A DNA stretch of 64,000 nucleotides, taken from an uncultured delta proteobacterium. Its GTDB lineage: Bacteria > Desulfobacterota > Desulfovibrionia > Desulfovibrionales > Desulfovibrionaceae. The position numbers were made by a program, and so were the translations under genes. The notes beneath the pieces are model-generated. The model was not told the origin of the DNA, ran no database searches, and worked only from the letters and a program-made list of their open reading frames with translations. Location of the stretch: contig CAIMRY010000029.1 in the NCBI GenBank assembly GCA_903843965.1, positions 186,001 to 250,000 on the forward strand, given 5' to 3'. Positions 1 to 64,000 of the stretch are shown piece after piece; the stretch's first letter is position 1; every line of letters starts with the position of its first letter.

Positions 1-63
1 CGGTGAAATAGGGCCGCCTCGGCGCATCCGGCCAGGCTAAGAATCCACGGAGGACACAAACAC

Positions 64-207
64 ATGCTCGGCGAACTCTTGAAAGACATGGCCCACAGCA
101 CCACCCAGGGCACCGTCGGTGTTTCCCTGATCTTCATCTACATGGCCTGGATCATCATCGTGGCCCTGATCCGCATCAAACAGGGCAAGGCCGAAGGCCA
201 CCACTAG
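64..207 (+). CDS. Small single-pass membrane protein, unknown function
   Basis: A 47-residue frame starts at ATG 64 behind a GGAGG-like site (about 49-54). It has a short amphipathic N-terminus, one strong hydrophobic segment at about residues 20-37 (VSLIFIYMAWIIIVAL), and a basic, His-ending tail (KQGKAEGHH). A convincing terminator follows at 284-327, so this is probably the last gene of a unit that begins before the window. Such mini-proteins often accompany transporters or respiratory complexes, but the upstream gene is out of view and I do not recognise the family. The good ribosome site and terminator support it being a real gene. Confidence 0.6.
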   Translation: MLGELLKDMAHSTTQGTVGVSLIFIYMAWIIIVALIRIKQGKAEGHH

Positions 208-283
208 GCCGACACCAGGCCACAGCTCGGCCACCAGGTGGCCTTGCGCCGGGAGACTCTCCCGGCCTGACGAGAGACCATTG

Positions 284-327
284 AAAAGGCTGTCCGGGCC
301 CCTGCGCGGGGTCTGGTCAGCCTTTTT
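284..327 (+). terminator. Rho-independent terminator
   Basis: AAAAGGCTG (284-292) pairs with CAGCCTTTTT (318-327) around a GC-rich loop and ends in a run of T. It closes the transcript carrying the small membrane protein and separates it from the converging trmH. Confidence 0.75.
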
Positions 328-410
328 TCGTCTGCAAAAATTCCTGAAAAACGCAGCCACGAACCACCGTTCTGCGGAAATGCAGTCTCCTTGCCAACGT
401 ACTTGCCGCG

Positions 411-1001
411 CTACCTGTCGGCCCACTCCGCTTCAAGCGCCGCCAGCTCCTCGGGCGAGAAGGCCGGGGTGTCGAGCATCCCCGCGCGCCTGCGCTGGGA
501 AAAGGCCTCGTACAGGATCACCGCGGCAGCCACGGAAACGTTCAGGCTCTGCACCATGCCCTGCATGGGGATGTACAGCTCGCTCGCCACGCCCGCCACC
601 AGCTCGGGCGAGGCGCCCCGGTGCTCGTTGGACAGGATCACCGCCGTGGGTTTGGTGAAGTCGAAGTCGTAGAGCGGCCGCGCGCTGTCCGAAAAGCCCG
701 TGCGGATGACCTGGACCCCGGCCTGCGCAAACTGCGCCAGCATCTCGGGCCCGTCTGTGTGGCCCGCGCGCTCCACCCATTTCTTGGCCGAGGCTGAGGA
801 CTTTTTGCCCAGTTCCGGCCACTTCTCCGTGGTGTAGTAAAGATGCACGCGAAAAAGGCCGAAAGCGTCACAGCTGCGTAAAATGGCCGAGACATTGTGT
901 GGGTCCCAGATGTTGTCCATGACCAGGGTGAAGTCGCGCTGGCGCTTGGCCAGCACGCTTTTGATGCGCCCGGCGCGTTCAGGGGTGATGAATCCTCGCA
1001 T
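411..1001 (-). CDS. TrmH/SpoU-family RNA 2'-O-methyltransferase
   Basis: The 196-residue protein has the three SpoU/SPOUT motifs in order: NVSAILRSCDAFG near the N-terminus, ILSNEHRGAS in the middle, and IPMQGMVQSLNVSVAAAVILYE near the end, which form the knotted S-adenosylmethionine site. The family methylates a ribose 2'-OH of tRNA (guanosine 18) or rRNA. The second motif reads NEHRG where most members have NEGxG. I start at the ATG at 1001 (MRGFITPERA); an in-frame ATG at 1037 would add twelve atypical residues. It is divergent from the chemotaxis-like cassette. The family call is firm, but the exact RNA substrate cannot be read from the sequence. Confidence 0.88.
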   Translation of the reverse strand: MRGFITPERAGRIKSVLAKRQRDFTLVMDNIWDPHNVSAILRSCDAFGLFRVHLYYTTEKWPELGKKSSASAKKWVERAGHTDGPEMLAQFAQAGVQVIRTGFSDSARPLYDFDFTKPTAVILSNEHRGASPELVAGVASELYIPMQGMVQSLNVSVAAAVILYEAFSQRRRAGMLDTPAFSPEELAALEAEWADR

Positions 1002-1063
1002 GGGCGGGCTTCTAACCAGATCGGGCCGCCAGCGCAAGTAGACACCTTAATGGAAAGTTCCTG

Positions 1064-1093
1064 TTGACTTGCACTGGAAATATGAGATTATAC
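1064..1093 (+). promoter_or_regulatory. Putative sigma-70 promoter of the CheY/Hpt/CheA cassette
   Basis: TTGACT (1064-1069) is followed after 18 bases by TTATAC (1088-1093) in the AT-richest part of the gap between trmH and the first cassette gene. The -35 match is good and the -10 is moderate. Confidence 0.4.
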
Positions 1094-1134
1094 GCATTAT
1101 TAAGAACAGTTGCTTTTGCGGGGGAGGAAAATCG

Positions 1135-1530
<396 letters not shown>

Positions 1531-1548
1531 CCCCCACCCGGAGTCCTC

Positions 1549-2277
1549 GTGAGCGATGCCCTGACCGAGGAATTCTTTGCCGAAGTCAACGACAAGTACT
1601 ATCCCCAGGTCCTGGAAGGCCTGGAGCGTCTTGGCGCGGGCGACGTGCCCGGCGGCATCGAGATCCTGTCCCGGCCTCTGCACACCATCAAGGGCGTCAC
1701 CGGGTTCATGCCCGGCTTCGCAGCCGCCAGCTCCTTCACCCACCAGGTGGAGAGCTTTCTCAAGAAGCTCCAGGCGGGCAGCCTGCCCCACAGCGCGGAC
1801 AACATCTCCCTGGCCGCCCACGGCGTGAACTCCATCTTCGCGGTCATCGAGCAGATCCGCGATCTCGGCGCGCCCGACCAGGCCGAGATGGACGCCGTCA
1901 CCGAGGTGCTGGCCCAGGCCAGCGGCGCGGGTTCGCACGCCGCCTGTCCGGCGGGCGCAACCTGCTGCACCATCGAGCAGGAGCAGGACCGGGCCGTGCT
2001 GCGCGTCACCGCCACGCGCATCCACCGCAAAGAGCACCGCGACCAGATCCTGGGGGCCATCCTGGGCCAACTCCAGGAGACCCCTGTGGTTCTGGACCTT
2101 TCCGGGGTCAAGACCTTCGGCTCCAGCGCCTGGGAGGAGATCTCGGCCCTGGCCGCGCACTGGTGCATCAGCGTGCGCGGGCTGGCCGGGGCCGCGAGGG
2201 AGACCTTCCACGCGGGCGGCATGGACGCGGTGTTCATCGTGCTGCCAGCGGACGAAGCCCTTAGAGACTCCACATGA
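1549..2277 (+). CDS. Hpt domain-STAS domain fusion protein
   Basis: A 242-residue protein with a GTG start. Residues about 1-105 form a histidine phosphotransfer (P1-like) helical bundle with the phosphorylatable His45 in RPLHTIKGVTGF. Residues about 140-235 look like a STAS/anti-sigma-antagonist fold (VLDLSGVKTFGSSAWEEI). Its stop overlaps the CheA-like start (ATGA at 2274-2277), which implies coupled translation. Because the neighbouring CheA homologue lacks the conserved phospho-His segment, this protein probably supplies P1 in trans. The STAS domain could dock to a partner or relay a partner-switch signal. The Hpt call is confident; the STAS call rests on pattern only. Confidence 0.8.
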   Translation: MSDALTEEFFAEVNDKYYPQVLEGLERLGAGDVPGGIEILSRPLHTIKGVTGFMPGFAAASSFTHQVESFLKKLQAGSLPHSADNISLAAHGVNSIFAVIEQIRDLGAPDQAEMDAVTEVLAQASGAGSHAACPAGATCCTIEQEQDRAVLRVTATRIHRKEHRDQILGAILGQLQETPVVLDLSGVKTFGSSAWEEISALAAHWCISVRGLAGAARETFHAGGMDAVFIVLPADEALRDST

Positions 2278-3962
2278 GGGAACTCGTCAACCAGTGCGTG
2301 GAGCCCATGGAGGACAAGATCCTCCTGCTGGAGGAAGGCCGCCCCGGCCCCGAGGCCGTGCGCGAGGCCCTGGACATCCTCGGCGTCACGCACCTGAAGC
2401 TGGCCTCGGCCCAGGTGACCACCCTGCTCGACATGTTCGCTGACGGCATCACCCCGGTCAACGAAGAGCTGGTCACGGCGCTTCTGCGCATCTGCGAGGC
2501 CCACCGGAAATTCCTGCTGGCCCTGGCGGGCGTGCTCGACCAGCCGCGCCCGGCCTGCCCCGCGCCACAGCCCGAGGCCGAGGTCGGGACTGCGGCGGCG
2601 CTGGCGTCCACCTCGCCGGGCGCGGTTTTGCCAAACCCGGACCTTGCAGATCCGGACGTGGAAGAGCCGGACGTGGAAGAGCCGGACGTGGAAGAGCCGG
2701 ACCAGGACCAGTTCCAGGCTCCGGCCACGGGGATCGCCGACAGGCAGCCCGAACAGGCCGTTCAGCCCGGCAGACAGGGCATCACCAGCATCCGCGTGCC
2801 CACCGAACGCCTGGACAGCTTGATCGAGCTGGTGGGCAAGCTCATGGTCACCTTTGCCGTGCTCTCGCAAAGCGGCACGCGCGGGGCCACCCTCTCGGCC
2901 TCCACCCTGGCCGAGTTGGACACGGTCATCACCGGCCTGCAGACCCAGGTGGACGCCATCCGCCTGGTGCCCCTGCGCCAGATCTTTCTGCCCATGAACC
3001 GCCTAGTGCAAAGCCTTGCCCAGAAGATGCAGAAGAAGGTGCGCTTCAGCATCCGCGGCGACGAGCTGGCCCTGGACAAGTCCATCGTGGAGTGCCTGAA
3101 CGAGCCCTTGGTGCACCTCTTGCGCAACGCCCTGGACCACGGCCTGGAGCCGCCGGAGGAACGCGCCGCCGCAGGCAAGGACGAGACCGGCAGCGTGAAT
3201 CTCTCGGCCTGGCGCAAGGGCGACACTGCCTATGTCGAAGTCGCGGACGACGGCCGGGGCATCAACGCCGCGCGCGTGCGGGCCAAGGCCGAGGAGCGCG
3301 GCCTGGCGGAGCCCGGCGCGCAGCTCACCGAGGCCGAGACCATCCAGTTCATCCTGCATTCCGGCTTCAGCACCGCCGAGAAGGTCACCAGCGTCTCGGG
3401 CCGGGGCGTGGGCATGGACGCCGTGGCCAACGCCGTGCGCGCCACCCTGGGCGGAGACATCGCCATCGCCAACCTGCCCGCTGGCGGCTCGTCCTTCACC
3501 CTGTCCATTCCGCTCTCGCGCTCGGTGAACGAGGGCATCATGGACGCCCTGGTCTGCCGCGTGGGGGACCAGACCCTGATCCTGCCCTCCCGCGACGTGC
3601 TCGAAATCTTCGCCCCGCACCAGGCGGACGTGGTGGCCCTGCCCGACGGCGGCGAGGCCGTGAGCGTGCGCGGCCAGCTGCACCACCTGCTGCGCCTGTG
3701 CCGCCACCTGGACCTGACCGAGACCTGCGCCGAGGTCACGCGCGGGCTCATCATCACCGTGCGCCGGGGCGAGGTCGGGGCCGCGCTTTTGGTGGACGAG
3801 GTGCTGCGCCAGCAGCAGGTGGTGGTCACGGGCTTCACCATGCCCGTGCAGGAGATCTTCGGCCTGCCCATCCTGGGCTTCGGCATGATGGGCGAAAGCG
3901 ACGCCCTGGTGCTGGACATCGAGAAACTGCTGGGCGACCTTGCGGCCCCGCCAGGAGCATAG
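2274..3962 (+). CDS. CheA-like histidine kinase with relict P1 domain
   Basis: 562 residues. Residues 1-95 look like a shortened P1 helical bundle, but the His-containing HTLKGxAxxxG helix is absent. An acidic Pro-rich linker carries a DVEEP tandem repeat. Then come a dimerisation helix pair (about 180-240), the HATPase with N-box LRNALDHG, G1 DDGRGIN and G2 GRGVGMDA (about 265-410), and a C-terminal CheW-like domain (about 415-555). It should autophosphorylate a His on another protein, most simply the upstream Hpt-STAS, and pass phosphate to the CheY encoded first. No receptor, CheR, CheB or CheW gene is adjacent, so the output need not be flagellar chemotaxis. Confidence 0.87.
   Translation: MRELVNQCVEPMEDKILLLEEGRPGPEAVREALDILGVTHLKLASAQVTTLLDMFADGITPVNEELVTALLRICEAHRKFLLALAGVLDQPRPACPAPQPEAEVGTAAALASTSPGAVLPNPDLADPDVEEPDVEEPDVEEPDQDQFQAPATGIADRQPEQAVQPGRQGITSIRVPTERLDSLIELVGKLMVTFAVLSQSGTRGATLSASTLAELDTVITGLQTQVDAIRLVPLRQIFLPMNRLVQSLAQKMQKKVRFSIRGDELALDKSIVECLNEPLVHLLRNALDHGLEPPEERAAAGKDETGSVNLSAWRKGDTAYVEVADDGRGINAARVRAKAEERGLAEPGAQLTEAETIQFILHSGFSTAEKVTSVSGRGVGMDAVANAVRATLGGDIAIANLPAGGSSFTLSIPLSRSVNEGIMDALVCRVGDQTLILPSRDVLEIFAPHQADVVALPDGGEAVSVRGQLHHLLRLCRHLDLTETCAEVTRGLIITVRRGEVGAALLVDEVLRQQQVVVTGFTMPVQEIFGLPILGFGMMGESDALVLDIEKLLGDLAAPPGA
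2655..2699 (+). repeat. Three perfect 15-bp tandem repeats in the cheA-like linker
   Basis: GACGTGGAAGAGCCG occurs three times head to tail and encodes DVEEP repeats in the acidic linker between the relict P1 and the dimerisation domain. The unit is a multiple of three, so copy-number change would keep the frame. Confidence 0.85.
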
Positions 3963-4099
3963 TCCGCCCGGTCCTTCCAAGTGAAAGATTCCCGGCGAAA
4001 CAGGCCCGACAACACTGGCCCGGCGGTGCTGAAACGGCCTGCGCAGGTCAGCCCGCGCTAAACCGGCTTGACACCCCCTCCACGTCAGGCTAACGTTTA

Positions 4100-4258
4100 T
4101 TCTGTTCGGTGCCCGAAAGGGCGAAGAGGGAATCCCGTGAAAGTCGGGAGCGGACCCGCCGCCGTGAGCCCCGCAAAAAGTCGGCCCCCCTGCGCGCCAC
4201 TGGGAGAAATCCTGGGAAGGCCGGGGTCGATGGGGTGAGTCGGAAGACCTGCCGGACC
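4100..4258 (+). promoter_or_regulatory. Cobalamin (adenosylcobalamin) riboswitch
   Basis: The element has the family landmarks in order: CGGTGCCC (4108-4115), GAAGAGGGAATCCCGTGA (4123-4140), AAGTCGGGAGCGGACCCGCC, the B12-box-like GCCACTGGGA (4196-4205), and GGTGAGTCGGAAGACCTGCC (4234-4253). It lies upstream of cbiK and the corrin/metal ABC operon and is followed by a terminator at 4328-4362. It should turn the operon off when cobalamin is abundant. Confidence 0.93.
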
Positions 4259-4327
4259 CAGTGTCATTGCTTCTCGTCGGCAACGAGGGCTTTTGTCCGA
4301 CGGGACATATCGGGGACGAATACGGGC

Positions 4328-4362
4328 ATCCCTTTCCGCCAATGTGCGGGAAGGGATTTTTT
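4328..4362 (+). terminator. Intrinsic terminator of the cobalamin riboswitch
   Basis: ATCCCTTTCCGC (4328-4339) pairs perfectly with GCGGGAAGGGAT (4346-4357) around a 6-base loop, and six T follow. It lies between the aptamer and cbiK and so is the likely expression platform, indicating control by premature termination. Confidence 0.85.
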
Positions 4363-4401
4363 GTCGTCCCCGCACCAGCCCCTCCATTTTGGGGGTCCTT
4401 C

Positions 4402-5370
4402 ATGCGTTTCTCCGTTTCCGCAAGCGCCCTTCGACCCCTTGTTTCGGCCTGTCTAACGCTCGCCGTGGCGCTCGCCGTGGCGCTCGCCCTGGCCCTGTCC
4501 GCGCCTCTTGCCGCGCCCATTATCTCGCCTAGCCCGGCCCTGGCCGAACACAAGACCAAGGCCCCGGACAAGCGCGGCATCCTGCTGGCGGCCTTCGGCA
4601 CCAGCGTGCCCGAGGCCGTCCAGGCCATCGAGGCCCTGAAAAGCCAGGCCGAGGCCGCCTTCCCCGGCGTGCCCGTACGCCTGGCCTATTCGTCCAGGAT
4701 CATCCGCGACAAGATCGCCAGACAGGGCATCGTCCGGCCCTCCCCGGCACAGGCCCTGGCCGACATGGCCGCCGAGGGCTTCACCCAGGTGGCCGTGCAG
4801 TCCCTGCAATCCATCCCCGGCCGGGAGTACGACGACATCAAGGCCACGGCCGAGGCCTTCCAGGCCATGCCCAAGGGCATCAAGAAGATCAGCGTGGGCC
4901 GCCCCCTGCTCCACTCCTTTGAGGACATCGCCAAGGCCGCCGAGGTGGTGCTGAAGTCTTTGCCCGCGCACACGAAGGGCGAGGCCGTGCTGCTCATGGG
5001 CCACGGCACCGGGCACCCGGCCAACGCCGCCTACAGCGCCCTGCAGCTGGACCTGTGGCGGCGCGACGCCAGCGTGTTCGTGGCCACGGTGGAGGGCTCG
5101 CCGACCCTGGAGGAGGTGCTCCCGATGCTGAAGCGCCAGGGCATCCGCACGGTGTTCCTGGTGCCGCTCATGAGCGTGGCGGGCGACCATGCCCACAACG
5201 ACATGGCGGGCACGGAGCACGACTCCTGGGCCTCCAGGCTCAAGGCCGCAGGCATCGCCAGCCAGAGCGTGCTGGTGGGCCTGGGCAGCCGCCCGGCCGT
5301 GGCCGGGCTGTGGATCGACCACCTGCGCGATGCGGTGAATGAGCTGCCAGCGATGGACAAGGCCGACTAG
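4402..5370 (+). CDS. cbiK: Sirohydrochlorin cobaltochelatase, periplasmic type
   Basis: 322 residues. A long Ala/Leu-rich N-terminal segment ending near ALAEHKTK acts as a signal peptide, so the enzyme is exported. The mature part starts GILLAAFGTSVPEA, typical of CbiK. Metal and acid-base histidines are His201 (LLMGHGTGHP) and His263 (AGDHAHND); their spacing of 62 matches that known for the periplasmic CbiK of Desulfovibrio. The family inserts Co2+ (or Fe2+) into sirohydrochlorin. The gene follows a cobalamin riboswitch and precedes an ABC importer and cbiL. Export of a chelatase suggests metal or tetrapyrrole handling outside the cytoplasm; the physiological metal is unproven. A weak GGGGGT site precedes ATG 4402. 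Confidence 0.93.
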   Translation: MRFSVSASALRPLVSACLTLAVALAVALALALSAPLAAPIISPSPALAEHKTKAPDKRGILLAAFGTSVPEAVQAIEALKSQAEAAFPGVPVRLAYSSRIIRDKIARQGIVRPSPAQALADMAAEGFTQVAVQSLQSIPGREYDDIKATAEAFQAMPKGIKKISVGRPLLHSFEDIAKAAEVVLKSLPAHTKGEAVLLMGHGTGHPANAAYSALQLDLWRRDASVFVATVEGSPTLEEVLPMLKRQGIRTVFLVPLMSVAGDHAHNDMAGTEHDSWASRLKAAGIASQSVLVGLGSRPAVAGLWIDHLRDAVNELPAMDKAD

Positions 5371-5371
5371 C

Positions 5372-6544
5372 ATGATGACCACCGGGGCCGGGGGTGACCG
5401 CGCAGATGCGCGCGCAGACGACCGCGCAGGCGGGCGCGCGCAGGAGCGCGACCACAGAAGCGCAATCCGGGGAGCCAAGGCCTTCTGGATCGCCTGCATC
5501 TGCGCGGCCACCCTGGCCTCCGGGGTCGCGGCCTGCGGCCTGGGCAGCTTTCCCAGCACACCCGCCGAGACCCTGCGGGCCCTGCTCCAGGCCGTGGGCT
5601 TTGGCGTCGGCCAACCAGTCGACCCGGCGCTGTCCGTGGTCGTGGTCGACATCCGCCTGGCGCGGGTGGTGCTGGCCTGGCTCACGGGCGCTTCCCTGGC
5701 CGTGGCCGGCTGCGTGTTCCAGGGCGTGCTCAGAAACCCCCTGGCCGACGCCTTCACCCTGGGCGTGTCCGGCGGGGCGGCCTTTGGGGCGTCCGTGGCC
5801 ATCTTGAGCGGCCTGGCTGGCCATGCGGCGTTTAACGGCCTGGGCGGCGGGGCCGGACTGTTGCCCCTGTGCGCCCTGGCCGGGGCGCTTTTGGCCCTGG
5901 GGGCCGTGCTGGCCCTGGGCCGGGCCGGGGCCGGAATGGGCGGAATGGGTGGGGCCATGCGCCGGGAAACCCTGGTCCTGGCGGGCATCGTGGTCTCCAC
6001 CTTTCTGTCCGCGCTCATCTCGCTTTTGAAGTCTCTGGACGAGGAGAGCGTGGCCAGCATCGTCTTCTGGATCATGGGCAGTTTCCAGGGGCGCGGGTTC
6101 GAGCACGTGCGCCTGGCGTGGTCGTACATGGCCGTGGGCTTGGGCCTGGTGCTCTGGCGCGCGCGGGAGCTGGACCTCCTGGCCCTGGGCGAGGGCCAGG
6201 CCAGGCTGCTCGGGCTCGACGCCGGGCGCTCCCGGCTGTGGCTGCTCATCGGCGCCAGCCTGCTCTCCGGCGCGGCCGTGGCCGTGTCCGGGGTTATTGG
6301 TTTCGTGGGGCTGGTGGTGCCGCATTTGCTGCGGCTGGTGGTCGGCGCGGGACACCGCACGCTGCTCCCGGCCTCGGCCCTGCTGGGCGGACTCTTGCTG
6401 CTGTGGAGCGACGTGCTGGCGCGCAGCATCCTGCCCGGCGGCGCGGAGCTGCCCGTGGGCGTGGTCACGGCGCTCATCGGCGGGCCGTTCTTCTGCCTGC
6501 TGCTGGGCCGGTCCGGCAGGATGAACGGCCGGGGCCAGTCATGA
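5372..6544 (+). CDS. FecCD/BtuC-family ABC transporter permease
   Basis: About 390 residues. A polar, Arg/Ala-rich N-terminus precedes about nine to ten hydrophobic segments. Family signatures include LARVVLAWLTGASLAVAGC, FQGVLRNPLADAFTLG, and the C-terminal GFVGLVVPHLLRLVVG that contacts the ATPase. Two ATGs (5372, 5375) follow the cbiK stop by one base, so translation is probably coupled. It forms the membrane channel of the corrin/metal-chelate importer with the next two genes. Control by the cobalamin riboswitch favours cobalamin, a corrinoid precursor or cobalt chelates over ferric siderophores, but this is inference. Confidence 0.9.
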   Translation: MMTTGAGGDRADARADDRAGGRAQERDHRSAIRGAKAFWIACICAATLASGVAACGLGSFPSTPAETLRALLQAVGFGVGQPVDPALSVVVVDIRLARVVLAWLTGASLAVAGCVFQGVLRNPLADAFTLGVSGGAAFGASVAILSGLAGHAAFNGLGGGAGLLPLCALAGALLALGAVLALGRAGAGMGGMGGAMRRETLVLAGIVVSTFLSALISLLKSLDEESVASIVFWIMGSFQGRGFEHVRLAWSYMAVGLGLVLWRARELDLLALGEGQARLLGLDAGRSRLWLLIGASLLSGAAVAVSGVIGFVGLVVPHLLRLVVGAGHRTLLPASALLGGLLLLWSDVLARSILPGGAELPVGVVTALIGGPFFCLLLGRSGRMNGRGQS

Positions 6545-6554
6545 GGGCGGACGC

Positions 6555-7370
6555 ATGATCCGCGTCACGAATCTGCGCGTGCGCTATGGCCGCCCCAAAT
6601 CAGGCCGTGAGGTGCTGCACGGCATCGACCTGCGCATTGCGCGCGGCGAATTCGTGGGCCTGCTCGGCCCCAACGGCTCGGGCAAGACCACGCTGATCAA
6701 GGCCCTGGCCGGACTTTTGCCTGCGGCTTCCGGGCGCATCGAGATCGCCGGGACGGACATCCGTTGCCTGTCGCACCGGGAGCGGGCCCTGCGCCTGTCC
6801 TGCGTGATGCAGCGCGCCGAGGTTCCGGCGGGCTACAGCGTGCGGGAGCTGGTGCTCATGGGCCGCTACGCGCACACCGGGGCGCTCTCCGGCCTGTTTT
6901 CGGACCACGGCCCAGAGGACCACGCCGCAGCCGAGGCCGCGCTCAAGGACGCCCGCGCCCTGGACCTGGCCGAACGGCAGGCCGCCGAGCTTTCCGGCGG
7001 GGAGGTGCAGCGGGTGCTGCTGGCCCGCGCCCTGGCCCAGGGCCGGGAGCTGCTGCTGCTGGACGAGGCCGTTTCCGCGCTGGACATGGCCCGCCGGGTG
7101 GAGGCATACGACCTGCTCGCCACGCTGAACACAGGCGGCAGCACTGTGCTCTCGGCCCTGCACGACCTGAACCTGGCCGCGCTGTACTGCCCGCGCCTGG
7201 TCTTCCTGAAGGCCGGAGCCGTCGCCCTGGACGGCCCGACCACTGAAATATTTACAGAAACAAACCTGAGGGACATCTATGAGACAGACATCCGCGTGGC
7301 CGCGCACCCAGTCACCGGCGCGCCCCAGGCGCATCTGGTTCCTGGCGCTGCTGCTGCTGCTCTGGGCTGA
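6555..7370 (+). CDS. ABC transporter ATP-binding protein, FecE/BtuD family
   Basis: 271 residues with Walker A GPNGSGKTT, Q-loop CVMQRAE, signature LSGGEVQR, Walker B LLLLDEAVSALD and H-loop LHDLNLA. It energises the adjacent permease. Its last 92 bases overlap the beginning of the binding-protein gene in another frame. The C-terminal residues before the overlap (DIRVAAHPVTG) are typical of the family, so the overlap seems genuine rather than a start error. Confidence 0.92.
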   Translation: MIRVTNLRVRYGRPKSGREVLHGIDLRIARGEFVGLLGPNGSGKTTLIKALAGLLPAASGRIEIAGTDIRCLSHRERALRLSCVMQRAEVPAGYSVRELVLMGRYAHTGALSGLFSDHGPEDHAAAEAALKDARALDLAERQAAELSGGEVQRVLLARALAQGRELLLLDEAVSALDMARRVEAYDLLATLNTGGSTVLSALHDLNLAALYCPRLVFLKAGAVALDGPTTEIFTETNLRDIYETDIRVAAHPVTGAPQAHLVPGAAAAALG

Positions 7371-8286
7371 CCCGGCCCTGACCGCGGGCGGGCGCGCGGC
7401 CATCAGCGTCGTCGACGACCAGGGCCGGACCATCGCCCTGGAGCGCCCGGCGACGCGCGTCATCGCGCTCTACGGGGCCTTCAACGAGATCCTGGAGGGC
7501 CTGGGCCGCACCGGCGTCATCACGGCGCGCACCAGCGCCGACACACTGCCCGCCAGCATCCTGCGGCTGCCGGTCATCGGCACGCACATGCGCCCGAACA
7601 TCGAGGCCGTGCTGGCCCAAAAACCCGACCTGGTGCTCCAGCTGGCGGGCCGCAAGGAGGCCTCCCAGCCCGTGGAGGCTCTGCGCAAGCTCGGGGTCAA
7701 CGTGGCCGTGTTCCACGCGTCGACCTTCGCCGAGCTGTTCAGCGTCATCCGCCGCGTCGGCATCCTCACCGGCTCCCAGCCCCAGGCCGAGGCCATGGTG
7801 CGCGGGCTGGAGGCGCGCCTAGCCAGGCTCGACGCCCGGTTCGACGCCCGGTTCAACACCAGGTTCGCCACTGCGGCCACCCGCCCGCGCGTGTTCTTCG
7901 AGGTGCGCTCGCCCAACCTGCTGGCCGCCGGGCAGGCCGGAATCGTGGCCGAGATCATCCGCCGCGCCGGGGGCGAAAACTGCGTGGCCGACCCGACCAA
8001 GTTCGCCCACGTGAGCGAGGAGGAGGTGCTGCGCCTGGCTCCCACGGCCTACCTCATCCAGCGCGGCCCCATGAACCCGGCACCGCTGCCGCTCGACCAG
8101 CGCCCGCGCCTGCGCGCCATTCCCGCCGCCGCAACAGGACGGGCCTGGTTCGTGGACGAGCAGAAGTACTCCCGCCCCGGCCCGCGCAATGTGGACGCCG
8201 CAGAAGAGCTCGCTGGCCTGCTGCACCCGGAGCTCAAGAGCCCGGCCCCGAAAACAACCACCCCCACGCGCAAGGACGGCAAATGA
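7279..8286 (+). CDS. ABC transporter periplasmic binding protein, BtuF/FecB family
   Basis: 335 residues. Residues 1-37 contain a basic stretch followed by IWFLALLLLLWADPALTAG, a cleavable Sec signal. The mature protein begins AISVVDDQGRTIALERPATRVIAL and contains HMRPNIEAVLAQKPDLVLQ, hallmarks of the class III metal-chelate/B12 binding fold. A short DARFDARFNTRF repeat lies near residue 195. The ATG at 7279 has GAGGGA upstream, inside the end of the ATPase gene. It delivers substrate to the permease; the ligand is unknown but probably a corrinoid or metal-tetrapyrrole given the riboswitch. Confidence 0.9.
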   Translation: MRQTSAWPRTQSPARPRRIWFLALLLLLWADPALTAGGRAAISVVDDQGRTIALERPATRVIALYGAFNEILEGLGRTGVITARTSADTLPASILRLPVIGTHMRPNIEAVLAQKPDLVLQLAGRKEASQPVEALRKLGVNVAVFHASTFAELFSVIRRVGILTGSQPQAEAMVRGLEARLARLDARFDARFNTRFATAATRPRVFFEVRSPNLLAAGQAGIVAEIIRRAGGENCVADPTKFAHVSEEEVLRLAPTAYLIQRGPMNPAPLPLDQRPRLRAIPAAATGRAWFVDEQKYSRPGPRNVDAAEELAGLLHPELKSPAPKTTTPTRKDGK

Positions 8287-8993
8287 CCCGCTACGGCACC
8301 CTGTTTGGAATCGGCGTGGGCCCCGGCGACCCGGAGCTCATCACCCTCAAGGCCGTGAACCGGCTGCGGCAGGTCCACGTGGTCTTTGCCGCGGCCTCCA
8401 CCAAGAACGAGGCCTCGCTCGCGCTGTCCATCGCCAGCCCTCACGTGGGCGCAAACGCGGAAATCGTGCGCCTGGACTTCCCCATGACCCGCGACCAGGA
8501 GGTGCTGGACGCGGCCTGGCGCGCCAACGCCGACATTGTGGCCGCGCACCTGGCAAAGGGCCGGGACGCCGCCTTCCTGACCCTGGGCGACCCGCTGACG
8601 TACAGCACCTTCGGCTACCTCCTGCGCACCCTGAACGGCCTCTTGTCCGAGATTCCGGTGGTGGTCATCCCCGGCATCACCAGCTACCAGGCGGCGGCGG
8701 CGCATACGGGCCGGGTGCTGGCGGAAAGCGGGGAGAACCTGGCCGTGGTCTCGGGCGTGGCCGAGGAGGCCGAGCTGGAGCGGATTCTTTCGGCTGCGGA
8801 TTCCGCAGTGATCCTGAAGGCCTACAAGAACATGCCGACCATCCGCCGGGTGCTGGCCAAGCTCGGCCTGGCGGACTCGTGCGTGTTCGTGACCCGCCTG
8901 GGGCACGAGGGGGAAGAGGTCATCATTGGGCTTTCGGACGTGCCGGACAGGCCGAGCTATTTCTCGCTGCTGCTGGTGCGGCGGGGGGCCTGA
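8283..8993 (+). CDS. cbiL: Cobalt-factor II / precorrin-2 C20-methyltransferase
   Basis: 236 residues. The N-terminal GIGVGPGDPELITLKAV is the SAM-binding signature of the precorrin methylase family. A typical CbiL/CobI pattern follows (AFLTLGDPLTYSTFGYLL, VVVIPGITSYQAAAA, VILKAYKN). The start overlaps the binding-protein stop by four bases (ATGA). The enzyme methylates C20 of cobalt-sirohydrochlorin, the step after CbiK in the anaerobic cobalamin route. An exported CbiK and a cytoplasmic CbiL in one operon imply either re-import of the product or two separate tetrapyrrole uses. Confidence 0.92.
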   Translation: MTRYGTLFGIGVGPGDPELITLKAVNRLRQVHVVFAAASTKNEASLALSIASPHVGANAEIVRLDFPMTRDQEVLDAAWRANADIVAAHLAKGRDAAFLTLGDPLTYSTFGYLLRTLNGLLSEIPVVVIPGITSYQAAAAHTGRVLAESGENLAVVSGVAEEAELERILSAADSAVILKAYKNMPTIRRVLAKLGLADSCVFVTRLGHEGEEVIIGLSDVPDRPSYFSLLLVRRGA

Positions 8994-8997
8994 GAAG

Positions 8998-10134
8998 CTA
9001 GTTGGTCCTCGCAAGGCGCAAGCCGATATACTCCACTCGGCTGTCGGCTTTATCGTAATGCCTGGAGGCCGCACGAACATATTCGGGGGCATCGCGCCAG
9101 CTGCCCCCGCGGACCATATGTTCATTGTCAGGCGGTGCTTTCGCTGCAGAACTGTCCCGAGGGGAGTGATCATACGTGGAAAAACCGTCCGCGCACCATT
9201 CCGCGACGTTGCCGCTCATGTCATACAAACCGAGACCATTCGGGGCCCTGGTGCCGACCTCGTGCGTGGAGCCGCCGCTATTGCCGGAATACCACGCAAT
9301 GCGGCCAAGCTCGTCGACACCCGCGTACTTCTCCGGCCTGCCGCCGGAACGCGCGGCATACTCCCACTCGGCCTCCGTGGGTAGACGGAATTTCGATCCG
9401 CCTTGCGCGTTCAATTTGGCGATGAATGTATTGGCGTCATCCCAGGACACCCGCTCGACGGGGTAATTGTCGCCCTTATAATATCTGGAAGGATTGCGCT
9501 CCATGATCTTCTGCCACTGCCCCTGCGTCACCTCGTACTTGCCCAGCCAAAAACCGCGAAGCTCCACATCATGCAGCGGCGTTTCAAAAACGCCGCAATC
9601 GCTTGTCCAGAAGCCGCAGCCCATCTCATACGTGCCGCCGGACACCCAGACAAACTCCATGCCCGTCACCGGGTCGCGCCACGTATCGCCCTTGTGCGGC
9701 AGGGGCGCCACAGGCCCGACGGCGGGTTGCTCCGGGTCGGCCGCTGCTGGGGCAGGCGCTCCAAACTTGAATCCCCCCATTGATAAGACGATGGCAACGC
9801 CCCAGACCAGGAGCAGCGCCAAGAGTATGCCCACGCCCACGTTCCGAGGAGTCAGCCGCTTTACGGGTGCAGGAGGTGCGCACAGCAGCTTCTCTGGCCG
9901 GGCCTCCGCCTTTTCGTCTGGGGTTTCCTGGGGCATTTCCCGTGGACTTTCGACGAGAGACTCACCCACAGGCTGCTGCGGCGCAGGCGGCAGAGATGCA
10001 GCAGGGGCAGTGGGCGAGGCCTGTTGCTGGCTGTCCGTGGAAGGCAGGGATGTCGCGCAGAAGGGACAAAACTTGGCGCCAATGTAAATCATTTTCTTGC
10101 ATGCGCTGCAGGGGGTCGTATGAACTTCCGACAT
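8998..10134 (-). CDS. Membrane-anchored SUMF1/FGE-like protein with zinc-ribbon N-terminus
   Basis: 378 residues. The N-terminus has CSACKKMIYIGAKFCPFC, a two-CxxC zinc ribbon. A Pro/Ala/Glu-rich linker and one hydrophobic helix (about 114-134, ILLALLLVWGVAIVL) follow. The C-terminal 220 residues are a formylglycine-generating-enzyme-like domain: GMEFVWVSGGTYEMG, FWLGKYEVTQGQW, FRLPTEAEWEYAARSGG, GLYDMSGNVAEWC, MVRGGSW, GLRLAR. I cannot see the paired active-site Cys of true sulfatase-maturing FGEs, so it is probably a binding or structural variant. A small membrane-protein gene lies just upstream on the same strand. Function is unassigned. Confidence 0.85.
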   Translation of the reverse strand: MSEVHTTPCSACKKMIYIGAKFCPFCATSLPSTDSQQQASPTAPAASLPPAPQQPVGESLVESPREMPQETPDEKAEARPEKLLCAPPAPVKRLTPRNVGVGILLALLLVWGVAIVLSMGGFKFGAPAPAAADPEQPAVGPVAPLPHKGDTWRDPVTGMEFVWVSGGTYEMGCGFWTSDCGVFETPLHDVELRGFWLGKYEVTQGQWQKIMERNPSRYYKGDNYPVERVSWDDANTFIAKLNAQGGSKFRLPTEAEWEYAARSGGRPEKYAGVDELGRIAWYSGNSGGSTHEVGTRAPNGLGLYDMSGNVAEWCADGFSTYDHSPRDSSAAKAPPDNEHMVRGGSWRDAPEYVRAASRHYDKADSRVEYIGLRLARTN

Positions 10135-10229
10135 GACTGGTGTTCCCTTTTCCTTGTGGAGTAAAGCAGCCCGAGAGAGTCAGACCGCACGCGATTCCGG
10201 CATGAAGCGGTTGCTTTTCCGTACGGAAA

Positions 10230-10472
10230 TCATACCGCTGCCGCTGCTTCGGACCGTTGCGCCAAAGCTCTGCAAGGCTCAATGCCGATGCCGGGCGCAC
10301 CCCAGCGGACGGCCTGAGCGGACGCGACGAGGGCGGGTGCGGCCAACATGAGAACGAAGCTGGTAAAGAAGACCAGCGCTACCCGCCGTTCTTGTTGCGG
10401 GGCTGCGGATACCGGCGCGACGAGCGCCAGCGGGAGAGAGACGAGCAAGGCAAGAGGGATGATACGGCGCAT
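10230..10472 (-). CDS. Small exported/membrane protein, hypothetical
   Basis: About 80 residues from ATG 10472, which has a strong GGAGGTGCTC site. Residues 1-23 resemble a signal peptide (MRRIIPLALLVSLPLALVAP), a second hydrophobic stretch (VALVFFTSFVLMLAAPALVAS) follows, and the tail is Ala/Glu-rich. It is the upstream neighbour of the SUMF1-like gene, with a 95-base gap. I recognise no family. The ribosome site and hydrophobic pattern are the support; the tail looks less coding-like, so the end is less sure than the start. Confidence 0.5.
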   Translation of the reverse strand: MRRIIPLALLVSLPLALVAPVSAAPQQERRVALVFFTSFVLMLAAPALVASAQAVRWGAPGIGIEPCRALAQRSEAAAAV

Positions 10473-10573
10473 GAGCACCTCCACGAATCGATAAATGTAC
10501 CAGAAAAGCAATCAATCCCGCAAGCGCCCCGCCCCGCCAGCGGCAGGCAATGTCAGGGGTTGCGAAAAGCCCT

Positions 10574-11005
10574 TCACCGCCGCTGGCGGGCCATGAACCA
10601 GGCGCACAGGCGCGGGCCGAAGTACAGGGTCAGGAGCACCAGCACCCAGACCCGCCCGGCCAGGAGGTTGTAGTCGGCCAGCAGGCGCGCCCAGCTGTGG
10701 CCCATGACGAGCCGCCCGAAGCCGAACTCGAAGGCGATGGTGGCAAGGGTCCAGAACAGGCCCAGGGCCAGCAGGCGGCCACGGGCGTGCGGACCGGGCG
10801 CGCCCAGGTTCGGGGCGCCCAGGTTCGTCCAGCGCACGAAGCGGTAGATAAGCGCCAAAAACAGCGCGCAGCCCACAAACGTGCCCACGACATGCGCCAC
10901 GGGCTCGCCCACCAGGGGCTGGAGAAAGAGCACCCGCAGCGCGCCCAGGCCCACGGCCAACGCGGCGAAGCCGACCCACAAGAGCGTGGCCCAGATCCAG
11001 AACAT
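10574..11005 (-). CDS. Four-helix integral membrane protein, unknown function
   Basis: 143 residues with about four hydrophobic segments: MFWIWATLLWVGFAALAVGLG, VVGTFVGCALFLALIYRFV, LLALGLFWTLATIAFEFGFG and VWVLVLLTLYFGPRLCAWF. A short NLGAPNLGAPG duplication lies in the central loop, where the DNA repeats GGCGCCCAGGTTC. AGGAGG precedes the ATG closely. It lies 17 bases downstream of the CysK-CysRS-like gene on the same strand, so the two may be co-transcribed. No family recognised. Confidence 0.72.
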   Translation of the reverse strand: MFWIWATLLWVGFAALAVGLGALRVLFLQPLVGEPVAHVVGTFVGCALFLALIYRFVRWTNLGAPNLGAPGPHARGRLLALGLFWTLATIAFEFGFGRLVMGHSWARLLADYNLLAGRVWVLVLLTLYFGPRLCAWFMARQRR

Positions 11006-11022
11006 GGCGGCCTCCTATACCT

Positions 11023-13365
11023 TCACACCGAGGCCAGGGCGTACACGCGCGGGCCCTGGGCCGTGTCCTCCACGCGGAAGCCGCTGGCGGCCAGCCGTGC
11101 GCGCAGCGCGTCCGAGGCGGCGAAGTCCTTGGCCTTGCGCGCGGCCTCGCGTTCATCCACCAGGGCGCGCACCGCGTCGGGCAGGCTACCGCCGGGCACA
11201 GGCATCTGCGAAAGGTCCAGGATGCCCAGCACCGCATCCGCCGCCTCCAGCTGCCGGAGGCACAGGGCAGCCGCCGCGCCTGGGAAATTCCCAGCAGAAA
11301 GCCAGCCGTTGACCAGCTTCACGAAGGTGAACAGCCTGGGCCAGTAGCGGTGCAGCGAGAGGTCATCCTCCAGGGCCTGGGCCAGCCCGGCCTTGAGGTC
11401 GAACACGGCCTGGGCCACGTCCTCGGGGATGTCCTTGCCTTTATTCCCGCCCGCGCCCTGGGCCAGGCGCAAGCCGCAGGCCGTCTCCTGGACCTTGTGC
11501 CAGTTGCGCGCCCACATGGACAGGCTTTGCTGCGAGGCCGAAAGCGGCTTGCGGTAGGCTGCGGAGAGCAGCCACAGACGCAGACCGCCCGCATTACCGG
11601 TCTGGGCGATCAGCGCGTCCAGGTCCAGGGCCACGCCCTCTTCGCGCGCCAGCTTGCGGTCGGCCAGCCAGGCCTTGGGCTCCACGCCCGCCGCGCTCCA
11701 GACCACGCGCAGGTTCTCCAGGTGCGGGAACTGGTGGTCCTCGCCCGCCACCAGCACGTCCACCCTCCCCAGGGCGGACAATCCGGCCACGGCGATCTGC
11801 ACAAACCAGCTGGGCCGCACGTTGCCCCACTCGGTCTCGATGACGTCGCCGAGCTTCAGATCCTGCAAACTGGCGCGCTTGAGCAGGGTGAAGTCCAGCG
11901 GGTTGTCCTTCACGTAGTCGTCCAGGTCCACGGTCTTGCCCACGGAGAGCTTGTCCATGTCCATCAGGTGCATGTTGCCGTAGCGCTTGTCGCGGCGCAC
12001 GTCGAAATAGACGCTTCTGAGCTTCTCGTAGGCCTGGCCCTTGCCCAGCAGCTTGCGGCAGATGTCCAGCGCTTGCGGCACCGAGGCCGAGGCGGGCTCG
12101 AAGATGGTCTCCGGCAACAGGCGCAGGGACTGGGCCCGGGCCTTGATGCGCGCCAGCACCCCGGCCACGTAGTCCGCGCGGGACAGGTTGGCCGCGCGCG
12201 CGGCGGACAGGGTGCGGTCGTCCAGGTCGGCCAGGCCAACGGCGACCTTCACCTGGGCTCCGCTTCGGGCCAGGTGCCGGGCCAGCACGTCGGAGAGCAC
12301 CAGCCGCCGCCAGGCGTCCGGGTCGTCGGGCTCGTCCAGGCTGGGGCCGATGGTGTAAATGTTCAGCGGCCCTGCGGCGTCCACCACGGCCTTGCCGCCC
12401 GTGGCCAGGTTCATCAGGCGCAGGCCCTCCTGGGCCTTGGGCGCGAAAAGCGGAGTCGAGAGGTAGCGCTCACCGCTGTCCGGAAAGATGACCACGATGT
12501 AGGCGCTCTTGCCCTCGGCGAGGCCCCCGGCCTGATATTCGGTCTCGATGGTGGCGGCCAGCTTGAGCGCCCCGGCCATGGCCGCGCCGGAGCTCATGCC
12601 CACGAACAGGCCCTCTTCCCGGGCCAGGCGGCGGCACATGGAGAAGGCCTCCTCGTCCTCCACGTGGAGGATCTGGTCCAGATTCTTTTTGTTGTAAATT
12701 CCTGGAGGATAGGACTCGTGCATATTCTTCAGGCCCTGGATCTTGTGCCCGGCGAAGGGCTCCACCGCCACCACCTTGACGCCGGGATATTCGTGCAGGC
12801 GCTTGGCCAGGCCCATGGCCGTGCCCGAGGTGCCGAGCGTGGCCACCACGTGCGTCACCGCGCCGCCGGTCTGCTCCCAGATCTCCAGCCCGGTGCCGTT
12901 GTAGTGGGCCTCGATACTGGCGGGGTTGTTGAACTGGTCCATGAGCACATACGTGTCCGGCTCGGTGCGGGCCAGGCGGTAGGCCTCCTCAATGGCCCCG
13001 TCGGTGCCCATGCGCCCCGGAGTCAGCCTGATCTCCGCGCCAAAGCCGCGCATGATGCGCTTGCGCTCCTCGCTGGCCGTTTCGGGCATGAGCAGGAGCA
13101 TCTTGTAGCCCTTGACTGCAGCCACCATGGCCAGGCCCACGCCGGTGTTGCCGCTGGTGGCCTCAATGATGGTCTTGCCGGGGGTGAGCAGGCCGCTTTT
13201 CTCCGCCGCCTCGATCATGGCCACGGCCACGCGGTCCTTGATGGACCCGCCGGGGTTCATGAACTCGATCTTCGCCATGATTTTGACGTTCGGGTGCGGG
13301 TTCAGACGGCGGATCTCCACCAGGGGCGTATTGCCCACCAGTCTCAAAATGTCCGTGCGCTGCAT
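11023..13365 (-). CDS. Cysteine synthase fused to a degenerate cysteinyl-tRNA synthetase-like domain
   Basis: 780 residues. Residues 1-320 are an O-acetylserine sulfhydrylase: PLP Lys43 in NPGGSIKDRVAV, the substrate loop TSGNTGVGLAM, and the phosphate-binding GTSGTAMGL. The rest follows the CysRS order (LDFTLLKRA, TEWGNVRPSWFVQIAV, GEDHQFPHLENL, then an anticodon-domain-like helical end RKAKDFAASDALRARLAASGF). The HIGH and KMSKS motifs and the zinc-ligand cysteines are not visible, so aminoacylation is unlikely. The second half may bind cysteine, tRNA or a partner and regulate the synthase. The start at 13365 has GAGGAT upstream; a frame extension to 13485 is unlike the family. Confidence 0.9.
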   Translation of the reverse strand: MQRTDILRLVGNTPLVEIRRLNPHPNVKIMAKIEFMNPGGSIKDRVAVAMIEAAEKSGLLTPGKTIIEATSGNTGVGLAMVAAVKGYKMLLLMPETASEERKRIMRGFGAEIRLTPGRMGTDGAIEEAYRLARTEPDTYVLMDQFNNPASIEAHYNGTGLEIWEQTGGAVTHVVATLGTSGTAMGLAKRLHEYPGVKVVAVEPFAGHKIQGLKNMHESYPPGIYNKKNLDQILHVEDEEAFSMCRRLAREEGLFVGMSSGAAMAGALKLAATIETEYQAGGLAEGKSAYIVVIFPDSGERYLSTPLFAPKAQEGLRLMNLATGGKAVVDAAGPLNIYTIGPSLDEPDDPDAWRRLVLSDVLARHLARSGAQVKVAVGLADLDDRTLSAARAANLSRADYVAGVLARIKARAQSLRLLPETIFEPASASVPQALDICRKLLGKGQAYEKLRSVYFDVRRDKRYGNMHLMDMDKLSVGKTVDLDDYVKDNPLDFTLLKRASLQDLKLGDVIETEWGNVRPSWFVQIAVAGLSALGRVDVLVAGEDHQFPHLENLRVVWSAAGVEPKAWLADRKLAREEGVALDLDALIAQTGNAGGLRLWLLSAAYRKPLSASQQSLSMWARNWHKVQETACGLRLAQGAGGNKGKDIPEDVAQAVFDLKAGLAQALEDDLSLHRYWPRLFTFVKLVNGWLSAGNFPGAAAALCLRQLEAADAVLGILDLSQMPVPGGSLPDAVRALVDEREAARKAKDFAASDALRARLAASGFRVEDTAQGPRVYALASV

Positions 13366-13475
13366 GCTTGATCCTCGGGTTGCGGGCCTGCCGCCCTTTT
13401 TCGGAACATGGGTCCGGTCTGGGGCGCTGGCCCGCGAATTGCAAACTCTTTCCCCAAACACAAGGGGTCGGCCTG

Positions 13476-15242
13476 ATGACTGCATATCCGCATCTGAAAG
13501 AGAACATCACTGCCCTGCAAAGCGCCAACCCGGCGCTCCACGCCTGGCTCTCCGGCAGCGACTTCGACGAAGAATCCCTGAAAACGAGCGTCTTTGTCAA
13601 CCAGTGGGGACTCATAGACTGGCGCATGCCCTGCGGCAATGGCATCTTCGACGCCGTGGCCCCCACCCGGCTCTACCGCGAGTGGGTCGACATCGAAAAG
13701 CCCGACCTCTCGGCCACGTTCATCGTGGGCACCAACATTGGCTACGGCTTAAACCACGTCCTCGTCAACACGCCGGACAGCCACAAGGTGCTCGTGCTGG
13801 AGCCCAACCCCGCCGTGCTGCTGGCCTGCCTGGGCCAGACCGACTACCGCCCGTTTTTCGCCAACAAGAAGCTGCACTTCGTGGTGCCCTCGGACGAGTA
13901 CCTCATGGAGGTCGTCAAAAACCTCGACCTGCAGTACGTGTATGGCAAGATATTCCTGCGCGCCGACATGCCCAGCCGCCAGATCGGCCCGGAGTACGCG
14001 CAGTGGATGGACACCGTCAAGAACCGGCTGGAGAACTTCAGCGTGGAGATGGTGACGCTCAGGCTGCGCCAGGATGTTATGGTGGGCAACGAGCTGAAGA
14101 ACTACCGCCGCGCCCTGGCCGACGGCAGCCTGAAGAGCCTGAAGGACAGCGCGGCGGGCGTGGGCGCGGTGGTGCTGGGCGCCGGGCCGTCGCTGGCCCA
14201 GTTCGCCCCGGAGCTGGCCAAGAACCGGGGCTACGCCCTGTACGTCTCGGCCCTGCAGACCCTGCCCGTGCTGCGGCCCCATGACCTCAAGCCCGACTTC
14301 TGCCTGGCGCTGGACTACGACGACAGCATGCTCTCCATCTACAACAGCCTGGACATGGACTGGGCCAAGAGCATCCCGCTCATCTACTCCACCAAGGTCA
14401 ACCCCGAGGTGGTGCGGCGCTATCCCGGCCCGACCATGCCCCTGTGGACCCTGGGCGGGCTGGCCACCTTCGTGTTCCAGGACCGCGAGTTCGTGCTCGA
14501 CGCCGGCGGCAACGTCTCCGTGACCCTGGTGCGCCTGCTGCGCTGGATGGGCATCGGCAGCGTGCTGCTGGTGGGCCAGGACTTCGCCTGGAAGGGCGAA
14601 ACCACCCACGCCCCGGGCCACCACGCCTCGGCCCCCATGAAGTTCAACCCCCAGTCCCACCAGGTGGTGAAAAACCTCTGGGGCGAGGACATCATCTCCA
14701 GCATCCAGTACCTGACCAGCAAGCGCGACCTGGAGAACGACATCAAGCGTTCGCCCTTCCGCATCTTCAACCTCTACGGCGGCGGCGTCATCATCAACGG
14801 CGCGCCCGCCCTGACCTTGGAAGAGGCCATGCACGAAGGCTGCCTGTCCTCCGCGCCGGGCAGCAAGGAGCGCTTCCTGGACCGGCTGGCCCGCGCACGT
14901 ACCCCGAGCAAGGACATCTGCTTCGAGCCGCGCAGCCACATCTGGACCAGCTCCCTGCGCAACGTGGAAAAGCGCCTGCACAAGCTCTTCAAGCACAACC
15001 AGGCCAGCCAGACGGACATCCACAACGTGCTGGAGCAGGCCCTGTTCTTCGTGCGCCAGGACCCGCTGTACCTGCCCTACCTGTTCAACGAGACCCTGGA
15101 CCTGGCCGGGCTGGCCAAGACGCGGCGCAGCTACGAGCCCAGGGACATGATGGAGTTCAAGCGCATCGGCAAAAACATCCTGGCCAAGGTGCGCGAGGTG
15201 GACCGCTGCGTGGCCGGACTGGGCAGCCACCGCGCCGCCTGA
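13476..15242 (+). CDS. MAF-type (DUF115) motility-associated glycosyltransferase
   Basis: 588 residues from ATG 13476. The N-terminal part contains TFIVGTNIGYGLNHVL and KVLVLEPNPAVLLACL. The central DUF115 core carries GVGAVVLGAGPSLAQFAPEL, LKPDFCLALDYDD and GIGSVLLVGQDFAWKGETTH. MAF proteins transfer nonulosonic acids (pseudaminic or legionaminic) to flagellin Ser/Thr. No flagellin or sugar-synthesis gene is present here, so the target is unproven. It is divergent from the cysteine synthase fusion and ends at a strong terminator. Confidence 0.85.
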   Translation: MTAYPHLKENITALQSANPALHAWLSGSDFDEESLKTSVFVNQWGLIDWRMPCGNGIFDAVAPTRLYREWVDIEKPDLSATFIVGTNIGYGLNHVLVNTPDSHKVLVLEPNPAVLLACLGQTDYRPFFANKKLHFVVPSDEYLMEVVKNLDLQYVYGKIFLRADMPSRQIGPEYAQWMDTVKNRLENFSVEMVTLRLRQDVMVGNELKNYRRALADGSLKSLKDSAAGVGAVVLGAGPSLAQFAPELAKNRGYALYVSALQTLPVLRPHDLKPDFCLALDYDDSMLSIYNSLDMDWAKSIPLIYSTKVNPEVVRRYPGPTMPLWTLGGLATFVFQDREFVLDAGGNVSVTLVRLLRWMGIGSVLLVGQDFAWKGETTHAPGHHASAPMKFNPQSHQVVKNLWGEDIISSIQYLTSKRDLENDIKRSPFRIFNLYGGGVIINGAPALTLEEAMHEGCLSSAPGSKERFLDRLARARTPSKDICFEPRSHIWTSSLRNVEKRLHKLFKHNQASQTDIHNVLEQALFFVRQDPLYLPYLFNETLDLAGLAKTRRSYEPRDMMEFKRIGKNILAKVREVDRCVAGLGSHRAA

Positions 15243-15353
15243 CCTGAACAGTCAGACCCGAACCGCTGGGCCAGAACCGGTGCAACAGCCGACTCCTCGC
15301 AGCCAAGGCTTTGCAGCCAAAGCATCATACGCCTGAACAGCACAGACAATTGC

Positions 15354-15396
15354 AAACCGCCCGCCGGGACCACCACCGCCGGGCGGTTTCGCTTTT
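15354..15396 (+). terminator. Rho-independent terminator after the MAF gene
   Basis: AAACCGCCCG (15354-15363) pairs with CGGGCGGTTT (15380-15389), and CGCTTTTG follows. The hairpin is strong with a modest T tract. Confidence 0.75.
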
Positions 15397-15440
15397 GCCC
15401 GCGCGGTTGCATGCGCCCGCAATTCGCCCTATAAGGCCGC

Positions 15441-16106
15441 ATGCCGCGCGCCCTCCGACATCCCCCCGCCCAGAACACCCTGGCCCTGACCCTCCCGGCC
15501 CTGCTGGCCTGGGCCGCCGTGTCCCTGCCGCTCGTGCTGGCGGTGGGGGCGTGCTTCGTGCTCATCGGACCTGGCATCGCTTCCGAGGCGGACGTGGCCG
15601 CGTACTTCGCCGCCTGGCGCGCCGCGCACCCGGCCCTTGCCCACGCCCTCAAGCTCTACACCGACTGGGGCAACCCGGCCTTCTACCTCGTGTACGCGGG
15701 CATCCTGCTGCGCGGGCTGGGACAGCGCCGCCGCGACCTCACGGCCCTGGCCCTGGGCTACCTGGCTGCGCAGCTGCTCGTTTCCCTGCTGCTGGAGCGC
15801 CTGCTCAAGATCTCCATCGGCCGACCCCGGCCCGATGTGGGCGGCCCCTTCCTGCCCTGGTCGCTGGACTCCGCGCACAACTCCATGCCCTCGGGCCACA
15901 GCGTGGAGATCATGGTCCAGACCCTGCCCCTGGCAATACGTGTGAAAGTCTGGCTCGCGCCGCTGGCCCTGGGCCTGGTGGCCGGGCTCATGGGTTTCAG
16001 CCGCATCGCGCTGGGCTGGCATCATCCCACGGACGTTCTGGCTGGCTGGCTCCTGGGCAGTCTGGGCGGTTTTCTGGCGCTGCACCTGGCAAGGAGATGG
16101 TCATGA
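15441..16106 (+). CDS. PAP2-family membrane phosphatase
   Basis: 221 residues, about five to six membrane segments. The three acid-phosphatase motifs are intact: KISIGRPRP, MPSGHSVE, and SRIALGWHHPTDVLAG with both histidines and the Asp. Such enzymes dephosphorylate undecaprenyl pyrophosphate or lipid phosphates on the periplasmic face. Its stop overlaps the next gene's start (ATGA at 16103-16106), so it is translationally coupled to the PMT-type glycosyltransferase. The pair suggests lipid A or polyprenyl-linked sugar modification. Confidence 0.9.
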   Translation: MPRALRHPPAQNTLALTLPALLAWAAVSLPLVLAVGACFVLIGPGIASEADVAAYFAAWRAAHPALAHALKLYTDWGNPAFYLVYAGILLRGLGQRRRDLTALALGYLAAQLLVSLLLERLLKISIGRPRPDVGGPFLPWSLDSAHNSMPSGHSVEIMVQTLPLAIRVKVWLAPLALGLVAGLMGFSRIALGWHHPTDVLAGWLLGSLGGFLALHLARRWS

Positions 16107-17893
16107 ATGTTGTCGAACGCATGTTGGACCGCCTGTGGGACCTGATCCGCCGCCGCCCCTGGCTCTCCCTGGCCGTGCTCACGGCCGCACAGACGGCCTG
16201 CACCCTGCAAAGCCGCGCCCTGTGGTTCTCCGACGAGGTGCGCTACGCCGACGCCTACGCCGGGCTGCTGCGCGGGCGCTGGCTGGTGCTGTCCCTGAAC
16301 GGCGTGGCCTACCCGGACAAGCCGCCCCTGTACTTCTGGTTTTTGCGCGCGCTGGACGCCCTGCCTGGAGTCAGCGACCCGGCGGTGTTCTTCCTGGGCG
16401 CGGCCTTAAGCGGCCTCTTCATGCTCTACGCCACCCTGGTCTGGGCGCGGGTGCTGGGCCTGGAGGACGAAACCGGGGCATCAACCGGGGCATCAACAGG
16501 GGCATCAGCAGGGTCATCAGCAGGGTCATCAGCAGGGTCATCAGCAGGATCATCCGCCGGGGTCATGGCCGGGCTGCTGCTGCTGACCACGCTCTTTTTC
16601 GCCGGGCTTCTGCACTACTCGCGCATGGATCTCCTGTTCGCGGCGCTGATCATCGCCTCCCAGGCGGCCTTCTGCGGGGCCTTCGGCCCGTTCAACGGCC
16701 ATGGCGCCATGGCCCGGCGGACATGGCTCTGCGCCCTGGCCATGGTCCTGGCCGGGCTGGCCACCCTGACCAAGGGGCCGCTGGGCCTGCTCTTCCCGGT
16801 CGTTACCACCCTGCTCTTTCTCGCCTGGCGCGGGCGCGCGCGGGAGTTCTTCCGGGCGCAGATGCTGCCGGGCCTGGCCGCGCTGCTGGCGCTGGTGTTC
16901 TCCTGGATCGTCGCCGCCTATTTTGTGGAGGGGCCGGGCTTTTTGCACAAGATCTTCTACGAGCAGATCTTCCAGCGCGCCACCAAGACCTTCCACCACG
17001 CCGAGCCGTTTTATTTCTACGCCATCGCCTTTCCGCCCTGCTGGCTGCCCTGGACTCTGGCGCTTTTCGCCCTGCCGGTGCGGCGGCTTTTTGCCGCTGA
17101 TTTCTGGCGCGGGCTCTTTGCCGGACGCAGGGTCTCCTCGCCCCGGGCCGACGCTCACGCCTGGCTGTGGATCTCCTGCTTAAGCGGGCTGGGCCTGCTT
17201 TCGCTGTTGAGCGGCAAGGTGGTGGTCTACATCCTGCCGCAGCTGGCGCCCCTGGCCCTGCTTCTGGCCCTGGCCCTGCTCGACGAGGAGAGGCCCCGGC
17301 CCTGGCAACGGCTCTGGACGGCCTCGGGCCTGCTGTTCCTGGCCCTGGCCGCCGCGACCACCCAGGCCGAGCGTTTTATGCCCGTGCCCCTCTCCCCGAC
17401 CGGGCAGGTTCCCGGAGCCTGGGCCGTGGCCGGGGGGTTCGCCGCCTGCGGCCTGGGCCTCATCGCGCTGCGCAGGCAGAACGCCCGGCGCGTGCTGCCC
17501 GCCCTGGCGCTGCTGACCGTCCTGTGGGTGCTGCCCGCAAACCAGACTCTGGCCCCGGCGCTCGACGCCATCATGAGCCCCAAGCCCCAGGCCGACCTGA
17601 TGAAGGCCTACGCCGCCAAGGGCTACCTGCCCGTGGCCCACGACATCTACCAGGGCATCTACTCCTACTACCTGGGGGGCGTGGTGCGCGAGACAGCGGG
17701 CTTCAACATCCTGGACCCGCTGCTGGCCGGTCAGGATGTGGTGCTGGCCATCAAGAAGAAACACTGGGACGCGTGGGACACGCGGCCCAAGGGCCTGACC
17801 ATCGTGCTGGAGCAGTGGCTGGCCGGGCAGCCCTACTACGTGGCGGTGAATCACAGGGTCGGGGCCGGGCCGGAACCTCCGCCGCAGCCCTAA
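16103..17893 (+). CDS. ArnT/PMT-family polyprenyl-phosphate glycosyltransferase
   Basis: 596 residues with about ten to twelve membrane segments. The N-terminal catalytic loop reads WFSDEVRYADAYAGLLRG, and AYPDKPPLYFWFLRAL follows, both typical of PMT_2/ArnT enzymes that use polyprenyl-phosphate sugars in the periplasm. The second loop contains FYEQIFQRATKTFHHAEPFYFY. ATG 16103 lies seven bases after AAGGAG and overlaps the PAP2 stop; an ATG at 16097 overlaps the ribosome site and is less likely. A 12-bp minisatellite (16472-16555) inserts an Ala/Gly/Ser-rich segment between two helices. Confidence 0.88.
   Translation: MNVVERMLDRLWDLIRRRPWLSLAVLTAAQTACTLQSRALWFSDEVRYADAYAGLLRGRWLVLSLNGVAYPDKPPLYFWFLRALDALPGVSDPAVFFLGAALSGLFMLYATLVWARVLGLEDETGASTGASTGASAGSSAGSSAGSSAGSSAGVMAGLLLLTTLFFAGLLHYSRMDLLFAALIIASQAAFCGAFGPFNGHGAMARRTWLCALAMVLAGLATLTKGPLGLLFPVVTTLLFLAWRGRAREFFRAQMLPGLAALLALVFSWIVAAYFVEGPGFLHKIFYEQIFQRATKTFHHAEPFYFYAIAFPPCWLPWTLALFALPVRRLFAADFWRGLFAGRRVSSPRADAHAWLWISCLSGLGLLSLLSGKVVVYILPQLAPLALLLALALLDEERPRPWQRLWTASGLLFLALAAATTQAERFMPVPLSPTGQVPGAWAVAGGFAACGLGLIALRRQNARRVLPALALLTVLWVLPANQTLAPALDAIMSPKPQADLMKAYAAKGYLPVAHDIYQGIYSYYLGGVVRETAGFNILDPLLAGQDVVLAIKKKHWDAWDTRPKGLTIVLEQWLAGQPYYVAVNHRVGAGPEPPPQP
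16472..16555 (+). repeat. Seven 12-bp tandem repeats within the PMT gene
   Basis: Seven consecutive 12-base units drift from ACCGGGGCATCA to GCAGGGTCATCA to GCAGGATCATCC and encode GAST/GASA/GSSA repeats. The array lies in a loop between predicted helices near residue 130, where a length change would keep the frame. Confidence 0.85.
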
Positions 17894-18014
17894 ACCCTTG
17901 GCCCTTCCCTGCCGAAGGGGGTATGAGCGGAGAGATTCCGCAGCGTCTGGGGCGTTTGTCCACGCCAGTCTTTTTGGCCGCCCCAGCGCCTGCGCCATCC
18001 GCCGGAGGACCCTG

Positions 18015-18617
18015 GTGCGAAAGCTCTGCCTCGTCGCCCTTCTCAGCCTGCTGGCGCTGTACGCCAGCGGATGCTCGGCCCTGCCGGTTCTGGCGGTGGG
18101 CGACATGTTCTCCGTTGTCGAGGCTGGGAAAACCGGCATCGACATGGCCTCCGGGCTCAACTCCCGCCAGACCCTGACCCAGGACACCAGCGACGACGCC
18201 CAGGCCGAGGCCCGGCTGCGGGCCCGGCTGCACGCCCAGGGCGGGCTGCTGGCCCAGGCCACCCCGCACGTGACCCGGGGCCACGGCTTTGTGGTGGGCA
18301 CCTACGCCACGCCCAGAGATCTGGAGCGCGCGCGCATCGCCACCCAGGGCGTGCGGGGCGTGCGCGAGACCACTCTGTGCCTGTTTCTGGCCGGGTCCGG
18401 CCGACAGGACGTGAGCGACGGCGAGCTGCGCGACAACATCCTGCGCATGTCCGGGGTGCGCACCCGCGAGGTGCGCGTGCAGGTGGTGGAGGGCAACGCC
18501 GTGCTCCTGGGCAGCGTGCGCACCCGCGCCGAGCGCGACCGTCTGGACGACAGCGCCCGCTCCGCCGGGGCCGCCAGCGTGCGCAACTACGTCGTGCTCA
18601 TGGCCGCCGCCAACTGA
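18015..18617 (+). CDS. BON-domain lipoprotein, OsmY-like
   Basis: 200 residues from GTG 18015, five bases after GGAGGA. The N-terminus VRKLCLVALLSLLALYASGC is a lipoprotein signal with lipobox ASGC. Two BON-like modules follow: one around THVTRGHGFVVGTYATPRD to RGVRETTLCLF, and a second with LRDNILRMSGVRTREVRVQVVEGNAVLLGSVRTRAERD ending RNYVVLMA. BON proteins sit in the periplasm or outer membrane and stabilise envelopes under stress. It starts 121 bases after the PMT gene and may share its transcript. Confidence 0.8.
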   Translation: MRKLCLVALLSLLALYASGCSALPVLAVGDMFSVVEAGKTGIDMASGLNSRQTLTQDTSDDAQAEARLRARLHAQGGLLAQATPHVTRGHGFVVGTYATPRDLERARIATQGVRGVRETTLCLFLAGSGRQDVSDGELRDNILRMSGVRTREVRVQVVEGNAVLLGSVRTRAERDRLDDSARSAGAASVRNYVVLMAAAN

Positions 18618-18902
18618 CCCACCCAAGAGTCTGGGCGCGCACCCCGCAGGCGCACCCCGGCATACTCCCTGCCCACGCTCACCAGCACCGTGTCCATCCC
18701 AGGCGAGCTGAGCGACGATGGCCCGGCGGACGGGATCGGCCGCATGCTCCGGCCCGGCCCGCACGTGATTTCCTTCTCCAGATGTCCCTCGCTTCTCCAC
18801 GCGCTTGTGCGCCTGCGTAGCGCCGTCCTGCCCGCGACCGGCAAAAAGCGACCTCCTTGGTCATCCGGTGCCGCGCCTTCCGCATCACCCGGCCCCATGC
18901 GC
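18618..18902. other. Intergenic stretch with no recognisable gene
   Basis: The GC-rich gap between the BON lipoprotein and the TSUP operon holds no frame with both a ribosome site and plausible composition. Apart from the minus-strand terminator at its right edge I see no feature. Confidence 0.5.
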
Positions 18903-18937
18903 AAAAAATGGCGGCCAGGGAATGCCCTGGCCGCCAT
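18903..18937 (-). terminator. Rho-independent terminator of the TSUP operon
   Basis: On the minus strand a 13-bp perfect stem (18925-18937 with 18908-18920, loop of four) is followed by six T (A run at 18903-18908 on the plus strand). It lies about 50 bases after the permease stop and ends the four-gene unit. Confidence 0.88.
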
Positions 18938-18984
18938 GACGGTGTGCTGTCGCGCCGGAGCTGAGCCCGGAGCTGAACCCGGAG

Positions 18985-20052
18985 CTACACGTGGACCGGG
19001 GCCTCGCGTTCCTCCTCGGCGGCATTGGCCTTGCGGGCCTTGTACATGCTGCCCATGATGATCAGCGCGCCAAAGAGCAGCGCGGCGCACATGATCAGGA
19101 AGCTGGCCTTGTCCATGACGGACACGGTGCCGGGATCAACGTTCATGAGCCCCAGCTCGGCCAGGTACTTGGGCACGGCCAGGGCGCGGCTCACGGCCAC
19201 TATGAGCATGATCGAACCCATGACGAACTTGATCAGGGATTCCTTGACCAGGGTGGTGCCGATGGCGCCGAGCTGCACGCCCAGGAGCGAACCGGCCAGG
19301 ATGATCACAGTGAGGCGGATGTCGACCATGCCGTGCATGGCCCAGTTGATGGTGCCGCCCAGGCCCATGACAAAGGCGATGACCAGCTCCGTGGCCGAGG
19401 CCACCAGGCCGCTGGCGCCGATGATGTAGATCATGCCGGGCACGCCCACGAAGCCGCCCACGGCGATGGTGGCGGCCAGCATGCCGGTGGCGAAGCCGAC
19501 CGGGATGGTGAACCACATGGAGATGCGCACGCCAGCGGTCTTGAAGGTCATCATGGGCCAGATCTCAAGCTTCTGCAGGCGCTGGGCCAGGGTCGCGCCG
19601 GCCTTGGCCTTGCCGCCCTTGTCCGCAGTCATGGCGTCGTAGAACACGTAGCCGCCGACCAGGATCAGCACGGCCACGAAGGACAGGCTCACGTACAGGT
19701 TGGAGCCGGAGGGGCCCCACTTCTCAAGAATCATCCGCTGCAGCTTGATGCCGAACTGCACGCCCACACCGGCGCTGACGGCCATGACCAGGCCGAGCTT
19801 GATGTCCACCTGGCCGTAGCGGAAGCGTTTGATGGCGCCCACAAGCGCCTTGGGGAACTTGTGGCACATATTGCTGGCCACGGCCACGGTGCCGGGCACG
19901 CCCAGGCTCATCATGCCCGGGGTGAGCACAAAGGCCCCGCCCGAACCGATGAACCCGCTGACCAACCCGCCGATGAAGCCGACGATGAACAGGAAGATGA
20001 TCGAAGACGTGGTCAGGTCGATGAATCTGAGGCTGTCGAGTGCGACGTCCAT
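18985..20052 (-). CDS. TSUP (TauE/SafE) family anion permease
   Basis: 355 residues with about eight helices in two homologous halves. The signature glycine-rich loops are FIGGLVSGFIGSGGAFVLTP in the first half and AAAT-like GMLAATIAVGGFVGVPGMIY in the second. A cytoplasmic loop near residues 135-160 is basic (DKGGKAKAGATLAQRLQKLE). The family exports or imports sulfite, sulfonates and related anions; in a sulfate reducer a role with sulfur oxyanions or organic acids is plausible but not shown. It is the last gene of an operon with a small membrane protein and a USP-like protein. Confidence 0.9.
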   Translation of the reverse strand: MDVALDSLRFIDLTTSSIIFLFIVGFIGGLVSGFIGSGGAFVLTPGMMSLGVPGTVAVASNMCHKFPKALVGAIKRFRYGQVDIKLGLVMAVSAGVGVQFGIKLQRMILEKWGPSGSNLYVSLSFVAVLILVGGYVFYDAMTADKGGKAKAGATLAQRLQKLEIWPMMTFKTAGVRISMWFTIPVGFATGMLAATIAVGGFVGVPGMIYIIGASGLVASATELVIAFVMGLGGTINWAMHGMVDIRLTVIILAGSLLGVQLGAIGTTLVKESLIKFVMGSIMLIVAVSRALAVPKYLAELGLMNVDPGTVSVMDKASFLIMCAALLFGALIIMGSMYKARKANAAEEEREAPVHV

Positions 20053-20081
20053 TGGAATCTCCTTCTAGGCTTGCGCGCGGG

Positions 20082-20378
20082 CTAGGCGTTCAGGGTGGCG
20101 CGCACTTCGGGGCGCTTGGTCACAGCGGGCTTCAGGGTCTTGGCCGGCTGCTTGGCGTTGATGCCCAGCGCGGTCCACATGTTGGAGGCGAAGCTCCCGT
20201 GCACGTAGGAGACCAGGAACACCGTGGCGATGGGCAGTGCGGCGTAGAATCCGCCGCGCGAGAATATCTCGGTGATGGGGTTGGCGAAATGAAAAATCGC
20301 GCCAAACACGGCGGCGCTGGCCGCGCCAAAACCGATCATCCGCACCATTGCCTGCTTCTTTGTCATCTCATGAGCCAT
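20082..20378 (-). CDS. Small membrane protein preceding the TSUP permease
   Basis: 98 residues with two hydrophobic segments (MIGFGAASAAVFGAIFHFA and GGFYAALPIATVFLVSYVHG) and a basic C-terminal tail. GGAGGATC precedes the ATG. It ends 29 bases before the permease start, so it is probably an accessory subunit or assembly factor of the transporter. No named family recognised. Confidence 0.78.
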   Translation of the reverse strand: MAHEMTKKQAMVRMIGFGAASAAVFGAIFHFANPITEIFSRGGFYAALPIATVFLVSYVHGSFASNMWTALGINAKQPAKTLKPAVTKRPEVRATLNA

Positions 20379-20457
20379 GTGATCCTCCGTCTGTATGTAT
20401 TTGACGGCTCCGCCGCCTATAGGACGTGTGTTCCTTGCCGCCCGTGGGGGCGGGACA

Positions 20458-20994
20458 TCAGCACTTCAGCGAAAACTCCGGCACGGTCAGCGCCGCGTGC
20501 CGTCTTTCGGCCTCGGGCCTGCGGGTGATGACGAACTCCACCCGCCGCAGCTCCACGCTCACGGCGTTCAAGACCTCGTCGCGGGTACCCTGGCGCAGCA
20601 GGTGCGCGCAGGACACGCCGCGCCGGGCGGCCTCGTCGAGCAGGGGCTGCCCGACCGTGCGCGCGCGCTCCTCAAAATGCGCCCCCGAGCGCGAGCCGTC
20701 GTCCACGCTCAGGAGCACCAGGTCGAACCCCAGGCGTTCGGCCAGGTTCACCGCGTAGACGATCATGGCCTCGGGCACGCCGTCGCCCTCGGCCAGCACC
20801 AGGATCTTGCGGTGCTCGGCGTGGAATTCGCCCATGATCTCGCGGGCGATGGACAGCTCACCGACCTCGGCCATGGACAGGGCCTCGCCGTAGGTCTCCA
20901 TGGCCTCGCGCAGGCCCCCGCGCAGCGAAAGGGAGATGCCCGGCTTGTTGCCCAGGGACAGGCTCTCGCGGACTTTGGTCATGGTCTTGCGCAT
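20458..20994 (-). CDS. Universal-stress-protein-like cytoplasmic protein
   Basis: 178 residues. A polar N-terminal 55 residues precede a Rossmann-like segment (HRKILVLAEGDGVPEAMIVYAVNLAERLGFDLVLLSVDDG), then RGVSCAHLLRQGTRDEVLNAV and VEFVITRRPE. The order fits a UspA fold, but the ATP-binding G-x2-G-x9-G(S/T) loop is not visible, so it is probably a non-ATP form. It is co-directional with the small membrane protein and TSUP permease and likely serves that transport system. Confidence 0.65.
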   Translation of the reverse strand: MRKTMTKVRESLSLGNKPGISLSLRGGLREAMETYGEALSMAEVGELSIAREIMGEFHAEHRKILVLAEGDGVPEAMIVYAVNLAERLGFDLVLLSVDDGSRSGAHFEERARTVGQPLLDEAARRGVSCAHLLRQGTRDEVLNAVSVELRRVEFVITRRPEAERRHAALTVPEFSLKC

Positions 20995-21017
20995 GGCGGC
21001 TCCCGTAATGCCTGCAG

Positions 21018-21191
21018 TTAGGCCTTGAGGCTCGGACGCGGACGGCTGGTCTTGGCGTCTGGCCGCTTGGCGTCGGCCTTGGGCTGGTCCTTGGCGGCCT
21101 TGAGAACGGACAGGGCCTCCTGCTCCAGGTTGCTTTCGGCAAAGGCGGCGGCGACAAAGGTGGTTTCGATCGTGTCACGCAGAGTGCTCAT
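21018..21191 (-). CDS. Small hypothetical protein, first gene of the TSUP operon
   Basis: 57 residues starting MSTLRDTIETTFVAAAFAE, an amphipathic helix, then a Lys/Pro/Ala-rich basic tail. The start at 21191 has GAGGGGT upstream. It ends 23 bases before the USP-like gene. No family recognised. Confidence 0.6.
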   Translation of the reverse strand: MSTLRDTIETTFVAAAFAESNLEQEALSVLKAAKDQPKADAKRPDAKTSRPRPSLKA

Positions 21192-21321
21192 GGCGACCCC
21201 TCGGGTTGAAGTTTGTGTTGGCCCGGTTCTTTCAATAGCTGTGCCGTGTGCCGGATTTATGAAAACATGTTGGAATAATTGATTATTCGTTTTGCAAGGC
21301 AAGCCAGGGGCAGGATCGGCG

Positions 21322-21338
21322 CGTTGCATGTTGCAACA
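21322..21338. promoter_or_regulatory. Palindromic operator candidate, copy 1
   Basis: CGTTGC-N5-GCAACA is a 17-bp near-perfect inverted repeat in the divergent region between the TSUP operon and the Lon-receiver gene. A second copy with the same spacing lies 90 bp away. Confidence 0.55.
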
Positions 21339-21411
21339 GCAGGACACAGGGCGAAATCGTAACATGCTGAAATTACACATAAGCACCGGTACAACACCTT
21401 TCGAACACCAC

Positions 21412-21428
21412 TGTTGCCAATTGCAACA
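21412..21428. promoter_or_regulatory. Palindromic operator candidate, copy 2
   Basis: TGTTGC-N5-GCAACA is a perfect 17-bp inverted repeat and the stronger member of a pair. Its position about 123 bases before the Lon-receiver start would suit promoter control of either divergent gene. The regulator is unknown. Confidence 0.6.
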
Positions 21429-21550
21429 CACGGTGGTTTGAGACAGGGAATCGTCCGCACAGGGACTTTGACACACGGGGAAATGCGGGCATAATCAGGC
21501 GCAAAGGCCGAGAACATGCGCCGGGCACCGGCGCAGGAGGGGAACGAGGC

Positions 21551-23617
21551 ATGATTTTTTTCAACAAGACCGAGGAAGAACCGGCGCAGACCAGCGGCAA
21601 GGGCCTGGACGAGCTGCGCGGACAGGTCAAGGGCGCGGCCCTGCCCGAGTCCGTGGCGGCCATCGTGGCCAAGGAGCTGAGCCGCCTGGAGAAGACCGAC
21701 CCCTCGGTGGCCGAGTACTCCATCGGCCTCAACTACATCGACTGGTTGAGCAGCCTGCCGTGGACCGCCGCCACCGAGGACTGCCTGGACTTCCCGCGCG
21801 TCGAGCGCATCCTGAGCGACCGGCACTTCGGCCTGGACCACGTGAAGGAGCGCCTGCTGGAGTACCTGGCCGGGCGCACCCTGGCCGCCAGCGCCCCGCC
21901 CCACGTGCTCGTGGTCGACGATGAGGAGATCGCCCGCACGAACCTGGAGCACGTGCTGAAGAAGGAGGGCTACGCCGTGCGCACGGCGGCCAACGGGTTG
22001 GAGGCCCTGGAGCTTGTGCGCGTCTGGAGCTTCGACCTCATCGTCACCGACCTCAAGATGGACAAGATGGATGGCATGACGCTTTTGGCCGAGGCCGGGC
22101 GGCTTTCCCCCTCCACGCAGATCATCATCGTCACCGGCTACGCCACGGTGAACTCCGCAGTGGAGGCCATGCGCACCGGCGCGGCCCACTACCTGACCAA
22201 GCCCATCAGCCTGGACAGCCTGCGCTCGACCGTGCGTGAGCTGCTGGGCCAGAGGAAGAAGCTGGCCCCGGCGCGCGGCCCGGTGCTCTGCTTCACCGGG
22301 CCTCCGGGCACGGGCAAGACCTCCATCGGCATGGCCATAGCCGAGGCCCTGGGCCGCAAGTTCCACCGCATGTCCATGGCCGGCATGCGCGACGAGGCCG
22401 AGTTGCGCGGACACCGCCGCACGTACGTGGGGGCCATGCCGGGCAAGATCATCCAGGCCATCCGGCGGCTTGGGGTGAACAACCCGGTGCTCATGCTCGA
22501 CGAGATCGACAAGGTCGGCCAGGACTTCCGGGGCGACCCCGGCGCGGTGTTCCTGGAGATCCTCGACCCCGAGCAGAACCGCTCCTTCATGGACCTCTAC
22601 GTGGACGTGCCCTTTGACCTGTCCCAGGTCATGTTCATCGCCACGGCCAACGACCTCTCGCGCCTGGACGCGCCCTTGCAGGACCGCCTGGAGGTGGTGC
22701 ACTTCCCCGGCTACACCGAGCCGGAAAAGGTCCAGATCGCGCTCAAGCACATGGTGCCGCGCCAGTGCGCGGAGCACGGCCTGACCCACCCCTACCCGAC
22801 CTTCGAGTCCGAGGCCGTGCGCACCATCATCAGCGACTACACGCGCGAGGCCGGCGTGCGCAACCTGGACCGCGAGATCGGCGGGGTGTGCCGCAAGCTG
22901 GCGCGCCTGGCCATGCGACCGGATTCAGAGAGGCTGACGGGCGGCAAGACCGACGCCAATACAGGCGGCCAGGCCCAGGGCAGCTACCCCACCACCATCG
23001 ACGCCGCCCTGGTGACCAGCCTGCTGGGCCCGCGCCGCCACACCCACGAGTCGGCCCGGCCCGTGTCGCGTCCGGGCGTGGTCAACGGCCTGGTCTGGAG
23101 CGACTCCGGCGGCGAGATCGTGCTGGTGGAGGCGGCCAAGATGCGCGGCACAGGCCAGCTCCTGCTCACCGGCAACCTTGGCGCCGTGCTCAAGGAATCC
23201 GCCCAGACCGCGCTCTCCTTCATCCGCGGCAACGCCGAGAAATACGGCCTGGACCCGGACTTCTTCACCCAGCAGGACCTGCACATCCACATCCCGGCCG
23301 GGGCCATCCCCAAAGACGGGCCCTCGGCAGGGGTGACCATCCTCATGGCCCTGCTCTCGCTGTTGACCGGACGCCCGGCCAAGGCAGGCGTGGCGCTGAC
23401 CGGCGAGATGTCGCTGGGCGGGGTGCTTTTGCCCGTGGCGGGCATCCGCGAGAAGATATTGGCCGCGCTGCGCGGCGGGGTGCACACCGTGTGCCTGCCC
23501 ATGGGCAACCGGCCCGAGGCCGAGGCGCTCGAAGCCGACATCCGCGCCAACATCAAGATCGTGCTGGCCACCGAGGCCGACGAGGTGGTGGACGTGGTGC
23601 TGGAGGCCAAGAAGTAG
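21551..23617 (+). CDS. Lon-family ATP-dependent protease with inserted receiver domain
   Basis: 688 residues. Residues 15-112 match the helical region just before the Lon AAA+ module (YIDWLSSLPW, FGLDHVKERLLEYLAG). A complete receiver domain is inserted at about 116-232: VVDDEE pocket, phosphoacceptor Asp167 in TDLKMDKMDG, IVTGYA, and YLTKPIS. The AAA+ module follows (Walker A GPPGTGKTS, Walker B LMLDEIDK), then the protease domain with dyad Ser592 (KDGPSAG) and Lys635, spaced 43 residues as in classical Lon. The N-terminal substrate-binding LAN domain is missing. Phosphorylation would be placed right at the ATPase entrance, suggesting phospho-gated proteolysis. A GAGG-containing purine-rich stretch precedes ATG 21551. 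Confidence 0.93.
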   Translation: MIFFNKTEEEPAQTSGKGLDELRGQVKGAALPESVAAIVAKELSRLEKTDPSVAEYSIGLNYIDWLSSLPWTAATEDCLDFPRVERILSDRHFGLDHVKERLLEYLAGRTLAASAPPHVLVVDDEEIARTNLEHVLKKEGYAVRTAANGLEALELVRVWSFDLIVTDLKMDKMDGMTLLAEAGRLSPSTQIIIVTGYATVNSAVEAMRTGAAHYLTKPISLDSLRSTVRELLGQRKKLAPARGPVLCFTGPPGTGKTSIGMAIAEALGRKFHRMSMAGMRDEAELRGHRRTYVGAMPGKIIQAIRRLGVNNPVLMLDEIDKVGQDFRGDPGAVFLEILDPEQNRSFMDLYVDVPFDLSQVMFIATANDLSRLDAPLQDRLEVVHFPGYTEPEKVQIALKHMVPRQCAEHGLTHPYPTFESEAVRTIISDYTREAGVRNLDREIGGVCRKLARLAMRPDSERLTGGKTDANTGGQAQGSYPTTIDAALVTSLLGPRRHTHESARPVSRPGVVNGLVWSDSGGEIVLVEAAKMRGTGQLLLTGNLGAVLKESAQTALSFIRGNAEKYGLDPDFFTQQDLHIHIPAGAIPKDGPSAGVTILMALLSLLTGRPAKAGVALTGEMSLGGVLLPVAGIREKILAALRGGVHTVCLPMGNRPEAEALEADIRANIKIVLATEADEVVDVVLEAKK

Positions 23618-23681
23618 CACGGGAGAACAGTTTCCGGCGGATGTGGGAAAGCGGCCCTGACGCGCCCCAGCAATAAAGACA

Positions 23682-23711
23682 CCCGGCAACGGCGGAAACG
23701 CTGAAGCCGGG
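23682..23711. terminator. Weak hairpin after the Lon-receiver gene
   Basis: CCCGGC (23682-23687) pairs with GCCGGG (23706-23711) over an 18-base loop with TTCTCTT following. It is the only terminator-like element in the gap, and a poor one. Confidence 0.3.
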
Positions 23712-23782
23712 AGTTCTCTTCGCCGTGTGTTGTCCTTGCCGGTGTTTTGGGCCTGCGGCTGGGCAGCGACCTTGGGGTCTTG

Positions 23783-24016
23783 GAATCCACAGGCCCAGGG
23801 TGGGAGCTGGCCCGGCCCGCTGCCCCTGGCTCTTTGCGAATCCAGAGGCCCAGGGTGGGATCAGGCTCAGTGCGCTGGCCCGGTGCGCCTGCTGCGGGGC
23901 TCGCCTAGCCAGGCCCAGGGTATCCAGATGCGGAAGGTCGAGCCCTTGCCCAGCTTTTCGGCTTTGGCTACCAGGGTATCCAGATGCAAAAGGCGGAGCT
24001 CTGGCCGAACTCGCGG
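23783..24016 (-). repeat. Degenerate tandem copies of the kinase 3' end
   Basis: The stretch after the receiver-kinase stop repeats its terminal coding sequence. 23911-23961 and 23971-24016 both carry GGTATCCAGATG as in the true end (24029-24070, which encodes STFRIWIP). Read on the minus strand, 23911-23961 still encodes GKGSTFRIWIPW. Two further copies of GAATCCA(C/G)AGGCCCAGGGTGGGA start at 23783 and 23838, period 55. They look like slippage or duplication debris of the 3' end. Confidence 0.65.
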
Positions 24017-25927
24017 TTAGGCCGTCCTGGGTATCCAGATCCTGAAGGTCGAGCCCTGGCCCGGCTCGCTGACCGCGCCGATGCGGCCGCCGTGCTGGTC
24101 CACGGCCTTTTTGGCGATGAACAGCCCAAGCCCGGTCCCGCGCGAGCCCTTGGTGGAGAAGAACACCGAGAACAGGCGCGAGAGCGTGTCCGGCTGCATG
24201 CCGATGCCGTTGTCCGCAATCTCGAAAAACACGCCGTTGGCGTCGGGCCGGGCGCGGAACACCACCTCATGGGTCTCCTTGGTCTGGTCCTCCAGGCAGG
24301 CGTCCACGGCGTTCTCCAAAATGTTCACCATGGCGGCGGAGAGCACCACGCTGTCCACGGCGAAGCTGCCCAGGTCGGGCGCGATCTCGCACACAAAGGC
24401 CACGCCCAGCTGCTCGGCCTTGGGGGCCACGGCCTCGGCCACCTGGCTGGCCAGGGTGCAGGCGTCCGTGGTGCGCAGCTGCAGCTCGCGCTTCTTGGCG
24501 TAGAACAAGATGTCGAGCACCATGCCCTTGATGCGCCCGATGAGCTCCGTAACCTTGCCCCAGCCCGCCTGGACCAGCTGCTGGTCGCCGGTGCGGAAGC
24601 CCGTGTTGACCTTGTACACGCCGCCGTCCAGCGCCGTGAGCAGGCCCTTGATGCCGTGGGACAGCGAGGCGATGAGCATGCCGAGCGAGGCCAGGTGGTC
24701 CTGCATGCGCGAAAGCTCGGTGATGTCCGTGGCCATCTCCATGACGGCCTCGATCTCGCCCGCGTCGTTCTTGATGGGTGCGGTCCAGACAACCACGTTC
24801 ACCTGCTGGCCGTCCTTGCCGCGCACGGTGAGTTCGCTCTGGTGCGGTTGGCCGTCCTCAAAGCTCTTGAGGGTGGGGCAGCCGAAGCAGGGCCGCCCGG
24901 TGCCGCAGCAGGTCTCGTAGCACAGCCCGCCGGTGCTGTTCCCGAACTCGGCCCGGAAGCTGCGGTTGACGGCCTGGATGCGCAGGTGCCGGTCCAGCAC
25001 GGAAATGAAGCACGGGGCCTCGTCGAACAGCTGCTGGTAGCGCTGGCGCGTGGCGCGCAGTTCGTCCTGCAGGCGCTGCACCTCGCCCGCGTCCACGGCC
25101 AGCTCCAGCACCAGGTCGATCTCGCCGTCCACGCCACGGATGGGCGCGGTATGCACCATGACGGCGGACAGGGTCTCGTCGGTCCCGAAGATGCCCTCGT
25201 GGCTCTTCTGGCCCAGGCCGGTGGAGAGCGTGCGGCCCACGGGGCTTCCGGCCTCGGTCCCGGCTGCCCCGGCGTAGATTTCGTAGCCCGGCTGGCCCAG
25301 GCGGTCGCCCAGGCGGTCGCGGTAGAGCTGGTTCACGGAGACGATGCGCTGGTAGCCGTCCTGGATGGACACCAGGCAGGGCAGGCCGTTGAAGATGCCG
25401 ACTCCACCTTCCACATCGCCTGTCACGCCGCCGATGAGCTGGGTCAGGCCCTCCACCGCAGCCTTGACCGCGCACTGGCGCTCCACGTCCATCAGGTGCT
25501 CGGCCTGCTGGTTGACCATCACTTCGAGGTTTTCGGTGTAGTTCTTCAGGCGCGCGCGCATGGTGATCTTGGCGCTGGCCCGCTTGAGCGCGATCTCGAG
25601 CACGTCGGGCCCGACGGGCTTGGCGATGAAGTCGCAGGCGTCGAGCTTGAGCCCGGCCACGGCCATTTCCAGGTCGCCGTGGCCCGTGACCAGGATGACC
25701 TCGGTGTCCGGGCTGAGTTCCTTGATGCGCCGCAACAGCTCCAGACCGTCCATGCCGGGCATGCGGATGTCGGTCAGGACCACCGGGGGATTGACGCGAG
25801 CAAAGACAGCCAGGGCCTCGTCGCCGCTGGCCGCCTGATGCACGGTGTAGCCCATGTCGGCCAATGTGAAGCCGACGACCTTGCGGATCCCGGCTTCATC
25901 ATCAACAATAAGCACATCCATCGCCAT
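24017..25927 (-). CDS. Receiver-PAS-histidine kinase with Cys-rich PAS
   Basis: 636 residues. An N-terminal receiver (VDDEAGIRK, Asp in VLTDIRMPGMDG, FIAKPVG) is followed by a coiled linker, two PAS-like regions (about 165-280 and 300-420), a kinase core with SLSHGIKGLLTALDGG and an HATPase (NILENAVDAC, DNGIGM, GTGLGLFIAKK). The second PAS holds a Cys cluster CYETCCGTGRPCFGCP that could bind a metal or sense redox; a related cluster occurs in the kinase at 29681-32053. The phospho-His context (LSHGIKG) marks the same kinase subfamily as 28530-29684. It is last in the minus-strand cluster below the tmc genes, and the same neighbour set is known beside tmc in Desulfovibrio vulgaris. Confidence 0.88.
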   Translation of the reverse strand: MAMDVLIVDDEAGIRKVVGFTLADMGYTVHQAASGDEALAVFARVNPPVVLTDIRMPGMDGLELLRRIKELSPDTEVILVTGHGDLEMAVAGLKLDACDFIAKPVGPDVLEIALKRASAKITMRARLKNYTENLEVMVNQQAEHLMDVERQCAVKAAVEGLTQLIGGVTGDVEGGVGIFNGLPCLVSIQDGYQRIVSVNQLYRDRLGDRLGQPGYEIYAGAAGTEAGSPVGRTLSTGLGQKSHEGIFGTDETLSAVMVHTAPIRGVDGEIDLVLELAVDAGEVQRLQDELRATRQRYQQLFDEAPCFISVLDRHLRIQAVNRSFRAEFGNSTGGLCYETCCGTGRPCFGCPTLKSFEDGQPHQSELTVRGKDGQQVNVVVWTAPIKNDAGEIEAVMEMATDITELSRMQDHLASLGMLIASLSHGIKGLLTALDGGVYKVNTGFRTGDQQLVQAGWGKVTELIGRIKGMVLDILFYAKKRELQLRTTDACTLASQVAEAVAPKAEQLGVAFVCEIAPDLGSFAVDSVVLSAAMVNILENAVDACLEDQTKETHEVVFRARPDANGVFFEIADNGIGMQPDTLSRLFSVFFSTKGSRGTGLGLFIAKKAVDQHGGRIGAVSEPGQGSTFRIWIPRTA

Positions 25928-26038
25928 GCGGCCCGCCCCCGGCACTGTCCGCACCCTACCCGGCGGGACTACGCAGTTGTCTGGCGTGAATCCTACTGAA
26001 ACGCCCTCTGGAAGGGGAAAGCGCTTTGCGGCGGCTGT

Positions 26039-26398
26039 TTATGGCGCGCCGATGGCCTTTTCCACGATGCTCAACACCTGGGCCGGCTCAAAGGGCTTGT
26101 TCACCGTGGCCACGGCCTTGCGGATGGCCAAGTGGATGCCTGCCAGGCCGCTGATGACCACCACGGGCAAATCCTTAAACTCCGGCTTCTGGCTGAACTT
26201 GCGGTAGAAGCGCGGGCCCCATTCGTCGGGCATCTCCAGGTCCAGGGTCAGGAGGTCCGGGTGCTCGCGCTCAATGACCTCCATGGCGCTCTCTCCGCCC
26301 GGGGCCGAGCAGGTGGCGTAGCCGCGCTCCTTGAAGATGGACACGAGGTATTCCACGATATCAGGGTCATCGTCCACCACCATGATCTTCTTCGCCAT
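26039..26398 (-). CDS. Single-domain response regulator
   Basis: 119 residues, receiver only: VVDDDPDIVEYL, phosphoacceptor in LLTLDLEMPDEWG, VVISGLAGIH, and VNKPFEP. The sequence after the Asp (EWGPRFYRKFSQKPEFKDLP) is unusual for receivers and is closely shared with the receiver domain of the Rrf2 fusion at 36201-37157, which marks the two as paralogues. It sits between another receiver (26400) and the receiver-kinase (24017) and is a likely phosphorelay component. Confidence 0.88.
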   Translation of the reverse strand: MAKKIMVVDDDPDIVEYLVSIFKERGYATCSAPGGESAMEVIEREHPDLLTLDLEMPDEWGPRFYRKFSQKPEFKDLPVVVISGLAGIHLAIRKAVATVNKPFEPAQVLSIVEKAIGAP

Positions 26399-26399
26399 C

Positions 26400-26891
26400 T
26401 CACGCCTCCTTAGTGTTCCGCGTCAAAGCGCCCTGGGCTCTCCCCTGGGCCGCCAAAATCCGTTCCGCCTCCCGAAGCAGAGCCTCCGGGCTGGGGGGTT
26501 TCTCCACGTAGCCGTCCACATCGGGCAAGAGCCCCCCGTCCTTGCCGGGCATTCCCGTGCGCACCAGCGACAGCGAGTGCCGGAAGGCCTCCCCGGCGAT
26601 GGCCGAAACCACGAGCACCCCGGCCCGCCGCAGCTCCTCATCGGCCTTGAGCCGCTGGAAGAGCCGGATGCCGCCCTGGTTCGGCATCATCAAATCCAGG
26701 CTGACAAGGTCGGGCTTCCACTCCTTGGCCTTGCGGAAGCCCTCCTCGCCATCGCGGGCCGTCGCGGTTGCATACCCCGCAGTCTCAAAAACCGCCGCGA
26801 TGTAAATCCGCAGGTGCATCTCGTCGTCCACCACGAGCACCCGCCCCCGGCCCGGAGACCGGTCCGGATTCCGGCCCGCCCCCCCGGTCAT
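26400..26891 (-). CDS. Single-domain response regulator with extended loop
   Basis: 163 residues. A Gly/Arg/Pro-rich N-terminal 16 residues precede a receiver with VVDDEMHLRIY, Asp in LVSLDLMMPNQGG, VVSAIAGE and VEKPPSP. Between the fourth strand and the Lys a longer loop (RHSLSLVRTGMPGKDGGLLPDVDG) is inserted. There is no output domain. Its stop is one base from the next receiver, so they are co-translated; the universal stress protein lies four bases upstream of its start. Confidence 0.85.
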   Translation of the reverse strand: MTGGAGRNPDRSPGRGRVLVVDDEMHLRIYIAAVFETAGYATATARDGEEGFRKAKEWKPDLVSLDLMMPNQGGIRLFQRLKADEELRRAGVLVVSAIAGEAFRHSLSLVRTGMPGKDGGLLPDVDGYVEKPPSPEALLREAERILAAQGRAQGALTRNTKEA

Positions 26892-26895
26892 GGGC

Positions 26896-27846
26896 CTACT
26901 CCCCGCTGCGCGGCCCCCCGTAAGGGCTCACGTCCACCTTGTCGGGGTGGTTCACGCTCAAAACCGGGCAGGCCGAGCGCAGCACAACCTGTTCGATGGT
27001 GCTGCCGAGCATGGCCTGTTCCGGGTCCACGTCCTTGGTGTGGTGGGCCATGACGATCAGGTCGGCCTTGGCCTCGCGCGCGTACTTCAGCACCTCCACG
27101 TGCGGGGTGCCCTCGCGCAAGGCCAGGATGTAGTTGTCGAAATCGCCCATGTTGGCCACGTACTTATCCTGCACCTTCTTTTCAGATGCGGCAAGCTGCT
27201 GCTCAATGTAGGACTGGGTGGCGGTGCTGGCCTGGCCCTCGGGGCCGATGTCCACGCAGTGGAACACGTGCAGCTTGCAGCCGATCTCCTTGGCCACATT
27301 GCGGGCGAACTGGAAGGCGTAGTCCGAGGGCTTGCTGAAGTCCGTGGCGACCACGATGTTGGCGAAATACGACCAGCAGGTGACGCAGGGGCGGCTGACG
27401 ATGAGGACCGGGCAGCGGGCGCTCTTGGCCACCTTCTGCATTGTCGACCCGGCGATGGCGCGGTGGCGCATGGCGCCTACGTCTTCCTCGCGGGTGTGCG
27501 CGCCCATGATGATCAGGCTGGCGTCGTCCTTTCTGGCCTTGCGCAAAATCTCGGTGTGGGGCTCGCCGGTGGCGGTCTCGTACACGCAGTCCGGGTGGTC
27601 CTTGCCCAGCTTCTCGTAGTACTGGGCCATTTCCTCCTTGACCAGACTCACCAGGTTCTCGTCCACGTTCTCGGCATCGCCGGTGCGCACGTCGCGGTAG
27701 GTCAGGCTGAACCCCCGGCCCGGCAGGCCAAAGACGTGGTACACGTAAAGCTTCGAGTGGTTCTTGCGAGAGAGCTCAAAGGCGACGCGCGCGGCGTCGT
27801 CGCAGGTGGAAGAAGCAGACGTGGCGAACAGTATCTTCTCGAACAT
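26896..27846 (-). CDS. Tandem universal stress protein
   Basis: 316 residues with two UspA domains: residues 1-150 (FEKILFATSASSTCDDAARVA ... LIIMGAHTREEDVGAMRHRAIAGSTMQKVAKSARCPVLIV) and about 160-316 (ANIVVATDFSKPSDYAFQFARNVA ... LIVMAHHTKDVDPEQAMLGSTIEQVVLRSACPVLSV). Both G-(S/T) nucleotide loops are present, so ATP binding is likely. GGAGG precedes ATG 27846. It is part of the gene set conserved beside tmc and may tune redox signalling. Confidence 0.9.
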   Translation of the reverse strand: MFEKILFATSASSTCDDAARVAFELSRKNHSKLYVYHVFGLPGRGFSLTYRDVRTGDAENVDENLVSLVKEEMAQYYEKLGKDHPDCVYETATGEPHTEILRKARKDDASLIIMGAHTREEDVGAMRHRAIAGSTMQKVAKSARCPVLIVSRPCVTCWSYFANIVVATDFSKPSDYAFQFARNVAKEIGCKLHVFHCVDIGPEGQASTATQSYIEQQLAASEKKVQDKYVANMGDFDNYILALREGTPHVEVLKYAREAKADLIVMAHHTKDVDPEQAMLGSTIEQVVLRSACPVLSVNHPDKVDVSPYGGPRSGE

Positions 27847-27848
27847 AA

Positions 27849-28388
27849 CTACCTCCTTAGTGCGCATTCCACAGGGGCCCCGTGGAACGCGAGTTGCCAA
27901 CCGATGCCTTCCTGAAATTCGAACAGGTTGCAGACCGTCTGAAAGCGGAACTCGTCCATCCTGTCGCCAAAAATCACGTGCTTGAGCGGGCCCAGGACCA
28001 CGGGCAGGTCAAGCAGGGTCTCCACCGGGTAGGGCTTGATCTCGATGTCCTCTCCGTCCGTGCCGACCCCGCGCAGGGCGTGGTAGATATCCAGCCGGGG
28101 CGGGGCCGGGTGGCCGATGATGGCCACGGTCTTGGACAGCTCCAGCCGGGCGATGCCCGCCGGGATGCAGCCGGATTCGGGCCAGCCCGCCAGGCCCCTG
28201 GACAGGTCCTGGGCAAAGGGGCTCAACCGCAAAAACAGCTCATTGAGGGAGAGCATCTTGATGAAGCTGCGCAGGGTGTACCCTTCCGCCAGCACCACGC
28301 GGGCTCCAAGCACGCACAACAGATCCGTCTCTTGCGTCCCGTCATGCCGGAGCAGTAACCCCTCCGAGTTTAGTATGATTTCGTCCAT
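27849..28388 (-). CDS. Conserved hypothetical protein of the tmc-linked regulatory set
   Basis: 179 residues from ATG 28388 (MDEIILNSEGLLLRHD); ATGs at 28397 and 28412 are possible. No signal peptide or helices. It contains CVLGARVVLAEGYTLRSFI and ELSKTVAIIGHPAPPRLDIYHAL, with no catalytic motif that I recognise. Its stop lies two bases from the universal stress protein start. Position and strand match the hypothetical protein found between the USP and tmcA in D. vulgaris, so it is likely a real part of the system. Confidence 0.72.
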   Translation of the reverse strand: MDEIILNSEGLLLRHDGTQETDLLCVLGARVVLAEGYTLRSFIKMLSLNELFLRLSPFAQDLSRGLAGWPESGCIPAGIARLELSKTVAIIGHPAPPRLDIYHALRGVGTDGEDIEIKPYPVETLLDLPVVLGPLKHVIFGDRMDEFRFQTVCNLFEFQEGIGWQLAFHGAPVECALRR

Positions 28389-28529
28389 ATTGCACATTCC
28401 GCGTGTGTACAATTGATTTGACGCAATAATCTTAAAGCGATTTCACCGTATTTCATAATAATGTTCTCGTCAATGTTGAAAAGAATATCTCATCGTAAAA
28501 AACTCAATTTTCAAATCGTTCAATTCGCC
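28389..28529 (-). promoter_or_regulatory. AT-rich gap, possible internal promoter
   Basis: An unusually AT-rich 141 bases separates the receiver-kinase from the hypothetical/USP group. On the minus strand it holds TTGACG within ACATTGACGAGAACATT, followed by AT-rich -10-like sequence without a clear hexamer. It may let the downstream group be transcribed apart from tmc. Confidence 0.3.
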
Positions 28530-29684
28530 CTACCCTGGGATGATTATATTGAACGTTGTCCCCGAGCCCTGTTGGCTTGCAACTGCAATGCTGCCTCCGT
28601 GCTCCTCCACGATTTTTTTGGTGGTCATCAGCCCCAGTCCAGAGCCGCCCTCGCCCTTGGTGCTGAAAAAGACCGTGAACAGCCGGGATTTGGCCTCCTC
28701 GTCCAGGCCGCAACCATTGTCCGCAACGCTGTAGAGCACGCCCCCGCCTGGCCGGGGCGCGACCGTGAGCGCCACCCGCCCGCCCGGGGTGTCCGGCCCG
28801 AACCCGGCGGCCTGGCAGGCGTCCAGCGCGTTGCCCACCAGGTTCATCAGGCAGCGGTGCAGGGCCTCGGCGTCGAGCCGGACCAACGCCATGTCCGCCG
28901 GGGCCGCCAGGGTCAGCTCCGCGCCTGCGGCCTTGGCCTTGTGCTGCAGCAGCTCGACCACCTCCCGCGCGGGCTGGGCCGGGTCGCAGGGCACGGGCTT
29001 GAGCGCCTCGGGCCGGGCGTAGCGCAGCATCTCCAGCGACAGGTTCTTGATCTTCTCCACATTGGCCTGGAGCATCTCCCAGCCCTGCTCCAGGTAGGCC
29101 CGGCGGTCCAGCTCCAGACCCTTGCCGAAGAGGAAGATGCTGCCCTCCAGCCCGCTGGCCAGGTTCTTGATGGCGTGGGACAGCCCGGCCACGGTCTGGC
29201 CCACTGCGGCCAGGCGCTCTGCGGCCAGAAGCTCGCGGGTCTTCTGCTCCACCAGGCGCTCCAGCTCCTGGGTGTGCTCGCGGATGGCCCGGCGCATGTC
29301 CAGGCGCTCGCTCGCGCGCTTGAGCGCGATGTCCAGGGCATCGTCGCTGATGGGCTTGGTCACGAAATCCGTGGCGTCGAGCTTGATGCCCTGGATGGCC
29401 AGGTCGATGTCGCCGTGGCCGGTGATGAGGATGACCTCGGTGTCGTGGCCGCCGGGGCTTTGGGCTGCGGCCTTGAGGGCCTTCAACAGCTCCAGTCCGT
29501 CCATGCCGGGCATCTTGATGTCCGTGATGACGATGGGCGGCTTGAGCTCGTGGAACAGGGCCAGGGCCTTTTCCGCGTTCTCCGCCGTGGACACGGTGAA
29601 GCCCCGGTCGGCCAGGGTCAGGCCCAGCACCTTGCGGATGCCGTCCTCGTCGTCCACCAGGAGGATGCGCTGCGTCTCGCTCAT
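28530..29684 (-). CDS. Receiver-histidine kinase hybrid
   Basis: 384 residues. The N-terminal receiver (LLVDDEDGIRKVLG, Asp in VITDIKMPGMDG, FVTKPIS) connects by a coiled helix (ERLVEQKTRELLAAERLAA) to a kinase core with phospho-His in GLSHAIKNLASGLEGS and an HATPase (NLVGNALDAC, DNGCGLDEEAK, GSGLGLMTTKK). There is no membrane segment or PAS. The start overlaps the c-heme kinase stop by four bases (ATGA at 29681-29684), so it is translated with it and probably receives its phosphate. It ends before a 141-base AT-rich gap. Confidence 0.9.
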   Translation of the reverse strand: MSETQRILLVDDEDGIRKVLGLTLADRGFTVSTAENAEKALALFHELKPPIVITDIKMPGMDGLELLKALKAAAQSPGGHDTEVILITGHGDIDLAIQGIKLDATDFVTKPISDDALDIALKRASERLDMRRAIREHTQELERLVEQKTRELLAAERLAAVGQTVAGLSHAIKNLASGLEGSIFLFGKGLELDRRAYLEQGWEMLQANVEKIKNLSLEMLRYARPEALKPVPCDPAQPAREVVELLQHKAKAAGAELTLAAPADMALVRLDAEALHRCLMNLVGNALDACQAAGFGPDTPGGRVALTVAPRPGGGVLYSVADNGCGLDEEAKSRLFTVFFSTKGEGGSGLGLMTTKKIVEEHGGSIAVASQQGSGTTFNIIIPG

Positions 29685-32053
29685 GGGCGGCCTCCGGCTC
29701 CGGACGGGGTGCCGGACGGGGAGCCGGACGGTGAGCTGGCCTGGGAACCGGGCTGGTCGCCATTCTGGTCGCTTACGCATTCTATGGGCAGGGTGATGAT
29801 GAAGCGCGTGCCTTCGCCCGGGGTGGAGCAGGCCTTGATGTCGCCGCCGCAGTCCTTGATGATGCCGTAGCTGATGGACAGCCCCAGCCCCGTGCCCTTG
29901 CCCACCTTCTTGGTGGTGAAGAAGGGCTCGAAGATCTTTTCCAGCACGCCAGTGGGAATGCCGCAGCCCGTGTCGGCGATGACCACGGTCACGAACTGGC
30001 CGCTTGTGCTGGCGGAAAGTTCGATGCGCTTGGGCCCGGCGGGCTTGTCGCCCTTTTCGGCGGCAACCGCCCACTTTTCCTCAATGGCGTCGCGGGCGTT
30101 GATGAGCATGTTGATGAAGACCTGCTCCAGGCGTCCGGCGTCGGCCCGGACCAAGGGCAGGGTCGGCTCCACGCGCAGGGATACCTCGATCTCGCGCAGC
30201 TTGAGCTGCTGGCTGAAGATGTCCAGGCTGCGGGCCAGGATGGCCCCGGCGTCCACGGGCTCCAGCTTCATCTCCGGCTTGCGGCCGAATTCACGCAGGT
30301 GGTTGATGATGCGCGAGGCGCGGTCCACGTGGGCGTCGATCTCCTTGGCCATCTCGGCCAAAATGTCCGGGTTGAGCGGCTCCTTGCGGGTGATCTTGCG
30401 CACGATGAAGCTGGCTGCGGTCTTGATCACCGACAGGGGCTGGTTCAACTCATGGGCCATGCCTGTGGCCATTTCGCCCAGGGTGGCCATCTTCGAGGCC
30501 TGGATGAGCTGCTGCTCGGTCTCCAGGCGCTTGGTCATGTCGCTGGTGGTCACCAGCAGCACCTTCTGCCCGGAGAACTCCGAGGGGGACACGCGCACCG
30601 TGACGAACAGCCTGCGCCCGTCCTTGGTCATGTGCACCGAGCGGTCGTGCAGGTCGGTCTGGGCCAGGCGCTTCTTGAAGCGGTCGCGGTCCTCCACGGG
30701 GTACAGGTCCTGGAACGAGCGGCCCACGATCTCGAAAGGCTCATACCCGTAGACCACGGGCACGGACTCGTTGCAGTCCAGGATGCGCAGGGACTCGGCG
30801 TCGAGCACGAACACGGGGTTGGGGATGTTGCGGAAGATGGCCTGGTACTTGTGCTCGCTCTTCTCCAGCTCCTCTTCGAGCTGCTTGCGGCTGGTGATGT
30901 CCAGGCACATCTCCATGGCCGAGACGATCTCGCCCTCGCTGTTGGTGATGGGCGCGGTGGTCACCATCCAGTGCCGCACGGTGCCGTCGGCGTCAAAGCC
31001 GGTCTCCTCGCTGCAATGGCTCTTGCCGGTCTTGAAGGTCAGCTCCACCGGGCAGTTGGGGCACTTTTCGCTGCGTCCCTTGTAGGCATGGTAGCAAAAG
31101 TCGCCGGGGCGCGGGCGGAACTTCTCCCGGAACTCCTGGTTGTAGCGCAGCAGGCGGAAATTCTTGTCCTGCACGGTGATGATGCAGGGCACCTGCGAGA
31201 ACAGCGACTGGTACTCGTCGCGCTGGCGGTTCAGTTCGATCTGCTTCTCGCTGATGCTCTTGCCCATGCGCTCGATGGCCGTGACCAGGGTGCCCATTTC
31301 GTCGCGCTGGGAGATGTCGATGCCGGCGCACTGGCCCCCCTCGGCGATGCGCTTGGCCCCGCGGATGAGCTTGCGGATGGGCCGGATGACGAAGCGCATC
31401 ATGAACAGGAAGATGGACAGGCCGAGCGCCAGCAGAACGATGGCCGTGAAGCCGATGATGCGCGTCTTGGAGGAGCTTATCTCGCGGTCCGCAGACTCCA
31501 GGGAGAGCACCACGTCGATGGCGCCCAGAACCTTCTTGTCCTGCGGGTGGAAGTGGCAGTTCTCGAAGCAGCCGGGTTCGTTGTAGATGGGGCTTATTAT
31601 GCCGAGCGTACGCTGGCCGTTTGGGCCCTCAAAGATGCGCGTGCGCGCCTCCAGCGGAACGTCGGCCGCCGGGGGGTTGGACTGGTGGCAGACGTAGCAG
31701 GCCTGGCTCTTGATGTCCGTGACCGAGTCCACCTCCCGCGGGATGTTGGAGAACTTGATCTGGCCTTCCTTGTTGTACACGCGAATGGCCAGGATGCCCT
31801 CCTGGCTGCCGACGTTGGAGATGATCTGGTTCAAGTCCTCGCGCGAGTTGAGCATCATGGCGTAGCGGGTGCCGAGCTTGATGGTGGTGCCCAGGCGGTC
31901 GGCCTCGGCCACCACGTACGTCATGAGCACGTCCTCCTGGTGGCTGATGGCCAGGTAGGACAGCGCGGACACGCACACCACGAGAGACGCCCCCGCAGCC
32001 ACGATGAGCTTGGAGATGAGGCTTCCCTGGATGGCGTTCCACAGCTTGCGCAT
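29681..32053 (-). CDS. Membrane sensor histidine kinase with periplasmic c-type heme motif
   Basis: 790 residues. TM1 is about 13-35; a periplasmic region of about 160 residues follows; TM2 is about 199-221; then HAMP, two PAS domains (about 280-400, 405-520), a HisKA with MAHELNQPLSVIK and an HATPase ([31 protein letters not shown]). The periplasmic part contains a perfect c-heme motif C119-YV-C122-H123 and a second Cys/His cluster C162FENC166H167, so it should bind heme c and sense redox state, O2, NO or another ligand. The first PAS carries CYHAYKGRSEKCPNCP. It is encoded 98 bases after tmcA, so it probably monitors periplasmic electron flow tied to Tmc. Confidence 0.92.
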   Translation of the reverse strand: MRKLWNAIQGSLISKLIVAAGASLVVCVSALSYLAISHQEDVLMTYVVAEADRLGTTIKLGTRYAMMLNSREDLNQIISNVGSQEGILAIRVYNKEGQIKFSNIPREVDSVTDIKSQACYVCHQSNPPAADVPLEARTRIFEGPNGQRTLGIISPIYNEPGCFENCHFHPQDKKVLGAIDVVLSLESADREISSSKTRIIGFTAIVLLALGLSIFLFMMRFVIRPIRKLIRGAKRIAEGGQCAGIDISQRDEMGTLVTAIERMGKSISEKQIELNRQRDEYQSLFSQVPCIITVQDKNFRLLRYNQEFREKFRPRPGDFCYHAYKGRSEKCPNCPVELTFKTGKSHCSEETGFDADGTVRHWMVTTAPITNSEGEIVSAMEMCLDITSRKQLEEELEKSEHKYQAIFRNIPNPVFVLDAESLRILDCNESVPVVYGYEPFEIVGRSFQDLYPVEDRDRFKKRLAQTDLHDRSVHMTKDGRRLFVTVRVSPSEFSGQKVLLVTTSDMTKRLETEQQLIQASKMATLGEMATGMAHELNQPLSVIKTAASFIVRKITRKEPLNPDILAEMAKEIDAHVDRASRIINHLREFGRKPEMKLEPVDAGAILARSLDIFSQQLKLREIEVSLRVEPTLPLVRADAGRLEQVFINMLINARDAIEEKWAVAAEKGDKPAGPKRIELSASTSGQFVTVVIADTGCGIPTGVLEKIFEPFFTTKKVGKGTGLGLSISYGIIKDCGGDIKACSTPGEGTRFIITLPIECVSDQNGDQPGSQASSPSGSPSGTPSGAGGRP

Positions 32054-32151
32054 GGTTCACTCCCCGGGCCGTCGCCGTCGGATGGTCCTGCCTGCCGGTC
32101 CGCCGGGGGAGCCCGCTTGGGGCCCCCCTGACGGATGCTCAGCAGACGTTT

Positions 32152-32541
32152 TCAGCGTACGTGGCACTGCCCGCAGGCCAGCGGGCCCTTGCCCTTGGCC
32201 CGGTGGCAGGCGATGCACTGCTTGTGGTAGGCGCGCTGCAGGCTGGTGGCCTTGCCTGCGGGCTTCACCTTGTGGCAGTCGGAACAGGGCGTGCCCTCGG
32301 TGGAGGCGGTCTTGTCCTGCTTGCCGTCGGCCCCGCCGTGGTGGCAAACCACGCACTCTTCGAGCTTGGCCTTTTCGTTGTGCTTGTCGTGGTTGAACAC
32401 GGCCGGGGGCCGGGTCAGCTTGCCAAAGGCCGCAGGGGCCAGTTTGGTGATGGTGTCCTGGGCCATGACAGTCTGGACCGCCAGAAAGGCCGACGTGCAG
32501 ACCAGCGCGGCCAGCATGAGAAGGGGCAGTATGCGCTTCAT
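32152..32541 (-). CDS. tmcA: Type II tetraheme cytochrome c3, Tmc subunit A
   Basis: 129 residues. A Sec signal peptide (MKRILPLLMLAALVCTSAFL, cleaved near VMAQ) is followed by four CxxCH heme sites (CVVCH, CSDCH, CIACH, CGQCH) and extra His ligands (FNHDKHNEK, YHKQC). Four hemes and this size fit the acidic type II cytochrome c3, which takes electrons from periplasmic hydrogenase or formate dehydrogenase via type I c3 and passes them to the Tmc membrane complex. Start has a GGAGG-like site. It is the fourth gene of the tmcDCBA operon. Confidence 0.95.
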   Translation of the reverse strand: MKRILPLLMLAALVCTSAFLAVQTVMAQDTITKLAPAAFGKLTRPPAVFNHDKHNEKAKLEECVVCHHGGADGKQDKTASTEGTPCSDCHKVKPAGKATSLQRAYHKQCIACHRAKGKGPLACGQCHVR

Positions 32542-32550
32542 GGCGTCCTC

Positions 32551-33870
32551 CTAGACCTCAGGCTTTTCCATGCATTCATAGATGATGTCGCTTAAGAACT
32601 TGAGCTCCATGCCCAGCTTGTGGTGGTGGATGATGTCGTGCAGGCCGCCGTGGCAGTTGTGGCACGGGGTGATGACGGTCTTGACCCCGGTGGCCTTCAA
32701 CTGCTCGGCCTTGACGAGGTTTCCGTCCACGCGCACGTTCTTGAACGGCGGACCGCAGTTGATGACGCCGCCGCCAGCCGCGCAGCAGTAGTTGTGCTCG
32801 CGGTTGGGGTGCATCTCGATGATGTCGCCGTCAACCAGGAAGCGGGTCACCTCGCGCAGCTTCTCTTGCAGTCCGCGCCCGCGCACGATGTTGCAGGGGT
32901 CCTGGATGGTCACCGGCCCGGGGAATTTCTTGGCCAGCTTGATCTTGCCTTCCTGAATGAGCTCCCAGTAGAACTCCACGGCGTGGATGACCGGCACCGG
33001 GTGCCAGCGCCAGCCCAGCCAGCGGTTGCCCACGTCGTACACGGAGCGGAAGGCGTGGCCGCACTCGCCCATGACGATGCGCTTGACCTTGAGCTTCTGG
33101 GCGCTCTCGAAGTGCTGGCGCTTGAGCCGCCCCATCATCTCGAAGTCGCCGGAGAACATGCACATGTCGGAGTTGTCCCAGCCGGTCTGGGCGGGCATGG
33201 TCCAGTCCACCCCGGCCATGTGCATGATGGCCGCGGCCTGGTAGATGAGCTGGGTGCGGAACTTGGGCTCGGGCGCGATGACCGAGTAGTAGATGTCCGC
33301 GCCTTCCTTGTCGAGCGGGATGCGCAGGCCGGGGAACTCTTCCCGGGCCTCGTCCTCCTGCCACATGAGCGAGTCGGTCCACTCGTCGTCCTTGACCCAC
33401 ATCTGGTTGAAGGTGGACGCATGGCTGTGCGCGGTGTCCTGCATGTACTGCGGGGTCACGCCCAGCTTGTGGCAGATGCGCCGGACCGTGCTCATGATGT
33501 AGGCTGTGTCGATGCCGATGGGGCAGAGATGCACGCAGCGGCGGCAGAGATTGCATTCGGTGTAGGCCAGCTGCGCCATGCCGTACACGAAGTCCGGGTC
33601 GACCCGGCCCTTCTTGTCCAGCAGCACGCTCATGGTCTGGTGGACCTTGCCAGCCGGAGTGTAGCTCGGGTCGCCGGGGTGGGAGCCCGCGAAGTGGCAG
33701 GCCTCGGCGCACATGCCGCAACGCATGCAGGTCTCGGCATAGGTTTTGAGCCGTGCGCCGGTTTCACCTTTGAGCACGGCGTTGACGACCTTCTCGATCT
33801 TCTCCGGAGTCAGCTGCGAAACCCCGCGCCGGAGCCCCACGTCCTCAATGAGTCTTTCCTGGATGCCCAT
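32551..33870 (-). CDS. tmcB: TmcB, HdrD-like iron-sulfur subunit of the Tmc complex
   Basis: 439 residues. The N-terminal region has two ferredoxin clusters (CMRCGMCAEACHF; CNLCRRCVHLCPIG). Two CCG-type heterodisulfide-reductase motifs follow: the first ends at MGECGHAF with an upstream Cys, and the second is CCAAGGGVINCG with a later CHNCHGG. The protein is soluble and sits on the cytoplasmic side of the membrane subunit, where it transfers electrons to thiol/disulfide carriers or DsrC-like partners (known for the family; partner inferred). Only ten bases separate it from tmcA. Confidence 0.94.
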   Translation of the reverse strand: MGIQERLIEDVGLRRGVSQLTPEKIEKVVNAVLKGETGARLKTYAETCMRCGMCAEACHFAGSHPGDPSYTPAGKVHQTMSVLLDKKGRVDPDFVYGMAQLAYTECNLCRRCVHLCPIGIDTAYIMSTVRRICHKLGVTPQYMQDTAHSHASTFNQMWVKDDEWTDSLMWQEDEAREEFPGLRIPLDKEGADIYYSVIAPEPKFRTQLIYQAAAIMHMAGVDWTMPAQTGWDNSDMCMFSGDFEMMGRLKRQHFESAQKLKVKRIVMGECGHAFRSVYDVGNRWLGWRWHPVPVIHAVEFYWELIQEGKIKLAKKFPGPVTIQDPCNIVRGRGLQEKLREVTRFLVDGDIIEMHPNREHNYCCAAGGGVINCGPPFKNVRVDGNLVKAEQLKATGVKTVITPCHNCHGGLHDIIHHHKLGMELKFLSDIIYECMEKPEV

Positions 33871-33891
33871 GTGTGGTTCCTCCTTGGGGCT

Positions 33892-34551
33892 TTACCAGTC
33901 TCTCGCGTGGCGCACGCCGCCGAACTCCGAGCCCATGTAGGCGCGGGTGAAGGCGGCGAAGACCATGTGCGAGAGGCGGGTGAAGGGGATGGCGGCGAGC
34001 ATGATCTCTCCGGCCACGATGTGGGCGATGATCATGACCTGATAGTCGAACACCTGGTGGTAGGCCAGAAAGCCTGTCAGGAAGGGCAGCGTCACAATGA
34101 CGAGCGCCAGCCAGTCCTTGCCGGTGGTGATGTAGGCCACTTCCTTCTGGCCCAGCCTGCGGCCCGCGAAGACCAGGCAGGCGGCCAGCACGACCAGGGT
34201 CATGATGTCGGCCACGTTGTCGGGCAGGGTGGCGTAGCTCACCCCGAAGAACTCGGTCCAAAGGACCACGTGGGCCACGAGAAACACGGGAACTGCGATG
34301 AGGCAGATGTGGAAGGCGAAGGTGGTCACGGTCATGACCGGGTTCTTGCGCCAGCCCAGGGCGTTGAAGGGGATCAGCCAGTTCACGATGGACCGCAGCG
34401 AGAAGCCCAGGTCCATGAAGGCCCAGGAAGACGCGTCCTTTTTCATGGCCAGTTGACGCATGGAGTAAAGCCGCCAGCCCGAACCCAGGAGAAAGATCCC
34501 CCAGGCGGCCCAGGCCAGGGGGCCGGTGACGAATTCGTATGCCGCATTCAT
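33892..34551 (-). CDS. tmcC: TmcC, integral membrane cytochrome b-like subunit
   Basis: 219 residues with about five helices (for example FVTGPLAWAAWGIFLLGSGW and HICLIAVPVFLVAHVVLW) and conserved helix histidines (FHICL, VAHVVL, YHQVF, AHIVAGE), as in NarI/HmcE-type b-heme subunits. It passes electrons from periplasmic cytochrome c3 to cytoplasmic TmcB. A strong Shine-Dalgarno GAGGA lies upstream. It is flanked by tmcD and tmcB with about 20-base gaps. Confidence 0.92.
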   Translation of the reverse strand: MNAAYEFVTGPLAWAAWGIFLLGSGWRLYSMRQLAMKKDASSWAFMDLGFSLRSIVNWLIPFNALGWRKNPVMTVTTFAFHICLIAVPVFLVAHVVLWTEFFGVSYATLPDNVADIMTLVVLAACLVFAGRRLGQKEVAYITTGKDWLALVIVTLPFLTGFLAYHQVFDYQVMIIAHIVAGEIMLAAIPFTRLSHMVFAAFTRAYMGSEFGGVRHARDW

Positions 34552-34572
34552 GGTCGTCCTCCTTACCCGCGC

Positions 34573-35832
34573 CTAGGCGCGGCCTACCTCTGCGACGATG
34601 CGCAGGAAGGCGTCCTTGTCCAGGGCCCGGATGAGCATCTTGGTGCCATCGGGGCTGAAGGTGGGCTCCCAGACCTTGGTGAACTCGCGCGGGTAGACCC
34701 GGCCGTCGACCACCAGGGACTGGCGCCCGGCCTTTTCCACCTTCACGGCCACGTGCCCGCCCATGGGGCTGATGACCGGCGTCCAGGCCATGTCCCATAC
34801 TCCGTCCCAGAACTTGCCGTCGACCATGACGCGCCAGCCGCGGTTGTCGGTGTTGCCCAGGGCGGCAACAACCTCGCCCTGGCGGGCGACAACCAGATCC
34901 GTGACCACCGGCATGGAGATGGACCAGGGCTTGCCGTTCATCACAACAGTGAAGGCTCCAAACTTCGGGGCCACGATGGCCGCGATGTTCTTGCCGTCCT
35001 GGCTGATGACCTGATGCCAACACTGGGAGAATTTGGGCTCCCAGATGATCTGGTCGTCCTGGGCCAGGCCCCAGGCCCCGGCCACGCGCACCGGCGCAAC
35101 CACCGACCCGGTGGCCGGGTTGAAGCGCGGCTCCCAGACGCAGCCGTAGTTGCCGGCCCACTTCTTGCCGTCCACCACGATGGAGTAGTCGTACAGCGTG
35201 GTGCGCACCTGGGCGGCCACGCGCTTGCCCTGGGGGTCAAAGGTCGGGGTCCAGACGTTCATGTAGTTGGTGCCCCAGCTCACGCCGTTGACGGCCACGC
35301 CGTATACCCCGGCGGCAAAGCCTTCGAGGTCTGCGGGCTTGAGCGATTCGAGCTGCACCACGGCCGCCGAGGACTGGCCATCGGCGGAAAGCACGGGCTG
35401 GTTGGCGTTCTCGTAGAGGGTCTCCCAGGGGGTGCCGTCGAGGCACAGGCCGTACTCGCCGCCGCTCTGGATGCAGGCCGCGATGACGTCGCCCTCGGAG
35501 GAAAACTGGGTGCCCCAGAGGTAGTCGAAGCTCTCCTCCCAGGCCTCCCCGTCCACGGCCAGGGTCCACATGCCGTCCTGCTGGACAATGGCGGTGAGCC
35601 TGCCGTCCGGGCTGAAGCGCGGGTACCAGGCCTTTTCAAAGTTGTTTCCCCATTGTTCGCCATTGACCAGGGCGGTGAATCCGTCCTCGCCCATGCTGGC
35701 AAGCATGGCCAGTTTTTCCCCGTCGGGCGAGGCATACGGCTCTTCAACCCAGGCGCAAACCTCCGGGCATTTTATTGAAGAGAGTATGACCCGTTGTCCC
35801 GGCTCCCAATTCCACAAGGTCGGTGGATGCAT
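34573..35832 (-). CDS. tmcD: TmcD, beta-propeller-like subunit of the Tmc complex
   Basis: 419 residues made of about eight degenerate repeats, each with a W-x-x-x-(Y/F)-x-x-x-W-x-P-x-F/VSPDG pattern (WYPRFSPDGR, WTPTFDPQGK, WEPRFNPATG, WTPVISPMGG, WEPTFSPDGT), which suggests a WD40/TolB-like propeller. No cofactor motif or signal peptide is visible. It is the first gene of the tmcDCBA operon, with GGGGGAGGG before the ATG. Its stop codon lies in the palindrome GCGCCTAGGCGC. The role in the complex is unknown; scaffolding is likely. Confidence 0.9.
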   Translation of the reverse strand: MHPPTLWNWEPGQRVILSSIKCPEVCAWVEEPYASPDGEKLAMLASMGEDGFTALVNGEQWGNNFEKAWYPRFSPDGRLTAIVQQDGMWTLAVDGEAWEESFDYLWGTQFSSEGDVIAACIQSGGEYGLCLDGTPWETLYENANQPVLSADGQSSAAVVQLESLKPADLEGFAAGVYGVAVNGVSWGTNYMNVWTPTFDPQGKRVAAQVRTTLYDYSIVVDGKKWAGNYGCVWEPRFNPATGSVVAPVRVAGAWGLAQDDQIIWEPKFSQCWHQVISQDGKNIAAIVAPKFGAFTVVMNGKPWSISMPVVTDLVVARQGEVVAALGNTDNRGWRVMVDGKFWDGVWDMAWTPVISPMGGHVAVKVEKAGRQSLVVDGRVYPREFTKVWEPTFSPDGTKMLIRALDKDAFLRIVAEVGRA

Positions 35833-35939
35833 GTCGCCCTCCCCCGCACGCCTGGGCGTGCGCTACGTATTGACCGCAGAGTGTTCCGCTAGGAATACCT
35901 CAAAAACTCGCCATGTTAATCTGCTATGAAAAGAAAAGG

Positions 35940-35960
35940 CACGAAGCTCTTGTTCGTGCT
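35940..35960. repeat. Hairpin in the tmcD/Rrf2-receiver divergent region
   Basis: GCACGAA (35940-35946) and TTCGTGC (35954-35960) form a perfect stem with a seven-base loop, flanked by AAAAG and TTTATT. It could be an operator, a 5' UTR hairpin of tmcD, or a terminator remnant. Confidence 0.4.
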
Positions 35961-36029
35961 TTATTGTACCTACATGCAATGTTGCCACAATTTTTACTTT
36001 CTGGGAAGTACTATTTCAAATTCCAGTTT

Positions 36030-36048
36030 ACATACGTCATAAGTATGT
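36030..36048. promoter_or_regulatory. Operator candidate, box 1 (ACATAC-N7-GTATGT)
   Basis: A perfect 19-bp inverted repeat, ACATAC GTCATAA GTATGT. Its sister box lies 32 bp away centre to centre, about three helical turns. It is about 200 bp before tmcD and 170 bp before the Rrf2-receiver gene. Confidence 0.65.
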
Positions 36049-36061
36049 TTAGTATATTTAA

Positions 36062-36080
36062 CCATACACGGTCAGTATGG
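36062..36080. promoter_or_regulatory. Operator candidate, box 2 (CCATAC-N7-GTATGG)
   Basis: A perfect inverted repeat with the same core (CATAC-N7-GTATG) and spacer length as box 1. It directly abuts a plausible -35 (36082-36087) and the AT-rich TATAAATA (36103-36110), so bound protein would block that promoter. Autoregulation by the adjacent Rrf2-type protein is the simplest reading. Confidence 0.65.
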
Positions 36081-36081
36081 C

Positions 36082-36110
36082 TTGCAAAGCACGGGTCCTT
36101 TGTATAAATA
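36082..36110 (+). promoter_or_regulatory. Putative promoter of the Rrf2-receiver gene
   Basis: TTGCAA (36082-36087) and TATAAATA (36103-36110) lie 15 bases apart, short of the ideal 17, about 90 bases before the ATG. The -10 element is strong. Box 2 abuts the -35. Confidence 0.4.
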
Positions 36111-36200
36111 AGGGTTCGAATATGTTCCTGCTCGACCCGCAATGGACGCGGCTGCGACCGGTGAGCGGGCTGTAGAGGCAGGAGGGGCAAAGGGAGAAAC

Positions 36201-37157
36201 ATGCGACTGACCACCAAGGGAAGATACGGGATGCGGCTGGTGCTGGACATCGCCCAGCACGAGGAGAAAGGGCCGGTGTCCATGGCCGAGACCTCGCTCA
36301 GGCAGGATGTCTCGGTCAAATACCTGGAGCGTCTGGTGGGAGAACTCCAGCGGGCCGGTTTTGTGCGCAGCGTTCGCGGACGCGAGGGCGGCCACCTCCT
36401 GGCCATACCCCCGGAGAACATCAGCGTGGGCGACGTGGTGCGCGCCCTTGAGGGCGACGCCTCCGTGCTGGCCTGCAGCAACAACCGCCTGGCCTGCCCG
36501 CGCTCGGTGCATTGCCTCACGCGGGCCATCTGGATCGCGGCCGACCAGGCCATGCTCGAGAAGCTCGACTCGGTCACCGTGCGCGACATCTTGAACGACG
36601 GCCAGAACTGCATGGCCCGCAAGGAGGCCGAGAAGCTCAAGATACTAAAGCCCATGAAGCAGCTGGACGCCAGGGCCGAGCCCAAGCCTGAGGAGGAGGT
36701 CCAGTCCGAGCCGGTGCTGCGCAAGAAGCTGGCCCGGCGCATCTTCCGCCAGCGCCTGGCCCAGACCGTCCAAGGACGCCCGGCGCGGCCCGAGGGTGCG
36801 CCCAAGAAGATCATGGTCGTGGACGACGACCCGGACATCGTGGACTATCTGCGGACGGTGTTCCGCGAGCGCGGATACGACACCTGCAGCGCCTGCGACG
36901 GCGACGTGGCCATGGAGGTGCTGGTGAACGAGTTCCCGGACCTGGTGACCCTGGACCTGGAGATGCCCAACGAATGGGGGCCGAAGTTCTTCCGCAAATT
37001 CTCGCGCATCCCCGAATTCCGCGACCTGCCGGTCATCGTCATCAGCGGCCTGCCGGGCATCCACCTGGCCATCCGCAAGGCCGTGGCCACCGTGCAGAAG
37101 CCCTTTGACCCGCAAGAGGTGCTGCGCATCGTGGAGGGGGCCATCGGCGAACCCTGA
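36201..37157 (+). CDS. Rrf2-family regulator fused to a response-regulator receiver
   Basis: 318 residues. Residues 1-135 are an Rrf2/IscR-type winged helix (MRLTTKGRYGMRLVLDIA, SVKYLERLVGELQRAGFVRSVRG) with three cysteines C92, C99 and C105, the usual Fe-S ligand set, though the first spacing is six rather than five. A basic, Glu-rich linker (140-200) leads to a full receiver (VVDDDPDIVDY, Asp252 in LVTLDLEMPNEWG, VVISGLPG-like, VQKPFDP) closely related to the protein at 26039-26398. One protein would read both an Fe-S/redox cue and a phosphorylation cue. It is divergent from tmcD and has two palindromes in its promoter. Confidence 0.92.
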   Translation: MRLTTKGRYGMRLVLDIAQHEEKGPVSMAETSLRQDVSVKYLERLVGELQRAGFVRSVRGREGGHLLAIPPENISVGDVVRALEGDASVLACSNNRLACPRSVHCLTRAIWIAADQAMLEKLDSVTVRDILNDGQNCMARKEAEKLKILKPMKQLDARAEPKPEEEVQSEPVLRKKLARRIFRQRLAQTVQGRPARPEGAPKKIMVVDDDPDIVDYLRTVFRERGYDTCSACDGDVAMEVLVNEFPDLVTLDLEMPNEWGPKFFRKFSRIPEFRDLPVIVISGLPGIHLAIRKAVATVQKPFDPQEVLRIVEGAIGEP

Positions 37158-37269
37158 ACCGCAGGCCTGCGGGGCGCCAAGCCATCCCGACTGTTGACGG
37201 TGGTTTCTGGTTGGGCATATGCATGGGGGAACCACGGGCCGCCCGGCCCATGCCCCAAGAGGAGTCCCC

Positions 37270-38750
<1,481 letters not shown>

Positions 38751-38754
<4 letters not shown>

Positions 38755-40112
38755 ACGCAGGCCGCGTGCTCGTGGTCGACGACGAGGCCATCGCCCGGGA
38801 GAACCTCGTGCACGCCCTGGTGCGCGCGGGCTACGAGGCCGAGAACGCGGCCGACTCCCGCTCCGCCCTGGCCGAGCTGGACCGCGCCCGCTACGACCTG
38901 CTTTTGACTGACCTGCGCCTGGGCGAGCAGAGCGAGCTGGACGGCATCGGGCTCATGGAGCGCGCGCGCAAGCTGCACCCCGGCCTGGAGGTGGTGGTCA
39001 TGACCGGCTACGCCACCGTGCCCGGGGCCGTGGCCGCCATGAACCGGGGGGCATACTCATACCTGGCCAAGCCGCTCAATCTCGACGAGGTGCGCGCGCT
39101 CACGGCCAAGGCCGTGGAGTCAAGCCAGCTGCGGCGCGAGGTGCTGGACCTGCGCCAGCGGCTGAAGGACCGCGACGCCCCGCCCATGCTGGTGGGCAAA
39201 AGCGCGGCCATGGCCGCGCTGCTCAAGACCATCGGCCAGGTGGCGCCCACCTCCTCCACCGTGCTGCTCCTGGGCGAAACCGGCACCGGCAAGGAGCTGG
39301 CCGCCCGGGCCATCCACCACGCCAGCCAGCGGGCGGACAAGCGCTTTCTGGGCGTGAACTGCGGGGCCTTCAGCGAGGAGCTTCTGGCCAGCGAACTCTT
39401 CGGGCACGAAAAGGGCGCGTACACCGGGGCGGGTGAGCGCAAGGCCGGACTGTTCGAGGCGGCCAGCGGCGGCACCCTGTTCCTGGACGAGGTGGGCGAG
39501 ATGACGCCGTCCATGCAGGTGCGCCTCTTGCGCGTGCTGCAGGAGCGCAAGATCCTGCGCGTGGGCGGCACGGCGGACATTCCGGTGGACGTGCGCGTCA
39601 TCGCCGCCACCAACAAGGACCTGGCCGTGGAGACCGAGACCGGGGCCTTCCGCCTGGACCTGTACTACCGGCTGAACGTCATCACCCTGCGCCTGCCCGC
39701 CCTGGCCGAACGGCGGGAGGACATCCCGCTTCTGGCCCGGCACTTCCTGCTCAAGTACTCCGAGCTGCTGGGCCGCGAGGTGCGCGAGCTCTCGCCCGGC
39801 GTGCTGGACATCCTGGCCAGCTACGCCTTTCCCGGCAACATCCGCGAGCTGGAGAACCTGATGGAGCGCGCCGTGGTCCTGGCCGAGGGCGACACCGTGG
39901 AGCCCCGGCACCTGCCCCCGGACCTGCAGCTGGACCAGCCGCGCCTCAAGACCTCGCGCCAGGGCGGCCTGCCCACCCTGGAGGAGAACGAGCGCCAGCA
40001 CATCCTCTGGGTGCTGGAGCACACCGGCAACAACAAGTCCCGCGCCGCCGAGATCCTCGGCATCGACCGCGCCTCGCTCTGGCGCAAGCTCAAGCGCGCC
40101 GGGCTGGGGTAG
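38751..40112 (+). CDS. Sigma-54-dependent response regulator, NtrC family
   Basis: 453 residues: receiver (VVDDEAIARENL, Asp in LLLTDLRLGEQSELDG, YLAKPLN), AAA+ with Walker A GETGTGKE, sigma-54 contact loop GAYTGA, Walker B GGTLFLDEVGE and Arg finger region, and a Fis-type helix-turn-helix (NKSRAAEILGIDRASLWRKLKR). It activates sigma-54 promoters when phosphorylated by the preceding kinase. The receiver has a longer post-Asp loop than usual. No sigma-54 promoter was found next to it, so its targets are elsewhere. Confidence 0.93.
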
Positions 40113-40193
40113 AGAAGAGAATATGTTCCGCAGGCCAAAGGGCCGGAGGCCGCTCTGGCCGGGGTCCTGGGGCAGCGGGCCGGGCCGCCGCCC

Positions 40194-40886
40194 TCAGCAC
40201 TCGGCCCGGGAGATCAGGCTGGCCGGATCAAGCAGGGTGATCCGCTTCAGCTCCACCCGGATCAGCCCCTCTTCCTGGAACTTCTTCAAAAACTGGCAGA
40301 CCGTCTGCTGGCACGAACCGACCATGGCGGCCATCTGCCCCTGGGTCAGCTTCAGGGGCACGGCCACCGGACCCTGGCGCGCGGCCGGTCCGGAAAAGCT
40401 CTCGGCGCAGAGGCAGAGCAGCAGCTTGGCCAGGCGCGCGCCCACATCTCCGGCCATGAGCCCCTCCACCTGATCGCTCAGGTAGCGCAGCCTGCGGCCC
40501 AGGATGCAGATGACCTTGCGCGCCGCGCGCGGATTCTCGTCCAGGAAGTCCTCCAGGGCGCTGCGGTCCATCTCGTGCAGCACGCTCGGCGTCAGGGTCT
40601 GGGCCCCGGCGCGGCGCAGGGGCGACTCCAGCACCTCGGCCAGGCCGAACAGCTCGCCCGCGCGGCGCATGAAGAAGATGGGCTCCTTGCCCTGGGAGGA
40701 CACCCCGTAGATGCGCACCAGGCCCTTTTCCAGGTAGTAGCACGAGCGGCTGGGCTCGCCCTGGTCGAACACCGCCGCGAACTTGGGCAGGGCCCTGCGC
40801 CGGGAGCGCAGCAGAAAGGCCCGCCGCTCCCGCTCCAGCCCGGTGAAGAAATCCTCCACCCCAAGGTGCCAGTAGCTCTGTTCCAT
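40194..40886 (-). CDS. Crp/Fnr-family transcriptional regulator
   Basis: 230 residues from ATG 40886 behind GGGGAGGGG. A cyclic-nucleotide-binding-like beta roll (FDQGEPSRSCYYLEKGLVRIYGVSSQGKEPIFFM, GELFGLAEVL) is joined by a long helix to a winged helix-turn-helix (LTQGQMAAMVGSCQQTVCQFLKKFQEEGLI). The recognition helix reads SCQQTVCQ, replacing the Arg/Glu/Arg of Crp/Fnr, so its DNA site should differ. No N-terminal Fnr-type Cys set is seen. It lies downstream of and co-directional with the AprBA-like/SLC13 genes and may control them. Confidence 0.88.
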   Translation of the reverse strand: MEQSYWHLGVEDFFTGLERERRAFLLRSRRRALPKFAAVFDQGEPSRSCYYLEKGLVRIYGVSSQGKEPIFFMRRAGELFGLAEVLESPLRRAGAQTLTPSVLHEMDRSALEDFLDENPRAARKVICILGRRLRYLSDQVEGLMAGDVGARLAKLLLCLCAESFSGPAARQGPVAVPLKLTQGQMAAMVGSCQQTVCQFLKKFQEEGLIRVELKRITLLDPASLISRAEC

Positions 40887-40894
40887 GGCCCCTC

Positions 40895-40964
40895 CCCTGC
40901 CGACAAAAGCCGCGGCCCGGCCCGGCAAAAGGCATGGCCCTGCCGACAAAAGCCGCGGCCCGGC
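40895..40964. repeat. 27-bp direct repeat upstream of the Crp/Fnr gene
   Basis: Two copies (40895-40921 and 40938-40964) of a 27-base unit starting CCCTGCCGACAAAAGCCGCG, period 43, lie in the 5' region of the regulator between it and the AprB-like gene. They could be duplicated operator sequence or replication slippage. Confidence 0.7.
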
Positions 40965-41036
40965 GCCGCAAGATGCGACGCCGGGTTGTGCAGCCCTGCC
41001 CACCCTAGCGCATGGGCGATACAAACGCCAGCGGCT

Positions 41037-41363
41037 CTAGCGCTTCAGGCGGTTCCTATACTCGTAGCTCGTCTCCTGGCCGTTGATGTCCACGCATTTC
41101 CAGATGATGCGGTCCTTGCCCATGATGGGCCGCAGGCTGGCCTTGTGGTAGCCCAGTTGGTAGGGGATGCGCGTCTCGATGGCCGCTGCCGGGCAGGCCT
41201 TGGTGCAGGACATGCAGTCCCAGCAATCCCTGGTGTTGCGGCAAAAGGCCTTGCCTGTGCCCTCGTCCACGGCCATGAGGTCGCCGGGGCAGGCCTCCTC
41301 GCAGCGCGACTCGGGCAGGCCCGCGCAACCGTTGCATTTATGCAGGTTCACTCTTGGCGGCAT
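41037..41363 (-). CDS. AprB-like ferredoxin-type iron-sulfur protein
   Basis: 108 residues. Two Cys groups, CNGCAGLPESRCEEACPGD and CWDCMSCTKACPAAAIE, should hold two [4Fe-4S] clusters. The spacing and the tail (WKCVDINGQETSYEYRNR) follow APS reductase beta subunits, but it is shorter than a typical AprB (about 150 or more residues) because the C-terminal tail is missing. AAAGGAGACAC precedes the ATG. It lies 26 bases after the AprA-like gene and probably feeds electrons to or from it. Confidence 0.87.
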   Translation of the reverse strand: MPPRVNLHKCNGCAGLPESRCEEACPGDLMAVDEGTGKAFCRNTRDCWDCMSCTKACPAAAIETRIPYQLGYHKASLRPIMGKDRIIWKCVDINGQETSYEYRNRLKR

Positions 41364-41389
41364 GGTGTGTCTCCTTTGCTGTACGCTGC

Positions 41390-43192
41390 TCAGGCCTTCA
41401 GGCGTTCGCCGGGCACAAGCTGTTCATAGGGCCGGGTAAAGGCCGTGACAACGCCGGTTTCCGGGTCGCGGCGGGTTTCCACGAAACAGTCGAAGTTTGT
41501 GTCGTCGCGCTCCGGGTAGTCGCTCCTGGTCTGCCAGCCGGCCCAGCGCGTCTCCTTGCGGGCCTTCAGGTGGTGCACCACGGCCTCGGCCACGTCCACG
41601 CGGTCCATGGTCTCGCCCGCCTCCATGAGTTCGTGCAGGTCCGCCGCCTTGAGGTAGCGGAACTGGTCCTGGAGCACGGCGATGTGCCTGAGCGCATAGT
41701 CCAGGCGTTCCTCGTTGGTGCGGTAGAACTGGGAGGTGCCCCCGGCGTACTCGTCCATGAGCCGCTGCAGGCGTTCCTTCATCTCGCGCGGGGTCACGCC
41801 GTCATAGTCCGCGCCACGCAGCAGCGGGGCGAACACGCGGGTCTTCTCGGCCTCCACCTGCGCGGCAAAGACCGGGTCGGCCGGGCCGGGCAGGGAGCCC
41901 GCACTCTTCATGTAGGCGATGGCCCCGCGCGCGGCCAGCTTGCCCTCGGCCGCACAGCCGCCCACGAACTTGTTGGGGTTGCCGCCGGCCGTCTCCCCGG
42001 CGGCGAAGAGCCCCGGCACCGTGGTCATGCGCTCCAGGTCGACCCAGAAGCCGCCCATGGTGTGCCCGCCCAGGATGTACGGGTCCGAGCCGTAGATCTC
42101 GATGGGCTCCTTGGTTACGTCCTGGCCCCGGCTGGCCAAAAACAGCACGAAGCTCGGCCTCTCGTTCAGGTAGTCGGTCATCATGGCCTGGACCTTGTCC
42201 GGGGCCATGTTGCGGGTGTCGCAGTAGCAGGGGCCGCGCCCGGCCAGCCACTCCTCCATGGGCGCATTGGCGCGGATGTACCGGGGGGCCGCGTCGCCGC
42301 CCAGGTGCGCATAGCGGCTCATGACCTTTTCGCCCTTGCAGTTGATGATGGGTGCCTTGTAGCCCACGGAAATGGTGTCCACCGGGCCGCAGTAGTCCTT
42401 GGTGCGCGTGGCCACCCAGCGCTGCTCCAGGCTGGAGAGCTCCGCCCCCTGCCGGAAGCCCATGGCGTAGCCCGAGCCCACGCAGTACGGGCACATCCAG
42501 ATCTGCGCGCCGGAGTCGGTGGAGTCCGCCGTGTAGGACTTGTAGAGCGTGCCCGCCCCGCCGGTGGAGACCACCGTGGCCTTGGCCCGGAACACGTAAA
42601 ACACGCCGCTGCGCACATGCAGGCCAAAGGCCCCCACGCAGCGGGGCCCGTTGGGCCCGGCGTCCATCAGCAGGCCGGTTCCGGCCACGCGGTTGTACAC
42701 CTCGGCCCCGCTCTCGATGGCCTTCTCGGCCATGATGGGCTTGAGCTGCTCACCGTGGATGGAGATGTCCCACTTGCCCCGGTAGTGGATCTTTCCGTCC
42801 TCGTCGCGCAAGATGGGCAGGCCCCAGCGCTCCAGGTCGTCCACGGACTCGTTCAGTTCGCGCGCGTTGGACAGGGCCAGGTCCTCGCGCAGGGGGCCGC
42901 CGCCCACCTGGTCGCGGCTCCAGCGGACCAGGTCCTCGGGCGTTTTGCCCTCGGGAATGTACGTGTTGATGGCGTCCATCCCGGCGGAGCACGCGCCCGA
43001 GCGCATGATCTCCGCCTTCTCCATGATGACCACCTTCAGGCCGGGGTTCAGCTTTGCGGCCTCCACAGCCACGAAGCAGCCCGCATTGCCGCCGCCGATG
43101 ATCAAAAGGTCGCAGTCCACGACCTCCACGCGCACCTCGGCCAGGGTCTTCGGCATCGCCTTGGCGCGGCGTCCGCCGGGTCTGTTGCTCAT
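41390..43192 (-). CDS. AprA-like flavoprotein (fumarate/APS reductase family)
   Basis: 600 residues. The N-terminal FAD motif is LLIIGGGNAGCFVAVEAAKL, then RSGACSAGMDAINTYIP, GGAGTLYKS and a late NKFVGGCAAEGKLAARGAI. The order of blocks and the DEYAGGTSQFYRTNEERLDYAL region are closest to adenylylsulfate reductase alpha. It is shorter than sulfate-respiration AprA (about 660) and lacks part of its insertion. In the neighbourhood are the AprB-like partner and an SLC13 anion transporter, not sulfate adenylyltransferase or Qmo, so the substrate may be fumarate or another oxyanion. Substrate unassigned. Confidence 0.88.
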   Translation of the reverse strand: MSNRPGGRRAKAMPKTLAEVRVEVVDCDLLIIGGGNAGCFVAVEAAKLNPGLKVVIMEKAEIMRSGACSAGMDAINTYIPEGKTPEDLVRWSRDQVGGGPLREDLALSNARELNESVDDLERWGLPILRDEDGKIHYRGKWDISIHGEQLKPIMAEKAIESGAEVYNRVAGTGLLMDAGPNGPRCVGAFGLHVRSGVFYVFRAKATVVSTGGAGTLYKSYTADSTDSGAQIWMCPYCVGSGYAMGFRQGAELSSLEQRWVATRTKDYCGPVDTISVGYKAPIINCKGEKVMSRYAHLGGDAAPRYIRANAPMEEWLAGRGPCYCDTRNMAPDKVQAMMTDYLNERPSFVLFLASRGQDVTKEPIEIYGSDPYILGGHTMGGFWVDLERMTTVPGLFAAGETAGGNPNKFVGGCAAEGKLAARGAIAYMKSAGSLPGPADPVFAAQVEAEKTRVFAPLLRGADYDGVTPREMKERLQRLMDEYAGGTSQFYRTNEERLDYALRHIAVLQDQFRYLKAADLHELMEAGETMDRVDVAEAVVHHLKARKETRWAGWQTRSDYPERDDTNFDCFVETRRDPETGVVTAFTRPYEQLVPGERLKA

Positions 43193-43255
43193 GATGGTTC
43201 TCCTTTGCGTTCAGAGTGCTGGTTGATGTTTGCTGCGGCTGTTTGCGTCTGCCGC

Positions 43256-43924
43256 CTAGAACGGCCAGGCCGCCGTGGCGTCCCACACGGGGATGCCCAA
43301 AAAGGCGTACCAGGGGGCCATGACCAGGATGCCGTAGGCGATGGCGATGAGGATGCAGACCCAGCCCGCCTTGGCGTAGTCGGCCGTGGAGAAGGTGTCT
43401 GTGCCGTAGGCGATGACTGCGGCCGTGATCTGCGTGGGCAAGAGGTAGGCGTAGGTGTCGGTGTCGCACACCAGCAGCGTGAAGGACACCGGGTGCAGCC
43501 CCAGCCTGGGCGCCATGGCGAAGACCACCGGGGCCAGCATGGCCACGGCCGCCACGTTGGAGAGCATGCCGATGCGGATGACATGGGTGCCGACCATGAG
43601 CGTGAGCAGGATCTGCCACCAGCTCATGCCGATGACGAAGCCGTGCACATGCTCCGCCAGCCAGCCCGCCAGGCCCGAGGAGGTCATGGCGCTGGTCATG
43701 GTCAGGGCCCCGCCGAGCAGCAGGAAGGTGCCCCAGATGGTGCGCTCCTGCACGGCCTTCCACTTGAAGGGGAACAGGCCGGGGATGAACAGGAGCATCA
43801 TGCCCACCAGCCCCACGATGCCCAGCTGATAGCTGTGCAGCTGCACGGGGCTGCCCTTGCCGGTCATGAACAGCACCGTGATCAGGCCGAAGATGCCGAG
43901 CAGCGTCCACTCCGGGGTGGTCAT
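43256..43924 (-). CDS. C-terminal half of an SLC13/DASS transporter (frame-shifted)
   Basis: From ATG 43924 (MTTPEWTLLGIFGL) this encodes about 222 residues and six to seven helices, ending WDATAAWPF. It carries the second SNT-like signature (GMLSNVAAVAMLAPVV) and the ISAA-type hydrophobic loops of the family. In frame it continues upstream through GGGHEEIARQHRALGP into the poly-G tract at 43964-43972, where the reading frame leaves that of the N-terminal half. One extra G would join both halves into one transporter of about 530 residues. As it stands it would need reinitiation 27 bases after the first stop, or frameshifting. Confidence 0.8.
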   Translation of the reverse strand: MTTPEWTLLGIFGLITVLFMTGKGSPVQLHSYQLGIVGLVGMMLLFIPGLFPFKWKAVQERTIWGTFLLLGGALTMTSAMTSSGLAGWLAEHVHGFVIGMSWWQILLTLMVGTHVIRIGMLSNVAAVAMLAPVVFAMAPRLGLHPVSFTLLVCDTDTYAYLLPTQITAAVIAYGTDTFSTADYAKAGWVCILIAIAYGILVMAPWYAFLGIPVWDATAAWPF

Positions 43925-43950
43925 GGGCCCCAGGGCCCGGTGCTGCCGCG

Positions 43951-44841
43951 CTATCTCCTCGTGCCCCCCCCCACGGCGACGCCTGCGGTCTTGAAGTGGT
44001 AACGCACCCACCACTGGGTGAGGGCGAACATGCCCAGGTACGGGAACTGGAGCAGGGCCCACTGGAAGTAGCCGATGTTGCGGAAGCCGTTCTTGTCGAA
44101 CAGGCCGGTCATGATCAGGTTGGGCATGTGCGCGGTGAGGATGAACACGCCGCAGATCATGGTCCCGTAGACCATGGACTGGATGACGATGGCCTTCTTG
44201 GCCTCGCGCTCGCGCTCGGTGTCGCCCAGAAGCTTGGTGATGCCCTGGATGACGGGCATGAGCGTGGCCGCGCGGGCGTTGGCCGCGGGTATGAGAAAGG
44301 CCATGACGATGTTGACGAAGAACATGCCCCAGATGATGCGCCCCACGCTTGAGGCCTTGAGCCGGTCCAGGATGGACAGGGCGATGCGCTTGTCCATCTT
44401 GAGGATCTGCAGCATGGCCCCGATGAAGAAGGCGAACAGGCAGAGCCAGACCTCGTGGGTGGTGAAGCCGTTGAAGGCCTGGCCCATGGGCGGCTTGCCC
44501 TCCTTCCAGGGCAGGCCGTGGGTCAGGATCAGGAGCGTGGGCACGCTGAGGCCGGTGATGCCCACGGGCATGGCCTCGGCCACCCACATGACGCTGGCCC
44601 AGACCACCACGGCCAGCACCGACATGCCCTCCCTGGACAACCCCTCGGGACAGGGCAGCACCGCAAAGATCAGAAAGAACAACAGCCAGGCTGCGGCAAA
44701 GCCCGCCCAGACCGTTTTGGGGCTTTTGCCGCACTGGGTCAGGTTCTCGCTCACATAGCCCAGGACCCCGGAGCAGGTCCGTCCCCCCTCTCCCCCTGGC
44801 GCGGAGCCGGTTTTTTTGTCCTTTGCATGTTCTGCTTCCAT
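43951..44841 (-). CDS. N-terminal half of the SLC13/DASS transporter, stops after a G9 tract
   Basis: 296 residues from ATG 44841 (MEAEHAKDKKTGS). Helices begin at WAGFAAAWLLFFLIFAVLP. The first DASS signature is AANARAATLMPVIQGI, and MPVGITGLSVPTLLIL is typical. It ends GVAVGGGTRR at a TAG just after nine consecutive G on the coding strand. The family imports dicarboxylates, sulfate or similar anions with Na+. A single tract-length change restores the full protein, so this is either an off-phase contingency gene, a recent lesion, or a sequencing error. Confidence 0.82.
   Translation of the reverse strand: MEAEHAKDKKTGSAPGGEGGRTCSGVLGYVSENLTQCGKSPKTVWAGFAAAWLLFFLIFAVLPCPEGLSREGMSVLAVVVWASVMWVAEAMPVGITGLSVPTLLILTHGLPWKEGKPPMGQAFNGFTTHEVWLCLFAFFIGAMLQILKMDKRIALSILDRLKASSVGRIIWGMFFVNIVMAFLIPAANARAATLMPVIQGITKLLGDTEREREAKKAIVIQSMVYGTMICGVFILTAHMPNLIMTGLFDKNGFRNIGYFQWALLQFPYLGMFALTQWWVRYHFKTAGVAVGGGTRR
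43964..43972. repeat. Nine-base homopolymer (C9, G9 on the coding strand)
   Basis: The run GTGCCCCCCCCCACGG sits exactly where the SLC13 reading frame breaks. Tracts of eight or more G/C are prone to slipped-strand mispairing. Ten bases would fuse frames; nine, as here, gives a stop within about twelve bases. Confidence 0.9.
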
Positions 44842-45420
44842 GGCCTGTCCTTTCCGCTTTCTGCGGGGTTGCCTCATCCCGTTGTCCGCTTTCCACCCCT
44901 GCGCCTGGGGCGTTCTTCCGTCCAGACGCGCATGCTCCAATCGCTTGTAATGCAAAGAACATCTGGCGGGGCCACCCCGCCGGGTTGCTGAGATGCCTGC
45001 CGTGACGTTGCAAACCGGGCCCGCCGGGCGGATTTCCTCGTGCCGGGCGCGTCTGGCAGTACGCATCTGGCCTGTGCGGGTTCCGTCACGCTTCCGGTAT
45101 GCCAGCGGTCCGGCAACCAGTCCTTCGCCTGGACGATAGTTTTCAGGGAGAATGTGCATGGCTGGGCCGGAGGGGGAACTGCCAGGATGGGGGCAAGGCG
45201 GAGGCGGGGGCGAGACCGCGCGGGGCCGCCGCAAGCGGTTGTCCCTGCCCGGGCAGGAACTCCCGGCCCAAGGCCGGGGCACAGGCCCCACCTGGGTCGG
45301 CGGCGCTGCGGCCTGATTGAATACTTCACGAATGCAGCCAATTGCCCTGGGCCAAAGCCGCAGGCACAGCGCGCTGGAGCACAGACTCTGCATTGCGCAC
45401 ACACGTATTTCGCCACACCG
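44842..45420. other. Intergenic region between SLC13 and formate dehydrogenase operons
   Basis: About 580 bases. Open frames occur on both strands but none has a ribosome site plus protein-like composition. GC-rich inverted segments (for example around 45000-45050) and a short pyrimidine/purine-rich part (45140-45260) are present. Divergent promoters and a leader structure are expected, but I recognise only the right-hand promoter. Confidence 0.5.
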
Positions 45421-45449
45421 TTGACGAAATTCACATTTCCGCTTAATAA
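45421..45449 (+). promoter_or_regulatory. Sigma-70 promoter of the formate dehydrogenase operon
   Basis: TTGACG (45421-45426), a 17-base spacer, then TAATAA (45444-45449). This is the best consensus promoter in the window. The start would be near 45456, giving a short leader with TGGAGG before ATG 45477. Confidence 0.7.
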
Positions 45450-45476
45450 TTTTTCCTATCGTGGAGGTTTTTCATC

Positions 45477-45713
45477 ATGACACAGCACCCCCTGTCCCTT
45501 CTCACCGCACGCAATGGTCCCGACCTGTCGCTTTTGCCCTTCGGGGGGCTCGGCCTGGACATGGCGGAGGTCCGGCGCAAGGTCTCCGGCCTGGAATTCA
45601 AGGCGGTTCCCAAACCGGCAGCCGCCCCGGTCCAGACCTGGGACACCCCCACCCCGACGCTTCACGGCTACGGCCTGCTCCTCAGGCTCAACCGCGAGAC
45701 GCTGGGCAGCTGA
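45477..45713 (+). CDS. Small hypothetical protein leading the formate dehydrogenase operon
   Basis: 78 residues (MTQHPLSLLTARNGPDLSLLPFG ... LHGYGLLLRLNRETLGS), soluble, no recognised motif. It lies between the promoter and the catalytic subunit gene, with TGGAGG before the ATG and 27 bases to the next start. It may be a chaperone-like or maturation factor, but nothing in the sequence shows this. Confidence 0.65.
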   Translation: MTQHPLSLLTARNGPDLSLLPFGGLGLDMAEVRRKVSGLEFKAVPKPAAAPVQTWDTPTPTLHGYGLLLRLNRETLGS

Positions 45714-45740
45714 CGCACACCCCATAACCAAGGAGGCCAC

Positions 45741-48700
45741 ATGACACTTTCACGCAGAGGGTTCATCAAACTCTCCGCAGCCGCAGCCCTCTCCACCGCT
45801 TTCACAGGCCTCGGCCTGGCGGCCAAGCTCCAGGCGGCCAAGGCCGCAACCGACCGCATCAAGCAGCTCACCCCCGAATGGAGCAGGCAGACCACCAGCG
45901 TCTGCTGCTTCTGCGCCGTGGGCTGCGGGCTCATCGTCAACACAGCCCTGGCCGGGACCAAACGCGCCCTGAACGTCGAGGGCGACCCGGAGCACCCGAC
46001 CAACGAAGGCGCGCTCTGCCCCAAGGGCGGCAGCATCTGGCAACTGGCCGAAAGCACTCCGCGTGTGCAGAAGGTCATGTACCGCAAGCCCGGCGGCGCC
46101 AAGTTCGAGCCCAAGAGCTGGGACTGGGCGCTGACGCAGATCGCCAAGCGCGTGAAGCGCGACCGCGACGCCGCCTTTGAGCTGAAAAACGCCAAGGGCC
46201 AGGTGGTCAACCGCTGCGAGTCCATCGCCCATGTCGGCTCCGCCGCCCTGGACAACGAGGAGTGCTGGGTCCTGCAGGCCTTCATGCGCTCGCTGGGCCT
46301 GACCTACATCGAGCACCAGGCGCGCATCTGCCACAGCTCCACCGTGCCCGCCCTGGCCGAGAGCTTTGGCCGCGGGGCCATGACCAACCACTGGCTGGAC
46401 CTGCAGAACAGCGACGTGATCCTGATGATGGGCAGCAACCCGGCCGAGAACCACCCCATCTCCTTCAAGCACGTGACCCGCTGCAAGCAGGCCGGGGGCA
46501 AGCTGATCCATGTGGACCCGCGCTTCTCCCGCACCAGCGCCAAGGCCGACCTCTACGCCCCCCTGCGCTCCGGCACGGACATCGCGTTTTTGGGCGGCAT
46601 GATCAACCACATCCTGGAAAACGACCTGATCTTCAAGGAGTACGTGGTCAACTACACCAACGCCTCCTTCATCGTGGGCCCGGGCTACGACTTCAAGGAC
46701 GGCCTGTTCAGCGGCTTTGACGCGTCCACCCGCAGCTACGACAAGTCCAAGTGGGCCTTCGCCCTTGACGAGAAGGGCGTGCCCCAGCGCGACAACACCC
46801 TTGCGAACCCGCGCTGCGTGTACCAGCTTTTGAAAAAGCACTACAGCCGCTATACGCCGAAGGATGTCTCCGACACCACGGGCACGCCCCTGGACAAGCT
46901 GCTGGAGGTCTACAAGATCTACTCCTCCACGGGCAAGCCGGACAAGGCAGGCACGGTCATGTACGCCATGGGCTGGACCCAGCACACCGTGGGCGTGCAG
47001 AACATCCGCGCCATGGCCATGGTTCAGCTGCTGCTCGGCAACATCGGCGTGGCCGGCGGCGGGGTCAACGCCCTGCGCGGCGAGTCCAACGTCCAGGGCG
47101 CCACCGACCATGCCCTGCTCTTCAACAACCTGCCCGGCTATTTGCCCGTGCCGACAACAGCGGACGCCACCCTCGCGGACTTCCAGAAGAAGTTCACGCC
47201 GGTGTCCCACGACCCCAAGAGCATGAACTGGTGGAAGAACCGTCCCAAGTACGTGGCCAGCTTCCTGAAGGCCATGTACATGGACGCCGACGCCGAGAAG
47301 GCCTTCGCCATGCTGCCCAAGCTTGAGCCGGGGCAGAACTGCTCGTGGCTGGTGCTGTTCGACGAGATGCTCAAGGGCCGCTTCAAGGGCTGCTTCGTCT
47401 GGGGCATGAACCCGGCCGTGGGCAGCGCCAACGCGGGCAAGACCCGCGAGGCCCTGGGCAAGCTCGACTGGCTGGTCGCCGTGAACCTCTTCGACAACGA
47501 GTCCTCCTCCTTCTGGCGGGGCCCCGGGGTCGATCCGGCCAAGGTCAAGACAGAGGTCTTCCTGCTGCCCTGCGCCACGTCGATTGAGAAGGAAGGCTCG
47601 GTGACCAACTCCGGCCGCTGGATGCAGTGGCGCGTGCCCGGCCCGCAGCCGCTGGGCGAGAGCAGGCCCGACGGCGAGATCATGCGCCAGCTGGCGATGA
47701 AGCTTCAGGAGCTCTACAAGAAGGAGGGCGGGCCCTTCCCCGACGCCCTCCTGGGCCTGAACTGGGCCGACATGACCGAGAAGGGCCAGTACAGCAGCCA
47801 GGCCACGGCCCGGCTCATCAACGGCAAGTACACCCGCGACGTGACAGTGAAGAACCCTGACGGAACGGAAAAAACATTCAAGGCTGGCGAGCAGGTGCAG
47901 AGTTTCGCCGCACTGCGCGACGACGGCTCCACCACCAGCGGCAACTGGATCTATTGCGGCTCCTACGTGAAGTCCGACCCCAGCGGCAACCTGGGCATGC
48001 GCCACAACCGCAGCCAGACGCCGGAGCAGGCCAAGATCGCCCTGTTCCCCAACTGGACCTGGGCCTGGCCGGTCAACCGCCGCATCATGTACAACCGCGC
48101 CAGCGTGGACGCCACAGGCAAGCCCTATGCCCCGCAGAAGCCCGTGCTGGCCTGGGACGGCAAGGCCTGGAACATCGACGTGGTGGACGGCGGCGGAAAC
48201 CCCGGCTCCGTGCATCCGTTCATCATGAACACCCACGGCCTGGGCCAGATCTACACACCCGGCCTGGTCGACGGCCCCTTCCCCGAGCACTACGAGCCCA
48301 TGGACTGCCCGGTGGCCTCGCAGGTCTTCTCCAGCGTGCTGAACACCCCGTGCGTGCTCAAGTTCGCCGGGGAAAAGTACGCCCAGGCCGACCCGCGCTT
48401 CCCGCTGGTCTGCACCACCTACCGCGTCACCGAGCACTGGCAGACCGGCGCCGTGACGCGCCGCATGCCCTGGCTGGTGGAGGCCGAGCCGCAGATGTTC
48501 TGCGAACTGAGCGAAGAGCTGGCGGCCGAGCGCGGCATCAAGAACGGCGAGAAGATCTGGGTGGAGAGCATCCGCGGCAAGGTCTGGGCCATCGCCATGG
48601 TCACGGGGCGCATGAAGCCCATGCAGGTGCAGGGCAAGACCATGCACCAGGTGGGCCTGCCCTGGCAGTTCGGTTGGAATGCCCCCAAGGACGGCGGCGA

Positions 48701-48791
48701 CGCGGCGAACCTGCTGTCCCCGTCCGTGGGCGACCCCAACACCGGCATCCCCGAGACGAAGGCCTTCATGGTCAACGTCCGCAAGGCCTAA
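45741..48791 (+). CDS. fdnG: Formate dehydrogenase catalytic subunit, Tat-exported, cysteine type
   Basis: 1016 residues. Tat signal SRRGFIKLSAAAALSTAF; a [4Fe-4S] site CCFCAVGC...LCPKG at residues 55-94; the active site QARIC197HSSTV, where the metal ligand is Cys (TGC) and not selenocysteine; and molybdopterin-guanine-dinucleotide binding blocks including MGSNPAENHPISFKH and GVAGGGVNALRGESNVQGATD. It oxidises formate (or reduces CO2) in the periplasm, with W or Mo. It is followed after twelve bases by the beta subunit and by no membrane subunit, matching soluble periplasmic FdhAB that donates to cytochrome c3 and thus to Tmc. AAGGAGG precedes ATG 45741. Confidence 0.95.
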   Translation: MTLSRRGFIKLSAAAALSTAFTGLGLAAKLQAAKAATDRIKQLTPEWSRQTTSVCCFCAVGCGLIVNTALAGTKRALNVEGDPEHPTNEGALCPKGGSIWQLAESTPRVQKVMYRKPGGAKFEPKSWDWALTQIAKRVKRDRDAAFELKNAKGQVVNRCESIAHVGSAALDNEECWVLQAFMRSLGLTYIEHQARICHSSTVPALAESFGRGAMTNHWLDLQNSDVILMMGSNPAENHPISFKHVTRCKQAGGKLIHVDPRFSRTSAKADLYAPLRSGTDIAFLGGMINHILENDLIFKEYVVNYTNASFIVGPGYDFKDGLFSGFDASTRSYDKSKWAFALDEKGVPQRDNTLANPRCVYQLLKKHYSRYTPKDVSDTTGTPLDKLLEVYKIYSSTGKPDKAGTVMYAMGWTQHTVGVQNIRAMAMVQLLLGNIGVAGGGVNALRGESNVQGATDHALLFNNLPGYLPVPTTADATLADFQKKFTPVSHDPKSMNWWKNRPKYVASFLKAMYMDADAEKAFAMLPKLEPGQNCSWLVLFDEMLKGRFKGCFVWGMNPAVGSANAGKTREALGKLDWLVAVNLFDNESSSFWRGPGVDPAKVKTEVFLLPCATSIEKEGSVTNSGRWMQWRVPGPQPLGESRPDGEIMRQLAMKLQELYKKEGGPFPDALLGLNWADMTEKGQYSSQATARLINGKYTRDVTVKNPDGTEKTFKAGEQVQSFAALRDDGSTTSGNWIYCGSYVKSDPSGNLGMRHNRSQTPEQAKIALFPNWTWAWPVNRRIMYNRASVDATGKPYAPQKPVLAWDGKAWNIDVVDGGGNPGSVHPFIMNTHGLGQIYTPGLVDGPFPEHYEPMDCPVASQVFSSVLNTPCVLKFAGEKYAQADPRFPLVCTTYRVTEHWQTGAVTRRMPWLVEAEPQMFCELSEELAAERGIKNGEKIWVESIRGKVWAIAMVTGRMKPMQVQGKTMHQVGLPWQFGWNAPKDGGDAANLLSPSVGDPNTGIPETKAFMVNVRKA

Positions 48792-48803
48792 AGGAGGCGC
48801 GCC

Positions 48804-49532
48804 ATGAAGGACAAGAGCTTCCTCGTCGATCTTACCCGGTGCATCGGCTGCCGCGGCTGCCAGATAGCCTGCAAGCAGTGGAAAAAGCTGCCCGGCGAAG
48901 CGACGAAAAACACCGGCAGCCACCAGAATCCGCCGGACTTCTCGTTTAACACCCTGCGCACCGTGCGCTACAGCGAACAGGTGACCGACGGCAAGCTGCG
49001 CTGGCTCTTCACCCCGGACCAGTGTCGCCACTGCATCGACCCGCCCTGCAAGGCGGCCACCAATGACCCCAACTCCGTGTTCCACGACCCGGAGACCGGA
49101 GCCGTGGTCTACAACGAGCGCACGGCCAAGGAGCCCTTTGAGACGATGCGCGAGGCCTGCCCGTACAATGTGCCCAGGCAGGACGCGAAGACCAAGGTCG
49201 TGGCCAAGTGCGACATGTGCAACGACCGCGTGCATGCGGGGCTTTTGCCCGCCTGCGTCAAGGCCTGCCCCACGGGCACCATGAACTTCGGCGACCGCGA
49301 TGAAATGCTCAAGCTGGCCGCCGAACGCCTGGCCACGGCCAAGAAGGAGTTCCCCAGGGCCCAGCTGGTGGACGCGGAGTCGGTCCGGGTCATCTTCCTC
49401 GCGGCGGACGACCCCAAACTCTACGCCAAGAACCTCATAGCCGACGCCTCCGGCGTGCGCGGCCCGCGCGGCCACACCAGGCAGGAGCTCTTCGCCAGGC
49501 TCGCCCGACCGGTGAAGAACATCCTGGGCTAA
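48804..49532 (+). CDS. fdnH: Formate dehydrogenase iron-sulfur (beta) subunit
   Basis: 242 residues with four ferredoxin-like Cys groups: CIGCRGCQIACKQW; CRHCIDPPCKAA; the EACPYNVP half-cluster; and CDMCNDRVHAGLLPACVKACPTG. There is no signal or membrane helix, so it must be exported bound to the Tat-tagged alpha subunit. It conducts electrons from the molybdopterin site to cytochromes. Its length fits the soluble FdhB class, without the membrane anchor of FdnH. AAAGGAGG precedes the ATG; a strong terminator follows. Confidence 0.94.
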   Translation: MKDKSFLVDLTRCIGCRGCQIACKQWKKLPGEATKNTGSHQNPPDFSFNTLRTVRYSEQVTDGKLRWLFTPDQCRHCIDPPCKAATNDPNSVFHDPETGAVVYNERTAKEPFETMREACPYNVPRQDAKTKVVAKCDMCNDRVHAGLLPACVKACPTGTMNFGDRDEMLKLAAERLATAKKEFPRAQLVDAESVRVIFLAADDPKLYAKNLIADASGVRGPRGHTRQELFARLARPVKNILG

Positions 49533-49554
49533 TCCGGCCCGACAACAACAGGCT

Positions 49555-49593
49555 GGCCGCCGTCACGTTGCTGCGTGGCGGCGGCCTTATTTA
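49555..49593 (+). terminator. Rho-independent terminator of the fdh operon
   Basis: GGCCGCCGTCACG (49555-49567) pairs perfectly with CGTGGCGGCGGCC (49574-49586), loop of six, then TTATTTA. Confidence 0.85.
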
Positions 49594-49632
49594 TGATTTA
49601 TGTCGGGCCCGGCGGAAGGGCTGCGCTGCGGC

Positions 49633-52600
49633 TCAGACGCCTGTCAGGCCCGCCAGCCCGGCCATAACCTGGGCCAGCTCCTGGTCCAGCGCGGCCAGCA
49701 GGGCCCAGGCGCTCTGCGGGAGGCCGCCGTTTTGAGCGTTCTCCATGGCCTGCTCCAACGCCTTCTCCAGGACGTGCTCCAGGGCGCTGGCCGCCGCAAA
49801 TACGCCCCCGGCGCCGACATTGGCAGCCACGCCCCGCACCGTGTGCGCCAGCTGCCTGGCCTGGCTCACGTCGCCCGCAGCCAGGGCCTGGCGGATCGTG
49901 CGCGCCTGGTCAACGTGGAGGTCGCGGAAGTTTCGCAGCACCTCCAGGTACAGCTCGCGGTCGCCCAGGAAGCGCTCCAACCCGGCGGCGGCGTTGATGC
50001 CCGAAAAGTCCAGGCCGTCCGCGCCGTCCCCGGCAGGCGCGCCCGGCGGCGCGGCGCTGACGGGTGGAGCAACGATTGGAACAACAAATGGAACAACGAA
50101 CGGAGCAGCGGACGGCGCAGCTTCGGTGAATGCGGCTTCGGGCGGCGATGCTTCTGGCGACAAAACAGCGGACAACGGAACATCAGACGACGAAGCGGCG
50201 GACAACGGACCGGCGCATTCCGAAACAGGGGCGATCCAGCGCTCCAGGGTGGCGAAAAGCACCCAGGGGTCCGTGGGCTTGGCCACGTGGTCGTTCATGC
50301 CCGCGCCCAGCACGCGCCTGCGGTCGTCGTCAAAGGCGTGGGCGGTCATGGCGATGATGGGCAGGGCGCTGCCGGCCAGGTGCTCGCGGATGAGCCCGGC
50401 GGTCTCGTAGCCGTCCATGCCCGGCATCTCGATGTCCATGAGCACGGCGTCGAAGCGCCCTGGCTGCACCAGGGCCAGCGCCCTGGAGCCGTCAACGGCG
50501 ATGGTCACCTCCATTCCGGCCTGCTCCAGAATGCCCCTGGCCACCTGCTGGTTCACGGCGTTGTCCTCCACCACCAGAACGCGGCGGCCCCGCAGGCAGG
50601 CCGGAGGCTCCCGCCGCCCGCTCCGTTGCGCGGGCGCGTTGCGCGCCTCCCCGGCCCCGCCCAGGGCCTGGCGCACCGCCGAGAGCAGCTGGCTGCGGCT
50701 CACGGGCTTGATGACGGTGGAGTTCTCGTCCCAGGCAGAGCCCTGGTCCGCCTCGCCCTGCCCGGCCAGGGCCCGCAGCAGCAGCAGCGCCGGGGGCTTG
50801 GCCCCTGCGGCCAGGCTCTGGGCCAGGGCCTTTTGCACCGCGTCGAGGCCCGGCAGGGCGGCGTCGACTATCAGCAGGTCATAGCGAGGCTGATTCGGAG
50901 GCGGCTGTTTCAGACGCAGCCGGTCCAGCACCTCGTCGGCGGACCAGGCCTGCCCGGCCTCAAGCCCCATTCCGGCCAGGGTCTTGGCCAGCATGCCGGA
51001 GGAGCTGACGTTCGCATCGGCCACCAGGACCCGTTTCCCGCGCAGGTCCGGGGGCAGCAGCGCGCCCTGGTGCCGCTCCACGCCGGACACGGGGAAGCGG
51101 ACCAGCACGCTGAAGGTGCTGCCCCGGCCCGGACGGCTTTCCACGCTGATGCTCCCGCCCATGAGTTCCGCCAGCCGCCTGCTGATGGACAGCCCCAGGC
51201 CCGTGCCGCCGTAGCGGCGCGTGGTGGATGAATCGGCCTGGGTGAAGGGCTCGAACAGCCGCGCCAGCTGGTCCGGGGTCATGCCCAGGCCGGTGTCGCG
51301 CACGGTGAGGCCGACCTCCACCAGCCCCTCGGCGCATACGGGCCGGCCCTGGACGGAGACCGTCACCTCGCCGCGCTCCGTGAACTTCATGGCGTTGCCC
51401 ACGAGGTTCACCAGAATCTGGTTCAGGCGCAGGGAGTCGCCCACGAAGCCGACGGGCGTCTCGGGCTCCCGGCCCACCACAAAGGCCAGGCCCTTGGCCT
51501 GGATCTGCGGCCCCATGAGCAGGGTCAGCTCGTCCAGCACCTCGTCCAGGCTGAAGGAGGCCTGCTCCAGGGTCAGCATGTCGGCCTCGATCTTGGAGAA
51601 GTCGAGCACGTCGTTCAAGAGCCCCAAAAGCCCTTTGGAGGCCTGGTCGATGATCCGCAGGTGGTACTGCTGCGCTGGCGGCGGCTGCGCGCTCAGGGCC
51701 AGGTGCGTCATGCCCAGGATGGCGTTCATGGGGGTGCGCAGCTCGTGGCTCATGGTGGCCAGAAAGTCGCCCTTGACCTGGTTGGCGTGTTCCGCCTCGC
51801 GGGTGGCGCGGCGCATGGCCTCCTCCGCGCGCTTAAGCTCCGTGATGTCCACGAGGGTGGCCATGGAGCCCTGGTACACCCCGTCCTCGTCCTGCAGCGG
51901 GGAGGCCGAGAGCAGGGTCATGATCTCCCCGCCGTCCTTGCGGCGCAGGCGGCGCTCGTAGCGCTCGACCAGGCCCCGGGGGCGGTTGGCGACCTTCTCG
52001 CGGATGCCCTCCAGGTCCTCGGGAAAGACGGCCAGGTCGATGGACTTGCCGATCAGCTCCTCCGGCTCGTAGCCCAGCATGTCCGCCAGGCGGTGGTTGA
52101 GGTAGGTGATCCTGTTCTCCGTATCCATGGTGAAGATGCCCTCCAGCGAGGTCTCCACGATCATGCGCCAGCGTTTTTCGCTGTCCCGCAGGGCCGCCTC
52201 CGCGCGCTTGAAGGCGGTGATGTCGCGCAGGGTGCCGCCAACGCCGGTCTTGCCCCCGGCCAGGGGCACGGGGAACTTGCGCGTCTCGTAGGTGCGCTCG
52301 CCCAGGGTCACGTCGTCCAGGGTGACCCAGCCCTCCCGCAGCACCTCCTCGTCCGAGTCCTGAAGCTTCGCGGCGAAGCCTGCGGGCATGACCTCGGCGT
52401 CGGTGCGGCCCGTGGCGTCCTCCGGCGGCAGGGAGCAGAACTGGGCCAGGGCCCGGTTGACCATCTGGTAGCGCAGGGCCTCGTCCTTGAGGAAGATCAT
52501 GTCCAGGGAGGCGTCGAAGAAGGTCCGCAGCCTCTCCTCGCTGGCGCGCAGGGCCTCCTCGAACTGCACGCGCTCCGAGATGTCCGAGCAGAAGCCCTCG

Positions 52601-53517
52601 AAATGCTTAATGGCCCCGTCGTCGCCGCGCACGGCGCGCACGCTCAGGCTGACCCACCTGGGCTGCGCGGCCTCGCCCTTGACCCTGGTGACGAAATTGG
52701 CCACCTCGCCCTGCCGCTCCAGCAGATCGAACAAACGCTCCCGGTCATCGAAATCGCAGGAGGTCTGGTCCGGTGCGCAGCCGCTCCGGCGCACCAGCTC
52801 CTCCGGGCCCTGCTCGCCGAAAAGCCGCGCGAAGTACTTGTTCACGCTGGTGTAGCGGCCCTCTGGCAGGGACTTGAAGATGCCCACCGGGGCCTCCTCG
52901 TACAGCGTGCGGAAGGCCTCCTCGCTTAAGCGCAGCTCCCGCTCCATGCGCCGGGCGTGCTCCACCTGGCGCTCCAGGGCCTGCTGAGTCCGCACCCGGC
53001 TGAACTCCATGGCCATGGACACCAGCCCGCTGACAATGCCCACGCCCACGAAGCGGTAGACAAAGGCCGCAGTGTAATGCTGGAAGTGGCCAGGCCAGTA
53101 GCCCCAGATCATAAAGCCCAGGATGAACAGGGAGTATGCCCCGCACAGGGCCAGGCCGCCGCGCAGGCCCAAAAGGAAGAAGGCGCAGGCGGGCACGAGC
53201 AGGCTCCAGAGGATGCCCGTGTTTTGCGACCCGCCGCTGACCAAAAGACAGCCAAAGGCCACGGTGCAGAAGATGCCCACCAGCGTGCGCACAAAGGCCA
53301 GGCCGGGCCGGACGATGATCCAGACGGTCAGGCCCAGCAGCACGGCGCCCAGGAGCAGATCGAAACCCCCAAGAGCGTTCTGCTCCTGGCGCAGGGCGCT
53401 GATCCCGAAGGCCAGGGAGAAGAAGCTCCCCGCGCCGGTGATCATCAGGGAAACCACGTGGCGGACGTATTCGTCCGGGGACATCCTGCGGGTGGTGACG
53501 GAGGCGGAAGTCGGCAT
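49633..53517 (-). CDS. Large membrane hybrid histidine kinase (PAS x3-HK-REC-REC-Hpt)
   Basis: 1294 residues. About six helices in residues 20-170 form a membrane sensor. Three PAS domains follow (about 190-310, 325-430, 445-565), then HisKA with [17 protein letters not shown], HATPase ([28 protein letters not shown]), receiver 1 ([12 protein letters not shown], Asp in [10 protein letters not shown]; acidic pair reduced to one Asp), receiver 2 (VVEDNAVNQ, Asp in [18 protein letters not shown]), a Pro/Ala/Val-rich linker and an Hpt domain with phospho-His in [13 protein letters not shown]. It forms a full phosphorelay. The stand-alone receiver gene just upstream (53526) is its probable partner. 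Confidence 0.92.
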
Positions 53518-53525
53518 GCGCCCGC

Positions 53526-53945
53526 CTATCCGGAGCGCTCTCCGGGCAGGCCCCCGGCGAAGAGCTCGCTGATGACGCCGTCAATGGCCTTCTTGTCCAC
53601 CGGCTTGACCAGATAGCCCGTGGCCAGGCCCTTGAAGAAGGCCTTGGTGGCCTCCTTGGGGCTGTTCAGGGAGGTCGTCATGACGACCTTGACCTCCCTG
53701 CCGGGGGGCACGGCCCACTGGTCCTCCATCTGGCGAACGGTCTGCAGGAACTCGTGGCCGTCCATTTCCGGCATGAGGATGTCGAGGAAGATCAGGTCAA
53801 AGGGAGCGTCCTCGCCCAGGGCCTTGAGAAAGGTTCCCAGCGCGGCCTTGCCGCTATCCTCCAGCTCGCAGTTCCCATAGCCGGAGAGCAGCTTGCGCAA
53901 CAACAGACGGCTTGTGATGTCATCGTCGATGACCATGATCCGCAC
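53526..53945 (-). CDS. Single-domain response regulator preceding the hybrid kinase
   Basis: 139 residues from GTG 53945 with AGGAGG seven bases upstream. [16 protein letters not shown], Asp in [22 protein letters not shown] and YLVKPVDK define a receiver without an output domain. It resembles the CheY-like protein at 1135-1530 in having two Thr after the fourth strand (MTT). It lies eight bases before the hybrid kinase and is the likely terminal acceptor of its phosphorelay. Confidence 0.88.
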
Positions 53946-54270
53946 AGCGCCACCTCCTCATGCGTCCAAAACGCCAGCCACCCCGCGCAACGCGCGGCGG
54001 CCAAGACGCTCCGTAGGATAATAGGCCAAAAATGATAATCTTGTCCAGGAGTAAGACCATGCCCCTGCCGCTCAGTGCGCCCAAGCGGCGCCGCCCTGAT
54101 CCGGGGCGGCGGCGAAACCGGGCCCATCGGCTCAAGCTGCTGAAAAGACAATCGGAATGGAATAAGGGAAGACGCGCGGAAGCACGTGCGCAGGGACAAT
54201 CAAAAGACCGGGCGAAAGACCGGGCAAAAGGACGTGCGATAGGACGTGCGGAAAGCCTGGCTGCGGCGTC
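53946..54270. other. Intergenic stretch with short degenerate repeats
   Basis: About 325 bases between nifA (ending here on the minus strand) and the receiver gene. It contains AAGACCGGGCGAAAGACCGGGCAAAAGG-like and GGACGTGCG-like direct repeats at about 54200-54255. A possible plus-strand frame from 54059 is Arg/Lys-rich and low-complexity, so I do not call it a gene. No clear terminator for nifA. Confidence 0.45.
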
Positions 54271-55845
54271 CTAGCGCCCGCCCGCCGGGTGCGCGGACTG
54301 CTTTTCGATGATCGAGGACAGGCCGTACTTCTTGATGCGGTAGCCGATCTGCCGGGGGGTGATGCCCAGCTCCTCGGCGGCCTTGTACTGCACCCAGCCG
54401 TTGCGCCGCAGGGCGGCGATGACCTCGTTGCGCTCCATGGTCCGCAGCGGGGTGCCGCCGGCCGCGTGCGCAGCCTGGCTGCGCTCCTGCTGGACATGGC
54501 CCTGCATGCCCGACGGGTTCAGGTAGGGCTTGAGGAAGACCGCGTCCACGCGCTCGCCGTCGCTCATGATGACCAACCGCTCGATCAGGTTCTCCATCTC
54601 GCGCACGTTGCCCGGCCAATCGTACATGGTCAGGTCGGACAGGGCCCTGGGCGTGAAGGAGAGGATGCGGCCATACTCGCGCGAGACCATGTCGATGAAG
54701 TGGTTCAGCAGGGCCGGGATGTCGCCCTTGCGCTGGCGCAGGGGCGGCACTTGGATGGGGAACACCGAGAGGCGGTAGAAGAGGTCGGCGCGGAAGCCCC
54801 CGCGCTCGGCCAGGTCGCCCAGGTCGCGGTTGGTGGCGGCCACCACGCGCACGTCCACCTTGCGCGTCAGGTTGGCCCCCAGGCGCTCGAACTCCTTGTC
54901 CTGCAACACGCGCAATAGCTTGGCCTGGATGCCCAGCGGCAGCTCGCCGATCTCGTCCAGGAAGATGGTGCCGTTGTGCGCGTCCTCGAAACGGCCGGGC
55001 TTGGAGCCCGTGGCCCCGGTGAAGGCCCCCTTCTCGTAGCCGAAAAGCTCGCTCTCCAGCAGGTTCTCGGGGATGGAGGCGCAGTTGACCTTGATGAAGG
55101 GATGGTCCTTGCGCTCGGAATACTCGTGGATGATCTTGGCGATCAGGGTCTTGCCCGTGCCGGACTCGCCCAAAAGCAGCACGCTGGCCCGGGTGGGGGC
55201 GACCTTCAGGATCTGCCGCTCCACCTCCTGCATGGCCAGACATTTGCCAACAATGTAAGGTCCGCGCCGCTCGCGCGTGATCTGCGAGCGCAACGAGACA
55301 TTCTCCCGCACCAGGGCCTGTTCGCGGGCCTTGATCTTCTCGTTCAGGGACAAAAACTGGCCGATGAGCGTGGCCACCACGGTCAAAAAGCTCAGGTCCT
55401 CGTCGTAGCTCACCTCGTCGCCGAAGAGCCGGTCCACGTTGAGCACGCCCAGGCAGCGCCCGTGCGACGAAATGGGCACGCCGATGAAGGACACCCGGCC
55501 CTTTTCCAGGTGGCGCGAGCCGGTCTTGTCCAAAAACAGGGGCTCGTGGCGGATGTCGGGCACCACGTAGGGCTTGCCGGTCTGGAAGATGAGCCCGGTG
55601 ACGCCCTCGTCCAGCTCGTACACGCCGCGCTCGCGCTCCTCAAGGGAGAGCCCGTGGGAGGCGCTGATGACCAGCAGCTCGTTCTCCGGGTCCATGAGGG
55701 TGATGGTGGCGCGCTCCATGCTGAGCGTTTCGGACAGGATGCGCAGCACCTCGGACAGGGCGCGCTCCAGGTCCAGGGCCGTGTCGATGATCTGGCAGAT
55801 GGACGAGAGCACCTGGAGTTTGAGATTGCCGAGCATGAGTGTCAT
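54271..55845 (-). CDS. nifA: NifA, sigma-54 activator of nitrogen fixation
   Basis: 524 residues. GAF domain about 10-165 (ERATITLMDPENELLVISASHGLS). AAA+ about 205-440 with Walker A GESGTGKT, sigma-54 loop GAFTGA and Walker B GTIFLDEIGE. C-terminal Fis-type helix-turn-helix (YKAAEELGITPRQIGYRIKKYG). The linker before the helix-turn-helix has no cysteines, so it lacks the oxygen-sensing Cys set of rhizobial NifA; NifL is not nearby. It activates the sigma-54 promoters of the nif operons at 59.9-60.2 kb. It lies downstream of and co-directional with modC, separated by 194 bases. Confidence 0.93.
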   Translation of the reverse strand: MTLMLGNLKLQVLSSICQIIDTALDLERALSEVLRILSETLSMERATITLMDPENELLVISASHGLSLEERERGVYELDEGVTGLIFQTGKPYVVPDIRHEPLFLDKTGSRHLEKGRVSFIGVPISSHGRCLGVLNVDRLFGDEVSYDEDLSFLTVVATLIGQFLSLNEKIKAREQALVRENVSLRSQITRERRGPYIVGKCLAMQEVERQILKVAPTRASVLLLGESGTGKTLIAKIIHEYSERKDHPFIKVNCASIPENLLESELFGYEKGAFTGATGSKPGRFEDAHNGTIFLDEIGELPLGIQAKLLRVLQDKEFERLGANLTRKVDVRVVAATNRDLGDLAERGGFRADLFYRLSVFPIQVPPLRQRKGDIPALLNHFIDMVSREYGRILSFTPRALSDLTMYDWPGNVREMENLIERLVIMSDGERVDAVFLKPYLNPSGMQGHVQQERSQAAHAAGGTPLRTMERNEVIAALRRNGWVQYKAAEELGITPRQIGYRIKKYGLSSIIEKQSAHPAGGR

Positions 55846-56039
55846 GCCCTGTCCAAAGCAATATCAATGCCGCGGGCTTCAGGCTTGCCGGGTGCAGACC
55901 ATCGCCCTGGAATAGTGGAGGAATTCCTGATTGGCATGCAATCTTCAAAAGAGGCGTAATTTCGTTTTTGTAAATTTCGCCTGTTGACGGTCGTGCTGTC
56001 TCACAGAATTGAACAATCCTGGTCCAGGGCAGGCCCAAC
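55846..56039 (-). promoter_or_regulatory. Probable nifA promoter region
   Basis: The gap between modC and nifA holds an imperfect inverted repeat (55954-55981, GGCGTAATTTCG / GTAAATTTCGCC) and, on the minus strand, TGGTCTGCACCCGGCA with GG-N10-GC spacing. The latter is only a weak sigma-54 match. Confidence 0.3.
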
Positions 56040-56807
56040 TCAGCCGTAGGCCTTGAAGTGTTCGCCCAAAACCAGCGCGCGCGCGCCCGGCCCGCCCTCG
56101 GCCCCGCCCTCGGGCCCGTCGCGGAAGGCCACCACCCGCCGCACCCGGCCCTCGTCATAGAGCACCACCGTGCCGCCGAATTCGGCCACGTCATCGGGAT
56201 CGTGGGTGATGAGCAGCGTGGGCGTGCCCAGGGTCTGGCACATGGAGCGCACCTCGCGGCGCATGCGCGCGCGCAACAGCGGGTCCAGGGCCGAAAAGGG
56301 CTCGTCCAGCAACAGGGCGCGCGGGCTCCTGGCCAGGGCGCGCAGCAGCGCCACCCGCTGGCGCTGCCCGCCGGAGAGCCGGGCCGGGCGCGCCTCGGCC
56401 AGGTCGGACAGGCTCGCCAGCTCCAGCAGCTCGGCCACGCGGGAGCGCCCGGCCGCGTCCAGCCGGCCGAACAGTCCGGGCAGTCCGCACCCGAGCCCAA
56501 AGCCCACGTTCTGGGCCACGGAGAGATGCGGGAACAGCGCGTAGTCCTGGAACATCAGGCCCACCCCGCGCTCCCGGGCAGGCACGTTGCACCCGGTGGC
56601 CGCATCGAACAGGCAGCGCCCGTCCAGCTCGATGCGCCCGGACTCCGGGGCCATGAGCCCGGCCACGGCGCGCAGGGTCAGCGTCTTGCCCGAGCCCGAG
56701 GGCCCGAAGAGCACGATGGACCGGCCCTGCGCCTCAAAGGCGGCGGCCAGCTCGAACTCCCGGGCCCCAGACCGGAGCGTTTTCTTGATGTTCAGGCGCA
56801 GCGCCAA
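56040..56807 (-). CDS. modC: Molybdate ABC transporter ATP-binding protein
   Basis: 255 residues from TTG 56807 (LALRLNIKKTLRSG). Walker A GPSGSGKT, Q-loop LMFQDYALFPHLS, signature LSGGQRQR, Walker B LLLDEPFSALD, H-loop ITHDPDD. It lacks the C-terminal MOBE/TOBE molybdate-binding domain of E. coli ModC. The unusual TTG is chosen because GGGG precedes it by eight bases, no in-frame ATG is near, and the modA stop lies eleven bases upstream. It powers Mo uptake for FeMo-co and formate dehydrogenase. Confidence 0.9.
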   Translation of the reverse strand: MALRLNIKKTLRSGAREFELAAAFEAQGRSIVLFGPSGSGKTLTLRAVAGLMAPESGRIELDGRCLFDAATGCNVPARERGVGLMFQDYALFPHLSVAQNVGFGLGCGLPGLFGRLDAAGRSRVAELLELASLSDLAEARPARLSGGQRQRVALLRALARSPRALLLDEPFSALDPLLRARMRREVRSMCQTLGTPTLLITHDPDDVAEFGGTVVLYDEGRVRRVVAFRDGPEGGAEGGPGARALVLGEHFKAYG

Positions 56808-56817
56808 GCGGATTCCC

Positions 56818-57654
56818 CTACGGCTTCTTGAACCCGAAGGCGCCGAGGATGCGCTGGGCCTCCGCGCCGGTGAGGTAGTCCACAAAGGCCTTGGCTCCGG
56901 GCTTCCTGCTGGCGGCGATGATGGCCACGGGGTACAGGGCCGGGGTCTTGCCGTCGGCGGTCTGCACCACGCGCACCTTGGCCCCGGCCTGCTGCGCGTC
57001 GGTGGAGAAGACAAAGGCCGCGTCCACTTCGCCGCGCGTCACGTAGTCCAGCACCTGGCGCACGTTGTTGCCCAGGATGTACTTGGGCGTGAGCTGGCTC
57101 CACTGGCCGGTGGACTCCAGGAACTCCTTGGCATAGCGCCCGGCGGGCACGGTCTCCGGGTTGCCCAGGGAGATGCGCGCCACCTTCGGCAGGCCCAGGT
57201 CCTTGGCGCTGGCGATGCCGAGCCTTGAGTCCGCCGGGACCACCAGCACCACGGAGTTGCGCACAAAGTCGCGCCGGGTGCCCGCAGCGATGAGCCCCTT
57301 TTCCGCAGCCTGGTCCATGGTCTGCTGGTCCGCGCTGGCGAACACATCCACGGGCGCGCCGCTTTCCATCTGCTTGAGCAGCGCCCCGGAGGCCCCGTAG
57401 TTGGTGACCACGGTCACGCCGGGGTGCCCGGCCTCAAAGCTCTGCTTCACCGCGTTCAAGGCGTTGGTCAGGCTGGCCGCGGCGGAGACGATGATGTCCT
57501 CGGCCTGGGCCGGGGCGGCGGGCAGCGCGGAAAAAAGCAGGGTCAGGGCCAGGGAGGCCAGGGCAAAACGAAAGGGCCGCATGTTGGTCCGCATGTTGGT
57601 CCGCATGGTGGTCCGCATGGTGGTCCGCATGGTGGTCCGCATGGTGGTCCGCAT
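56818..57654 (-). CDS. modA: Molybdate-binding periplasmic protein with repeated start codons
   Basis: 278 residues. The mature domain starts EDIIVSAAASLTNALNAVKQSFE and has GASGALLKQMESGAPVDVFASAD and NPETVPAGRYAKEFL, all diagnostic of ModA. It is preceded by an ordinary signal peptide, MRPFRFALASLALTLLFSAL, and before that by six tetrapeptides (MRTT x4, MRTN x2), each starting with Met. The only good ribosome site (AAAGGAGATC) lies before the first ATG at 57654, so the extension is probably translated. Whether it interferes with export is unclear. Confidence 0.92.
   Translation of the reverse strand: MRTTMRTTMRTTMRTTMRTNMRTNMRPFRFALASLALTLLFSALPAAPAQAEDIIVSAAASLTNALNAVKQSFEAGHPGVTVVTNYGASGALLKQMESGAPVDVFASADQQTMDQAAEKGLIAAGTRRDFVRNSVVLVVPADSRLGIASAKDLGLPKVARISLGNPETVPAGRYAKEFLESTGQWSQLTPKYILGNNVRQVLDYVTRGEVDAAFVFSTDAQQAGAKVRVVQTADGKTPALYPVAIIAASRKPGAKAFVDYLTGAEAQRILGAFGFKKP
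57583..57654 (-). repeat. Six 12-bp tandem repeats spanning the modA start
   Basis: Six 12-base units on the coding strand (ATGCGGACCACC x4, ATGCGGACCAAC x2) each contain an in-frame ATG. Copy-number change would alter the distance from the ribosome site to the true signal peptide without changing frame. Confidence 0.9.
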
Positions 57655-57670
57655 GGTGATCTCCTTTGGT

Positions 57671-58387
57671 TCAGGTCGTGGGGGACAGCTTGAGAAATTT
57701 GCCGGAGGCCAGCAGCAGCAGCACGCACACCCCGGAGGTGAGCACCACCAGGAACATGGCCTCGTTGTCGCGCCCGGCCTGGGCCGCGTCGTAGATGGCC
57801 AGCGAGAGCGTCTGGGTGCGGCCCGGCAGGTTCCCGGCCAGCATCAGCGTGGCCCCGAATTCGCCCATGGCCCGGGCCAGGGCCAGCATGGCGCCGGAGA
57901 GCACCCCGCGCCAGGCCAGCGGCAGGGAAACGCGCACAAACACGCTGCACTCGCCCGCGCCCAGGCTGCGGGCGGCATGCTCCAGGTTCTGGTCCACGCC
58001 CTCAAAGGCCGTGCGCGCGCCCTTGCAGACCAGGGGAAAGGCCACCACGCAGGCGGCCAGGGCCGCGCCCTGCCAGGTGAAGACCAGGCTCACGCCAAAG
58101 GTCTGCTGCAGCCACTGCCCCAGCACCCCGCGCCGACCAAAGAGCACCAGCAGATAGTAGCCGATGACCGTGGGCGGCAGCACCAGCGGCAGGGTGCACA
58201 CGGCGTCCAGGAAATCCCGTCCCGGCAGCCCCCGGCGCGAGAGGGCGTAGCCCGCCCCCACGCCCAGGGCGCAGGCCCCGGCAGTGGCCGTCAGCGCCAC
58301 CTTGAGGGTCAGCGCCAGCGGGACCAGGGCCGAAACCAGGGCCGGAACCAGCAGCCCGGTCAGGGAATCGGACAGGAGCTCAGGCAT
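57671..58387 (-). CDS. modB: Molybdate ABC transporter permease
   Basis: 238 residues from ATG 58387. About five to six helices, with the EAA loop in ARSLGAGECSVFVRVSLPLAWRG and FGATLMLAGNLPGRTQTLSLAIY typical of ModB. It ends 17 bases before modA. Its start overlaps the upstream GP-rich gene by eight bases. It forms the channel of the Mo transporter. Confidence 0.92.
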   Translation of the reverse strand: MPELLSDSLTGLLVPALVSALVPLALTLKVALTATAGACALGVGAGYALSRRGLPGRDFLDAVCTLPLVLPPTVIGYYLLVLFGRRGVLGQWLQQTFGVSLVFTWQGAALAACVVAFPLVCKGARTAFEGVDQNLEHAARSLGAGECSVFVRVSLPLAWRGVLSGAMLALARAMGEFGATLMLAGNLPGRTQTLSLAIYDAAQAGRDNEAMFLVVLTSGVCVLLLLASGKFLKLSPTT

Positions 58388-58694
58388 GCCCGACCCTGAG
58401 GGTCTGCTCGCCGCCGGGCGCAACGCAATGGCCCTGGTTCCCGCCCGGCCTGCGCGCGCTCGAACCAGGGGCGCACAAGCTGGTGGCGCCAGGAACGTGT
58501 GCAGCTGGGCCGGGGGTTTTCGAACCGGGGGCGCCTGGGCCGTGTACGCCTGGGCCACGCGTGTTCGGGCCGCGCTTGTCCGGGCCGAAATCCTCCGGGC
58601 CGATGCCGTCCAGGCCAAGCTCCGCAGCGGCCCCGATGCCGCCCACCAGCCACAAGGCGTCCGTCATGCGCTTGAAGACCTGCGCCAGGTTCAT
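58380..58694 (-). CDS. Gly-Pro-rich low-complexity protein between nifV and modB
   Basis: 104 residues from ATG 58694 with a good site (AAGGAGAGC). The first 28 residues look ordinary (MNLAQVFKRMTDALWLVGGI, then GAAAELGL). The rest is a repetitive GP-rich stretch (GPEDFGPDKRGPNTRGPGVHGPGAPG) of degenerate 9-18 base units. It overlaps nifV by four bases and modB by eight, so it is translated in the operon. No family recognised; perhaps the remnant of a Mo- or nif-related protein whose C-terminus was replaced by repeats. Confidence 0.6.
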   Translation of the reverse strand: MNLAQVFKRMTDALWLVGGIGAAAELGLDGIGPEDFGPDKRGPNTRGPGVHGPGAPGSKTPGPAAHVPGATSLCAPGSSARRPGGNQGHCVAPGGEQTLRVGHA

Positions 58695-59917
58695 AATGCT
58701 CTCCTTGTCGCCGCAGTTGCGGGTTGCAGGACTCCCAGCAGCTCCGAATCCGTCAGCGGCCTGCCCAGGCGCTCGGCCAGGACATGCACGCGGGTCGTCA
58801 GACCAGCATCGCGAGGGACAGTGTCAGGGCCAGTGTCAAGGGCAACGCCAGGGGCAGGGCCAGCCCCGGCGCAGGCCGTCGTTCCGGGCAGCCGGGCCAG
58901 GGCTGCGTCCACCGCCGCCCCGACAGCGGCCCCGCCGCTTTTGCCGCCCACGCCCACGCGCCGGGTGGCCCCCACGGATTCCGGGGCAAAGGGCTCGAAC
59001 AGGGCCGGGTCGCGCAGCAGGCCGTGCACATGGATGCCCGATTCCGCCGCGAACACGTCCTCCCCGGCCACGGCCTTGTTGCGCGCCAGAGGCACCTTGG
59101 CGGCCTTGGCCGCCAGGCGGCACAGCGCTCGCAGGGCGGGCAGGTCGTAGCTGGGCGCGGCAGCCTCTTTGCCCACCCCCGCAAACACGCGCAGGGTCAG
59201 CCAGGCGGCCACCTCCTCAAGGGCGGCAATGCCCGCCCGCTCGCCCAGGCCCAGGGCCGAGACATCCACAAACGCGGCCCCGCACTCCAGGGCCGTGACA
59301 GCGTTGGCCGTGGCCATGCCCAGGTCGTTGTGCCCGTGGAAGGCCACCGGGGCGTTCAACTCGCGCACAAAGGCCTCCACCAGCCTGGCCGTGGAAAGGG
59401 GCGTGAGCACGCCCACCGTGTCCGACACGCGGATGCGCGCGGCTCCGGCGTCGATGGCCGTGCGGGCCAGGGCCAGGGCCTCGGGCAGCTCCGCGCGGGA
59501 GGCGTCCTCCAGCCCGACGGAGATGTAGGACGCCTTGCCAGCCCTGGCTGTGGCGACCACGCTGCGCACACGTTCGGTCATCGCGGCCAGGGTGAGCCCC
59601 AGACGCTTTTCGCGGTGCGCGGCAGAAGACGGCGCGCCGATGTTCAGCCGGTCCAGGCCAAGCGCGGCGGCCGCGCGCACATCGGCTTCGCGGCAGGGGC
59701 ACCACACGGACAGGGCCGGGCCGCCCTGGGCGAACGCGGGCAGGTTGGCCCTGGCCCAGCGCACGAACTGCTCCAGGCCGTCCTGGCCCAGCCAGCCGCA
59801 CTCGATCTCGTCCACGCCGGACGCGGCCAGGATTGCGGCCATGCGCCGCCGGGCGCGGGGCGCGAAATACACGCCATAGGCCTGGGCCCCTTCACGCAGT
59901 GTGCTGTCGATAAGCAT
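58691..59917 (-). CDS. nifV: Homocitrate synthase
   Basis: 408 residues. DSTLREGAQAYGVYF at the N-terminus is the metal/catalytic signature; HGHNDLGMATANA is the His-x-His metal motif of the isopropylmalate/homocitrate synthase family. AESGIHVHGLL is present as in NifV. It condenses acetyl-CoA and 2-oxoglutarate to homocitrate, the organic ligand of FeMo-co. It is divergent from nifH with a sigma-54 promoter at 59972-59987 and leads an operon with the mod genes. Confidence 0.93.
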   Translation of the reverse strand: MLIDSTLREGAQAYGVYFAPRARRRMAAILAASGVDEIECGWLGQDGLEQFVRWARANLPAFAQGGPALSVWCPCREADVRAAAALGLDRLNIGAPSSAAHREKRLGLTLAAMTERVRSVVATARAGKASYISVGLEDASRAELPEALALARTAIDAGAARIRVSDTVGVLTPLSTARLVEAFVRELNAPVAFHGHNDLGMATANAVTALECGAAFVDVSALGLGERAGIAALEEVAAWLTLRVFAGVGKEAAAPSYDLPALRALCRLAAKAAKVPLARNKAVAGEDVFAAESGIHVHGLLRDPALFEPFAPESVGATRRVGVGGKSGGAAVGAAVDAALARLPGTTACAGAGPAPGVALDTGPDTVPRDAGLTTRVHVLAERLGRPLTDSELLGVLQPATAATRRAL

Positions 59918-59930
59918 GGCTCCTCCCTGG

Positions 59931-59960
59931 TCTGGCCTGGTCTTGTCTGGCCTGGTCTTG
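59931..59960. repeat. 15-bp tandem duplication in the nifV leader
   Basis: TCTGGCCTGGTCTTG occurs twice head to tail (59931-59945, 59946-59960) between the nifV promoter and its ribosome site. It looks like a local slippage product. Confidence 0.75.
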
Positions 59961-59971
59961 GCAGGGGGGAC

Positions 59972-59987
59972 TGCACCTCTGGTGCCA
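59972..59987 (-). promoter_or_regulatory. Sigma-54 promoter of the nifV-mod operon
   Basis: On the minus strand TGGCACCAGAGGTGCA has the invariant GG-N10-GC of sigma-54 promoters and a consensus -24 half. It lies about 55 bases before the nifV start. Confidence 0.65.
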
Positions 59988-60058
59988 TCTGCCCCTTATC
60001 TTGGCAAAGCCATGCGATTTCAGTCTCTTCCCCAAACCATGCCACACCCACGAACAGC

Positions 60059-61077
<1,019 letters not shown>

Positions 61078-61107
61078 CCGCAACACAGAGACAAGGAGGA
61101 GATGCAT

Positions 61108-61452
61108 ATGATCATGGTGAGAGCAATCGTCCGTCCTGAGAAGTCCGACGACGTTTTGGCAGCCCTCATGGACGCTGGATTCCCCGCAGTGACCAAGTTC
61201 TCCGTGGCCGGACGCGGCAAGCAGCGCGGCATCAAGATCGGCGAGGTGACCTACGACGAGATCCCCAAGACCATGCTCATGAGCGTGGTCAAGAACTCCG
61301 ACCGCGACTTCGTGGTCGAGACCATCATGGCCGCCGCCCGCTCCGGCAAGAAGGGCGCCTTTGGCGACGGCAAGATCTTCATCTGCCCCGTGGAGGAAGT
61401 CTACACCGTGAGCTCCGGCGTATGCGAAACGGCCCAACCCGAGGAGGCGTAA
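61108..61452 (+). CDS. nifI1: NifI1, PII-like nitrogenase regulator
   Basis: About 114 residues, PII fold: MVRAIVRPEKSDDVLAAL, GRGKQRGIKIGEVTYDEIPKTMLMSVV (shortened T-loop of the NifI class), GKKGAFGDGKIFICPVEEVY. The start at 61108 is eight bases after AAGGAGG; ATG 61102 is too close and 61114 is possible. NifI1 and NifI2 form a complex that inhibits dinitrogenase in response to ammonium, relieved by 2-oxoglutarate and ATP. Position between nifH and nifD is typical for anaerobe nif clusters. Confidence 0.94.
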   Translation: MIMVRAIVRPEKSDDVLAALMDAGFPAVTKFSVAGRGKQRGIKIGEVTYDEIPKTMLMSVVKNSDRDFVVETIMAAARSGKKGAFGDGKIFICPVEEVYTVSSGVCETAQPEEA

Positions 61453-61456
61453 GGCC

Positions 61457-61831
61457 ATGAAGGAAGTCATCGCGGTGGTGCGGATGAACATGATGAACCG
61501 CACCAAGCAGGCCCTGACCGACGCCGGCATCGACGGCTTCTTCGCCAACGAGGTGCTGGGCCGGGGCGTGGGCCTGACCAACCCCCACGTGCTGCAGGGC
61601 GCGGCCAGCGGCTACGAGGAGGCCGTGGCGCTGCTGGGCGAGCGCGGCAAGCTGTACCCCAAGCGCATGATCACCGTGGTGGTGCCGGACAAGGCCGTCA
61701 AGTCCGTGGTCAAGACCCTGATCGAGGTGAACCAGACCGGCAAGCCCGGCGACGGAAAGATCTTCGTCCTGCCCGTGACCGATGCCGTGCGCGTGCGCAC
61801 CGCCGAGTCCGGCGAAAAGTCCATCATCTAA
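61457..61831 (+). CDS. nifI2: NifI2, PII-like nitrogenase regulator
   Basis: 124 residues: MKEVIAVVRMNMMNRTKQALTDAG, a long T-loop (GVGLTNPHVLQGAASGYEEAVALLGERGKLYPKRM), VVVPDKAVKSVVKTLIEVNQTGKPGDGKIFVLPV. The long T-loop and the pairing with nifI1 four bases upstream identify it as NifI2, which contacts NifDK. No uridylylation Tyr of the GlnB type is at the usual place. Confidence 0.94.
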   Translation: MKEVIAVVRMNMMNRTKQALTDAGIDGFFANEVLGRGVGLTNPHVLQGAASGYEEAVALLGERGKLYPKRMITVVVPDKAVKSVVKTLIEVNQTGKPGDGKIFVLPVTDAVRVRTAESGEKSII

Positions 61832-61865
61832 CGGCCCGTCATCACAAGGGTAAGGAGCCGACACA

Positions 61866-63500
61866 ATGGCCATACAGAACAAGACCGCCCAGTGGACCCC
61901 CGCCGAGGTCAAGGAGGAGATGCTGAGGAAGTATCCCCCCAAGGTGGCCCGCAAGCGCGCCTCGTCCATCCTCATCAATGAGGCATTGTCCAACACCACG
62001 CCGGAGATCCAGGCCAACGTGCGCACCATCCCCGGCATCATCACCATGCGCGGCTGCACCTACGCAGGCTGCAAGGGCGTCATCATGGGCCCCACGCGCG
62101 ACATCGTGAATCTCGTGCACGGGCCCATCGGCTGCAGCTTCTACGCCTGGCTGACCCGCCGCAACCAGACAGACCCGGGCGAGACCGGCGAGAACTACAT
62201 GACCTACTGCTTCAGCACGGACATGCAGGACTCGGACATCATCTTCGGCGGCGAAAAGAAGCTCAAGGCCGCCATCCAGGAGGCCTACGACCTCTTCCAT
62301 CCCAAGGGCATCGCGGTGTTCGCCACCTGCCCGGTGGGGCTGATCGGCGACGACATCCACGCCGTAGCCAAGGAGATGAAGGAGAAGTTCGGCGACTGCA
62401 ACGTCTTCGCCTTCTCCTGCGAGGGCTACAAGGGCGTGTCCCAGTCCGCCGGGCACCACATCGCCAACAACCAGGTCTTCAAGCACCTGGTGGGCTTAAA
62501 CGACGAGAAAAAGCCCGGCCAGTACAAGATCAACCTGCTGGGCGAGTACAACATCGGCGGCGACGGCTTTGAGATCGACCGCATCCTGAAGCTGTGCGGC
62601 ATCTCGAACATCGCCACCTTCTCCGGCAACTCAAGCTACGACCAGTTCGCCAGCGCGCACACGGCGGATCTGTCCTGCGTCATGTGCCACCGCTCCATCA
62701 ACTACGTGGCCGACATGCTGGAGACCAAGTACGGCATCCCCTGGATCAAGGTGAACTTCATCGGCGCCGAGGCCACGGCCAAGAGCCTGCGCAAGATCGG
62801 CCTGTACTTCGGCGACCAGACCCTCATCGACCGCATCGAGGCCGTCATCAATGCGGAGATGCCCGCCGTGAAGGCCGCCATCGCGGACGTGCGCCCGCGC
62901 ACCGAGGGCAAGACGGCCATGCTCTTCGTGGGCGGAAGCCGCGCCCACCACTACATGGAGCTCTTTAACGAGCTGGGCATGAAGACCGTGAGCACGGGCT
63001 ACGAGTTCGGCCACCGCGACGACTACGAAGGCCGCCACGTCATCCCGACCCTCAAGGTCGACGCCGACTCCCGCAACATCGAGGAGATCGAGGTCGAGGC
63101 CGACCCCGAGCGCTTCGCGCCGCGCAAAAGCGCGGAGGAACTAAAGAGCCTCGAAGAGGCCGGCTTCGAGTTCAAGGACTACAAGGGCCTGATCCCGGAC
63201 ATGGACAAGGGCACCCTCGTCATCGACGACCTCAACCAGTACGAGGCCGAGAAGCTGGTGGAGCTGATCAAGCCCGACCTCTTCTGCGCGGGCATCAAGG
63301 AGAAGTACTCCATCCAGAAGCTCGGCATCCCCATGAAGCAGCTGCACAGCTACGACTACGGCGGACCCTACGCGGGATTCAAGGGCGCGGTGAACTTCTA
63401 CAAGGAGATCGACCGCCTGGTGAACAGCAAGGTCTGGGGCTACATGAAGGCCCCCTGGCAGGAGAACCCCGAACTCTCGGCCACCTACGTCTGGGAATAG
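61866..63500 (+). CDS. nifD: Nitrogenase molybdenum-iron protein alpha chain
   Basis: 544 residues. P-cluster ligands Cys64 (RGCTYAGC), Cys90 (HGPIGCSFY) and Cys155 (FATCPVG); FeMo-co ligands Cys274 (CVMCHRSINY) and His494 (LHSYDYGGPYAG); the active-site His197 in SAGHHIAN and Gln193. Residues about 395-455 hold a long insertion (DPERFAPRKSAEELKSLEEAG) that is characteristic of the Clostridium-like group of Mo-nitrogenases from anaerobes. With nifI1/nifI2 in the operon this places the enzyme in nif group II/III. AAGGAG precedes ATG 61866. Confidence 0.96.
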   Translation: MAIQNKTAQWTPAEVKEEMLRKYPPKVARKRASSILINEALSNTTPEIQANVRTIPGIITMRGCTYAGCKGVIMGPTRDIVNLVHGPIGCSFYAWLTRRNQTDPGETGENYMTYCFSTDMQDSDIIFGGEKKLKAAIQEAYDLFHPKGIAVFATCPVGLIGDDIHAVAKEMKEKFGDCNVFAFSCEGYKGVSQSAGHHIANNQVFKHLVGLNDEKKPGQYKINLLGEYNIGGDGFEIDRILKLCGISNIATFSGNSSYDQFASAHTADLSCVMCHRSINYVADMLETKYGIPWIKVNFIGAEATAKSLRKIGLYFGDQTLIDRIEAVINAEMPAVKAAIADVRPRTEGKTAMLFVGGSRAHHYMELFNELGMKTVSTGYEFGHRDDYEGRHVIPTLKVDADSRNIEEIEVEADPERFAPRKSAEELKSLEEAGFEFKDYKGLIPDMDKGTLVIDDLNQYEAEKLVELIKPDLFCAGIKEKYSIQKLGIPMKQLHSYDYGGPYAGFKGAVNFYKEIDRLVNSKVWGYMKAPWQENPELSATYVWE

Positions 63501-63513
63501 CGAGGATCATACA

Positions 63514-64000
63514 ATGTTGCTCAGACACACACCCAAGGAAATCACCGAGCGCAGCGCTCTGGTCATCAATCCGGCCAAGACCTGCCAGCCCATCGGGGCC
63601 ATGTACGCCGCACTCGGCATCCACGGCTGCCTGCCGCACAGCCACGGCTCCCAGGGCTGCTGCGCCTACCACAGAAGCGCGCTGACCAAGCACTACAAGG
63701 AGCCCATCAACGCCGCCACCAGCTCCTTCACCGAGGGCGCCAGCGTGTTCGGCGGCCAGGCCAACCTGCTCCAGGCCATCGAGAACATCTTCACGGTCTA
63801 CGAGCCGGAAGTCATCGCCGTGCACACCACCTGCCTGTCCGAGACCATCGGCGACGACATCAAGCAGATCCGCGACAAGGCGGAGAAGTCCGGCGTGGTG
63901 CCAAACGGCAAGCACGTCATCTTCTGCAACACGCCGAGCTACATCGGCTCCCACGTGACGGGCTTCTCGAACATGGTCAAGGGCATGACCGAGGTCGCCA
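63514..64000 (+). CDS. nifK: Nitrogenase molybdenum-iron protein beta chain (partial, runs off window)
   Basis: 162 residues are visible from ATG 63514 (MLLRHTPKEITERS). P-cluster cysteines Cys24 (KTCQPIGAMYA), Cys49 (SHGSQGCCAYHRS) and Cys107 (HTTCLSETIGDD) are in place. The N-terminus is short, as in the Clostridium-type NifK, without the 40-50 extra residues of Azotobacter. It starts 13 bases after nifD. The rest lies outside the window. Confidence 0.95.
   Translation, partial: MLLRHTPKEITERSALVINPAKTCQPIGAMYAALGIHGCLPHSHGSQGCCAYHRSALTKHYKEPINAATSSFTEGASVFGGQANLLQAIENIFTVYEPEVIAVHTTCLSETIGDDIKQIRDKAEKSGVVPNGKHVIFCNTPSYIGSHVTGFSNMVKGMTEVA

Follow-up and report, generated by a model that had tools for sequence, protein, structure and literature searches.

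Two-component systems are known chiefly as controllers of transcription, and the known cases of control over proteolysis involve separate adaptors. CpdR is such a receiver adaptor, influencing proteolysis by ClpXP; RssB is likewise a receiver protein that influences AAA+ proteolysis as a ClpXP adaptor. Whereas both act on ClpXP as separate proteins, one gene in the window (the whole stretch of 64,000 nucleotides analysed here) encodes a receiver that is an insert within a Lon protease. A protease that was itself the response regulator would be the shortest path from signal to degradation. The protein is probably a Desulfocurvus-type counterpart of DVU3303 of Desulfovibrio vulgaris: a paralogue of LonA that lacks the LAN domain, carries a receiver at the entrance to its AAA+ module, and would form the proteolytic arm of a three-component system.

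A receiver inserted into a LonA protease

The fusion protein aligns to Bacillus subtilis Lon (3m6a) in two pieces: residues 21-113 correspond to chain residues 12-104, and residues 240-685 to chain residues 105-531. Residues 114-239, comprising the receiver and short linkers, are thus an exact insertion between adjacent Lon residues. Pfam matches are Response_reg (119-228, E 6e-29), AAA (246-383), Lon_lid (408-456), and Lon_C (483-685). The NCBIfam model TIGR00763 (“endopeptidase La”) scores 663.2 bits against a cut-off of 608.05, which places the protein among LonA enzymes by score. The Walker A and B motifs and the Ser-Lys dyad typical of LonA are present, as is the full set of receiver residues (the acidic pair, the phospho-acceptor Asp, Thr/Ser, and Lys). 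No LAN domain is found among the Pfam matches at E<=0.001, and the alignment to Lon starts only at residue 21.

In an AlphaFold2 model of the monomer (34 sequences, mean pLDDT 81.3, pTM 0.70), the receiver forms five strand-helix units (118-232), preceded by helix 96-114 and followed by strand 245-249, which itself precedes Walker A. As modelled, the insertion is at the very edge of the AAA+ module. The model aligns to the LonA structure 7ypk with Z 31.0 and rmsd 2.6 over 515 residues. The three-helix bundle, AAA+ module, lid, and Ser-Lys protease are common to the fusion and the LonA proteases of family S16 (the Lon proteins of B. subtilis, E. coli, and M. taiwanensis), from which the fusion differs in lacking LAN, in carrying the receiver insert, and in standing on its own side of the tree of catalytic cores.

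The initial annotation had described a complete receiver (Asp167, Thr, Lys) between the last N-terminal Lon helix and Walker A, intact AAA+ and Ser592-Lys635 protease parts, and a missing LAN domain. Each description stands: the receiver is present and conserved, and the two enzymatic parts are recovered by Pfam and TIGR00763 with their catalytic residues kept. The likely cognate kinase, the sigma54 regulator, the divergent operon, and the palindromes, all of them inside the window, do not figure in that annotation. Coordinates of the fusion, its domains, and the associated genes and sites are collected in Table 1.

Table 1. Features of the fusion locus and its candidate partners, in window coordinates
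Feature	Position	Strand	Basis or remark
TauE/SafE-family transporter, divergent operon	18985..20052	-	Pfam
98-aa small protein, divergent operon	20082..20378	-	no Pfam match at E<=1
Usp-like protein, 178 aa, divergent operon	20458..20994	-	E 0.0025, below Pfam's cut-off
Palindrome GTTGC-N5-GCAAC, first copy	21323..21337	.	perfect match, intergenic
Palindrome GTTGC-N5-GCAAC, second copy, 90 bp on	21413..21427	.	perfect match, intergenic
Lon-receiver fusion gene (DVU3303 type), 688 aa	21551..23617	+	ORF, ATG start; Pfam, NCBIfam, structure alignment
LonA three-helix bundle and helix entering AAA+, residues 21-113	21611..21889	+	aligned to 3m6a 12-104; model helices 17-114
Receiver domain, residues 119-228; Asp123, Asp124, Asp167 (phospho-acceptor), Thr195, Lys217	21905..22234	+	Pfam PF00072; conservation
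AAA+ module and Lon lid, residues 246-456; Walker A Lys256, Walker B Asp317/Glu318	22286..22918	+	Pfam PF00004, PF22667
Lon protease domain, residues 483-685; Ser592-Lys635 dyad	22997..23605	+	Pfam PF05362
Likely cognate histidine kinase (HAMP, HisKA, HATPase)	37219..38754	+	orthologue of fusion-adjacent kinase in relatives
Partner sigma54 response regulator (DVU3305 type by gene set)	38751..40112	+	receiver is the genome's best match to the Lon receiver

Distribution, conservation, and origin of the fusion

The search of Lon homologues by taxonomy that had been proposed for this gene finds the receiver-Lon fusion in Desulfobacterota and in the phylum of Nitrospira. Of 59 genomes of relatives, the home genome among them, 28 have a receiver-bearing homologue; the figures are 84 of 199 for a draw from the class (E<=1e-150) and 24 of 198 for one from the phylum of a Nitrospira genome. 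The draw from the home phylum yields 42 of 345 (our own count, of rows beginning before residue 30); another 20 genomes passed the threshold only through an ordinary LonA or a receiver-less piece and are excluded from the 42. At E<=1e-150 the fusion is found in none of 369 genomes from the class of a Thiogranum genome (gammaproteobacteria-type) and in none of 399 from the order of a Janthinobacterium genome, two draws that carried no positive control and in which two to three candidates were scored per genome. There are at least four named carriers: Desulfocurvus sp., an uncultured delta proteobacterium, a Desulfovibrionales bacterium (partial, at a contig end), and Desulfobacter vibrioformis.

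The 94 distinct fusions show no substitution at Asp123, Asp124, Asp167, Lys217, Walker A Lys256, Ser592, or Lys635; at position 195, 93 carry Thr and one carries Ser, and at Walker B position 318, 93 carry Glu and one carries Asp. With both the phosphorylation and the catalytic residues retained, the receiver half and the protease half are each under selection. The alignment of relatives covers 26 of the 28 fusion genomes, omitting G008 (cut by a contig end) and G003 (a split copy). In G003 the copy (L046:2895-4825) is missing about 45 residues around the receiver start, perhaps through an assembly fault.

The relation of the fusions to ordinary LonA was assessed with an unrooted tree of catalytic cores from which the receiver was left out (132 rows, 125 of them different). 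All 48 fusions lie on one side of a branch with SH-aLRT 97, and the 84 ordinary LonA rows lie on the other. The home genome has four Lon_C matches, the fusion included, and the two of its ordinary LonA copies that were placed in the tree fall among ordinary LonA, apart from the fusion. The fusions probably share one origin, which fits this unrooted tree without being proved by it.

The DVU3303 precedent and the partner genes

The initial annotation knew of no standard Lon class with this domain order. That statement is not supported by the literature: a D. vulgaris response regulator with a Lon protease, DVU3303, was described in 2011, and mutant phenotypes have been printed since (Rajeev et al. 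2011, PMC3333781; PMC10102598). In the 2011 paper, DVU3303, the kinase DVU3304, and the sigma54 regulator DVU3305 make up a “three-component system”, and phosphorylation-dependent proteolysis by DVU3303 is already suggested. DVU3305 is reported there to control its own operon and DVU3302-3298 (targets listed in PMC4641369), and DVU3303-3305 and/or DVU3298-3302 are upregulated at high pH, in heat shock, and in stationary phase. The paper also reports orthologues of DVU3305 from other Desulfovibrio and from Thermodesulfovibrio, Thioalkalivibrio, and Dechloromonas, and most of these genomes have the Lon regulator as well (PMC3333781). The fusion type is thus already in print in outline, its presence beyond Desulfovibrio included, and the idea that the fusion is new to science is ruled out. 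The literature searched yielded no enzymology of the Lon-receiver class; a response-regulator census naming the architecture may exist. Within that literature, the present analysis adds the insertion point, the residue conservation across 94 proteins, the supported split from ordinary LonA, the three large genome-draw counts, the window's partner pair, the co-loss within the genus, and the tandem sites with their background frequency.

The DVU3303 system and the window have in common a Lon response regulator, a kinase, a sigma54 regulator, and neighbouring genes of membrane, hypothetical, and UspA type. In the window, receiver and LonA core form one protein, and a kinase and sigma54 regulator as well as TauE-family and Usp-like genes (the latter below Pfam's cut-off) are linked to it. 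The likeness is one of architecture and gene set. In contrast to DVU3303, which shares one operon with its kinase and regulator, the window fusion is separated from its pair, which lies 13.6 kb downstream, beyond a block of electron-transfer and signalling genes.

In relatives, a histidine kinase and a sigma54 regulator flank the fusion, and the divergent operon lies on its other side. By fixed criteria, an adjacent kinase and sigma54-regulator pair was found in the fetched flanks of 52 of 66 fusion loci (23 of 26 loci from genus to order, 12 of 20 from the Nitrospira phylum, and 17 of 20 from other Desulfobacterota). At six of the 14 loci where the fetched flank shows no pair, the contig ends less than 3 kb away; the other eight have no such break (L221, L223, L224, L225, L231, L238, L243, and L247); since the window's own pair lies 13.6 kb off, a pair can lie beyond the fetched flank at such loci. 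A TauE-family transporter gene stands on the opposite strand at 44 of the 66. By the same criteria, neither a kinase-regulator pair nor a TauE gene turns up at any of 76 ordinary LonA loci, of which 48 span at least 15 kb. The contrast is overstated, because this control was drawn across many phyla and near relatives pass identity thresholds set on window proteins more easily.

Gene content in relatives follows the same pattern. Of the 28 genomes that carry the fusion, 19 have a TauE orthologue (E<=1e-60), against none of the 31 that lack it. The same-genus genomes G001 and G009 (99% complete) have neither the fusion nor the transporter nor an orthologue of the partner regulator, which they match at best with 386-388 bits; the 11 genus members that have the regulator score 784-968 bits. 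Two less complete genomes carry the fusion at a contig end: G006 (84%) has no partner match at E<=1e-110, and the best partner match in G008 (86%) scores 455 bits.

Receiver similarity points to a kinase shared by the Lon protein and the partner regulator. Compared with 48 other receiver-like places in its own genome, the Lon receiver matches that of the partner regulator best, by a small lead (88.7 bits; runner-up 84.8). Across loci, Lon receivers and those of their own partners have a mean identity of 50% (56 pairs, four later dropped), versus 34% for other receivers of the neighbourhood (n=33); the four dropped matches, at 41-43% (L224, L225, L233, and L237), were removed because the receiver tree puts them in another group. 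At nine positions that in other systems touch the kinase, mapped from Spo0F-Spo0B, Lon and partner receivers agree at 58% versus 47% elsewhere (52 pairs), and Lon and other nearby receivers at 21% versus 33% elsewhere (37 pairs), in both cases uncorrected for kinship among loci. In the receiver tree, Lon and partner receivers group together, with the forks between the two open. On this evidence, both receivers may be served by one kinase.

The two perfect palindromes lie within a divergent intergenic region of about 360 bp, with 0.09 expected in the window. The home genome (3.56 Mb) has six GTTGC-N5-GCAAC places, versus two for a reversed control pattern. From -400 to +200 of the start of the fusion frame, 27 of 62 loci hold an exact palindrome and 48 hold one with at most one mismatch; the remainder of those regions (930 kb) has one exact copy and 50 within one mismatch. 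Where a locus has two or more copies, a pair is spaced 86-91 bp in 28 of 39 cases (own count). In form the palindrome resembles the activator sites of NtrC-type regulators, and the two copies are candidate sites of the partner sigma54 regulator. The 2011 paper reports that the DVU3305 binding site is conserved in cases of association with the Lon regulator (PMC3333781). A search for a sigma54 -24/-12 promoter in the window's intergenic region found none that was convincing (best site score 8), and across 63 loci sites scoring at least 10 show a weak excess, with four on the Lon strand (1.0 expected) and four on the other (0.7 expected).

Several smaller features surround these genes. Between the Usp-like gene and the palindromes lies a small frame (21018-21476, -), about 57 residues from its likely start, with matches in most but not all same-genus loci (46-83% identity) and at about 45% in L047 and L251. 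At L241:9551-10384, the Usp-like and the 98-aa proteins of the divergent operon both find their match in a single 277-residue frame. The block between fusion and kinase (24017-35832, -) encodes two receiver-kinases, two small receivers, a double Usp protein, and a sensor kinase, together with cytochrome c7-like, iron-sulfur, and nitrate-reductase-gamma-like membrane proteins; it resembles the Tmc electron-transfer locus of Desulfovibrio. Directly upstream of the kinase and regulator pair, 36201-37157 (+) encodes an Rrf2-type DNA-binding domain (residues 1-133) joined to a receiver of DVU0259/DivK type (201-316).

How the receiver may act on the protease

Two-component input to the protease, proposed when the gene was first annotated, is the best reading: the receiver and LonA core are intact, the fusion is conserved, and the window holds a likely cognate kinase and a second receiver protein. 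Sequence supplies the anatomy, conservation, gene set, and sites, and the work of others on D. vulgaris supplies the partner regulon and the common mutant phenotype; the shared kinase, the use of the sites by the partner, gating, its direction, and the substrates are what we infer. The membrane kinase would phosphorylate two receivers, that of the sigma54 regulator and that of the Lon protein at Asp167. The regulator would use the GTTGC-N5-GCAAC palindromes that separate the Lon gene from the Usp-like/TauE operon, and phosphorylation of Asp167 would switch proteolysis, somewhat more probably on than off.

The switch could work through altered hexamer assembly or through substrate access at the face of the three-helix bundle. 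Lon activation, according to a published account, may involve a pentamer gaining a sixth protomer with substrate, and this pentamer-to-hexamer step is one route by which receivers beside the bundle could act; on another, after RssB, phosphorylation would raise substrate affinity. When MtaLonA loses its N-domain, it is reported to keep its ATPase and peptidase activities at the wild-type level and casein degradation close to that level, but to fail on a heat-unfolded protein. As a natural counterpart of that truncated enzyme, the fusion would be expected to have an active but damage-blind core. It would then pass over generally damaged proteins in favour of a single substrate or a small chosen set, and its lack of LAN would make it a natural example of a Lon devoted to particular substrates.

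A wider proposal, for which the chances are evenly poised, is that a kinase directly switches an AAA+ protease through a receiver inserted at the edge of the ATPase, so running a transcription arm and a proteolysis arm, in an old Desulfobacterota/Nitrospirota class of probably one origin. With kinase, partner, and candidate sites all conserved, the suggestion made in 2011 lends itself to direct testing.

Another possible, though rather unlikely, role for the receiver is to pick substrates: once phosphorylated, it would bind a substrate or adaptor for a constitutively active core, in the manner of RssB or CpdR but in cis. This role overlaps in part with gating of the protease, and the probabilities given to the readings do not sum to one. 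It would suit a protein from which LAN, the usual substrate-binding domain, is absent, and a LonA core that, in the MtaLonA work, stays active on casein when LAN-less; phosphorylation of RssB is likewise reported to bring the apparent Km of sigmaS turnover down from about 150 nM to 58 nM. However, the modelled receiver sits tightly between a helix and the first AAA+ strand and not at a free terminus, a placement that suits conformational coupling as well or better.

Gating by the kinase must also be weighed against feedback, in which the Lon protein would degrade the partner regulator or kinase, or its receiver would soak up phosphate, so shutting the response off. The agreement of Lon and partner receivers at kinase-contact positions is consistent with feedback, as is the reported control by the partner regulator of the D. 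vulgaris operon that holds its own and the Lon genes (PMC3333781 and PMC4641369). The mutant phenotypes make feedback improbable. According to the fitness study (PMC10102598), DVU3303-3305 are detrimental in 6.25 mM chlorate and every pairwise cofitness exceeds 0.9, so that loss of the Lon gene matches, rather than opposes, loss of kinase or regulator, unless insertions in this first gene are polar; the cofitness of DVU3303 could come partly from polarity on the two downstream genes. With that caveat, the D. vulgaris Lon protein appears to work with its kinase and regulator and not against them. The target transporter DVU3299 is important in chlorate in the same study. A trio that is harmful where its transporter is useful does not fit simple activation of the transporter by the trio, which may instead restrain it under chlorate or act via another target.

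Very improbable is a receiver that serves as a structural or dimerising spacer and for which phosphorylation is no longer relevant: some receivers do function unphosphorylated, as is generally known, but here Asp123, Asp124, Asp167, and Lys217 are kept in all 94 fusions and position 195 is always Thr or Ser, across Desulfobacterota and the Nitrospira phylum. A chance fusion, a sequencing error, or two separate genes, the last considered in the initial annotation, has a negligible probability and is ruled out by full-length, single-frame homologues of the same length (28/59, 84/199, and 24/198 genomes) and by the 48 of 48 cores beyond one supported branch; one relative, G003, has a split copy.

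One further relative, G019, departs from the common pattern. Its fusion (L061:7776-9971, +) has altered residues at Walker B, sensor 1, sensor 2, and the pore loop, whereas the receiver residues and the Ser-Lys dyad are kept; it is possibly an ATPase-dead form of the protein.
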